A stretch of DNA of 34,525 nucleotides from Curvibacter lanceolatus ATCC 14669 (lineage in GTDB: Bacteria; Pseudomonadota; Gammaproteobacteria; Burkholderiales; Burkholderiaceae_C): positions 1 through 34,525 of the forward strand of contig NZ_KB906289.1 in NCBI RefSeq assembly GCF_000381265.1, read 5' to 3'. The notes beneath the pieces were generated by a model. It saw only the letters and a list, made by a program, of their open reading frames with translations. It made no database searches and was not told where the DNA came from. Positions 1-34,525 of the stretch are shown here, one piece after another (the first letter of the stretch is position 1; each line of letters opens with the position of its first letter). The position numbers were made by a program, and so were the translations under genes.

Positions 1-27
1 TGAGGTTGCCCCTGAAAATCGGAGTGC
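1..27 (+). repeat. Left terminal inverted repeat of the IS3 element
   Basis: It begins TGAGGTTGCCC and ends ATCGGAGTGC. Compared with the complement of 1280-1306 only five of 27 positions differ. Confidence 0.9.
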
Positions 28-38
28 ATAACCGGTCT

Positions 39-908
39 TCAAGCGGCAGATTTGTGCTGCGCCGCCAACCAGCGATTTTCGTACTGCATGGGGCTCATGT
101 AGCCCAACGTCGAATGTAGCCGGGAATGGTTGTAGAACCCGATCCACTCCAAAATCACCTGCCTTGCTTGGGCTCTGGTCGCGAACTTTCGACCATGAAC
201 ACACGCCGTTTTCAAATGGCCCCACAGACTCTCAGTTGGGGCGTTGTCCCAGCAATTTCCCTTGCGACTCATCGAGCTGACAATGCCCCACTCCTTGAGT
301 GTGGCCTGGAAGCTATCGCTGCAATATTGACTGCCCCTGTCGCTGTGAAAGATCAGGCCCTTGGCAGGTCGGCGACGCCAGCAGGCCATCAGCAATGCAT
401 CTTTGACCAGGCTCGTTTGCATGTGCGTTTGAAGGCTCCAGCCCACCACCTGACGGCTGTGCAGGTCCAGCACTGCCGCCAGGTACAACCACCCCTCGCC
501 CGTGGCGATATACGTGATGTCTCCGCTCCATAAGCGATTTGGGGTCTGTGGATTGAACTGGCGTTGAACCAGGTCGGCCGCCACTGGCAACCGATGTTTG
601 CTGTCGGTTGTGACAACAAATTTGCGCTTCGTCCTGGCTCGGATGCCGTGTCGGTGCATCAGCTTGCGCACCCGGTCTTTGCCGACCCTGATGCCTCTGG
701 CCAACAACTCCTTGTGCATGCGTGGCCAGCCGTATTCGCCGTTGACCTGGGCATGGATGGCTCGCATGTGGGCGAGTAAGGCCTCGTCGCTGTGAAATCG
801 CGTGGGCCCACCGTGGCCTCTCTTGCCAGCCCTGTCCCAGCTGAAATACCCACTGGGACTGACCTGCAAAACCTCACACATCAGCGTGATCGGCCAGCGT
901 TGCTTCAT
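39..908 (-). CDS. IS3-family transposase OrfB (DDE catalytic subunit)
   Basis: This 289-residue protein carries the rve/DDE integrase core. The first Asp is in WSGDITYI, the second in HSDRGSQY, and the Glu in NAPTESLWG, followed by the usual GFYNHSRLHSTLGYMSP end. The preceding HTH_21-type region (GYFSWDRA...YGWPRMHKELL) is present. No stop interrupts the frame between the upstream slippery site and this ATG, so it can be translated as the C-terminal part of OrfAB. Length and motifs are normal for the family; nothing suggests decay. Confidence 0.95.
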   Translation of the reverse strand: MKQRWPITLMCEVLQVSPSGYFSWDRAGKRGHGGPTRFHSDEALLAHMRAIHAQVNGEYGWPRMHKELLARGIRVGKDRVRKLMHRHGIRARTKRKFVVTTDSKHRLPVAADLVQRQFNPQTPNRLWSGDITYIATGEGWLYLAAVLDLHSRQVVGWSLQTHMQTSLVKDALLMACWRRRPAKGLIFHSDRGSQYCSDSFQATLKEWGIVSSMSRKGNCWDNAPTESLWGHLKTACVHGRKFATRAQARQVILEWIGFYNHSRLHSTLGYMSPMQYENRWLAAQHKSAA

Positions 909-1240
909 CGAGTGAATCCAGGCGTACTTTGCAGCACATCCTGTGCAAAGTACGCCGCCGCTTTTTTTGCAATATCGCGCTCCATCTTCAGGCGAGCAAC
1001 TTCAGCCTTCAACCGTGCAATCTCGGCCTGTTCGGGGCTCACCACCGCGGCAGGTTTGCCATCTGTCGACACCCCAAGCTGCCCTTTTGCGTCCGCCCGA
1101 ACCCAGTTGGTCAAGCTAGCGCTGGGCATGCCCAGGGTCTTGGCCACCACTGCAGCAGGCCGTCCTGCCTTGACCTGCCTGACGGCTTCTTGCTTGAACT
1201 CCAAGGTGTACTTGGCTCTGCTCATCACTCCAGCGTTCAT
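905..1240 (-). CDS. IS3-family transposase OrfA (DNA-binding subunit)
   Basis: This 111-residue protein is the helix-turn-helix half of an IS3 transposase, which binds the terminal repeats. The N-terminal part (KYTLEFKQEAVRQV...KTLGMPSASLTNWV) is the HTH_Tnp_1-type domain. It is followed by a heptad-rich leucine-zipper stretch (EQAEIARLKAEVARLKMERDIAKKAA split over two turns) ending at the slippery A7. Met6 (MSRAKY) is an alternative start. Its stop overlaps the orfB start in ATGA, and a -1 frameshift near its end would give the OrfAB fusion that performs transposition in this family. Confidence 0.93.
   Translation of the reverse strand: MNAGVMSRAKYTLEFKQEAVRQVKAGRPAAVVAKTLGMPSASLTNWVRADAKGQLGVSTDGKPAAVVSPEQAEIARLKAEVARLKMERDIAKKAAAYFAQDVLQSTPGFTR
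921..968 (-). promoter_or_regulatory. Programmed -1 frameshift signal of the IS3 element
   Basis: On the minus strand a run of seven A followed by G (968 down to 961) lies at zero-frame codons GCA AAA AAA near the end of orfA. Five bases downstream starts a perfect 13-bp stem (956-944 pairing with 933-921) with a 10-base loop. A slip by -1 on the A tract enters a frame that stays open into orfB (...YAWIHSMKQRW). Slippery run plus closely spaced hairpin is the established architecture for OrfAB production in IS3 elements; that it works here is inferred. Confidence 0.8.
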
Positions 1241-1279
1241 CTCTTCTCTCCTTTCCCGGCATTCTCCGGGCTGAGCTAT

Positions 1280-1306
1280 GAACTCCGAAATTCGAGGGCA
1301 ACCTCA
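1280..1306 (-). repeat. Right terminal inverted repeat of the IS3 element
   Basis: Read on the minus strand it begins TGAGGTTGCCC and ends TTTCGGAGTTC, pairing with bases 1-27. The next base to the right (1307) is already coding sequence of the interrupted hydrolase. Confidence 0.9.
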
Positions 1307-2410
1307 TCTTTGGGGTCAACAAAAACATTCGCGACCTGTGCGATGAGTTCGCGGCCGAAGGTTACTTGGCCATGGCCCCCGATCTGTTCTGGCGCCAGCA
1401 GGTGGGTATCGACATTGACCCTTCGCAACCCGACGCCATGGGCCAAGCCCTGGCCCTACTGGAGAAGTTTGATGACCAGCAAGCGATGGAAGACCTCCAA
1501 CACTGCATCGCCTATGCACGCAGCCAGTGGCAGTCCGATGGTCCGGTCGCCGCGATCGGCTACTGCCTTGGCGGTCGGCTTGCTTTCCGTGCACTGCACG
1601 ATACCGAAGTGAACTCATCTGTGTCCTACTACGGCGTCGGACTGGAGGCACTGGTGTCTGAAGCCCTGCCCACCGGTAAAGCCGCACTGCTGCATGTGGC
1701 TCAGAACGATAACTACTGCCCCCCCCTCAGCCCAAGCCACCCTTTTGGCAGCCGCACACAATGCTCTGAAAGTGCACATCTACCCAGGTTGCGATCACGC
1801 CTTCGCGCGCATGGGTTCGGCGCACTTCAATGCCGACAACGCCCGCCTCGCCTACGACAGAACCATGAATTTCTTGGTCCCGCGTGTGGGCCCGGCTTAC
1901 GACCTTGAGGCACTGTGGGAAAAGCATGTGGACTACGAATTCACTACGCGTGATGCTGACTTGACCATGGGCACCATGGTGGCCCAGCCCTATGTCAATC
2001 ACATTCCCACCATGACGGGAGGGGTGGGCTACCTCGACCTGCGACGCTTTTACAAAGACTACTTCATTGGAGCCAACCCAGATGACACCATGCAGGTCTC
2101 CGTTTCGCGGACGCAAGGCGTGCGCCAGGTAGTCGATGAACTGATCTTTAGTTTCACCCATGACCGCCAGATGGACTGGTTGTTGCCTGGGGTAGCGCCC
2201 ACAGGACGAAAAGTACGCTTTGGTCTGGTCGGTGTTGTGCGCTTCAAAGGTGACAAACTGTGCCATGAACACATCTACTGGGATCAGGCCAGCGTTCTGG
2301 TGCAGGTCGGCCTACTGGACCCCAAAGGCTTGCCAGTGGTGGGCGTCGAAGGCGCCGACAAGATCACCGACAACAGCATCCCCAGCAACCACCTGATTGC
2401 AAGCTGGTAA
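1307..2410 (+). pseudogene. Dienelactone hydrolase / SnoaL-like fusion, 5'-truncated and frameshifted
   Basis: From the IS edge the frame reads FGVNKNIRDLCDEFAAEGY...APDLFWR, the dienelactone hydrolase family without its N-terminus. The catalytic Cys (codon 1564-1566, GYCLGG), Asp (1708-1710) and His (1796-1798, DHAFAR) are all still encoded. However, the reading frame changes at a run of eight C (1719-1726): dropping one C restores CPPSAQATLLAAA and joins both halves. After the hydrolase comes a domain of about 150 residues (from LEALWEKHVDYEFTTRD) that resembles SnoaL/NTF2-like folds. The family opens lactone rings in aromatic catabolism. Two lesions make it a likely pseudogene, although the C-tract shift could be a sequencing error. 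The downstream flavin reductase gene follows after 5 bases. Confidence 0.88.
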
Positions 2411-2415
2411 ACCGC

Positions 2416-3027
2416 GTGCAGGACCGGTACTTTTATGCGCCGCGCGAAGGGCATGGCTTGAAGCACAATCCCATCGCGTCCATCGTTGGGCCTCGGCCCA
2501 TCGGCTGGATCTCATCAATGAGCGAAGACGGCTCATTGAATCTTGCACCCTACAGCTTCTTTGGCATCTTCAATTACGCCCCCCCCATCGTGGCCTTTGC
2601 TAGCGCCGGGATCAAAGACACTCTTCGTAACGCGATACGACGGGGTGAGTTCGTCGTCAATGTGGTGACCGAATCCTTGGCGCAGGCCATGAATCTGAGC
2701 AGCAGCAGCATCGTCGGCAGCGAGTTCGAACTGACCCAACTGGGGAGCGCTCCATCAACACGGATAGCCACACCCCGCGTGGAAGCCTCACCGGTGTCAC
2801 TGGAATGCCAGGTGCTGGAAGACTTTCCGTTGCGCGACCACCAACATGAACCGGTGGGCAGCCACCTTCTTCTGGCAGAAGTGATCGGTGTGAGCATTGA
2901 CCGATCTCTGATTGTGGAAGGGGTGTTCAGTTGGGGACAGACCCGCACCGTGGTGCGAGCGGGTGGTGCGGCGGATTACCACTGGATAGGCGCCGACAAC
3001 CTGCTGCGCCTGCGACGTCCTGATTGA
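2416..3027 (+). CDS. Flavin reductase-like (FMN-binding split-barrel) protein
   Basis: This 203-residue protein belongs to the flavin reductase / DIM6-NTAB family. It shows IASIVGPRPIGWISS near the start, LAPYSFFGIFNYAPPIVAFAS, KDTLRNAIRRGEFVVNVV, and a late SHLLLAEVIGV strand, the order expected for this FMN-binding barrel. Such proteins reduce FMN for a monooxygenase or bind flavin in another role; the partner is not evident here. Translation appears to start at GTG five bases after the broken hydrolase gene, implying co-transcription, so its supply may depend on readthrough from the upstream IS. A strong terminator follows at 3080-3106. Confidence 0.88.
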   Translation: MQDRYFYAPREGHGLKHNPIASIVGPRPIGWISSMSEDGSLNLAPYSFFGIFNYAPPIVAFASAGIKDTLRNAIRRGEFVVNVVTESLAQAMNLSSSSIVGSEFELTQLGSAPSTRIATPRVEASPVSLECQVLEDFPLRDHQHEPVGSHLLLAEVIGVSIDRSLIVEGVFSWGQTRTVVRAGGAADYHWIGADNLLRLRRPD

Positions 3028-3079
3028 TTAGCCGCACCGGCCCCGCCAGGGGTCGTCGCCCAAACGACGTTCACCTCTG

Positions 3080-3106
3080 CAGGCGCCTGAAGGCGCCTGA
3101 CTTTTT
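3080..3106 (+). terminator. Rho-independent terminator after the flavin reductase gene
   Basis: A perfect 8-bp stem (CAGGCGCC / GGCGCCTG) with loop TGAA is followed by AC and five T. It sits between the rightward flavin reductase and the leftward SDR gene. Confidence 0.85.
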
Positions 3107-3121
3107 CAAGGTTCAGCGTAT

Positions 3122-3847
3122 TCAACCCGCCAGCATGGCCGATTGAAAGCCGCGGGGATCACGCAACCAAGCCTCGTAGGCTTGCTGGGCTTCGCCCGGG
3201 TAAAGGTCTTCACACGAACCCGATAGAAAGTTGACGATCTCATCGGCCAGCACGCTAGGAGACATCTTCTCGCCAGCTTGGTCAGTACTCATGCGAGTGT
3301 CCACGGCCATGGGGTAGATGCCGCAAACCTTAACGCCCTGGGGTTTGAATTCGGCACGCAGCGCCAGATTCACTGCCTGGGCGGCGGCCTTGCTTGCGCA
3401 GTAGGTCGCCAGTGAGGGCAGTGAAACATGGGCCAGAAAGCTCAACACACTGGCCATCACACCGCCGCCCCGGGCCGCGAGCAGGGGACCAAATGCCAAA
3501 CCGACGTTGAGCAGGCCAAAGTAGTTGACCTCCATCTCGCGGCGTGCATTGAGGCGGGCTTCTGGCGCCAGAACCGATGCGTTGCTGTTGACGCCGGCAC
3601 AGTTCAGCACGAACGAAATATCTCGCTCACGTACCTGGTCCGCCAAGGCTTGGACGCTGTTCTGGTTGGTCATGTCCACGACTAGATTGAGCAAGGGCGT
3701 GCCGGGGAGCGTCAACTCGGACTGCGCGTGGGAGGCAGTGACCAACGAGGCCACACCAGCCAGGGCGAGTCGGTGCGCCAAGGCACCACCAATCCCTCCA
3801 GAGCCGCCCAGCAACAGCACATTCGCGCCTTTCAAGGAATGGGTCAT
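3122..3847 (-). CDS. Short-chain dehydrogenase/reductase
   Basis: This 241-residue classical SDR has the nucleotide-binding motif GGSGGIG (residues 14-20), NCAG (82-85), a catalytic Ser at about 133-136, and Y149CASK153. Enzymes of this size oxidise or reduce alcohols with NAD(P). Beside a Rieske oxygenase, an attractive role is dehydrogenation of a cis-dihydrodiol, but the substrate cannot be read from sequence. A strong Shine-Dalgarno sequence (GAGGAGGG) precedes the ATG. Its start overlaps the stop of a 24-codon open frame (3844-3918) in ATGA. It is divergent from the GntR gene and shares the operator at 3963-3981. Confidence 0.92.
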   Translation of the reverse strand: MTHSLKGANVLLLGGSGGIGGALAHRLALAGVASLVTASHAQSELTLPGTPLLNLVVDMTNQNSVQALADQVRERDISFVLNCAGVNSNASVLAPEARLNARREMEVNYFGLLNVGLAFGPLLAARGGGVMASVLSFLAHVSLPSLATYCASKAAAQAVNLALRAEFKPQGVKVCGIYPMAVDTRMSTDQAGEKMSPSVLADEIVNFLSGSCEDLYPGEAQQAYEAWLRDPRGFQSAMLAG

Positions 3848-3918
3848 GCCACCCTCCTCAGCTTCAGGCAGAGCGACAGCCCCACCTCGATGTCAACACA
3901 GTTAGAGAGACAGTTCAT
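3844..3918 (-). CDS. Possible 24-residue leader peptide coupled to the SDR gene
   Basis: The frame MNCLSNCVDIEVGLSLCLKL... ends with TGA inside the ATGA that starts the SDR gene. An AGGAG (3927-3931 on the minus strand) lies 8 bases before its ATG. It shows no domain that I recognise and has three cysteines. It may be a leader peptide, a translational-coupling device, or the stub of a lost gene. The ribosome-binding site and stop-start overlap are the only support. Confidence 0.35.
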   Translation of the reverse strand: MNCLSNCVDIEVGLSLCLKLRRVA

Positions 3919-3962
3919 GCCAGGTACTCCTAATGAGAATAGAAAAAGGCGCCAGATTTTAA

Positions 3963-3981
3963 AAAGTATACTGTATTTAGT
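3963..3981. promoter_or_regulatory. Putative GntR operator (SDR/regulator control region)
   Basis: The left half AAAGTATAC is perfect and the centre is T; the right half (GTATTTAGT) is degenerate. It matches the pattern AAAGTATACNGTATACTTT seen at five other sites in this window. It lies 66 bases before the GntR start, so autoregulation is plausible. Confidence 0.6.
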
Positions 3982-4047
3982 ATTTAAAAATGGAGGCCGA
4001 ACCATGGTTTCTGGCACAATAAGTGCCCCCGACAACGGCACCCTTTC

Positions 4048-4752
4048 ATGTCTACAGCACCCTTGAAGACCCCCTTTCTGATCGCGGGAGAGCTACCCAA
4101 GCAGAGCATCCGAGACCAGGTCTATGCGCTGTTACGCGATCGACTGCACAAAGGTGACATTTCGACCCAAGATCGCTTGGTCGACCACGAGTTGGCCGCC
4201 CAGCTCAACGTCTCCCGAATGCCTGTGCGTGAGGCGCTGTTGCAACTCAAGAACGAGGGCTACCTGGAGGGCACGTCGCGGGGCTTTATCCTTCCGCAGT
4301 TCACCCCGGAGGACATCGCTGAGATGTTTGAAGTGCGCCTGCTGCTTGAACCCGCCGCCGCCGCCATCGCCTGCCAGAACTCCAAGGTCGAGGGCTTAGG
4401 CAAGATGACCGTGGCTGTCGACAGCGCCGAGAAAGCCCACCTCAAGGCCGATGTGCTGGGCTACATGAGTGCCAACTGGGCGTTCTGGGTCGCTTGGATG
4501 GACATGGTGCCCAACCGCCGGCTGGCCCAGGTGATTTACCGCTTGCGCGACCACGCTCAAGTGGTGCGCCTTGCCACGCTGCAAGATACCGAATTCCGCG
4601 AGCTTTCGCTCCACCACACCAAAGAAATCCTGGCCGCTTTCGTCAAACGCGACACGGAGGCTGTGAAGGATCGTGTCGAACACAACTTGCGCATGTCTGC
4701 AGCGTCCTACTACGCCAAACAAGAAGCTCTAATTAGCGCCGAAGCCGCCTGA
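4048..4752 (+). CDS. GntR-family transcriptional regulator (FadR/FCD type)
   Basis: This 234-residue protein has an N-terminal winged helix (about residues 18-85, containing LAAQLNVSRMPVREALLQL) and a helical FCD effector domain (about 95-220). Regulators of this type are mostly repressors released by an aromatic or organic acid ligand. The FCD motif that usually reads D-x-x-FH here reads NWAFWVAW, so the histidine that normally helps bind a metal appears replaced by Trp; the later HHTKEI and EHNLR histidines remain. As the only regulator gene in the catabolic block it is the natural candidate to bind the six palindromes. The ATG start is directly preceded by non-coding sequence carrying one of them. 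Confidence 0.93.
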   Translation: MSTAPLKTPFLIAGELPKQSIRDQVYALLRDRLHKGDISTQDRLVDHELAAQLNVSRMPVREALLQLKNEGYLEGTSRGFILPQFTPEDIAEMFEVRLLLEPAAAAIACQNSKVEGLGKMTVAVDSAEKAHLKADVLGYMSANWAFWVAWMDMVPNRRLAQVIYRLRDHAQVVRLATLQDTEFRELSLHHTKEILAAFVKRDTEAVKDRVEHNLRMSAASYYAKQEALISAEAA

Positions 4753-4770
4753 GTGGTGTTTTCCGGTGCC

Positions 4771-4797
4771 AAAAACAGCCGCCAGATGGCTGGCGGC
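4771..4797 (-). terminator. Terminator of the oxygenase reductase gene
   Basis: A perfect 8-bp stem (GCCGCCAG / CTGGCGGC, 4778-4797, loop ATGG) is followed on the minus strand by TGTTTTT. It lies 22 bases past the end of the leftward reductase gene and may also shield it from the rightward GntR transcript. Confidence 0.75.
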
Positions 4798-4819
4798 AAA
4801 TCCGACTGACAGCGGTCGG

Positions 4820-5776
4820 TCAAAGGTCGATGCGCAAGCAGTCGTCTAGCGAACGCGAGCAGCAGGGAGTGAAAGACATAGCTCGGGTTTCGTCATCCAA
4901 GCATTGATCGCGGTGGTCAGGGCGACCCTCCAAAACATCGGTGATGCAAGTGCCACAAATGCCCTGCTCACAAGAAAACGGCAAGTCCACCCCCGCCGCC
5001 AACATGACTGCCATGGCGGTCTGATCAGGAGGCACCTCCAGGGTCAAACCGCTGCGCTCAAGCTTTAGAGTGAAGCGGCGCTCCGCAACAGCCACCGGAG
5101 CCGTGGCGCCAAAGCGCTCGGAGTGCAGCCGCGACTCGGCCCAGCCCTGAGCACGCGCAGCGTCCAGCGCGGCGTCAATGAAGCCTGTGGGACCACAAAC
5201 ATACAGGTGCGCCCCCGCCGGCGCCGATGCTATGGTCTGAGCCAGGTCGAGGCGCCGATTGGCCGCCCCGTCATCAAAATACAAATGGCTTGAACTCGCC
5301 AGGGACGACGAGGTCAGCGTCTCGTGGAAGGCACAGCGGTCATGCGACCGTGTCGCGTAATGCAGCGACCAACTTCTCCCCTGCGCTTGCAGGTAACGCG
5401 CCATCGACAACACAGGAGTGATGCCAATGCCGCCAGCGAACAGCAGGGCATGGGGAGCCTCTGAGTCAAGCGGAAACAGGTTGTTTGGCCCCTGGGCAGA
5501 AACCAGATCACCCACAGCCAACTGCTCGTGCACTACACGCGAACCGCCCCGTGATCGCGGGTCCAGGTTGATCGCCAGTTGGTAACGGTGCCGCTCAGCT
5601 GGGTCATTGCACAGGGAATAGGCACGAGACAGCCCTCCAGGCAGATTCAGCAACAGGTGGGCACCGGCCGTGAAAGGTGGCAACTCGCGACCGTCCGGCG
5701 CGGTCAACTCAAGCAGAACGATGCCTTCTGCAATCGATTGCTTTTTGGCGAGTCGGAGAGACACACAGGTGTTCAT
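4820..5776 (-). CDS. Oxygenase reductase (FMN/NAD domain plus C-terminal [2Fe-2S])
   Basis: This 318-residue protein has the domain order of phthalate dioxygenase reductase and VanB. A flavin-binding barrel with RAYSLCND comes first (about residues 50-57), then a pyridine-nucleotide domain with GGIGITP and YVCGPTGF. A plant-type ferredoxin domain ends it, with ligands C269, C274, C277 and C305 or C306. It passes electrons from NAD(P)H to a Rieske oxygenase. It is divergent from the Rieske alpha gene across 65 bases with a shared operator, and no separate ferredoxin gene is visible, so a two-component oxygenase is the likely arrangement. Combining this reductase class with an alpha/beta oxygenase is less common than with alpha-only enzymes. 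Confidence 0.92.
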   Translation of the reverse strand: MNTCVSLRLAKKQSIAEGIVLLELTAPDGRELPPFTAGAHLLLNLPGGLSRAYSLCNDPAERHRYQLAINLDPRSRGGSRVVHEQLAVGDLVSAQGPNNLFPLDSEAPHALLFAGGIGITPVLSMARYLQAQGRSWSLHYATRSHDRCAFHETLTSSSLASSSHLYFDDGAANRRLDLAQTIASAPAGAHLYVCGPTGFIDAALDAARAQGWAESRLHSERFGATAPVAVAERRFTLKLERSGLTLEVPPDQTAMAVMLAAGVDLPFSCEQGICGTCITDVLEGRPDHRDQCLDDETRAMSFTPCCSRSLDDCLRIDL

Positions 5777-5797
5777 AACTCTGAATTCCTTTAATTA

Positions 5798-5816
5798 AAA
5801 GGATACAGTATACTGT
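5798..5816. promoter_or_regulatory. Putative GntR operator (reductase/oxygenase control region)
   Basis: The site reads AAAGGATACAGTATACTGT, differing from AAAGTATACNGTATACTTT at two positions, and contains the perfect palindrome ACAGTATACTGT (5805-5816). It includes a -10-like TATACT on both strands and lies 21 bases before one start and 25 before the other, so bound protein could block both promoters. Confidence 0.75.
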
Positions 5817-5841
5817 TTGGACAATTTTCTTCGAGGATCCC

Positions 5842-7161
5842 ATGAGCCATCGATCTCCGCATACGCCTTCGACCTTGGTCGAGGCCGACCGCGTCCACCG
5901 GGACGCCTACCTGTCCGAAGCCGTTTTTGAGCAGGAGCAGCGCCGCTTCTTTGCAGCGACTTGGAACTTCGTTGCCCACGCCAGCCAAGTCCCCCATCCG
6001 GGCGACTACATCACCCTTGACCTGGCTGGTCGGCCACTGCTGGTGGTGCGTCAATCAGATCAGTCGATCCAAGTGTTCTACAACCGCTGCGCCCACAAAG
6101 GCTCCAAGCTCTACACCAATGAACGCGGCAATGCGGGGCGAGTGCTCCAGTGCGCCTACCACGCATGGAGCTACCGCCTCGATGGCAAGCTGATGGGCAT
6201 CCCTCTGCGCCAGGAGTACGCGGAGTCGCGTCTATCTCAATGCCCCTCGGGCCAGGGTCTGACCCACGTCGGCGCCACCCAGGTGTACCGGGACTTTGTG
6301 TTTGTGCGCCTCGATGAACGAGGCGTTGACTTTGAGGACTACTTCGGCGCGTCGCTGCAATGGCTGGACAACATGGCCGACCGCTCCCCGGTTGGCAAGC
6401 TCGAAGTCTTTGGTGGCGTGATCCGCAACGTCATCCGCTGCAACTGGAAGATGTACTTTGAAAACATCAACGACACAGTTCACCCGGTGTCCACCCATGA
6501 ATCAGCAGGCAAAGCGGCCAAAGCCGTATGGGGTCAGCAATCCGAATCCACCCCCATGCCAATCTCAGTTGAGCAAATGCTGCCATTCGCGTCCGGCTAT
6601 GACTTCTTTACCCAACTGGATGCAGAGGTCTACCCCAACGGACACAGTGCTCTGGCCGTGAAGTTCAGCACCCATACCGGCTACGCCTACCCGCAAGACT
6701 ACCTCGATGCCCTGGCTCAGGCGCACGGCAAAGCCCGCGCCGAGGATGTCCTGAGTCGAGCTCCTCAAAACTCTGTCCTGTTCCCCAGCATCGCGGTCAA
6801 GGGCGCCCCGTTGGTGATGCGGGTAATTCGCCCGCTTTCAGTGGATCGCATGTTGATTGAAGCCTGGAGCTTCCGCGCCCTCGGTGCACCCGACCTGCTG
6901 CACGAGCGCGCGATGACCTACAACCGGCTCGTGTTCTCACCCATGTCTATCGTGGCCCACGACGACATTCACCTGTTTGAGAGCGTCCAGCAAGGTCTGA
7001 AGGCCGAAGGCAACGAATGGGTCAGCCTGCATCGTGGTGCCACAGGTGAAGCCGAGGCTGTGAGCGGTACCACCCCCTGCAAAGGCACCAGCGAGATGCT
7101 GATGCGCAATCAATTTCAAGCCTGGGCCAAGTTCATGGCCGAAACACCGGAGGCCACCTGA
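5842..7161 (+). CDS. Rieske aromatic-ring-hydroxylating oxygenase, alpha subunit
   Basis: This 439-residue protein is the catalytic subunit of a Rieske non-haem iron oxygenase. The Rieske [2Fe-2S] ligands are C83, H85, C104 and H107 (CAH...CAYH). The mononuclear iron ligands are probably H214 and H219 in NDTVHPVSTH, with D211 as the bridging Asp and D374 or D375 as the third ligand. The enzyme adds oxygen to an aromatic ring; the substrate is not readable. Given the gentisate genes nearby, a reaction leading toward gentisate (for example 5-hydroxylation of a salicylate-type acid) is an inference only. It is overlapped by the beta gene (TGATG) and shares an operator with the divergent reductase. 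Confidence 0.94.
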   Translation: MSHRSPHTPSTLVEADRVHRDAYLSEAVFEQEQRRFFAATWNFVAHASQVPHPGDYITLDLAGRPLLVVRQSDQSIQVFYNRCAHKGSKLYTNERGNAGRVLQCAYHAWSYRLDGKLMGIPLRQEYAESRLSQCPSGQGLTHVGATQVYRDFVFVRLDERGVDFEDYFGASLQWLDNMADRSPVGKLEVFGGVIRNVIRCNWKMYFENINDTVHPVSTHESAGKAAKAVWGQQSESTPMPISVEQMLPFASGYDFFTQLDAEVYPNGHSALAVKFSTHTGYAYPQDYLDALAQAHGKARAEDVLSRAPQNSVLFPSIAVKGAPLVMRVIRPLSVDRMLIEAWSFRALGAPDLLHERAMTYNRLVFSPMSIVAHDDIHLFESVQQGLKAEGNEWVSLHRGATGEAEAVSGTTPCKGTSEMLMRNQFQAWAKFMAETPEAT

Positions 7162-7643
7162 TGACTCACAGCAACCCCATGATGGCCGCGCAGCAGTTCG
7201 TCGTTGACGAGGCACGCTTGCTCAACGAGGCCCGTTACCGAGAGTGGATTGAGCTCTTCGCCGCCGATGGCCACTATTGGGTACCCATGCAAGGCGCCCA
7301 ACAACCCGATCCAGTGAACCATGTGTCACTGGCGTACGAGGACCGCATTCTGCTGGCAACCCGCGTGCAACGATTGCAGGGACTGCGGGCACATTCACTG
7401 GAGCCGGGCGCACGCAGCTTGCATATCCTGCAAGCACCCGAGGCGCAACCGCTGGAGGGCATTGGCTGGGAGGTGTACACCCCCTTCATCTACACCGAGA
7501 TCCGTGGCGCCCTGCCCACAACCTTGGCGGGTGTCTGGCGCCACCAACTGCGCGCCAGAGAACAAGGCTTTGAAATAGTGCTCAAACGGGTTGACCTGCT
7601 GAACGCGACCGCCCCCCACGAAATGATCCAGCTGTTCCCATGA
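7161..7643 (+). CDS. Ring-hydroxylating oxygenase, beta subunit
   Basis: This 160-residue protein has the size and pattern of small oxygenase subunits (SnoaL/NTF2-like fold): QQFVVDEARLLNEARYREWIELFAADGHYWVP at the N-terminus and a C-terminal FEIVLKRVDLLN strand. The subunit is structural and forms alpha3beta3 complexes in this family. The start overlaps the alpha stop and the stop overlaps the next start, so the three genes are translationally coupled. Confidence 0.93.
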   Translation: MTHSNPMMAAQQFVVDEARLLNEARYREWIELFAADGHYWVPMQGAQQPDPVNHVSLAYEDRILLATRVQRLQGLRAHSLEPGARSLHILQAPEAQPLEGIGWEVYTPFIYTEIRGALPTTLAGVWRHQLRAREQGFEIVLKRVDLLNATAPHEMIQLFP

Positions 7644-8185
7644 GAGCCCGCATGAGCCAACCTCTGCGGCCACTTCACAAGCGCCTGGCATTTGATCTAT
7701 CCGAGGGGCAGGTCCTCGATGGCCCGAGGCGCTATCTCATCATGCGGGCGGATGTGCTGATGGGCGCATTCGCCAAACTGGAGGCAGAACCCCGACGCCT
7801 GGCACTGCAGGCGATAGGAGCGTCGGTGACCGACCACGGCTCCGACAGCGTGAGAGCGTACCTGGCCGAAGTGGGCGCAGATGCGCTGCTCGAAACCATG
7901 GTCGCCGCTTCGGCTTCGCTGGGCTGGGGCGTTTGGTCGTTCAGGCGCTTGTCAGACCAGCTTTGGCTTGAAGTGCGCAACAGCCCGTTTGCCGCAGGCA
8001 CCCCCACCAGCCTTGAACCGGTCTGTACCCCAATCATTGGCATGCTGCGGGCCGTCGCGCAAGCGCTTTGGTCCGAGCCTGCCGACGTGGTCGAGTGGGT
8101 CTGCGCTTGCCAGGGTCAGGCTGGCATGGAGGGGGTGTGCCGCTTCCAGGCTCGCCCTCGCCTGCCCAAGATCCCCTCAAACTGA
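7640..8185 (+). CDS. Stand-alone V4R-like (XylR_N/4-vinyl reductase type) domain protein
   Basis: This 181-residue protein has no recognisable enzyme motif. Its C-terminal half resembles the V4R domain that senses aromatics in XylR/DmpR/MopR regulators. C129, E152, C155 and C167 are placed much like the zinc ligands of MopR: the C-to-E distance (23) and E-to-C distance (3) are identical, while the last gap is four longer. There is no AAA+ domain and no DNA-binding domain. It overlaps the beta gene in ATGA, so it is part of the oxygenase operon. It could be a ligand carrier, assembly factor or sensor partner. Met5 is an alternative start. The ISL3 element begins 39 bases after its stop and does not truncate it. 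Confidence 0.7.
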   Translation: MRARMSQPLRPLHKRLAFDLSEGQVLDGPRRYLIMRADVLMGAFAKLEAEPRRLALQAIGASVTDHGSDSVRAYLAEVGADALLETMVAASASLGWGVWSFRRLSDQLWLEVRNSPFAAGTPTSLEPVCTPIIGMLRAVAQALWSEPADVVEWVCACQGQAGMEGVCRFQARPRLPKIPSN

Positions 8186-8216
8186 CGCGACTCTTTTGAG
8201 CTTGCCCTGCGCAGGT

Positions 8217-8224
8217 AAAAAAAA
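8217..8224 (+). repeat. Target-site duplication of ISL3 element, left copy (A8)
   Basis: Eight A immediately precede the left inverted repeat; an identical A8 follows the right one at 9542-9549. Eight bases is the usual duplication length for ISL3 elements. The homopolymer makes chance agreement somewhat easier. Confidence 0.75.
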
Positions 8225-8246
8225 GGTTCTTCACGCATCTCCGGGG
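8225..8246 (+). repeat. Left inverted repeat of ISL3 element
   Basis: It starts GGTTCTTCACG and ends CCGGGG. The transposase stop codon lies within it. Confidence 0.88.
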
Positions 8247-9433
8247 AATGCTGCCTTGATCTTGAGGAAGAAGTACTCAACGTCACGGTAGCCATAAGCC
8301 ATGCGCTTGATGACCTTGATGCGGTTGTTGATCCCTTCGAGTTGGCCCGTGTGCATGGGCCAACGCACCCGCGCCAGAATGCCCGGCCAGTATTTGCGCA
8401 GCCGCTTGGCAAACAATTGCAGGCACTCGATGCCGCTTTGCGCGCAGTGCTCCAGCCACTGCTTCCAGCGTCGTCGCCACTGCCAGGGATCACAAGCAGT
8501 CCACAGACTCTTGAGGGATTGCTTGAGTACGTAGACCGTCATGAGCGCCTCGTTGGCCTCAAGCACCTCCTGCAACGTCACCTGCTCGCGCCCCTTGAGC
8601 TTGTCTGCATTGCGCAGCAACAACCAGTGGGCTTGTTTGACCACTCGCCGCGCGGGCTTGTCCTTGCGCAGGGCGTTGGCCGTGTCCACCCGCACGCGTG
8701 AGATCACCTCCCGGCCATACTTGGCGATGACATGGAACAGGTCATAGACTATGCGAGCCTGGGCACACCAATGCCGCACCTCCAGGTCAAAGGCCGTGTT
8801 CATGTCCATGGCGACGGCCTGAATGCGCCTGCAGCCTGCTTCTCCCAATGCCGCAAAGAAGGGGCGGACCGCTTCGCGACTGCGATCCTTGGCGATGTAC
8901 AGCTCCCGGCGCGTATTCGCATCCAGGATGACGCTGGCATAGCGATGCCCTTTGTGCAGGGCGAACTCATCCATCACCAGGCGCGTCGGATGGGGCTGAG
9001 GCAACTGGCTCATCAAGCCCATCAGGCTGCGCTTGTCCAATTGCTGCACAGTGGACCAATGCAGGCTAAACATTTGAGCAACATGCTTGATGGGCAAACG
9101 CTTGCAGCACTGGGCCACGGTTTGCGCCATGGCTCGCGTCATGCGGGCAAAGCGATCAAGCCAGCTCACATGCTGCAGGCAGTGTCCGCAGCGCGTGCAG
9201 TTCACTCGCAGCAGCTGCACTTGCAGTGTCAGGACTCTGCCCGCCAAGGGTAGCTCACGCACGTTGCGCGTGACTCGCTCGTGCACTGAGTTGACGAGAC
9301 CCAGGCATTGCCCGCAGCGCAGGGGTAGCTTGGCCAGCGGCTCCAGTCGTAACCATGCACTTTCGTGGGTGATGCGGGAGTCGGTGACGTGAAAGCCGGG
9401 CCACAGGTCCAGCCAGCCTGTATTCTTATGCAT
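8231..9433 (-). CDS. ISL3-family transposase
   Basis: This 400-residue transposase has the N-terminal zinc-binding region of the family (CGQCLGLV and CTRCGHC), a helix-turn-helix (LPIKHVAQMFSLHWSTVQQ), and the DDE core: Asp in VMDEFALHKGH, Asp in AVAMDMNTAF, and Glu in GQLEGINNRIKVIKR. Length and motifs are complete. The stop codon lies only 6 bases inside the element's left end. A start at 9433 leaves about 100 bases to the right end, room for its promoter. Confidence 0.95.
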   Translation of the reverse strand: MHKNTGWLDLWPGFHVTDSRITHESAWLRLEPLAKLPLRCGQCLGLVNSVHERVTRNVRELPLAGRVLTLQVQLLRVNCTRCGHCLQHVSWLDRFARMTRAMAQTVAQCCKRLPIKHVAQMFSLHWSTVQQLDKRSLMGLMSQLPQPHPTRLVMDEFALHKGHRYASVILDANTRRELYIAKDRSREAVRPFFAALGEAGCRRIQAVAMDMNTAFDLEVRHWCAQARIVYDLFHVIAKYGREVISRVRVDTANALRKDKPARRVVKQAHWLLLRNADKLKGREQVTLQEVLEANEALMTVYVLKQSLKSLWTACDPWQWRRRWKQWLEHCAQSGIECLQLFAKRLRKYWPGILARVRWPMHTGQLEGINNRIKVIKRMAYGYRDVEYFFLKIKAAFPGDA

Positions 9434-9519
9434 GCAGCGGTGCTCTAAAGTTTGATGATTGGTCGCACAACCATCTTGCTTGAGATGTCACCGCTGTTTT
9501 TTTGTCCGTGGGGGGACTA

Positions 9520-9541
9520 CCCCGCGAATACGTGAAGAACC
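9520..9541 (-). repeat. Right inverted repeat of ISL3 element
   Basis: Read on the minus strand it starts GGTTCTTCACG and ends GCGGGG, matching 8225-8246 at 18 of 22 positions. Confidence 0.88.
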
Positions 9542-9576
9542 AAAAAAAAGCAGATTTGCATACCGCAAATCTGCTT
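9542..9576 (-). terminator. Terminator of the gentisate operon, beside the IS target site
   Basis: On the minus strand a perfect stem (GCAGATTTGC / GCAAATCTGC, 9550-9574, extended by two A-T pairs, loop of five) is followed directly by eight T (9549-9542). These eight T are the right copy of the IS target duplication, so the terminator is preserved in spite of the insertion. It lies about 30 bases past the end of the Bug receptor gene. Confidence 0.9.
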
Positions 9577-9606
9577 CGTGTCCTCAGGCGCCGTAGCACA
9601 GGCACA

Positions 9607-10575
9607 TTAGTCGACGGTTACCCCCGTATCCACGACCAGTGGACGATAGCGCAGCGTCTCTGCCTCGATATATGCCTGGAACTTAGCAGGGGTCATCGGC
9701 GCACGACTGTACCCAAAATCGGCATAGCGCTTCCAGACGGCCGGCTGGGTAAGGACTTTCTCGATCGCCGTATGTAGCTTATTAACGATGGCCGGGTCCG
9801 TCCCCTTCTTGACTGAAGCGCCAATCCACAGGTCCATCTTCAAGTTTGCGAACCCCAGCTCGGCGAAGGTCGGTACATTTGGTAGGAACTCGGTGCGCTG
9901 CGCAGACGCCACAGCCAAAGGAAGACCCTTGTTGCTGCGGACCATATTGAGGGTACCCGGAACAGCATCAAACAGCAGATCAATTTCGTTCGACATGATC
10001 GCTTGAAAGGCCGGAGGAGCCCCTTTATAGGGCACGTGTACGAATTTACTGCCCGGCATCGCCTTGCCCAGCGCGTGCCCCAGGATATGGGGTGCAGTGC
10101 CTGGCCCAAACGATCCGTAGTTAAGCTCCCTGCCCAACTTAACAGCATCTTTGAGAGCGTCAAAAGACTTCAAATTGCCGCTACTGCTGCTGTACATGAC
10201 CATTGGAGCTTGGGCCAACATGGTGATGTTATCGAAGTCTCGCATCGGCAAGTAGCTGATGCTTTTGTAGATCATCGGGTTGATCACATAAGTACCGATC
10301 TCCGCCACAAACAGCGTATAGCCATCCGACGGCGCACCAAGCACAGTTGCCGCACCAATCTGTCCGCCGCCGCCGGGTCGGTTATCAACAACGATGGGCT
10401 GGCCCAACTCAGTAGCCAACTCGGGCCCCATGGTGCGCACAAAAGTATCGACGGCCCCACCAGGAGGAAAGGGAATGATGACTTTGATTGGCTTGCTGGG
10501 GTAGGGATCTTTGGCCGCAGCGACAAGGGTGGCGGCACTGAGTGTGACAACAACGAAGGATTTGAGGAGGGTCAT
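9607..10575 (-). CDS. Bug/TctC-family periplasmic substrate-binding protein
   Basis: This 322-residue protein has a Sec signal peptide (SFVVVTLSAATLVAAA) and the typical tripartite tricarboxylate receptor pattern: YPSKPIKVIIPFPPGGAVDTFVR, VVDNRPGGGGQIGA, SDGYTLF, VPYKGAPPAFQAIMSNEIDLLFD, and LPNVPTFAELG. Such proteins capture carboxylates in the periplasm. No TctA or TctB membrane gene is nearby, so it may use a partner elsewhere or act as a sensor, both known for the family. As last gene of the gentisate operon it presumably binds the aromatic acid or nitrile substrate. Confidence 0.93.
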   Translation of the reverse strand: MTLLKSFVVVTLSAATLVAAAKDPYPSKPIKVIIPFPPGGAVDTFVRTMGPELATELGQPIVVDNRPGGGGQIGAATVLGAPSDGYTLFVAEIGTYVINPMIYKSISYLPMRDFDNITMLAQAPMVMYSSSSGNLKSFDALKDAVKLGRELNYGSFGPGTAPHILGHALGKAMPGSKFVHVPYKGAPPAFQAIMSNEIDLLFDAVPGTLNMVRSNKGLPLAVASAQRTEFLPNVPTFAELGFANLKMDLWIGASVKKGTDPAIVNKLHTAIEKVLTQPAVWKRYADFGYSRAPMTPAKFQAYIEAETLRYRPLVVDTGVTVD

Positions 10576-10637
10576 TGTTTTAGCTCGGGTGTGGATTGTT
10601 TTGTTTAACTGAACTTCAGGGCATGCATCAAACAGAG

Positions 10638-11393
10638 TCAGTACCGTCCGCTCAGCAAAGAGCCAGCGTTCGGGACAATGGTTTCAAGACCCAGTTCCTT
10701 CAAGGTCATATAGGTAGTGCAAACGGCGGCGGACACCACCGGAATGCCCACCTCAGCTTCGACCTGTGCAATGACGGGGAGAGATGGCATCTGTACACAG
10801 GCGGACAGCACCAGGGCGTCGGCCCCCCGGAGATCGAGTCGCTTGTAAAGCTCTAGAAGCTTCTGCGGATCGTGCCGACCCACTTCAAGGTTGTCGGGGA
10901 TCTCGAGCGCCAAGAAGTCAAGCACCTCAAAACCTTCGGCTGCCAAGTAGTCCACAACCAGCTGCGTCAGCGGTTTGAGGTAGGGGCATAGCACCACGAT
11001 GCGCTTGGCACCAAGGGCTTGCAGGCCTTCGACCAAGGCCCCTGCGCTGGTCACGACCGGGGCCGGCGCGCCGTTGTCGATGGTCCGCTGGTGCAGGCGC
11101 ATCTCGGACTGGCGGTGGTAGCCAAGACCCATGCTCATGATGGCAACCAGACAGGCATAGCCCAGTACGTCGACGTGGGCATCACTGAGCTCCAGGGCAC
11201 AGCGGTCGCTGTCGCGATCCATTGCTTCGAGCTCTTCCTTAACAACTTTCTTCATGCGCATGCGACTTGAATGAAAGGTGAAGCGCTCGGGGCGGATGGA
11301 CTGACGAGACCACAGCATTGCAGGGATCTCCGTTTCCATAGTGGTGTTCGAAGACGGGACGATTTGCCCGATTCGATACAAGGTCTTCGTCAT
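10638..11393 (-). CDS. maiA: Maleate cis-trans isomerase
   Basis: This 251-residue member of the Asp/Glu racemase superfamily opens with YRIGQIVPSSNTTMETEIPAM, a pattern I associate with maleate isomerase. The two active-site cysteines are C81 (GYACLVAIM) and C199 (SACVQMPS), at the positions expected for NicE/MaiA enzymes. It converts maleate to fumarate. In this operon it would process maleate released by direct hydrolysis of maleylpyruvate, replacing the more usual isomerisation before hydrolysis. Its ATG overlaps the nitrilase stop in ATGA. An arylmalonate decarboxylase is a less likely alternative. Confidence 0.85.
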   Translation of the reverse strand: MTKTLYRIGQIVPSSNTTMETEIPAMLWSRQSIRPERFTFHSSRMRMKKVVKEELEAMDRDSDRCALELSDAHVDVLGYACLVAIMSMGLGYHRQSEMRLHQRTIDNGAPAPVVTSAGALVEGLQALGAKRIVVLCPYLKPLTQLVVDYLAAEGFEVLDFLALEIPDNLEVGRHDPQKLLELYKRLDLRGADALVLSACVQMPSLPVIAQVEAEVGIPVVSAAVCTTYMTLKELGLETIVPNAGSLLSGRY

Positions 11394-12424
11394 GTTTTCT
11401 CTCCGGTGGGCAAATCAAAGTCCTGCGGGCCGTCCAGCAGGTCGGGCAGTGCTGTGCTGTCGTCATCCTGAAAGGTTGCGGGGCGCAGGCTGCGGCGGTT
11501 GACACGCAGGTCAAACACATCAAAGCGGTTGTAATGACCGGTGATGTCATGCATCTGCCGCGGCTGGATACAGCGCGACAGGTCGATGTCGGCATACAAG
11601 ATGCCCTCGGTGTCGATCAGGGGCTCACCGACCAAACGACCGTCTGGCCCGATCACACCCGAGAAGGCGCTGTTCCTGCGGGCCAACAGTGCCGCAGCGC
11701 CGGGAAACGCATGTTCCATCATGTCGATGGTTTCTTGCGACAGCGTTGAGCACGACACCACGGTGTAGACCTTGCCTTCGAACGAATGCGCCATGGCACG
11801 GGTTTTGATTGCTTCGGCCATGTCGTAATCGGGCGGCGCCACGGGCAAAGAGATATAGCTGGCCAGGTGCACCAACTCGCCCTGAGCCAGGAGCGAGAAG
11901 CGCGCCAGCGTGTTGGTGTTTTCACCGCAGGCCAGCATGCCAATCGGACCGAGCTCGGTAGCGTGCACTCGCAGACCGGCGCCATCGCCTGGCGCCCAGG
12001 TCAGCTTTTCAGCCCAGGTCGGCACCAACTTGCGATGGCGGCCAAGCAGTTGACCCTGCGGCCCGATGAACATCATGGTGTTGTAGACCGTGGCCACCGA
12101 ACCAGCGGCCAGCTCGTTGATGCCCAGGGCCACGTATACCCCGGCGTCTCGCGCTGCATGGGCCACACGCGCCATCTCGGGGCCCGGCACCTGTATGGCG
12201 GACTCACAGAGCTTCTGGAACCAGGGACTGCCAGCCACGGGGTTACCGACCCAGCTCCAGTAGGGGTAGGCCGAGACGAAGACCTCCGGAAACACCACCA
12301 GTCTGGCACCCTGGCCAGCGGCCTCAGCGATCAGGCGACACACCTTGTCGATGGTGGCCGGCGTGTTCAGGAAGACGGGACTGGCCTGAACCGCCGCTAC
12401 CTTGAAGCGCGGTAGTTTGATCAT
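11390..12424 (-). CDS. Nitrilase (true nitrilase branch)
   Basis: With the start at 12424 the protein has 344 residues and the catalytic triad E47 (FPEVFVSAYPYW), K132 (HRKLVPTWAEK) and C166 (GMLACGENTNTLARF). The CGENTN context is that of enzymes hydrolysing nitriles to acids and ammonia rather than of amidases. An upstream in-frame codon at 12451 exists, but AGGAAGGAG sits about 8 bases before 12424 and the earlier start would run into the hydrolase gene. In the gentisate operon it may convert an aromatic nitrile to the matching benzoic acid; the substrate is unknown. Confidence 0.92.
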   Translation of the reverse strand: MIKLPRFKVAAVQASPVFLNTPATIDKVCRLIAEAAGQGARLVVFPEVFVSAYPYWSWVGNPVAGSPWFQKLCESAIQVPGPEMARVAHAARDAGVYVALGINELAAGSVATVYNTMMFIGPQGQLLGRHRKLVPTWAEKLTWAPGDGAGLRVHATELGPIGMLACGENTNTLARFSLLAQGELVHLASYISLPVAPPDYDMAEAIKTRAMAHSFEGKVYTVVSCSTLSQETIDMMEHAFPGAAALLARRNSAFSGVIGPDGRLVGEPLIDTEGILYADIDLSRCIQPRQMHDITGHYNRFDVFDLRVNRRSLRPATFQDDDSTALPDLLDGPQDFDLPTGEKT

Positions 12425-12440
12425 GTTGGGATCTCCTTCC

Positions 12441-13352
12441 TCAGACGGCAATGACCGGATGGGTCAATTGGCCAATCTGAGCCACATGGGCCACTACGGT
12501 GTCGCCGGGGTGCAGCCACTCTTGCGGGCTGCGACCAGCGCCCACCCCTTCAGGCGTGCCGGTGGCAATGATGTCGCCCGGCTCCAGCGTGATGCCGGCG
12601 CTGATGTCGGCCACCAATTCATTCACCTTGAACAGCATGTGGCGAGTGTTGGAGCTTTGTTTAATCTCGCCGTTGACGGTGAGCCAGAGGTCCAGGGTCT
12701 GGGGGTCCGGAATCTCATCAGCGGTGACGATGCAAGGGCCAAAGGGGCCGTAGCTGTCTTGGCCCTTGGAGTAGATCCATTGGCCCGCGCGACGGCAGTC
12801 GCGGGCGCTGATGTCGATCATCACGCTGTAGCCAAAGACGTAGTCCAGTGCATCTTCCGCGGTCACAGCTACGGCGCGGCGGCCAATGATCGCGGCCAGT
12901 TCAACTTCCCAGTCCATCTGCTGGGTGATCTTGGCGTTATGGCGAATGGGCTCGCCAGGGCCAATCACCGTGGTTGGCGGCTTGGAAAAGATGACGGGCT
13001 GCTTGGGCAAGTCCTTCGAAGTGTCGAGCGTGCGGCTGGACTCGGCGACATGCTCCACATAGTTCAAGCCGATCCCGAAGATGTTCTTACGCGGGCGAGG
13101 GATCGGGGCCAGCAGGTGGACGTTGGTCGCCGGCACCGAAGTCCCAGGCAGCCAGTTGCCGGCAGCGGAATCGAGCAGGGCTTGCAGCTGACGGACTGCG
13201 CAGGGCCCCAGGTCAATGAAGGCCAGCATGGAAGCCGGCAGCTCGACCCCTTGGCTCGCGCCAAAGCGCTGCACATCAACAATGTTATCGCCTTGGATGA
13301 CGCCAAGTCGTGCGGCGTCTTCAATGGTGTGGCGGTAGGTTACGAGGCGCAT
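12441..13352 (-). CDS. FAH-family hydrolase (maleylpyruvate/fumarylpyruvate hydrolase)
   Basis: This 303-residue protein has the fumarylacetoacetate hydrolase fold. The metal ligands are E149 and E151 (DWEVELAAIIG) and D180 (MIDISARD), with FGIGLNYVEH and the loop WIYSKGQDSYGPFGP also present. It cleaves a ring-fission acylpyruvate. Because a maleate isomerase but no maleylpyruvate isomerase is encoded here, I infer direct hydrolysis of maleylpyruvate to maleate and pyruvate, but sequence alone does not separate the cis and trans substrates. It sits 36 bases after the dioxygenase gene. Confidence 0.9.
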   Translation of the reverse strand: MRLVTYRHTIEDAARLGVIQGDNIVDVQRFGASQGVELPASMLAFIDLGPCAVRQLQALLDSAAGNWLPGTSVPATNVHLLAPIPRPRKNIFGIGLNYVEHVAESSRTLDTSKDLPKQPVIFSKPPTTVIGPGEPIRHNAKITQQMDWEVELAAIIGRRAVAVTAEDALDYVFGYSVMIDISARDCRRAGQWIYSKGQDSYGPFGPCIVTADEIPDPQTLDLWLTVNGEIKQSSNTRHMLFKVNELVADISAGITLEPGDIIATGTPEGVGAGRSPQEWLHPGDTVVAHVAQIGQLTHPVIAV

Positions 13353-13388
13353 GGTTTCTCCGTGTGGGTTGGCTTGGTGGATGTAGAG

Positions 13389-14522
13389 TTAAATTGGTGC
13401 AGGGGCTTGACGGCCGCCATTTGTCTTCAGCCCCTCTTCTCGATACAGGCCCAGGGCCTTCATCACAGGCAGGTCACTGAAGCAGAACAGGCAGGAGTCT
13501 TCGCTCGCTTGTGTGTTGACGTGCTCATGCCAAGCCCAAGATGGAACACAGAAGATGTCGCGTTCACGCCAATCAAAGCGGCGGCCATTGATAACGGAAT
13601 AGCCCTCACCTTTGGCCACTTGGTAGAGGAAACTGCCGGTGTGGCGATGGGCCTTGGTTTGCTCTCCGGGACGCAGCAGCTGCATGCTTGCGCCGATGGT
13701 GGGCATCACGGACCCACCGGTGACCGGGTTGGTGTAGTGCATCAAGATGCCATCGAACTCAGAGCCCTTACTCACCTTGGTCAATCGCCTCAGCGCGTCG
13801 TAAGTGGGCGCCCACTCGTACTTGAACAGAGGCGAGTACGGTTTGCTCCAAGCTTGGCCGTGAGGCAACAAGGCCGAGGCGCCCCAGGTATGGGTTGCGT
13901 CATCGATGGGATAAGCGACCTGCTGGTGTAGGTCAGGGTGCACCTCGTAGAAATTGGCCTCCATCGCGTTGACGAAGGGGATGTCCAATCCGTCTTGCCA
14001 AATGCATGGGGTGCCCCCCTCGTCCACCCCATGCTCATGCCACGTACCGTTGGGCGTGAGCACAAAGTCGTTGGCGCCCAAGGTCATCTTGTGTCCATCA
14101 ACGATGGTGTAAGCACCACTACCTTCCATGATGAAGCGCAGCGCTGAAGCGGAGTGCCGATGAGTCGAAGCACATTCGCCGGGGTGCATGACTTGCAGCC
14201 CTGAGTAAAGCCAACCGACCGCGGCGGACACATCTTGTCGCCCAGGGTTATTCAGATAGATGACTCGGCGCCCTGCCTTCTCAGGTGTGACCAGCGCGAC
14301 AGAGCGAAGCACGTGGTCACGCAGTTCTCGGTAGCGCCAAAGTGTGGGGACTGACTCGGACTTCGGCTCCCAGGGTTCGATCTTGTTCGCCACCGTCCAC
14401 AAAGCGCCAGCGTCGTAGCGTTCCAGATCGCGGTAGTAGCTGACTAACTCCGGGGTGTCTTCGACGTTGGCACGTCCGACAACGTCTTCGCGGTAGGTGT
14501 CGTAGCTCGATTTCTCAGTCAT
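13389..14522 (-). CDS. Gentisate 1,2-dioxygenase
   Basis: This 377-residue bicupin shows H121-H123 and H162/H164 in the first cupin (HRHSASALRF, WHEHG), and H292-H294 and H332/H334 in the second (HRHTGSFLY, WHEHV). ALRFIMEGSGAYTIVDG is typical of gentisate dioxygenases. The enzyme uses Fe(II) to cleave gentisate between the carboxyl- and hydroxyl-bearing carbons, giving maleylpyruvate. The start was placed at 14522 because AAGGAG lies 8 bases upstream. An earlier in-frame ATG at 14588 would put the operator inside the gene. It is first in a five-gene leftward operon. 1-Hydroxy-2-naphthoate dioxygenase is the main alternative. Confidence 0.93.
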   Translation of the reverse strand: MTEKSSYDTYREDVVGRANVEDTPELVSYYRDLERYDAGALWTVANKIEPWEPKSESVPTLWRYRELRDHVLRSVALVTPEKAGRRVIYLNNPGRQDVSAAVGWLYSGLQVMHPGECASTHRHSASALRFIMEGSGAYTIVDGHKMTLGANDFVLTPNGTWHEHGVDEGGTPCIWQDGLDIPFVNAMEANFYEVHPDLHQQVAYPIDDATHTWGASALLPHGQAWSKPYSPLFKYEWAPTYDALRRLTKVSKGSEFDGILMHYTNPVTGGSVMPTIGASMQLLRPGEQTKAHRHTGSFLYQVAKGEGYSVINGRRFDWRERDIFCVPSWAWHEHVNTQASEDSCLFCFSDLPVMKALGLYREEGLKTNGGRQAPAPI

Positions 14523-14565
14523 CAGTACTCCTTGCAGTAGTCGGCTCACGCCAAAAATTAAAATA

Positions 14566-14584
14566 AAAGTATACCGTATACTTT
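14566..14584. promoter_or_regulatory. Perfect 19-bp palindromic operator upstream of the gentisate operon
   Basis: AAAGTATACCGTATACTTT is a perfect palindrome around a single central base and is the best copy of the motif. It lies 43 bases before the dioxygenase ATG, where it would overlap the promoter. Confidence 0.82.
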
Positions 14585-14653
14585 GCAAAGCTTCGTACTT
14601 TTGACAAAGATCATCAGTTCATCACACGAGGCGAAAACCTCAAAAAATAGGAT

Positions 14654-14672
14654 TCGATATACCGAATACTTT
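14654..14672. promoter_or_regulatory. Partial operator copy between gentisate operon and porin
   Basis: TCGATATACCGAATACTTT agrees with the perfect site at 14 of 19 positions. It lies 88 bases from the perfect copy (centre to centre), about eight helical turns, so looping between the two is possible. Confidence 0.5.
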
Positions 14673-14939
14673 TAGATCGAAGCAAATATTGGGCCCAAAA
14701 TTCAAGATCACATTGGAAATCAACTGCCCCATACGGGAGTACCTCGTCAGCGAGGCCATACAGACGCGTCAGACCAGCAAGCTCACCAGCCTTGCCACGA
14801 TCTCTTGCTTATCGCCTCAAATTGGGGCATTCAGCCATCACACCCCAACCAACTCACGCCCGAGTCAACACCCGAATGGGCAACCTCCGCCCAATGAGCC
14901 CAGAGGAACGCAAGTTCAGCAACACCGCACAAAAGTTAT

Positions 14940-14958
14940 TTTGTATACAGTATTCATT
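14940..14958. promoter_or_regulatory. Operator copy upstream of the porin
   Basis: The core GTATACAGTATTC (14943-14955) matches the consensus except for one base in the right half-site. The flanking A/T bases are poorly conserved. Confidence 0.55.
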
Positions 14959-15060
14959 TTTATCAAAGAGACAACATCAATGACCAAGATCGCCCATAGA
15001 GCATCAAAGTGGTGCATTGATTTTTGTCAGTCCAGCATCAAATCACACATAAAATCATCA

Positions 15061-15079
15061 ACAACATACAGTATACTTT
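15061..15079. promoter_or_regulatory. Operator copy adjacent to the porin start
   Basis: The right half GTATACTTT is perfect and the left half ends in ATAC. It lies 46 bases before the proposed TTG start, a position comparable to that of the site before the gentisate dioxygenase gene. Confidence 0.62.
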
Positions 15080-15125
15080 TAAGCGATTTTTCAAGTTGCC
15101 TCAACCCCACGCAAGGAGTACGAAA

Positions 15126-16214
15126 TTGAAAGTGCAATCCCTCCGGTCAGCGGCCCTGCCGTCGCTAGCTCTGTCACTGATTTGCAGCAGCGCCTGCGCT
15201 CAAAGCAATGTCACCCTCTATGGCATCTTGGACATTGGCATGTCCCACGCGAGTGACGTGGGTGGCGGTAGCCAAAACCTTGTCGACAGCGGCGTGATGC
15301 AAGGCAGCCGACTCGGCTTCAAGGGCGCCGAAGATTTGGGTGGTGGCTTGTCGGCTTTATTTGTTCTGGAGCAAGGCCTGGTACTGAACTCCGGGGCCCT
15401 GGGCCAGGGTGGGCTGGCCTTTGGCCGCCAAAGCTGGGTGGGCCTGTCGGACCGCAGTCTCGGCACCCTGAGCCTGGGACGACAATACGACTTCATGTGG
15501 GACTCGCTGGTACCGTTCACCAATGCCACCTTGCTCGGCGGCGGCTACGTGAACAACCCGCTCGACAACGACCGCACCGCAGGTCAACGCCTGAATAATT
15601 CCATCAAGTACACCAGCCCCAAGTGGAGCGGCTTCTCCTTCGGCGCCATGTTCGCCCCCTCGCAAACCCCTGGGACGTCGCAGGGCTCGAGCCCATCGCG
15701 CAGCGTCGGTGCCAACTACACCCAAGGCAACCTGAGCTTGGGTACGGCATACACCCAAGTCGATGGTGCGACCCTCAATGTGCAATCGCTAGTGGGCTCC
15801 AGTCAGGCCTACACTCTCGGCGGGAAGCGTAACAGTGTGGCCGGTATGGGTGGTAGCTACCGCCTCAATGAGCAGTTCCTGCTGCACGGAATGGTCACCC
15901 GGTCCGAATTCGAGGGCAACACCAGCAGCGCCAATGGAACGTTCAAGAACTACTTTGGCGGCGTCGTTTATCAGCCGACGTCGTTCTGGAAGCTCGGGGT
16001 GGACCTGAACAACACCAAGCTGCTGAATGCAAGCTACAAGCAAGTGGCCTTGACAGCGGACTACCGCCTGTCCAAGCGCACCGACGTCTATGCGCAGGTA
16101 GTCACGCAGCGAGCCGATGGTGCCGCTAATGCCAAGGCCAATATATTCATCCTGGGCGGCGCCTCAGGGCGAGACCAAAGCGTTGTGCGGTTTGGCCTGA
16201 GGCACTCATTCTGA
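15126..16214 (+). CDS. Gram-negative porin (general/aromatic-acid uptake)
   Basis: This 362-residue outer-membrane barrel begins with a signal peptide (SLRSAALPSLALSLICSSACA) followed by QSNVTLYGILDIGM, the typical start of Burkholderiales porins. It shows GSRLGFKGAEDLGGGL and ends in RHSF with the terminal Phe needed for barrel assembly. I chose a TTG start at 15126 because AAGGAG lies seven bases before it; no ATG gives a sensible signal peptide. Position and operators suggest it admits the substrate of the catabolic genes. A strong terminator follows. Confidence 0.92.
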   Translation: MKVQSLRSAALPSLALSLICSSACAQSNVTLYGILDIGMSHASDVGGGSQNLVDSGVMQGSRLGFKGAEDLGGGLSALFVLEQGLVLNSGALGQGGLAFGRQSWVGLSDRSLGTLSLGRQYDFMWDSLVPFTNATLLGGGYVNNPLDNDRTAGQRLNNSIKYTSPKWSGFSFGAMFAPSQTPGTSQGSSPSRSVGANYTQGNLSLGTAYTQVDGATLNVQSLVGSSQAYTLGGKRNSVAGMGGSYRLNEQFLLHGMVTRSEFEGNTSSANGTFKNYFGGVVYQPTSFWKLGVDLNNTKLLNASYKQVALTADYRLSKRTDVYAQVVTQRADGAANAKANIFILGGASGRDQSVVRFGLRHSF

Positions 16215-16245
16215 GCATCGCCTTATTCATTGCTGTCTCCATTTG

Positions 16246-16271
16246 GGCGCCACTCAGGGCGCCTTTTTTTT
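16246..16271 (+). terminator. Rho-independent terminator after the porin
   Basis: Stem GGCGC / GCGCC (16246-16250 with 16259-16263), loop of eight, followed by eight T. Confidence 0.82.
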
Positions 16272-16622
16272 CTCTGCGTCATCGAAGCCTAAGTAGGCTT
16301 CCCACAGTTTTCCGTTTGGGACCCTCTTCGGTTTGCAGACTATCTCACAGCAAGCGATCCAACCCACCTGAACCAATCCTGCATCGCTGGCTGAGCGCTC
16401 GATTCCAAAATTTTTCAGTCACATATGACCTCCGTGAACCTAGACAAAAGTTCTTGATTCCGACGGTCTACTGACCACCTACGCGCCTTTGAAGCCCGGC
16501 TCACCCATAAGGTGACCGGGCTTTATGCCGTCTAGGCTTTGCCGCCTCCCACTCCGCTTCTCTCTTCAACTCAGGCCCCGTGTGCTCCCCGCACCGGGGC
16601 CTTTTCCATTTGGAGATCCCAC
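16272..16622 (+). other. Gene-free boundary region with two hairpins
   Basis: No gene is seen here. One hairpin (AAGCCCGG plus TCACC pairing with GGTGA plus CCGGGCTT, 16492-16523, one bulged C) is followed by a short T-rich stretch. A second (16573-16602, AGGCCCCG / CGGGGCCT with an inner GTGC/GCAC pair) ends in TTTT only 18 bases before the next gene's start. This is probably the left edge of the conserved mobile-element block; the second hairpin may act as an attenuator. Confidence 0.55.
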
Positions 16623-17111
16623 TTGAACACCCCGTCAACGTCCCCTGCCCCCAGCAACTCGCAGATCAACGCGTACGCCCGCCCTCCCCTGGTCTCCCAG
16701 GCCTTGGCGCTACTCGCCGGAGAAATCCTCCAGTCCTGCTATCTCAGCAGCCCAGTCGCAGTTCGCGACTACCTGCAACTCCTCCTCGCCGACAAACCCC
16801 ACGAGATTTTCGTGGTGGTCTTTCTAGATTCCCAACACCAGGTGCTCGACGTCCTAGAAATGTTCCGAGGCTCTCTGACCCAGACCTCGGTTTACCCCCG
16901 AGAAATCGTCATCGAGAGCCTGGCCAGAAATGCCGCCGCAGTCATCCTGGCTCACAACCACCCCAGCGGTTGGGCTGAAGCATCTAGCGCCGATCGGGCA
17001 CTGACCGCCGCCCTGCAAACAGCCCTGTCGCTGGTTGATGTCCGTGTCCTGGATCACTTCATCGTGACCCGAACCCGAGCACTGAGCTTTGCAGAGCAGG
17101 GACTACTTTGA
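16623..17111 (+). CDS. RadC-like JAB-domain protein
   Basis: The 162-residue protein carries the JAB/MPN+ metalloprotease-like signature HxHx7Sx2D: H111, H113, S121 and D124, with E61 upstream ([10 protein letters not shown]). RadC-type proteins are common on ICEs and plasmids; their precise activity is unsettled and the old repair assignment is doubtful. The start is set at TTG (16623) after GGAGAT. A longer reading from 16539 would pass through the hairpin at 16573-16602. It lacks the N-terminal helix-hairpin-helix part of chromosomal RadC, as mobile-element versions often do. Confidence 0.88.
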
Positions 17112-17188
17112 AGCCCACTGGCATTTCTGGCTCTGCGCCCACTTTCGTTTCCCTTTCCCCTTCAATCCACTTCCTGGAGATCTATTCC

Positions 17189-17509
17189 ATGGCTACCTGT
17201 CCTCATTGCAATTCCACCCATATCGAAACCCGCGACATCGGCAAGACCACCGGTGGTGTCCTGGGCACTGCTGCCGGAGCCGCCAGTGGCGCGGCCGGTG
17301 CTTGGCGTGGCGCCAAGGCTGGCGCTGTGGTCGGTGCATTTGCCGGTCCCGCCGGATCTGCTGTCGGCACCGTGGCCGGTGCCCTGCTGGGTGCCCTGTT
17401 CGGTGGTGCCCTCGGCTGTGAAGTCGGCACCGCCGTCGGTTCCCACGTCGATCAGAACCTGCTCGACAACCTCAAGTGCCGCGACTGCGGTCACACCTTC
17501 TCGGCTTGA
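17189..17509 (+). CDS. Small glycine-zipper protein flanked by CxxC zinc-ribbon halves
   Basis: This 106-residue protein begins MATCPHCNSTHIETRD and ends LKCRDCGHTFSA. The two CxxC pairs look like halves of one zinc ribbon. Between them are about 65 residues rich in Gly and Ala with GxxxG repeats (residues about 20-85), a pattern that can form membrane-embedded glycine zippers. The start ATG follows CTGGAGATCTATTCC. The function is unknown. It stands between radC-like and DUF932 genes in the mobile-element block. Confidence 0.75.
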   Translation: MATCPHCNSTHIETRDIGKTTGGVLGTAAGAASGAAGAWRGAKAGAVVGAFAGPAGSAVGTVAGALLGALFGGALGCEVGTAVGSHVDQNLLDNLKCRDCGHTFSA

Positions 17510-17614
17510 AGCGCTGCTTCTGCTGAGACCGAGTCCGCTCCTTTTCCCTTTTCCCCATTTCGTTTCTGTTTCCTCTTTCACGTCCTGATTTCATTCATTC
17601 GAAAGGAATTCCCC

Positions 17615-18583
17615 ATGGCTCACCTGCTTCAATCCATGGCTTACGTCGGCGCCGCGCCCTGGCATGATCTGGGCAACGCACTGCCTCCCAAGCAATCCAT
17701 CGAGGTCTGGGCCCAACAGGCTGGCATGGACTGGTCGATCTGCTCCACCCCGGTTCGCTACCTGGCGGATCAGGTCGGAGCTCTCGGCTCCATCATGTCG
17801 TTTGAGGACCAGAAGGTTCTCTACCGATCCGACACCAAGGCCGCCCTGGCCGTGGTCGGCAACCGCTACCAGGTCGTTCAACCAAAGGAGGTCCTGGAGT
17901 TCTACCGGGACCTGACCGAGGTCTCTGGCTTCGAGCTGGAAACCGCCGGCGTCTTGAAGGAAGGTCGCAAGTTCTGGGCGTTGGCCAAGACGGGCAAATC
18001 AACGGCCCTGAAGGGCTCCGATGTGGTCAACGGCTACCTGCTGTTGGCCACCTCCTGCGACGGCACCTTGGCCACGACAGCCACCCCGACCACGATTCGG
18101 GTGGTTTGCAACAACACCCTCACCATTGCACTGAACGGCGCCACCAACGCAATCAAGGTGCCCCACAGCACGAGCTTTGACGCGCAAGCGGTCAAGAAGC
18201 AACTCGGCATTGCCGTGTCGCAGTGGGACAGCTTCATGTACCGCATGAAGACGCTCTCCGAGCGCAAGGTGAAGACCCACGAGTCCATGAACTACTTCCT
18301 GAAGGTGCTTTGCAACACGGATGGGCACACCGATCCAAGCGGTGGCTTGATCAACGAACGCGCATTGAAGAAGGTTCAGGCCCTGTACGACGGTCAAGGC
18401 CGCGGTGCTGAGTTGGCTGCAGCCCAGGGCACGGCCTGGGGTTTGCTCAATGCCGTGACTGAGTTCGTGGACCACGAGCGCCGAGCCCGGTCTCAGGAGT
18501 ACCGCCTGGACAGTGCCTGGTTTGGCCAGGGGGCCAACCTCAAACAGCGGGCGCTGGATCAGGCACTGCAGTTGGTCTCATGA
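17615..18583 (+). CDS. DUF932 phage/plasmid-like protein
   Basis: This 322-residue protein matches the DUF932 (phage/plasmid-like, TIGR03299) pattern: GAAPWHDLGNALP near the start, LYRSDTKAALAVVGNRYQVVQPKEVLEF, and FWALAKTG followed by a long middle part with TTIRVVCNNTL. The family is frequent on plasmids, phages and ICEs, often next to recombination genes; its biochemical role is not established. The start follows GAAAGGAA and a long pyrimidine-rich leader. Confidence 0.88.
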   Translation: MAHLLQSMAYVGAAPWHDLGNALPPKQSIEVWAQQAGMDWSICSTPVRYLADQVGALGSIMSFEDQKVLYRSDTKAALAVVGNRYQVVQPKEVLEFYRDLTEVSGFELETAGVLKEGRKFWALAKTGKSTALKGSDVVNGYLLLATSCDGTLATTATPTTIRVVCNNTLTIALNGATNAIKVPHSTSFDAQAVKKQLGIAVSQWDSFMYRMKTLSERKVKTHESMNYFLKVLCNTDGHTDPSGGLINERALKKVQALYDGQGRGAELAAAQGTAWGLLNAVTEFVDHERRARSQEYRLDSAWFGQGANLKQRALDQALQLVS

Positions 18584-18638
18584 GTCGGAGTTCGATTCCG
18601 CTTTTCCCTTCCGATTCCTCAACCCTGCCTTCGACGGC

Positions 18639-18674
18639 AAAGCCCCGGCCCCTTTGATGGGACCGGGGCTTTTT
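18639..18674 (+). terminator. Terminator-like hairpin between DUF932 and exonuclease genes
   Basis: A 10-bp stem (AAAGCCCCGG / CCGGGGCTTT) with additional C/G pairing near the loop runs into five T. Confidence 0.8.
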
Positions 18675-18756
18675 GCTTTCTGGGGTGGGGTTGCTGGTCG
18701 GTCTTTGTTCTTTCTTCGTTCTTTGTCTTTCCTTTCAACCTACTTTGGAGATTTCC

Positions 18757-19761
18757 ATGGCGACATCGCATGCATTGGTGAACAAGCCTGTTCGCCCTCG
18801 TCCCGCCTTGAAGCTCATCAAGACGGCCGACCTCAACCGGGATCAATGGCTGGCCGTTCGCCAGCGTGGCATCGGCAGCTCCGACGCTGGGGCTGCTGTC
18901 GGACTCAACCCCTATCAATCTCAGCTCGAACTCTGGATGGTCAAAACCGGGCGTGGAAGCGCCCTGCCCTTTGATGATCCCAACGACGAGAGCAGCCCCA
19001 TGTACTGGGGAACCCTTCTGGAGCCTATCGTGGCGGCCCACTACACCAAGCGCACCGGCAACCGGGTTCGCAAGGTGAATGCCGTTTTGCAGCATCCGGA
19101 ACACCCCTGGATGTTGGCCAACCTCGATCGCGAGGTCGTAGGGACCCCCGGGGTGCAAATCCTGGAGTGCAAAACAGCCGGCATCAACGGCGCCCGTCTG
19201 TGGAAACACGGGGTGCCCGAGTACATCCAGCTTCAGGTCATGCACCAGCTCGCGGTGACCGGCAAGCAGGCCGCTGACGTGGCGGTTCTGATCTGCGGCC
19301 AGGAACTTCAGGTGCATCGCATCGAGCGTGATGAAACCATGATCGTCCAACTCATTGAGTTGGAGCGTCAGTTCTGGACTTTGGTCGAGGAGGACAAACA
19401 ACCCTCGGCTGATGGATCGGACTCCGCTGATCTGGCGCTTCGCTGCCTGTACCCCCGGGATTCCGGAGCCACCTTGGACCTCTCTGGTGACCTGGAGATG
19501 TCAGGGGTGTTCTCGGACCTGGTGGCGGTGCGTGAAGTACTGGCCACCAACACCACCTTGGAGGCTCAGTTGAAACAACGCATTCAGCAGCGCATGGGAG
19601 ATGCCTCCCGCGTGGTATTTGAAGGCGGGGACATCAGCTGGAAGCGCAGCAAGGACGGCAAGGGCCTGGACACGGAGAGGTTGCTCAAAGACCAACCCGA
19701 CCTGGCAGAGCGCTATGCCCTGACCAAGCCTGGATCTCGACGGTTCTTGGTCAACAGCTGA
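18757..19761 (+). CDS. YqaJ-family (lambda exonuclease-like) recombinase
   Basis: The 334-residue protein carries the YqaJ nuclease motifs: RGIGSSDAGAAVGLNPY (about 38-53), LLEPIVAAHY with E89, D124 in ANLDREV, E137 and K139 in ILECKT, and YIQLQVMHQLAVTG. These enzymes digest one strand of duplex ends to feed single-strand annealing. The ATG at 18757 follows GGAGATTTCC. A partner annealing protein (RecT/Bet) is not seen in the window, though the next gene product or an unrecognised one might do this job. Confidence 0.92.
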   Translation: MATSHALVNKPVRPRPALKLIKTADLNRDQWLAVRQRGIGSSDAGAAVGLNPYQSQLELWMVKTGRGSALPFDDPNDESSPMYWGTLLEPIVAAHYTKRTGNRVRKVNAVLQHPEHPWMLANLDREVVGTPGVQILECKTAGINGARLWKHGVPEYIQLQVMHQLAVTGKQAADVAVLICGQELQVHRIERDETMIVQLIELERQFWTLVEEDKQPSADGSDSADLALRCLYPRDSGATLDLSGDLEMSGVFSDLVAVREVLATNTTLEAQLKQRIQQRMGDASRVVFEGGDISWKRSKDGKGLDTERLLKDQPDLAERYALTKPGSRRFLVNS

Positions 19762-19781
19762 ACGGTGCCAACAGCACAAAG

Positions 19782-19810
19782 GCCTGCCCAGCGGCAGGTC
19801 TTGTTTATTT
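19782..19810 (+). terminator. Terminator-like hairpin after the exonuclease gene
   Basis: Stem CCTGCC / GGCAGG (19783-19788 with 19793-19798, loop CAGC) followed by a T-rich stretch (TCTTGTTTATTT). Confidence 0.6.
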
Positions 19811-19852
19811 CCACCTCCGAACTTCGGAACTCAAATTTGAAAGGAGCACACC

Positions 19853-20905
19853 ATGCTCAAAGGACTGGCATTGACGCCGCCCATCATTGGCCGCATCTCC
19901 ATCGGGCGTGTCGTGGAGAAGGACGGCAAGCGTCTTCCTGCCAAGGATGACGAATTCACCATTACCAGCCAGGTGCAAATGCGCGGGAGCTGGGTCAACC
20001 ATCCCTTGGATGAAGCGCTGCGCAAGAACAAAGGCAAAGCTGAATCCGAGGAACCCAAAGAAGGCGGTTCCACCGGCAGCACCAAACTCAGGAGCATTCC
20101 CGTTCGCTTGCTGTTTGACGACCCGGACTTGAACCTCCGGGCTCAGTACACCTTGTTTGACCGGGTGTCTGGCCGGCCGGTGTGCATTGGCAACGGGGAA
20201 ACCTGCCGTCGCGCGATATCCAGCGGGGTTCAATCGTTGCCCTGCCCCTCGCCTGAATCATGCGAATGGAATGGCGACCGGGGGTGCAAGCCCTTTGGGC
20301 GCCTGAATGTTCGCATTGACGTGGAAGATCAAGAGGGCGATCCCCACCATGATGAATTGGGCAGCTTTGTGTTCCGGACCACGGGTTTCAACAGCATTCG
20401 AACGCTGGCAGCACGATTGAAATACTTTCAGGCGATCTCGGGTGGGGTGTTGTCGACGATGCCTTTGGAGCTTCGGCTTCGGGGCAAGTCGACCACGCTG
20501 TCCCGGCGTGCTGCAATTTACTACGTCGATCTGACCGTGAGGTCGGGGATGACGGCCAATGAGGCGGTGTTGGAGGCCAAGAGCGCATGGGAGCGCAGGC
20601 AAGCCACTGGATTTGACCAGGTGGCACTCGACGCTGCTGCGCGCGAAGGGCTGAGCCTGGGGGCGTTCGAAGAGTCTGAGGAGGATGGCCCGGCCGTCGT
20701 GGAGGAGTTTTTCGCCCCGACGCAGGATGAGCCTCCGGATCAACCTCGGAATGAACCTCAGGTTGACCAAGCCGAACACCTGACACCCGGACAGGATCAA
20801 CACGCCGGGCGCCCTGCTCGTTCAACCCTGGCAGCCAAGCTGGGACGACGCTTGGAGCGCAGCCAGTCCACGCAAGCCAATCTGGTTCAACAGGCCTCAG
20901 CCTGA
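19853..20905 (+). CDS. Metal-binding/recombination-directionality-factor-like protein
   Basis: This 350-residue protein starts GRISIGRVVEKDGKRLPAKDDEFTITSQ, a pattern like phage gp3-type recombination directionality factors and the mobile-element proteins annotated 'hydrolase or metal-binding protein'. Residues about 120-150 hold a cluster of five cysteines (GRPVCIGNG...TCRRA...LPCPSPESCEWNGDRGC) that could bind metal. The C-terminal 70 residues are acidic and Pro/Gln-rich, probably disordered. AAAGGAG precedes the ATG by six bases. Its role is inferred: control of excision or replication-recombination of the element. Confidence 0.65.
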   Translation: MLKGLALTPPIIGRISIGRVVEKDGKRLPAKDDEFTITSQVQMRGSWVNHPLDEALRKNKGKAESEEPKEGGSTGSTKLRSIPVRLLFDDPDLNLRAQYTLFDRVSGRPVCIGNGETCRRAISSGVQSLPCPSPESCEWNGDRGCKPFGRLNVRIDVEDQEGDPHHDELGSFVFRTTGFNSIRTLAARLKYFQAISGGVLSTMPLELRLRGKSTTLSRRAAIYYVDLTVRSGMTANEAVLEAKSAWERRQATGFDQVALDAAAREGLSLGAFEESEEDGPAVVEEFFAPTQDEPPDQPRNEPQVDQAEHLTPGQDQHAGRPARSTLAAKLGRRLERSQSTQANLVQQASA

Positions 20906-21170
20906 TCACAAACGGGGTCAGCGACGAATCGGCTCGCTGATCTGGGATTTTCTTAACGCCTGCTGGAGCTTCGGCTTCGACACGAGCAGCTCTTCTGGCT
21001 TTCTTCTCCCCCCTTTCCTTCAACTGGATTCTCTGAGGTCACTGGCCTTGGCTGTGCTTCGCTCACGCGAGGCACAGCCATGGGCGATTGACGGATGAAG
21101 GGGTCAGTAACGGGTAGGAGCAGGAAGGTACGAAGCTCGGCAGCAGGCATTCACATGGAGTCATCACATC
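20906..21170 (+). other. Gene-free stretch with pyrimidine-rich leader and a 14-bp hairpin
   Basis: A tract of mostly C and T (about 20990-21022) resembles the leaders of the preceding genes but is not directly followed by one. At 21049-21080 a 14-bp stem (TGGCTGTGC... / ...GCACAGCCA, one G-T pair, loop TCAC) has no T-run, so it is not an obvious terminator. No protein is evident on either strand. Confidence 0.5.
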
Positions 21171-21524
21171 ATGGATATGTCGATCAACAATAACCAGGAC
21201 CATGCCGCCACCAAGCCGCGGATATCCACTTTGCCTCTTTTCAACTTGGGGCGGATCTTTGCAACACCTGGCGCTTTGCAGGTGCTGACCGCCATGCGGC
21301 TGTCCCCGCTTCGCCTGCTGGCAAGGCATGTGCGGGGGGATTGGGGGGATCTGGATGAGCACGACCGCGAGCAGAACCAACTGGCGGTACTGACAGGTCA
21401 GAGGGTGTTTTCTGCTTACGAGGTGGAAAGAACCATCGACGGCCAGGTCATGAAGCAGAAGTTCTGGGTCATCACGGAGGCGGATCGTTCCAACACGACG
21501 GTCTTGTTGCCCGATGAGTACTGA
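21171..21524 (+). CDS. Conserved mobile-element hypothetical protein
   Basis: This 117-residue protein shows LGRIFATPGALQVL, LLARHVRGDWGDLDEHDREQNQLAV, and a C-terminal FWVITEADRSNTTVLLPDEY. I recall this pattern from small plasmid and ICE proteins; no function is assigned to it. There is no signal peptide or membrane segment. Its last 11 bases overlap the start of the next gene. Confidence 0.72.
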   Translation: MDMSINNNQDHAATKPRISTLPLFNLGRIFATPGALQVLTAMRLSPLRLLARHVRGDWGDLDEHDREQNQLAVLTGQRVFSAYEVERTIDGQVMKQKFWVITEADRSNTTVLLPDEY

Positions 21525-22080
21525 GTCCGCGCCGCACCAGGTCGAGCACGTCTACTGTGCTGGGCTGAGGTTTGATGGAGCTCCGTGCTTTGAGGTTCGG
21601 GGTCTTGGGCCGACCCAGGATTCGAAAGGGTTCTGCCTTGTGACGCATCCGAAGGAGAGCAAGGATGGCGGCTTGGGGTGGTGTGAGCGATTGGCCACTT
21701 CACTGCTGGCTCGGCGTCCTGCTTCTCGCAGAGACTGGCAAGCCTTGGGTGTGGAGATCCAGCGTGGCCGAACAGTGTTGGACGCGGAGGCCATGACCAA
21801 CCTCATTCAAGGCGGCGGTGTCGCAATCATTCAGCTTCGGACTGAGGCCAAAGATTGGTGGTCCGTGATCTCGGGCATTGAGCTCAATCGGGTCACGGGA
21901 GTGGTGACGCACTTACTGTTGCTCGATTCGAGCCAGCCTCTGACTTGGGGATCTGGGTTCAATGCGCGACTGCCGGTGACGGTAGATGAGAACGCCAAAT
22001 ATCGGTGGCTCAGCATCGACGCGGGGGCACGATCAGTGATCGTTGTAGCGTGGTCGTCGATAGCGATCTCAACGTCTTAA
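21514..22080 (+). CDS. Hypothetical protein of the mobile-element block
   Basis: The 188-residue protein is not firmly recognised. Its second half (VAIIQLRTEAKDWWSVISGIELNRVTGVVTHLLLLDSSQPLTWGSGFNARLPV) recalls the fold of C39-like peptidase relatives found on conjugative elements, but a catalytic Cys/His pair cannot be placed, so no activity is proposed. The start (ATGAGTACTGA) overlaps the previous stop, implying coupling. Confidence 0.6.
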   Translation: MSTESAPHQVEHVYCAGLRFDGAPCFEVRGLGPTQDSKGFCLVTHPKESKDGGLGWCERLATSLLARRPASRRDWQALGVEIQRGRTVLDAEAMTNLIQGGGVAIIQLRTEAKDWWSVISGIELNRVTGVVTHLLLLDSSQPLTWGSGFNARLPVTVDENAKYRWLSIDAGARSVIVVAWSSIAISTS

Positions 22081-22091
22081 ATGCACTCAAA

Positions 22092-22140
22092 CACTCGACT
22101 CAGCTTTGGCTGGGTCGAGTGAGCAGGTATCTCTTTTTTT
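22092..22140 (+). terminator. Terminator-like hairpin closing the mobile-element operon
   Basis: A 13-bp stem (CACTCGACTCAGC with GCTGGGTCGAGTG, one G-T pair, loop TTTG, 22092-22121) is followed 12 bases later by seven T. Confidence 0.6.
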
Positions 22141-22418
22141 GCTTCGCAGACGTGTGCAGACGGGGGCCAGTCAGAACAGGTATCTTGCGTGGCATACGCC
22201 GTGAGCTGATCCTACTCGCACTGATCTGATGCCGGGTTGATGCCTAGCCTTCATATCGCTTAAGTCTGAAAAGTGTGTGACGTGTAATTCATGACCTCTT
22301 GCGCAATCCATTTTGTCATGTGCAAACATCCCGGGGCAAGGATTCATCAGGCCCACACACTCTTGCAAAGACTACTAGTTTTACTAGATTTTCTCGGGTG
22401 GCAGGCCAATAATCCAGC
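22141..22418. other. Gene-free junction between mobile-element block and signalling genes
   Basis: No coding sequence is seen. A small inverted repeat CTAGT-TTT-ACTAG (22375-22387) lies about 30 bases before the next start and could be a regulatory site; nothing else stands out. Confidence 0.4.
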
Positions 22419-23441
22419 ATGGATGATTTTCTTGATCGCCTTGTAGCCTCTGTCACGTCTGCCAGAACCCTTGAGGAGTTGACGCGTCCATTGCTGGAAA
22501 TGTTGCAGACCATCAGCGGGTTGGACTCGGCCTACCTCACCGTGATTGATCTGGATAGGGATGAGCAGCGAATCCTGTTTTCCCACAACACCCACACCAT
22601 GAACATACCGGAAGGTCTCGCTGTTTCATGGGGTGACACTCTTTGCAAGCGAGCGTTAGATGAGGGGCAGCCGTTCACATCCAACGTCTCTAAGTGCTGG
22701 GGCGACTCTGAAGCAGCAAAGGCTCTGGGCATTGAAACCTACGTCAGCACCCCAGTGCGCCTCGGAGACGAATCGCTTTTTGGAACCCTTTGCGCAGCCA
22801 GTACCCAAAGCCGACTGCCCAGTGCCGAGGTGGAGCGGGTGCTGGTGTTGTTCTCAACCTTGATTGGGCAGCACATCGAGCGAGAGCAGCTCTTGCGGCA
22901 GCTTGTGCTGGCCACTGAGCAACTTGCGCAACAAGCAAGGACGGACTCGTTGACTGGCTTACCGAACCGCCGTGCTTTATTGAGCGAGCTGACCAGAATG
23001 CTCGCTCATTGCAAGCGTGCTGGCTCTCATCTGCTCGTTGCCTACATTGATCTGGACGGCTTCAAGGCGATAAATGACACCTATGGGCATGAACTTGGTG
23101 ACACGTTCTTGATCGAGATTGCGGCGCGGTTGAAAGCAGGGTTACGAGGCGAGGATCTGGCCGCACGAATCGGCGGCGACGAATTCGTCGTGGTGGGCCT
23201 GGGGCCTTCTGAAGCGGCAGAAGCTGAGCGAGCTGGCGAGCAGTTTGCTGTGCGAATCTCTGACGCGACAAAAGGCCATTTTGCGCTCGGCAGCGACACG
23301 TTAGATTACCTCGGAGCCAGTGTGGGCTTGGCAGTCGTAGCGTCCTCTGCGGTATATGCTGAAAAGGCGCTTAGTCTGGCGGATACGGCCATGTATGAGC
23401 GCAAAAGACTTCGACGGATGCTGGTCGCAGAGCAGGGCTAA
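22419..23441 (+). CDS. GAF-GGDEF diguanylate cyclase
   Basis: This 340-residue protein has an N-terminal GAF sensor domain (about residues 10-160) and a C-terminal GGDEF domain (about 170-335). The active-site motif GGDEF is at 252-256. The inhibitory RxxD motif (RGED) lies five residues before it. It should make c-di-GMP from two GTP in the cytosol, with feedback inhibition; no membrane segment is present. The ligand of the GAF domain is unknown. It begins a block of signalling genes that looks unrelated to the recombination genes on its left. Confidence 0.93.
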   Translation: MDDFLDRLVASVTSARTLEELTRPLLEMLQTISGLDSAYLTVIDLDRDEQRILFSHNTHTMNIPEGLAVSWGDTLCKRALDEGQPFTSNVSKCWGDSEAAKALGIETYVSTPVRLGDESLFGTLCAASTQSRLPSAEVERVLVLFSTLIGQHIEREQLLRQLVLATEQLAQQARTDSLTGLPNRRALLSELTRMLAHCKRAGSHLLVAYIDLDGFKAINDTYGHELGDTFLIEIAARLKAGLRGEDLAARIGGDEFVVVGLGPSEAAEAERAGEQFAVRISDATKGHFALGSDTLDYLGASVGLAVVASSAVYAEKALSLADTAMYERKRLRRMLVAEQG

Positions 23442-23833
23442 ATTGAGCAGCGTTGCAGCGGCCAGTGAATGCCAATCGCCCTGCGCTCAAAACGAGCACC
23501 TACCAGGGGGGAAGACCGCTAACCCTGCTGTGGCAATGCTGGACTCCACAATCTGCCGCCTCACAAGGCTTTAGGTATGTCATTGGCGACGACAGAATGC
23601 TCTATTCGAAGTAGGTTCAAAACAAGCCTTGGGACTAGCTAAGCTGACGATATCATGGGCTTCCTCTGACAAGGTTTGCAACTTTTGTGATGGCATCGGG
23701 AGTTCGCTTTTTATGTCCGACTGAAGAAACATCTGCGTAGGGACCAAGCTGCGGCCGAGAAATGCCGATGACGAGGCCGGCTGGATACGCTTTCATGTTC
23801 TTCGCAGACACCATGCCATCGATGAGGGCTACC
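23442..23833. other. Gene-free stretch between two GGDEF genes
   Basis: I see no convincing gene, terminator or repeat here. In-frame ATG codons at 23762 and 23822 could extend the next gene leftward. Confidence 0.4.
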
Positions 23834-24847
23834 ATGGCCAAGAAAAACATACCTTCCCATCAACTTTTTGATTCCGCGCGCGCCTTTTCCGTCAAGCTCA
23901 TGCAGTTTCTGGTCGTCCCGACATTTGTGCTCGCTCCCGATGGTCGGGTGCTGATCTGGAACCGGGCATGCGAAACCTTGACCGGGCTGGACGCCAAGGA
24001 CGTCGTTGGAACAAAGAACCATTGGCGTGGCTTTTACGAAACCCCTCGGCCCTGTCTGGCCGACCTGATCGTCGAAGGGCGGACCCAGGAGCTCGATGGC
24101 CTGTACGTGACCCATGGCGACCCCGAGATCACGAGCACCTTCGGCGTCCATGCTGAAAACTGGTGCCACATGCCAAGACGCGGTGTGGAACTTTATCTCG
24201 CGATCGATGCAGGGCCCATCTATGACGACAACGGAGAATTGCTGGCAGTGGTCGAAACCCTGCGGGACATCTCGGTCCAAAAACGCAGTCAAACAGCCCT
24301 GGAGCGCCTGGCTTTAGTGGATGGACTGACCGGCGTGTTGAACCGCCGAGGCTTCGATGAGCAGATGACTCTGGAGTGGAGTCGTGCCCGAAGTAGCGGC
24401 TTGCCAATCACCTTGCTGATGATCGATGTCGACAATTTCAAAAGCTTCAACGATCACTATGGCCACCCCCTGGGTGATGAGTGCCTACGCACTGTGGCGC
24501 GTGCACTAGGTGAGGCTGTGCTGCGCCCGAACGACATCGTTGCCAGATACGGAGGTGAAGAGTTCGCCTTCATCCTGCCCGGTGCAGACGCCGCAGGAGC
24601 CGATGTCGTTGCGACACGAATCCGGACTTTGATGGCTGAAGCTGCCATCCCCCACAGTGCAGGCGGAATCGATGGGCATGTGACGGTCAGCGTAGGCGGT
24701 GCGACCGTTATGCCGCGTATCGAAGCCTCCTCTTTGGATCTGATCCGACACGCTGACGCCGCGCTCTACAAAGCGAAATCTAGCGGCCGCAACTGCTTCG
24801 TTGCTTGGCAAGAAAACAGTACAGCTTCACACGAGGCCCATCTTTGA
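23834..24847 (+). CDS. PAS-GGDEF diguanylate cyclase
   Basis: With the start at 23834 (GAGGG five bases upstream) the protein has 337 residues. A PAS domain (about 25-150, FVLAPDGRVLIWNRACETLTGL...) is followed by PAC-like sequence (DNGELLAVVETLRDISVQK). The GGDEF domain follows (165-325) with GGEEF at 240-244 and the inhibitory site RPND five residues before it. It is predicted to be an active, feedback-controlled cytosolic c-di-GMP synthase. The PAS signal is unknown. An upstream start at 23762 would add 24 residues with no clear ribosome-binding site. Confidence 0.92.
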   Translation: MAKKNIPSHQLFDSARAFSVKLMQFLVVPTFVLAPDGRVLIWNRACETLTGLDAKDVVGTKNHWRGFYETPRPCLADLIVEGRTQELDGLYVTHGDPEITSTFGVHAENWCHMPRRGVELYLAIDAGPIYDDNGELLAVVETLRDISVQKRSQTALERLALVDGLTGVLNRRGFDEQMTLEWSRARSSGLPITLLMIDVDNFKSFNDHYGHPLGDECLRTVARALGEAVLRPNDIVARYGGEEFAFILPGADAAGADVVATRIRTLMAEAAIPHSAGGIDGHVTVSVGGATVMPRIEASSLDLIRHADAALYKAKSSGRNCFVAWQENSTASHEAHL

Positions 24848-25002
24848 AATGACAGTTTTTGGGTTCCACTTCACGAACTTCAGTCAAAGTCAATTCACCG
24901 GCTCTGCTTGCTGTGCGCAAGAACACCTGAGCGAACAGGTTAATGGCACACCGACCGAGCCGCTTGACGAGCATGGTCAGAATATGTCCTGACTCGAGAC
25001 CT

Positions 25003-25683
25003 TCACGCAAATTGCTGGAGCAAGGTGCTTTGAAGTGTCATTCGACTGGGGGTCTCTGTTCGAATGAAACCCTTAGCCTCAAGGTCTTTCATTACCCGGC
25101 TGACCATTTCACGCGAAGCGCCAACCATCTTGGCAAGATCTTGGCGTGAAATCTTCTCGTCGATCACCATAGAGCCATCAAAACACGGAGATGCGTTCTC
25201 TATCAATGCCATCCCCACTCGTCCGTGGACTCCCATGAGAGCAAACGACTCTATACGGCGATCCGCTTGACGCAGTCGATCTACAAGTCGAGTCATGAAA
25301 GCAAACGCAACGTGGCTATTCGCTTGCAGACAACGCAAAAAATCATCTCGACTCAGTGTCAAGACGTCCGTAGAGGTATCGGCGATGGCCATAGCTGAAT
25401 GCGGCTTGTCGTCAATCAAGCTCACTTCATCGAGGATATCGCCCGCGCACAGCTTGTTCAGAAAAAGCTGGCGTCCACTCCTGGAGTTGGAAACCACTCG
25501 CACCCGGCCAGTGAGCAACACGAAGAGTCGGTCTGCTCTCGCGTGCTGTTTCACTAGTATCTCCCCGCGTCCGAAATTTTGCTTTCCCACGGTCAGGGCA
25601 ATCTCTTCAGCTTGAACGGCGGAAAGCATCGCGAACAGTGGTACGCGCCTCAGAAGGTCGAGGTTAGATACGATTTTGGTCAT
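25003..25683 (-). CDS. Crp/Fnr-family transcriptional regulator
   Basis: This 226-residue regulator has an N-terminal cyclic-nucleotide-binding beta-roll (about 10-125, GEILVKQHARADRLFVLLTGRVRVV...) and a C-terminal winged helix with ISRQDLAKMVGASREMVSRVMKDLEAKGFI. No N-terminal cysteine cluster for an Fe-S centre is present, so it is not a classical Fnr. Whether it binds cAMP, c-di-GMP or nothing cannot be decided, but its position next to several c-di-GMP synthases makes the last worth testing. It follows a small secreted-protein gene on the same strand. Confidence 0.92.
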   Translation of the reverse strand: MTKIVSNLDLLRRVPLFAMLSAVQAEEIALTVGKQNFGRGEILVKQHARADRLFVLLTGRVRVVSNSRSGRQLFLNKLCAGDILDEVSLIDDKPHSAMAIADTSTDVLTLSRDDFLRCLQANSHVAFAFMTRLVDRLRQADRRIESFALMGVHGRVGMALIENASPCFDGSMVIDEKISRQDLAKMVGASREMVSRVMKDLEAKGFIRTETPSRMTLQSTLLQQFA

Positions 25684-25745
25684 TTTTCATGTGTTATGTC
25701 GGGTGATGGTCCCCGTCCTCTGCTGACGAACGATCAGATATCAGG

Positions 25746-26126
25746 TCAGAAGTGCAGAATGCCATCGCGCCATCCGGCACCGACTACAACAAATGGGATC
25801 GAGATGACTCTCTCATGCGAGAGAGACACCATGGAGATGGAACCATGACCAACCGATGCCAGGGTGTAAGTCTCTGGCGAGCTTTGGGAAATTGTCTTTG
25901 CACCGACGATGCTGCCTTTCGTGGCCTGAACGGACCTGCAAACTCCACCCACAACCCTAATCACCACGGTGTCACCAACAGCACCTCGAATGGATGCCCT
26001 GGGCGACTCCCCAAAAATGCAATTGACAACGATGGGGCGCAATGAAGCAGCCTGAGTCGGGCTCGCAGCACCCCAGCACGATAGTGTAAAAAGTGCCAGG
26101 TGACAGAGCCTCAAAAAGACGCGCAT
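25746..26126 (-). CDS. Small secreted hypothetical protein
   Basis: From the Met at 26126 the product has 126 residues and a clear signal peptide (VFLRLCHLALFTLSCWGAA, then cleavage near TQA-AS). The mature part is rich in Val, Ser and Gly with short beta-like strands (GDTVVIRVVGG, TYTLASVGHGSISMVSL) and two cysteines that could form a disulfide. I do not recognise the family; a small beta-sandwich in the periplasm is a guess. It lies 79 bases downstream of the response regulator and 62 upstream of the Crp gene, all leftward, so they may form one operon. A longer reading to 26339 would overlap the regulator gene. Confidence 0.6.
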   Translation of the reverse strand: MRVFLRLCHLALFTLSCWGAASPTQAASLRPIVVNCIFGESPRASIRGAVGDTVVIRVVGGVCRSVQATKGSIVGAKTISQSSPETYTLASVGHGSISMVSLSHERVISIPFVVVGAGWRDGILHF

Positions 26127-26205
26127 TGATGCGCCAGGCAACACGTCCGCCCCAGTCCTTTGGATTGCGGGAAAACAAAGCCACTGATGTGTGTGGAGCA
26201 TAGAT

Positions 26206-26910
26206 CTATGGAACAAATACCAGGCCGCGGCCAAAAACCGCACGCACGGGTAGATGCTGTCCGGTGTCGAGCAATGTCTTGCGGCGGAGGCGACTGAGTT
26301 GTGCCTCAATACGGTGAAAAGCTTCATCTGAGTCACCACCGCCCATCGAATCGATCAAACTTGATTTGCTCACCACAGAGCCCGGCGTCCGAGCAAGGCA
26401 AGTCAACAATTGGAGCTCACGAGTTGTCAGTGCCACCATTTGGTTGTCTGGCGAGACCAATACGGCCTCGGCGGCCCGCAGTCGCCAGGCGGATGCCGTG
26501 GCCTCGTCAGCGGCTGAGTAGCCTACTCGTCGTAGCAGCGATCGGATACCAGCGACCAACTCATTGAGGTCTGTCGGTTTGACAAAATACTGCAGAGCAC
26601 CTGACTCGAGTCCCGCAATGCGACTGGTCAACTCACCTCGAGCAGTCAGGATCACGACGGGGATGTCCTGTGCGGCCAATCGCTTGACCAGCGACATGCC
26701 ATCTTCGCCCGGCAAACCGAGGTCGACGAGCGCGAGATCGGCGCGTTCCCGCAACAAAGCCACATAGAAGTCCTCAGCAGATTCGACCCCCCAGGCGTTG
26801 AAGCCCGACTTAGACAAGAAGCGACAGATGTTGTTGCGGATGTCCTCGTCATCCTCGACGACGGCAATGGTTCGAGCAATTGAAGGAGGGGATGGCTGTT
26901 GAGGCATCAT
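26206..26910 (-). CDS. OmpR-family response regulator
   Basis: The receiver domain (about residues 12-125) shows the acidic pair in VVEDDED, the phosphoacceptor Asp in LALVDLGLPGEDG, Thr in VILTARG and Lys in FVKPTD. The C-terminal winged helix (about 150-232) has LTTRELQLLTCLARTPGSVVSKSSLIDSM and ends GRGLVFVP. It is divergent from the 7TM-DISM kinase, with 46 bases between the proposed starts, and is presumably phosphorylated by it. The start at 26910 (or the next ATG at 26907) was chosen because earlier in-frame starts would extend across the kinase promoter. Confidence 0.92.
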   Translation of the reverse strand: MMPQQPSPPSIARTIAVVEDDEDIRNNICRFLSKSGFNAWGVESAEDFYVALLRERADLALVDLGLPGEDGMSLVKRLAAQDIPVVILTARGELTSRIAGLESGALQYFVKPTDLNELVAGIRSLLRRVGYSAADEATASAWRLRAAEAVLVSPDNQMVALTTRELQLLTCLARTPGSVVSKSSLIDSMGGGDSDEAFHRIEAQLSRLRRKTLLDTGQHLPVRAVFGRGLVFVP

Positions 26911-26956
26911 GGGGAGTTCTGGCTCCGGATTTTCCGAGAACAGCACCATACATGCC

Positions 26957-28972
26957 ATGTACAAGAACTCACAAAAACTCACATCAAAATGGTTGCTGGC
27001 ACTGCTTCTCTTGCTGAGCTGCGGTTGGTTACGTGCGGGTGAGTGGATCGACCAGTTGGAAATCGGGAGATCAATCGACCTTGGTAGCCAACTAGCTTGG
27101 CAGCAGTTGATCGATCAGACGGGGCTGGCCACTGTGGACTCTGTCGCAGCCAAGCCAGACAGCGAATTCCAGTGGCTCAAAGGGCCCGTGAGTGAGGGTT
27201 ACACGCGAAACGTGATCTGGTTGCGCCTGACGTTACCTTCGGAACTGCGCAACGAAACGGGCTTATTGCTGCAAATCAGTCCTCCCTATTTGGACTGGAT
27301 CACGCTCTACCAATCACATCAAGGGCAATGGATCCCTCAAGATGCAGGAGACCTGAGACCATCAGCGGAACGACTGCAGACACACAAGTTTGTTTTCCGC
27401 TTGAACCCAGCTGAGCCGATCCTGATACGAGTTGAAAGTAGCAGCGTTATGAGGGTGTATGCCAGTCTATGGCGCCCCAACGACTTACTTGTTCAGACCG
27501 AACGAGACGGATGGATGTTGGGGTTGTATTTTGGCCTCGGCGTTTCCCTCTTGGTACTGGTCACCGGAGGCGCTATCGCCTTCAAGGAACGTCGCCTAGC
27601 AGCGACCGGTGTGCTGGGTGCCTTGACGCTGATTCACGCATTCAATCTGCACGGTTACTCAAATGTCTGGTTGCTTGATCAACATCCTGCTTTGGCCAGT
27701 GCGATGGTGGGTTTGGGTGTCTTTTTCGTGGCCGCAGCCGTTGCTTGGTTCACTATCGAGCTTCTCACCCGTGGTCAGAAGAGATGGCGACCGATTCATG
27801 TTTTCCTGTGGGCACTTTGCCTGATCAACCTTTTTGCGACCCTGAGCATTCCTCTTGGGTGCTATGGAAGGTTCGCACTGCTTGGCATCATCAGTCCCAT
27901 GTTGAGTGTCTTTGCCGGCACATGGATCTGTGGCGCGGAGATTCGTCGCCACGGCCTAAACATTGAGCGAGGTCTGCTGCTGCTGACATACGCTTTTCAG
28001 TCAGGCAACATCGTCCTGACCTTGGCTGAGTTCACAGGGACGCGTGTGGTGATGCACGACACCGCCCAGATCTGGCAATTCCAATTGCTGCTACTGCTGA
28101 CCACTGCAACGATCGGCATTGGAGTCGGCCTCTATCAACGCTTTGAACAAGCGAATGCGGCAAGAACTCAGGCATACCACGAACTCGCCAAGTCTGAACG
28201 AATGCTGGAAACCCGTGTAGAGGAACGCACGGCAGAACTCGGCCAAGCCCAACAAACCCTGCAGATGGCTTTGGACCACGAACGCCGCATGCTATTGGAG
28301 CAGCGCCAATTCTTCAGCATGATCAGTCACGAGTTCCGTACGCCCTTGACGATCATTGATAGCGCGGCCACCGAGCAAATGAGCTTTCCGGAGCTCGATA
28401 TCAAACGGCAAATCGAGCAAGCAGCGCAAATCCGTCGCGCCTGCCGGCGCCTAAGTGCCCTGGTCGACAACAGCCTGTGCAGTGAACGTTTTCGCGCCGG
28501 TGGATTGCAATTGGTTAGCGCCGAATTCAACCTGGCAGATCTGGTGAATGAAGCCACCCAGCTGGTTCACTGGTCGCCGAGGCATTGGCTTGATCTTTCA
28601 TTGGCGCACGATCTACCAGTCTGGATCGGCGACCCAACTTTGCTTCGAATGGCTCTCTCCAACCTGATTGATAACGCAGTCAAATACGCTCGGCAGGGCA
28701 AGGTGGGCGTCTGTGCAGCGCAGGACACTCGAGGCTGGCTTCAATTGTCTGTCAGCGATCAAGGTACGGGACTGGACCACCAAACGCAATCACGCATCTT
28801 TGACAAGTTCGAACGTGGCCACTACAACGACAAAGCTCAAGGTTTCGGGTTGGGTCTTTGGATCACCCAACACGTTGCCAGACTTCATGGAGGTGAAGTG
28901 TCACTGTACTCAGAACCAGGTCGAGGATGCACATTTGTCATTGAATTGCCACCGACGTCACTACCTGGATAG
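26957..28972 (+). CDS. 7TM-DISM sensor histidine kinase
   Basis: This 671-residue kinase starts with a signal-like hydrophobic segment (SKWLLALLLLLSCGWL). A periplasmic 7TMR-DISMED2-type sensor (about 25-170) and seven membrane segments (about 185-385) follow, then a coiled coil (ETRVEERTAELGQAQQ). The HisKA domain has its phosphoacceptor His in SMISHEFRTPLTII. The HATPase domain has NLIDNAVKYA, SDQGTGLD and GFGLGLWITQH. The DISM sensor class often binds carbohydrates or other small molecules outside the cell. Start ATG at 26957 fits the signal sequence; an earlier one at 26909 is less likely. No receiver domain is fused. Confidence 0.93.
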   Translation: MYKNSQKLTSKWLLALLLLLSCGWLRAGEWIDQLEIGRSIDLGSQLAWQQLIDQTGLATVDSVAAKPDSEFQWLKGPVSEGYTRNVIWLRLTLPSELRNETGLLLQISPPYLDWITLYQSHQGQWIPQDAGDLRPSAERLQTHKFVFRLNPAEPILIRVESSSVMRVYASLWRPNDLLVQTERDGWMLGLYFGLGVSLLVLVTGGAIAFKERRLAATGVLGALTLIHAFNLHGYSNVWLLDQHPALASAMVGLGVFFVAAAVAWFTIELLTRGQKRWRPIHVFLWALCLINLFATLSIPLGCYGRFALLGIISPMLSVFAGTWICGAEIRRHGLNIERGLLLLTYAFQSGNIVLTLAEFTGTRVVMHDTAQIWQFQLLLLLTTATIGIGVGLYQRFEQANAARTQAYHELAKSERMLETRVEERTAELGQAQQTLQMALDHERRMLLEQRQFFSMISHEFRTPLTIIDSAATEQMSFPELDIKRQIEQAAQIRRACRRLSALVDNSLCSERFRAGGLQLVSAEFNLADLVNEATQLVHWSPRHWLDLSLAHDLPVWIGDPTLLRMALSNLIDNAVKYARQGKVGVCAAQDTRGWLQLSVSDQGTGLDHQTQSRIFDKFERGHYNDKAQGFGLGLWITQHVARLHGGEVSLYSEPGRGCTFVIELPPTSLPG

Positions 28973-29177
28973 CCGTGCTCGAAGGTCGCGAAATTGGCAG
29001 CCCCTCGAAATCCCGCAAGCGGCTGATTCGCGCAATCAATGGTCAATGCTGCGTACATCGTCACCGGTTCGTATCCGTGCAGCACACCATTCGAGTGATG
29101 GGGAGCTGTATCGCCTGGTGCTGCGTCTGCAAGTGAGGCGATGTTCCCAGCCCAACTTCTGGGGGCCAGATCGAACC
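28973..29177. other. Unassigned flank left of the IS407-type element
   Basis: No gene recognised. It may contain remains of whatever preceded the truncated GGDEF gene, since open frames cross it on both strands, but none shows a family pattern and there is no match to the truncated gene's sensor domain. Confidence 0.35.
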
Positions 29178-29202
29178 TGACCCTGTCCCATGTTTTAGTA
29201 CC
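29178..29202 (+). repeat. Left inverted repeat of the IS407-like element
   Basis: It starts TGACCCTGT and ends TTTTAGTACC, pairing imperfectly with 30393-30416. Confidence 0.85.
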
Positions 29203-29258
29203 GTTTGGTAACAGAGCTGCCGGCATGATGAAGGCCTGTTTTGGGCCAGGAGCATGTC

Positions 29259-29525
29259 ATGAAAAAGAGCAGGTTCACTGAAGATCAGATCGCGTTCGCA
29301 CTCAAGCAAGCTGAGTTGGGAATCAGCGTCGAGGAGGTATGCCGCAAGATGGGCATCAGCGATGCGACGTTCTATGTGTGGCGTAAGAAGTACGCAGGCG
29401 TGGGTCCCTCGGAGCTGCGTCGACTGCGGCAACTCGAAGAGGAAAACCGCAAGCTCAAGCAGATCGTGGCCGATCTGAGCCTGGACAAGGCGATGTTGCA
29501 GGCAGTCGTTGCAAAAAAGCTTTGA
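29259..29525 (+). CDS. IS407-like transposase OrfA
   Basis: The 88-residue protein KKSRFTEDQIAFALKQAE...CRKMGISDATFYVWRKKY followed by ELRRLRQLEEENRKLKQIVADLSLDKAML is the helix-turn-helix plus leucine-zipper unit typical of IS407-group elements. It ends just after a slippery A6G (29513-29519). A -1 shift there would read GCT TTG AGG, exactly entering orfB. Confidence 0.93.
   Translation: MKKSRFTEDQIAFALKQAELGISVEEVCRKMGISDATFYVWRKKYAGVGPSELRRLRQLEEENRKLKQIVADLSLDKAMLQAVVAKKL
29513..29519 (+). promoter_or_regulatory. Slippery heptamer for OrfAB frameshift
   Basis: A AAA AAG in zero frame (codons GCA AAA AAG). After a -1 slip the frame continues without a stop into orfB. No clear stimulatory hairpin was found downstream. 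Confidence 0.75.
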
Positions 29526-30400
29526 GGCCTTCGCAGCGGCGCGCGTTGGTGCCCGAATTGATGCAGCGCTTTGGATGCAGCCAACGCAATGCGTTGCGTG
29601 TGGTGAAGATGTCGACCTCGACCTACCTGTACAAAGCGGTCAAGAAGGACGAGTCGGCACTGAAGATGCGCATCAAGGAGATCACCGACACGAGAGTGCA
29701 CTATGGTTACCGCCGGGTGCACGTGATGCTTCGCCGCGAGGGCCACAGGGACAACGTCAAACGGGTCTACCGCTTGTACAGGGAAGAAGGTCTGTCGCTG
29801 CGCCTGAAAAGGCCGCGGCGCAACAAAGCGGCCAAGCTACGCCAGCCTAAGCAGTTGGCCCACGCCATGAATGAAATCTGGAGCATGGACTTCGTGGCCG
29901 ATGCCTTGTTTGATGGCCGAAAGCTGCGCATGCTGACGGTCGTAGATCTGTTCACCAGGGAGTGCCTGGCCATCGAGGTTGGCCAGAGCTTGAAGGGGGA
30001 AGATGTCGTGCGAACGCTCAGCGACGTCTGTGTCCAACGTGGCCTGCCAGGCACGATCAAGACAGACAACGGAAGCGAGTTCATCTCCAAGGTGATGGAC
30101 AAATGGGCTTACGAGCGCGGCGTTGAGTTGGACTTCAGCCGGCCAGGCAAGCCGACAGACAACGCGGCAGTGGAGAGCTTCAATGGTCGACTGCGGCAGG
30201 AGTGCCTGAACGCGAGTTGGTTCTTGTCATTGGCGGATGCAAAGACCAAAATCGAAGCGTGGCGCAGGTACTACAACGAGAGTCGTCCCCACTCTGCGCT
30301 GGAGTGGGCCACACCCGCTGAATTCGCCCGCAGTTGCTGCCTGCAGGCAGCAACTGCGATGTCAGAGAAGCCGGAAGTTTCTACCTCTGAGTGGTACTGA
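29522..30400 (+). CDS. IS407-like transposase OrfB (DDE catalytic subunit)
   Basis: The 292-residue frame starts at TTG just after the frameshift site and is probably made only as OrfAB. It has the DDE core: Asp in SMDFVADAL, Asp in KTDNGSEF, and Glu in AVESFNGRLRQECLN, with YNESRPHSAL near the end. Codons near its C-terminus overlap a 30-bp perfect palindrome (30329-30358). No stop or frameshift is seen, so the enzyme should be intact. Confidence 0.93.
   Translation: MRPSQRRALVPELMQRFGCSQRNALRVVKMSTSTYLYKAVKKDESALKMRIKEITDTRVHYGYRRVHVMLRREGHRDNVKRVYRLYREEGLSLRLKRPRRNKAAKLRQPKQLAHAMNEIWSMDFVADALFDGRKLRMLTVVDLFTRECLAIEVGQSLKGEDVVRTLSDVCVQRGLPGTIKTDNGSEFISKVMDKWAYERGVELDFSRPGKPTDNAAVESFNGRLRQECLNASWFLSLADAKTKIEAWRRYYNESRPHSALEWATPAEFARSCCLQAATAMSEKPEVSTSEWY
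30329..30358. repeat. 30-bp perfect palindrome near the end of OrfB
   Basis: Each 15-base arm mirrors the other (centre CTG|CAG at 30343/30344), with no loop base. It lies inside coding sequence (residues RSCCLQAATA), 58 bases from the element's right tip, and has no T-run. Confidence 0.85.
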
Positions 30401-30416
30401 AACGGGTACAGGGTCA
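30393..30416 (-). repeat. Right inverted repeat of the IS407-like element
   Basis: Read on the minus strand it starts TGACCCTGT and ends GTTTCAGTACC. Confidence 0.85.
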
Positions 30417-31427
30417 GCTTCAGGTCTGATTCTCGTGATTGAAGATATCACTGCTCGGCGCAACGCTGAATTGGCCTTGGGAGAGCTTCGGCATCAGTTG
30501 GAGCAAAGGGTTAGCGAGCGGACACGGGAGCTTGAACAAGTCAATCGTCAGCAGCATCTGATGCTGGACAACGACTTGGTGGGAATCGTCAAGTTGCGTG
30601 GGCGACATGCACTTTGGCACAACCAAGCATTCACGCACATTTTTGGAGGTGTTGCTGGAGAAGCCATCGGACGATCCGCGCGCGAGGTCTACTTCGATAA
30701 TGACACATTCGCTCGCATTGGACGCGAGGCCTACCCGATTCTTACATCAGGGGGCACCTATCGCACGCAACTACCAATGCGCCACAAATCAGGCTCCGTG
30801 CTCTGGATTGACTTGAGTGGCGCAATGCTGTCCACGACGACCAAGGAAAGCATCTGGATGTTGCTCGACATCACCCAGATGAAATCCCGCCATGATGAAA
30901 TTGCCACGATGGCGTTTCATGATCCACTGACCGGGCTTGCCAATCGAGTTCTCCTCAATCAACGGTTGGAGCAAGCCATGGCCAACGCCACTCGACAGAA
31001 ACAACAGGTTGCGCTGTGCTTTCTGGATTTGGATGGGTTCAAAGCCATCAATGATCAGCTTGGCCACGAAGCTGGCGACGAAGTTTTGTTGGCCGTAGCA
31101 GCCCGGCTGTCGCGTAGCGTGCGAACCATCGACACCGTCGCACGTCTTGGTGGGGATGAATTCGTCGTATTGCTCACGCAGATCAATCCAAGCGATCAAA
31201 TCACGTTCATATTGGACAGAGCGATGATGGAGCTTGAGAAACCCATCCCACTCAAAGGTGGGCGAGTCACGCAAGTCCGAGCCAGCGCAGGCGTGGCCTT
31301 TTTCCCGGAACAAGCCCAAACGGCGGCAGCGTTGATAGATGCAGCTGACCAGGCAATGTATGCCGTCAAACGGGCACGGAAAGAGCCGTTCAACATGGAC
31401 ATGGGTGCCCCCACCCAATCCTCCTGA
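30417..31427 (+). pseudogene. PAS-GGDEF protein, N-terminus removed by IS insertion
   Basis: From the IS edge the frame reads SGLILVIEDITARRNAE, the end of a PAS/PAC unit. A coiled coil (LEQRVSERTRELEQ), a complete PAS domain (DNDLVGIVKLRGRHALWHNQAF...) and a GGDEF domain follow. The motif GGDEF is about residue 245 from the junction, with inhibitory RTID five residues earlier. The catalytic half is intact. The frame stays open 60 codons back into the IS, where an ATG at 30237 could start a hybrid product, so some activity may survive. The missing sensor was not found on the left of the IS. Confidence 0.88.
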
Positions 31428-31453
31428 TCAACATTGACGTTTTCCGAACACCC

Positions 31454-33832
31454 TCATACGCCCCGCTTGACTCTGGCCAAAGCAGTCGTCACGGCTGTCG
31501 AGGCAATTGCAAATTCAGATCCCGCACCCAACATCCGCTGGGCTTGCGAATATGCTCCGGAATTGATTCGTTTAGCGACATCCCCTGCCGCTTGATGAAA
31601 GACCTTGTGCTCCTCCAGCAACTGCACAAAGCTCGGACGACTTCCCAGACGATGTCCGCCAGGACCATACAGCCATTTCCCAAGTGGGCAACGGTCATCG
31701 CAACTGATCGTTTCAGCGTCAAGCTGTGACTGGTGCTCGATGGCTGTACGCAATTTGACCTTCCACTGCCGATGGGCCTCAATGGCGCTATCAATGTCCA
31801 AATCGTCAATTCGCAGTTCCTCGCGGGCCTCTAGCGTCAGCCCCTCAGGGACCCTGAAGCGAGCCACCTCTTGCGCCAACGCCAATGCCTGGTCTCGCAA
31901 AGCGGACGCCCCAGCCGCAGTTTCTTCAACAAGCGCTGCGTTTTGTTGAGTCGCCCGATCCAGGTCCTGAACGGCTTCGCTGACTTGCCCAATTCCCTGC
32001 GTTTGTTCAACGGATCCCGACGCGATGTAGCTCAACAACTCATTGACTCGTTGAGCGCTCGTCACGATTTCCTGCATCGTGCTCCCGGCCTCACGCACGA
32101 TCTCCGTGCCTCCATCAACCTGCTCAACGCTTGCGTTGATGAGACTTTTGATCTCCCTGGCAGCCGATGCTGAGCGCCCCGCCAAACTTCGAACTTCGCT
32201 GGCCACCACCGCGAAGCCCCTTCCCTGCTCCCCGGCCCGGGCCGCCTCGACCGCCGCATTCAACGCCAGAATGTTGGTCTGGAACGCGATCCCATCAATC
32301 ACGCCAATGATGTCCTCGATCTTCTTGGAGGAGGCTTGAATGTTCTCCATGGTGTTGACCATGTTACCGATCACTTCGCCGCCGCGCCCCGCAATAACGG
32401 CGTTTTGTGCTGCGATGCGCGTTGCTTCCTGCGTATGGTCAGAGGTCTGTCGCACTGTCGCACCAATCTCCTCCATCGCTGCTGCAGATTGCTCCAAGTT
32501 CGCAGCGGTCTGTTCGGTTCGAGCAGAGAGGTCCATAGAACCCTCAGCGATTTCAGTGCTGGAATGCACAATTTCATCCGAAGAGCGCCGAACTTGTAGC
32601 ACCATGCTTCGCAAGCTCTCCTGCATTTTTGACAACATCAACATTAATTGAGCAGCTTCGTCACGCCCCCAGGGCTTCGGAGACGTTGTCAAATCGCCCT
32701 CGGTCATGGCTTCCAAATGGCGAGTCACCTCCTGCAGGCCACCGCGCATCACCAAAAAAAATGCGTAGAAAAGATATGCGGCGGCCAGCAGAAAAATTGT
32801 GGACAACACCAGCAACCTCCGCCGCTCGTCAACCGTCCGATCAATGCGTGCCTGCAATAGCTCTTCAAGAAGTTTGAGGCTTTCTGAGCTAACACCCCTG
32901 AGGCTATCGACGGCTTTCTGCCCTGGGACAGCGAGTTTTTCCACCTCGGCTTTGAATTCCCCTTCGAACCAGGTCTTGGAGGCCTCAGCCAAGAAAGCCT
33001 GGGAATCAGCAGCAGCCTCAGCAGCCCGAACCCGACGGACCACTTCTGGATTAGCCTCGCCTGCTCGCTGAGCTGCTTGTCCTATCGCTTTGAGTTTGTC
33101 GCTCCCCAGAAACCAGATTCCATAAAGCTTTCGCTGCAACTCTGGATCAGTCCCGCCCTTTCGTTCGAGCATCCCCGAAATTGCCCGAGATCGCGAAATA
33201 GGCTCAATGACGTCTGACACGACCTCCGTGGCTAAGGTCATCAGGTAGTAGGTATCCTGATCCGGATCTAACGTGAGTTCCGAACGATCCATGACGGTGA
33301 CCCGCAGATCGCGAACAGCGTCGACATAGGTCTGAAGAACCGCCTCTAACTCATCTAGGACACCGACGTTTGCCTTGGAACGCAAGGCCTCATGGATCTG
33401 ACTCACCTTGGAAAACTCTGCACTCAGGTCCAGCGATGCAGCACTACCACTGACCTGTGCTTTGACGGTGTCGAGGCGGGCTGCAATTGCATCCATGTCT
33501 GGCGCTTTGCTCAACCCCGACAAAACCAATCGGCGCTGTTTTTGCACTTCAATTAGCCAGGGCTCGATCTGCGCAATCACTGCCACGCCTTGCAATTCAT
33601 GCTCTGCGAAATTGATCGTCGCTTGGCTGGTGCGGATATAAGCCGCGGCCAACAACAACAAAGGTACGAGAAACGCAAGGGAGATCCAGCATGCCTTGGC
33701 CCCGAATTGGAGCTTGCGAAACAAGCGAACCCCAGGAGCCCAAACACCGTGGTGTGTGAAAAAGCCAACTCCAGTGTCAACCCGCGACTGAACAAGTACA
33801 GGTTGGGTCTGATTTGGGGTACGAGTCACCAT
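31454..33832 (-). CDS. Methyl-accepting chemotaxis protein with C-terminal CZB domain
   Basis: This 792-residue receptor has two membrane segments (about 50-68, SLAFLVPLLLLAAAYI; about 345-367, TIFLLAAAYLFYAFFLV) around a periplasmic helical sensor. A HAMP region and the signalling core (GVIDGIAFQTNILALNAAVEA...) follow. The end is a CZB zinc-binding domain with EAHRQW, DDRCPLGKWLYGPG and EEHKVFHQAAGD, giving the expected three His and one Cys. CZB domains sense zinc or hypochlorite-type oxidants in known receptors. The start at 33832 follows GGAG by eight bases. It converges on the truncated GGDEF gene, 26 bases apart. Confidence 0.94.
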   Translation of the reverse strand: MVTRTPNQTQPVLVQSRVDTGVGFFTHHGVWAPGVRLFRKLQFGAKACWISLAFLVPLLLLAAAYIRTSQATINFAEHELQGVAVIAQIEPWLIEVQKQRRLVLSGLSKAPDMDAIAARLDTVKAQVSGSAASLDLSAEFSKVSQIHEALRSKANVGVLDELEAVLQTYVDAVRDLRVTVMDRSELTLDPDQDTYYLMTLATEVVSDVIEPISRSRAISGMLERKGGTDPELQRKLYGIWFLGSDKLKAIGQAAQRAGEANPEVVRRVRAAEAAADSQAFLAEASKTWFEGEFKAEVEKLAVPGQKAVDSLRGVSSESLKLLEELLQARIDRTVDERRRLLVLSTIFLLAAAYLFYAFFLVMRGGLQEVTRHLEAMTEGDLTTSPKPWGRDEAAQLMLMLSKMQESLRSMVLQVRRSSDEIVHSSTEIAEGSMDLSARTEQTAANLEQSAAAMEEIGATVRQTSDHTQEATRIAAQNAVIAGRGGEVIGNMVNTMENIQASSKKIEDIIGVIDGIAFQTNILALNAAVEAARAGEQGRGFAVVASEVRSLAGRSASAAREIKSLINASVEQVDGGTEIVREAGSTMQEIVTSAQRVNELLSYIASGSVEQTQGIGQVSEAVQDLDRATQQNAALVEETAAGASALRDQALALAQEVARFRVPEGLTLEAREELRIDDLDIDSAIEAHRQWKVKLRTAIEHQSQLDAETISCDDRCPLGKWLYGPGGHRLGSRPSFVQLLEEHKVFHQAAGDVAKRINSGAYSQAQRMLGAGSEFAIASTAVTTALARVKRGV

Positions 33833-33973
33833 GATCACTACTCCGAAGCCATGTCAATTTCAAGCTGAGGGAGCTCAGCTGAATTACAAATGAGTCTAAA
33901 CGATCAACGTACGTATCCCGGTGAATTCCCCAAGGATTGGGGCTCAGCCTCATTTCCTGAACATCCTCGTGCC

Positions 33974-34267
33974 CTATTTGGACAAGCGCTCAATGGTCAG
34001 TTCTGGTTCAAACCCCTCCGGGGGTTTGAGCAAGATCCAAGGCGCCACATCCAGGGCCTGCGCCAGTCGCTCGATGTTGGACAGCGAGACGTTCCAACGC
34101 GATCGCTCAACCGCGGACACATAGGTCCGGTCCAATTCACATTCCATCGCCAGTCGCTCCTGCGACCAACCCTTTTGCACCCGGAGCAGGCGCACCCAAT
34201 ACGCGAACACCTCACGGAGGTTGTCGGGATCGGGCAAACGGGTGGGACCTGATGGCTTTGCAGACAC
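33974..34267 (-). CDS. XRE-family helix-turn-helix regulator
   Basis: The 97-residue protein is a single Cro/CI-type DNA-binding domain (about 22-80): LRVQKGWSQERLAMECELDRTYVSAVERSRWNVSLSNIERLAQALDV. Such small regulators are common on mobile elements, including restriction-modification control proteins, but no such system is adjacent. A frame on the same strand in another phase (33997-34299) is a shadow. Confidence 0.88.
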   Translation of the reverse strand: MSAKPSGPTRLPDPDNLREVFAYWVRLLRVQKGWSQERLAMECELDRTYVSAVERSRWNVSLSNIERLAQALDVAPWILLKPPEGFEPELTIERLSK

Positions 34268-34413
34268 ATCCCAAGCATCCGATTCTGATACATTTGCATC
34301 TACGGAGTTTGCTTCTCATATTGAGCCGTGATCTCCGCATGACATCCGGCCGGCGCCCAGCTTCGCCATGCCTCGGATTCGTTCATCGGCACGTTTAGGG
34401 AGATCTTTGACTC

Positions 34414-34525
34414 ATGAAGTTGAAGCACAAGCTTTTGCTCGGCTATTTCGCAATCGGTTTGCTGTTTGCGGTCTACAGCACCTTCTTCGGCGACACCTCC
34501 AACCGCGGCTTCGCCTTCAATCTGG
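34414..34525 (+). CDS. Small membrane protein, 3' end outside the window
   Basis: The frame begins MKLKHKLLLGYFAIGLLFAV and continues YSTFFGDTSNRGFAFNL to the window end, 37 codons. AGGGAG precedes the ATG. The hydrophobic segment is a signal anchor or first membrane helix. The start reminds me of short membrane proteins of ICE and plasmid backbones, which would mean the element continues rightward, but too little is visible for a firm family. Confidence 0.6.
   Translation, partial: MKLKHKLLLGYFAIGLLFAVYSTFFGDTSNRGFAFNL

Follow-up and report, generated by a model that had tools for sequence, protein, structure and literature searches.

Predicted operators of an FCD-domain GntR regulator in a catabolic island of Curvibacter lanceolatus

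Genes and repeats of the island

The window analysed here, i.e. the whole stretch of 34,525 nucleotides at the beginning of contig NZ_KB906289.1 of Curvibacter lanceolatus ATCC 14669, contains a catabolic island whose genes diverge from three non-coding spacers (SDR/GntR, reductase/oxygenase and dioxygenase/porin). The annotated genes are as follows.

39..1240, minus strand: IS3-family insertion, two frames, also at the (identical) end of contig C20
1306..2410, plus strand: 3' part of a dienelactone-hydrolase/SnoaL gene split by IS3 (domains from the copy in Curvibacter sp. HBC61)
2416..3027, plus strand: flavin-reductase-like protein (PF01613)
3122..3847, minus strand: short-chain dehydrogenase/reductase, SDR (PF00106)
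4048..4752, plus strand: GntR regulator, wHTH and FCD domains, 234 aa, proposed binder (PF00392, 54.7 bits; PF07729, 66.0 bits)
4820..5776, minus strand: oxygenase reductase with FAD/NAD domains and 2Fe-2S (PF00970, PF00175, PF00111)
5842..7161, plus strand: Rieske oxygenase alpha subunit, IadD-like (480 bits to 7yls_B)
7161..7643, plus strand: Rieske oxygenase beta subunit (PF00866)
7640..8185, plus strand: stand-alone V4R-domain protein (PF02830, 33.7 bits, cut-off 31)
8231..9433, minus strand: ISL3 transposase (PF01610), absent at the corresponding place in HBC61 (L014)
9607..10575, minus strand: TctC-type periplasmic binding protein (PF03401)
10638..11393, minus strand: maleate cis-trans isomerase-like protein (322.6 bits to 4fq7_A)
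11390..12424, minus strand: nitrilase-superfamily hydrolase (PF00795; nearest solved chains are nitrilases)
12441..13352, minus strand: fumarylacetoacetate-hydrolase-family hydrolase (PF01557)
13389..14522, minus strand: gentisate-1,2-dioxygenase-like enzyme (570 bits to 3bu7)
15126..16214, plus strand: outer-membrane porin (PF13609)

The first-pass annotation had described six copies of a 19-bp palindrome, all in the three divergent spacers, and each of them was found again at its place. Their location between genes holds with gene starts set by homology: the TTG start at 14588 proposed for the dioxygenase by the ORF-listing program would cover 14566-14584, while the HBC61 copy starts at an ATG matching 14522, and the porin start was taken as TTG 15126, which is conserved in HBC61 and lies behind AAGGAG. 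The informative part of the palindrome is a 13-bp core, GTATACNGTATAC, and the outer AAA/TTT is weak. The cores are listed below; brackets give the start of the 19-mer, the mismatches to its 18 specified bases and to the core, and the bases of the 19-bp site kept in HBC61.

3966..3978, no strand: predicted operator core GTATACTGTATTT in the SDR/GntR spacer, 69 bp before GntR and 118 bp before SDR (3963; 4 and 2; 18/19)
5801..5813, no strand: predicted operator core GGATACAGTATAC in the 65-bp reductase/oxygenase spacer, 24 and 28 bp from the two starts (5798; 2 and 1; 19/19)
14569..14581, no strand: predicted operator core GTATACCGTATAC, perfect, 46 bp before the dioxygenase start (14566; 0 and 0; 16/19)
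14657..14669, no strand: predicted operator core ATATACCGAATAC, weak, 134 bp before the dioxygenase start (14654; 5 and 2; 14/19)
14943..14955, no strand: predicted operator core GTATACAGTATTC, about 170 bp before the porin start (14940; 5 and 1; 14/19)
15064..15076, no strand: predicted operator core ACATACAGTATAC, about 49 bp before the porin start (15061; 3 and 2; 17/19)

Distribution of the motif within and beyond the genome

At up to two mismatches, the core occurs at 13 places in the 6,832,523-base genome, six of them inside the window, which makes up 0.5% of the genome (hypergeometric tail 2.8e-11). The motif read backwards, used as a control, has 25 places and is thus commoner genome-wide than the motif itself, so that the signal lies in the clustering and not in the total. 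Contig C20, outside the window, holds a seventh site (G000:C20:107940), which precedes a CoA-ligase gene by 22 bp. This gene lies in the same cluster in HBC61, and the contig ends of the window and of C20 both carry one IS3 copy, the C20 end being identical over 1306 bases. Altogether, seven places belong to the cluster (six in the window, one on C20), four lie inside long reading frames and two precede other genes, namely a MarR-type gene (C1:223962) and an EamA transporter gene.

When a matrix is made from 13 sites near other GntR genes and from no others, the six window sites take the top six ranks within the window, also without loci L015 and L016; this ranking is partly circular because the matrix sites were chosen for likeness to the motif. 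Among 500 column-permuted matrices the best put five of the six sites above 13 (mean 0.016), and one place in the other loci (228 kb) reaches 12.7. With 17.5 bits, the place before the MarR-type gene exceeds two of the six window sites, and places on C29 (14.5) and C3 (14.2 bits) also exceed the weakest window site (13.4). Matches at many unrelated promoters had been named beforehand as the observation that would speak against a common regulon; the count, with seven of 13 places in the cluster, favours the regulon, whereas by matrix outside places outscore its weakest sites. Considered as an eighth regulon member, C1:223962 may instead be the operator of the MarR-type protein whose gene it precedes.

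The motif also accompanies relatives of the regulator in other genomes. Eleven loci (2.7-3.7 kb) surround close GntR relatives (E<=1e-28, 34-40% identity), comprising all hits outside the own genome, whose own gene was dropped before the count. Eight of them contain the core at up to two mismatches, in every case upstream of gntR, and in seven the site ends 57-101 bp before the first aligned codon; L070 holds two exact copies, 474 and 721 bp before that codon. The motif is absent from L066 and L067, the best-scoring distant ones, and from L021. Among weaker relatives (E 8.9e-25 to 7.1e-16) it was found in only 2 of 27 loci (Fisher p 1.3e-4); these 27 remained from 33 rows after leaving out three without a locus, L018 (own), L074 and L068 (already counted). 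L074 (97%) was equated with the gene of the HBC61 locus L014, since contig number and coordinates coincide. The genome searches were samples, with only some candidates per genome scored; a GntR search of 369 genomes of the class turned up no relatives at E<=1e-28 apart from those in the own genome.

As a background, 13 related catabolic loci with no detectable GntR homologue contained one motif place in 228,114 bases (apart from the own locus, 26 were listed, and a wider reading covered 13 of these places in 14 stretches). L053 was excluded from this count because it has a GntR homologue; in this oxygenase cluster, whose GntR (41%) is the gene of L067, one two-mismatch place lies about 5 kb from gntR. 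Individual loci differ in what they contribute. In L015 (GntR 71% identical), GTATACTGGATAC lies between SDR and gntR; its support comes from this one-mismatch quality and the position, as the count at up to three mismatches is equalled in 82 of 200 shuffles and is not above chance. L016 (52%) has weaker sites with two and three mismatches, a count equalled by 9 of 200 shuffles, and the motif is absent in L022 and L023 (44% identity), the two examined of six plasmid records with a GntR relative.

In HBC61, where GntR is 97% identical, the six sites retain 98 of 114 bases versus 418 of 757 in the rest of the three spacers, a footprint that represents one close comparison, as HBC61 appears to belong to the same genus. 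Within the dioxygenase/porin spacer, four random 19-mers reach the observed identity in 1 of 20,000 draws. The HBC61 locus has seven core places at up to two mismatches (shuffle mean 0.01); there, the site perfect at 14566 has two core mismatches and the 14940 site three.

The regulator, its operator and the predicted regulon

The protein belongs to the GntR superfamily and has an FCD C-terminal domain, both domain scores exceeding their cut-offs (27 for PF00392, 24.3 for PF07729). The best AlphaFold2 model (pLDDT 80.7, the other four 64.2-66.5, from an alignment of only four sequences) has seven helices from residue 87, in keeping with an all-helical C-terminal domain of six to seven helices; its nearest fold is McbR (4p9f), with VanR-group structures among the next matches. 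Twelve families of named GntR equivalogs in NCBIfam (PhnR, NanR, LldR, PdhR, UxuR and others) were matched, none at its cut-off, the best being phnR_burk with 78.3 versus 271.5 bits. Since many close relatives carry the palindrome just before their genes, it is very probably a landing site for this GntR. The GntR regulon over the island that had been proposed at the outset is supported by the motif beside GntR relatives, by the HBC61 footprint and by the own genome, which at E<=1e-15 holds only two other GntR hits, both 30% identical.

Taken together, the repeats are with high probability the operators of the island's own FCD-domain GntR protein, a predicted autoregulator and most likely a ligand-released repressor. 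A GntR dimer, or several, would read ATAC-N-GTAT. The site between SDR and gntR would provide autoregulation, the one in the middle of the 65-bp spacer would serve both reductase and oxygenase genes, and the dioxygenase/porin spacer would offer one site near each start plus a more distant one per side, while the C20 site would control the CoA ligase/thiolase genes. In the best reading, the regulon would hence comprise ligase, SDR, reductase, oxygenase, ring-cleavage and porin blocks. We infer that GntR represses these genes and most likely leaves the DNA upon binding a pathway substrate or early intermediate.

Each start codon has its nearest site at a distance of 22-69 bp (SDR: 118 bp), a spacing that suits a repressor. 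Activators usually sit farther from the start codon, and the FCD relatives Atu1419 and NanR, as characterised in the available text of their reports, are repressors. It is accordingly improbable that the protein acts as an activator or mixed regulator at some promoters, a role to which the distant sites at 134 and about 170 bp would lend themselves. It would also gain from the fact that no promoter element could be placed to show an overlap of the sites with -10/-35 elements. The earlier suggestion that TATACT within the repeats marks a covered -10 element drew no support from the sigma-70 scan, in which two of the three spacers lacked a promoter-like pair and the third held one, against a shuffle average of 1.1. 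Overall, sigma-70 and terminator scans of the three spacers revealed nothing above chance, and Rfam had no match in the window. That the sites are owned by another regulator of the cell, with GntR adjacent by coincidence, is very improbable. Such a regulator could explain the few occurrences elsewhere in the genome, including the one before the MarR-type gene, but not that the motif follows close GntR relatives into other genomes, upstream of their genes; moreover, the genome's two other GntR hits at E<=1e-15 fall in the range of relatedness where 2 of 27 loci have the motif. LexA boxes were rejected as a candidate, as CTGT-N8-ACAG at one mismatch occurs 13 times in the window against a chance mean of 13.9 and at none of the six sites. 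Mere resemblance of promoter DNA to the palindrome could be suspected because the spacers are AT-richer (GC 0.34-0.47); this has hardly any probability left given the HBC61 conservation, the motif beside GntR relatives and the 19-mer at up to three mismatches, which has three matches in the window and none in each of 100 dinucleotide-preserving shuffles.

More weight attaches to a different geometry for the same GntR. The first-pass annotation had spoken of GT...AC ends, which is loosely true, but the centre here is AC-N-GT, inside-out compared to the subfamily consensus, in which GT and AC stand 2-3 nt apart around the centre (PMC4494728, available text). The alignment of 27 sites has the dyad ATAC-N-GTAT and not the usual GT/AC dyad; as the rule is followed by most, not all, FadR/VanR (FCD) members according to the same text, the protein still counts as one of them. 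Each half, GTATAC, is itself a GT-N2-AC word. Conceivably, though with clearly less probability than the single dyad, GTATAC is the unit, the 13-mer being two units at a distance of 7 bp, joined in places by a third phased box, and several dimers might sit on them side by side by analogy to NanR on its GGTATA repeats. The available texts describe three NanR dimers on (GGTATA)3 (PMC8012715) and Atu1419 as binding ATGTATACAT palindromes and repressing aromatic catabolic cluster genes (PMC7797058); the folds nearest to the model include Atu1419 and a second VanR-group protein. In the 27 sites, GTATAC likeness at the phased offsets -7 and +14 ranks second and first of 79, and first and second in the 20 sites without HBC61. 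This third-box test was conceived after the sites were seen, and +14 is only eighth in the seven own-genome sites and -7 fourth in the 13 distant ones. Further, of the 54 cells per position, 51-52 are conserved in the inner ATAC but only 43 at the outer G and 37 at the outer T, in keeping with one dyad centred on the middle base. The idea that only one GTATAC half matters was dropped, since the mismatches of two-mismatch sites are, by eye, not confined to one half. Separately, looping of the DNA within the dioxygenase/porin spacer, from one of its sites to another, was considered and set aside; Atu1419 loops DNA according to the available text (PMC7797058).

Pathway context and comparison with known systems

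The cluster has the gene content of an iad locus, i.e. an IadD-like oxygenase, a reductase, a CoA ligase and a thiolase, the latter two (contig C20) having been matched to the HBC61 copies and Pfam rather than to the Variovorax proteins themselves. No MarR-model match was found among the ten window proteins and the cluster proteins profiled. The dioxygenase stays below the NCBIfam cut-offs of gentisate_1_2 (328.4 versus 442.1 bits) and of MabB, the 5-aminosalicylate 1,2-dioxygenase (272.1 versus 650 bits), yet scores well against 3bu7, which is named gentisate 1,2-dioxygenase. As judged from the genes, the IadD-like oxygenase with iad-type ligase and thiolase is predicted to feed a gentisate-dioxygenase/maleate-isomerase-like lower route. 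Gentisate and salicylate, suggested earlier as ligands, fit this lower pathway and that pathway only, the oxygenase being IadD-like. More speculatively, and doubtful as a whole, a clade of FCD-type GntR repressors may read the inside-out operator ATAC-N-GTAT and further 7-bp-phased boxes as a small dimer array. Here it would replace the MarR of iad loci and govern an iad-type route for a ring-hydroxylated indole-acetate-like compound, whose ring the gentisate-dioxygenase-like enzyme would cleave to a maleamyl-type product, followed by amide hydrolysis and maleate isomerisation to fumarate.

The result is a solid regulon prediction, of a known kind though with an operator that is unusual, and it is testable: one regulator and seven operators would cover most blocks of the island. 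Searching other genomes with the motif can reveal further proteins of this GntR clade, and the dyad, if true, joins the exceptions to the rule that operators of this very large regulator family usually follow. The linked enzymes point to a possible degradation route that joins auxin-type chemistry to a maleate/fumarate end, for whose substrate the GntR switch could act as a sensor. In the open-licence literature we found no description of such an operator or of a GntR-controlled iad cluster, which is weak evidence of absence, and nothing relevant on 5-hydroxyindole and gentisate. In the available texts, ATACTGTAT of PMC4576408 is a LexA motif, and GTATAC in PMC11998424 and ATACAGTAT in PMC13343189 each occur once.

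Among known systems, judged by the available text of each report, the FadR-type GntR survey (Suvorova et al. 2015, PMC4494728) shares with the island a wHTH with helical C-terminal domain, an AT-rich palindrome and extra half-sites nearby. Its consensus has GT-N2/3-AC at the centre, whereas here GT and AC stand 9 nt apart outside the AC-N-GT; NanR, BioR and FarR are its own named exceptions. NanR of E. coli (PMC8012715) is likewise a FadR-subfamily GntR repressor with closely repeated TATA-containing units, but its sites are direct repeats (GGTATA x3), and the island protein scores 39.8 bits against the NCBIfam NanR model (cut-off 260). The mab 3-aminobenzoate cluster of Comamonas sp. QT12 (PMC9584955) is similar as an amino-substituted aromatic acid cluster with ring-cleaving MabB and a hydrolase downstream, although the island dioxygenase matches MabB only below cut-off and no IadD-like oxygenase is named in the available text. 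Atu1419 of Agrobacterium fabrum (VanR group, PMC7797058) shares the FCD fold, the GTATAC word, several operators in an aromatic catabolic cluster and a site in its own divergent promoter region; its operator is one ATGTATACAT 10-mer, in contrast to two GTATAC-like halves around a free base, and the proteins are 21-23% identical over structural alignments. The Variovorax iad indole-3-acetate locus (PMC9613470, PMC12633357, PMC11630574) has reductase, CoA ligase and thiolase in common with the island, and the oxygenase alpha subunit is IadD-like (480 bits to 7yls, 476 to 9o71). Variovorax iad has MarR regulators, and the word GntR is absent from the available main text of the three papers; the island, in contrast, carries a GntR and, unlike iad, a lower route of gentisate-dioxygenase-like, FAH-type, nitrilase-family and maleate-isomerase-like enzymes.

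The sites and their distribution

All six palindromes proposed in the first-pass annotation are present (starting at 3963, 5798, 14566, 14654, 14940 and 15061), and a predicted regulon of the GntR gene product (4048-4752) over the catabolic island is well supported, with one site more than first listed. The 19-bp form as such stands at one site, while the part common to the six is a 13-bp core, GTATACNGTATAC. Its inner ATAC-N-GTAT is almost invariant (51-52 of 54 cells agree per position in 27 sites, both strands counted), and the outer G and T agree in 43/54 and 37/54 cells. With up to two mismatches, the core occurs at 13 places in the 6.83-Mb genome, namely the six window sites and:

C1, preceding a MarR-type gene
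C29, preceding an EamA transporter gene
C20:107940, 22 bp ahead of an AMP-dependent CoA ligase gene
C3, C4, C12 and C18, four places within long reading frames

Since the motif read backwards, our built-in control, finds 25 places, the special feature is the clustering in the window (tail 2.8e-11) rather than the genome total. Scored as a matrix, the six sites rank first to sixth in the window (13.4-21.8 bits), which is supportive but not independent, because the 13 matrix sites, lying near other GntR genes, were picked for likeness to the motif. The top non-overlapping place scores 9.4 bits in the window and 12.7 in 228 kb of other loci; genome-wide, three places (C1 17.5, C29 14.5, C3 14.2) exceed the weakest site. 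The first of these, C1:223962, reads GTAAACAGTATAT, scores as high as true sites and may be the MarR-type gene's own operator or an eighth regulon member.

Conservation and shape of the operator

In samples of 200 family and 399 order genomes, where part of the candidates was scored, at least 11 GntR relatives reached E ≤ 1e-28, the island's own gene not counted. The motif (up to two mismatches) occurs in 8 of these 11 loci, always upstream of gntR, and is absent from L066, L067 and L021, as well as from L022 and L023. In seven of the eight, the site ends 57-101 bp ahead of the first aligned gntR codon; L070 has two exact copies 474 and 721 bp ahead. Weaker relatives, in contrast, have it in 2/27 loci (Fisher p 1.3e-4), one being L075, next in rank after the 11, and 13 related catabolic loci hold one place in 228,114 bases. 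L015 (GntR 71% identical) has one site with 1 mismatch and L016 (52%) two with 2 and 3, numbers matched by 82/200 and 9/200 shuffles and thus weak by count alone; each of these two loci encodes a related oxygenase. In L020, L068 and L071, loci of distant relatives with the motif, a thiolase gene follows directly (Pfam Thiolase_N, Thiolase_C), as if this clade often governed CoA-thiolytic routes.

Compared with Curvibacter sp. HBC61, whose GntR is 97% identical, the six sites keep 98/114 bases versus 418/757 at other positions of the three divergent spacers. Most drifted is the dioxygenase/porin spacer (48% identity outside sites), where one in 20,000 random draws of four 19-mers was as well conserved as the sites themselves. 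Single sites range from 19/19 (5798) to 14/19 (14654, 14940); the counterparts of the perfect site 14566 and of 14940 have two and three core mismatches.

The operator does not follow the rule generally published for its family. According to a survey, GT and AC of the FCD-subfamily consensus lie 2-3 nt apart about the centre (PMC4494728), whereas the island operator has AC-N-GT there. Since both halves consist of the word GTATAC, which also forms the core of the operator bound by Atu1419, ATGTATACAT (PMC7797058), the sites may instead be VanR-type units in pairs or an array like that of NanR. GTATAC likeness at two phased offsets also takes the top two ranks of 79 with 27 sites, and again with 20 without HBC61, but this test was made after the pattern was noticed, and ranks are less clear in subsets (1 and 8; 4 and 1). 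Conservation differs between positions within each half, and this favours a single dyad centred on the middle base.

The 234-aa regulator has GntR wHTH and FCD domains, both over Pfam cut-offs; no named NCBIfam regulator model reached cut-off. The structure predicted for it, from an alignment of four sequences and with a mean pLDDT of 80.7, most resembles McbR, and VanR-group proteins come next. FCD positions that usually bind metal read D..FH; in the alignment, the protein has N..FW, and L015 and L016 have N..FR or G..FR, hinting at a changed ligand site. L016, an Alcaligenaceae MAG contig, encodes a second GntR (4092-4889, 41% identical to the window protein) beyond its oxygenase genes.

A seventh site and the extent of the island

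The site at C20:107940 belongs to the island. In HBC61, a ligase gene, likewise preceded by ATATACAATATAC, and a thiolase gene lie upstream of the same set as in the window: dienelactone-hydrolase, flavin-reductase, SDR, GntR, reductase, oxygenase, V4R, TctC, isomerase, nitrilase-family, FAH, dioxygenase and porin. On C20, the ligase and thiolase genes are followed by roughly 49 initial codons of the hydrolase and then by an IS3-family copy; the last 1306 bases of this contig (5129-6434 of the extracted stretch, L024) match the opening 1306 of the window exactly, and the window continues from there with the rest of the hydrolase. The simplest reading is that both contigs are neighbours and that IS3 split the gene, a dienelactone-hydrolase/SnoaL fusion that is whole in HBC61, although joining them this way may be an error caused by the repeat.

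An ISL3 transposase gene (8231-9433) separates V4R and TctC, where HBC61 has about 80 bp. The small stand-alone V4R-domain protein (7640-8185) follows the oxygenase genes, and its relatives share loci with GntR relatives in L015, L016 and L023. Right of the porin gene (16539-19761) lie RadC, DUF932 and YqaJ-type genes, which we take to resemble mobile-element accessory genes; the island may thus be mobile.

Mode of control and comparison with iad loci

The 65-bp reductase/oxygenase spacer holds a single site, with 24 bp to one start and 28 bp to the other, as expected under the rule that one operator can serve both sides of a divergon (PMC4494728). The SDR/GntR site, together with those ahead of gntR in relatives, implies autoregulation, and the dioxygenase/porin spacer has a near and a distant site on either side. 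GntR probably acts as a repressor, which would match the short site-start distances and the mode described for the FCD relatives Atu1419 and NanR (PMC7797058, PMC8012715). The three spacers yielded no promoter that could be assigned a position, and the earlier argument that sites cover a -10 element therefore remains a guess.

The oxygenase alpha subunit matches the solved chains 7yls (480 bits) and 9o71 (476 bits), the latter being IadDE of Variovorax, which is reported to act as a monooxygenase (PMC12633357). The same paper annotates IadF as an acyl-CoA synthase and IadG as a ketothiolase, the kinds of enzymes that the island has in its ligase and thiolase. The lower genes comprise:

gentisate-dioxygenase-like, 570 bits to 3bu7
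FAH-type
nitrilase-family
maleate-isomerase-like, 323 bits to 4fq7

On chemical grounds, and not as a result, we infer from oxygenase, ligase/thiolase and lower genes that the substrate is an aromatic acid with a hydroxylated ring and a nitrogen. Opening of 5-hydroxyanthranilate would yield a maleamyl product, from which maleamate, maleate and finally fumarate would follow.

GntR control is not typical of such oxygenase clusters, since tblastn showed no GntR homologue in 12 of the 13 surroundings of related oxygenases elsewhere that the analysis covered, L053 being the exception. In published accounts, iad loci come with MarR regulators (PMC9613470, PMC11630574); by contrast, the island cluster, among whose proteins no MarR regulator was found, carries GntR.
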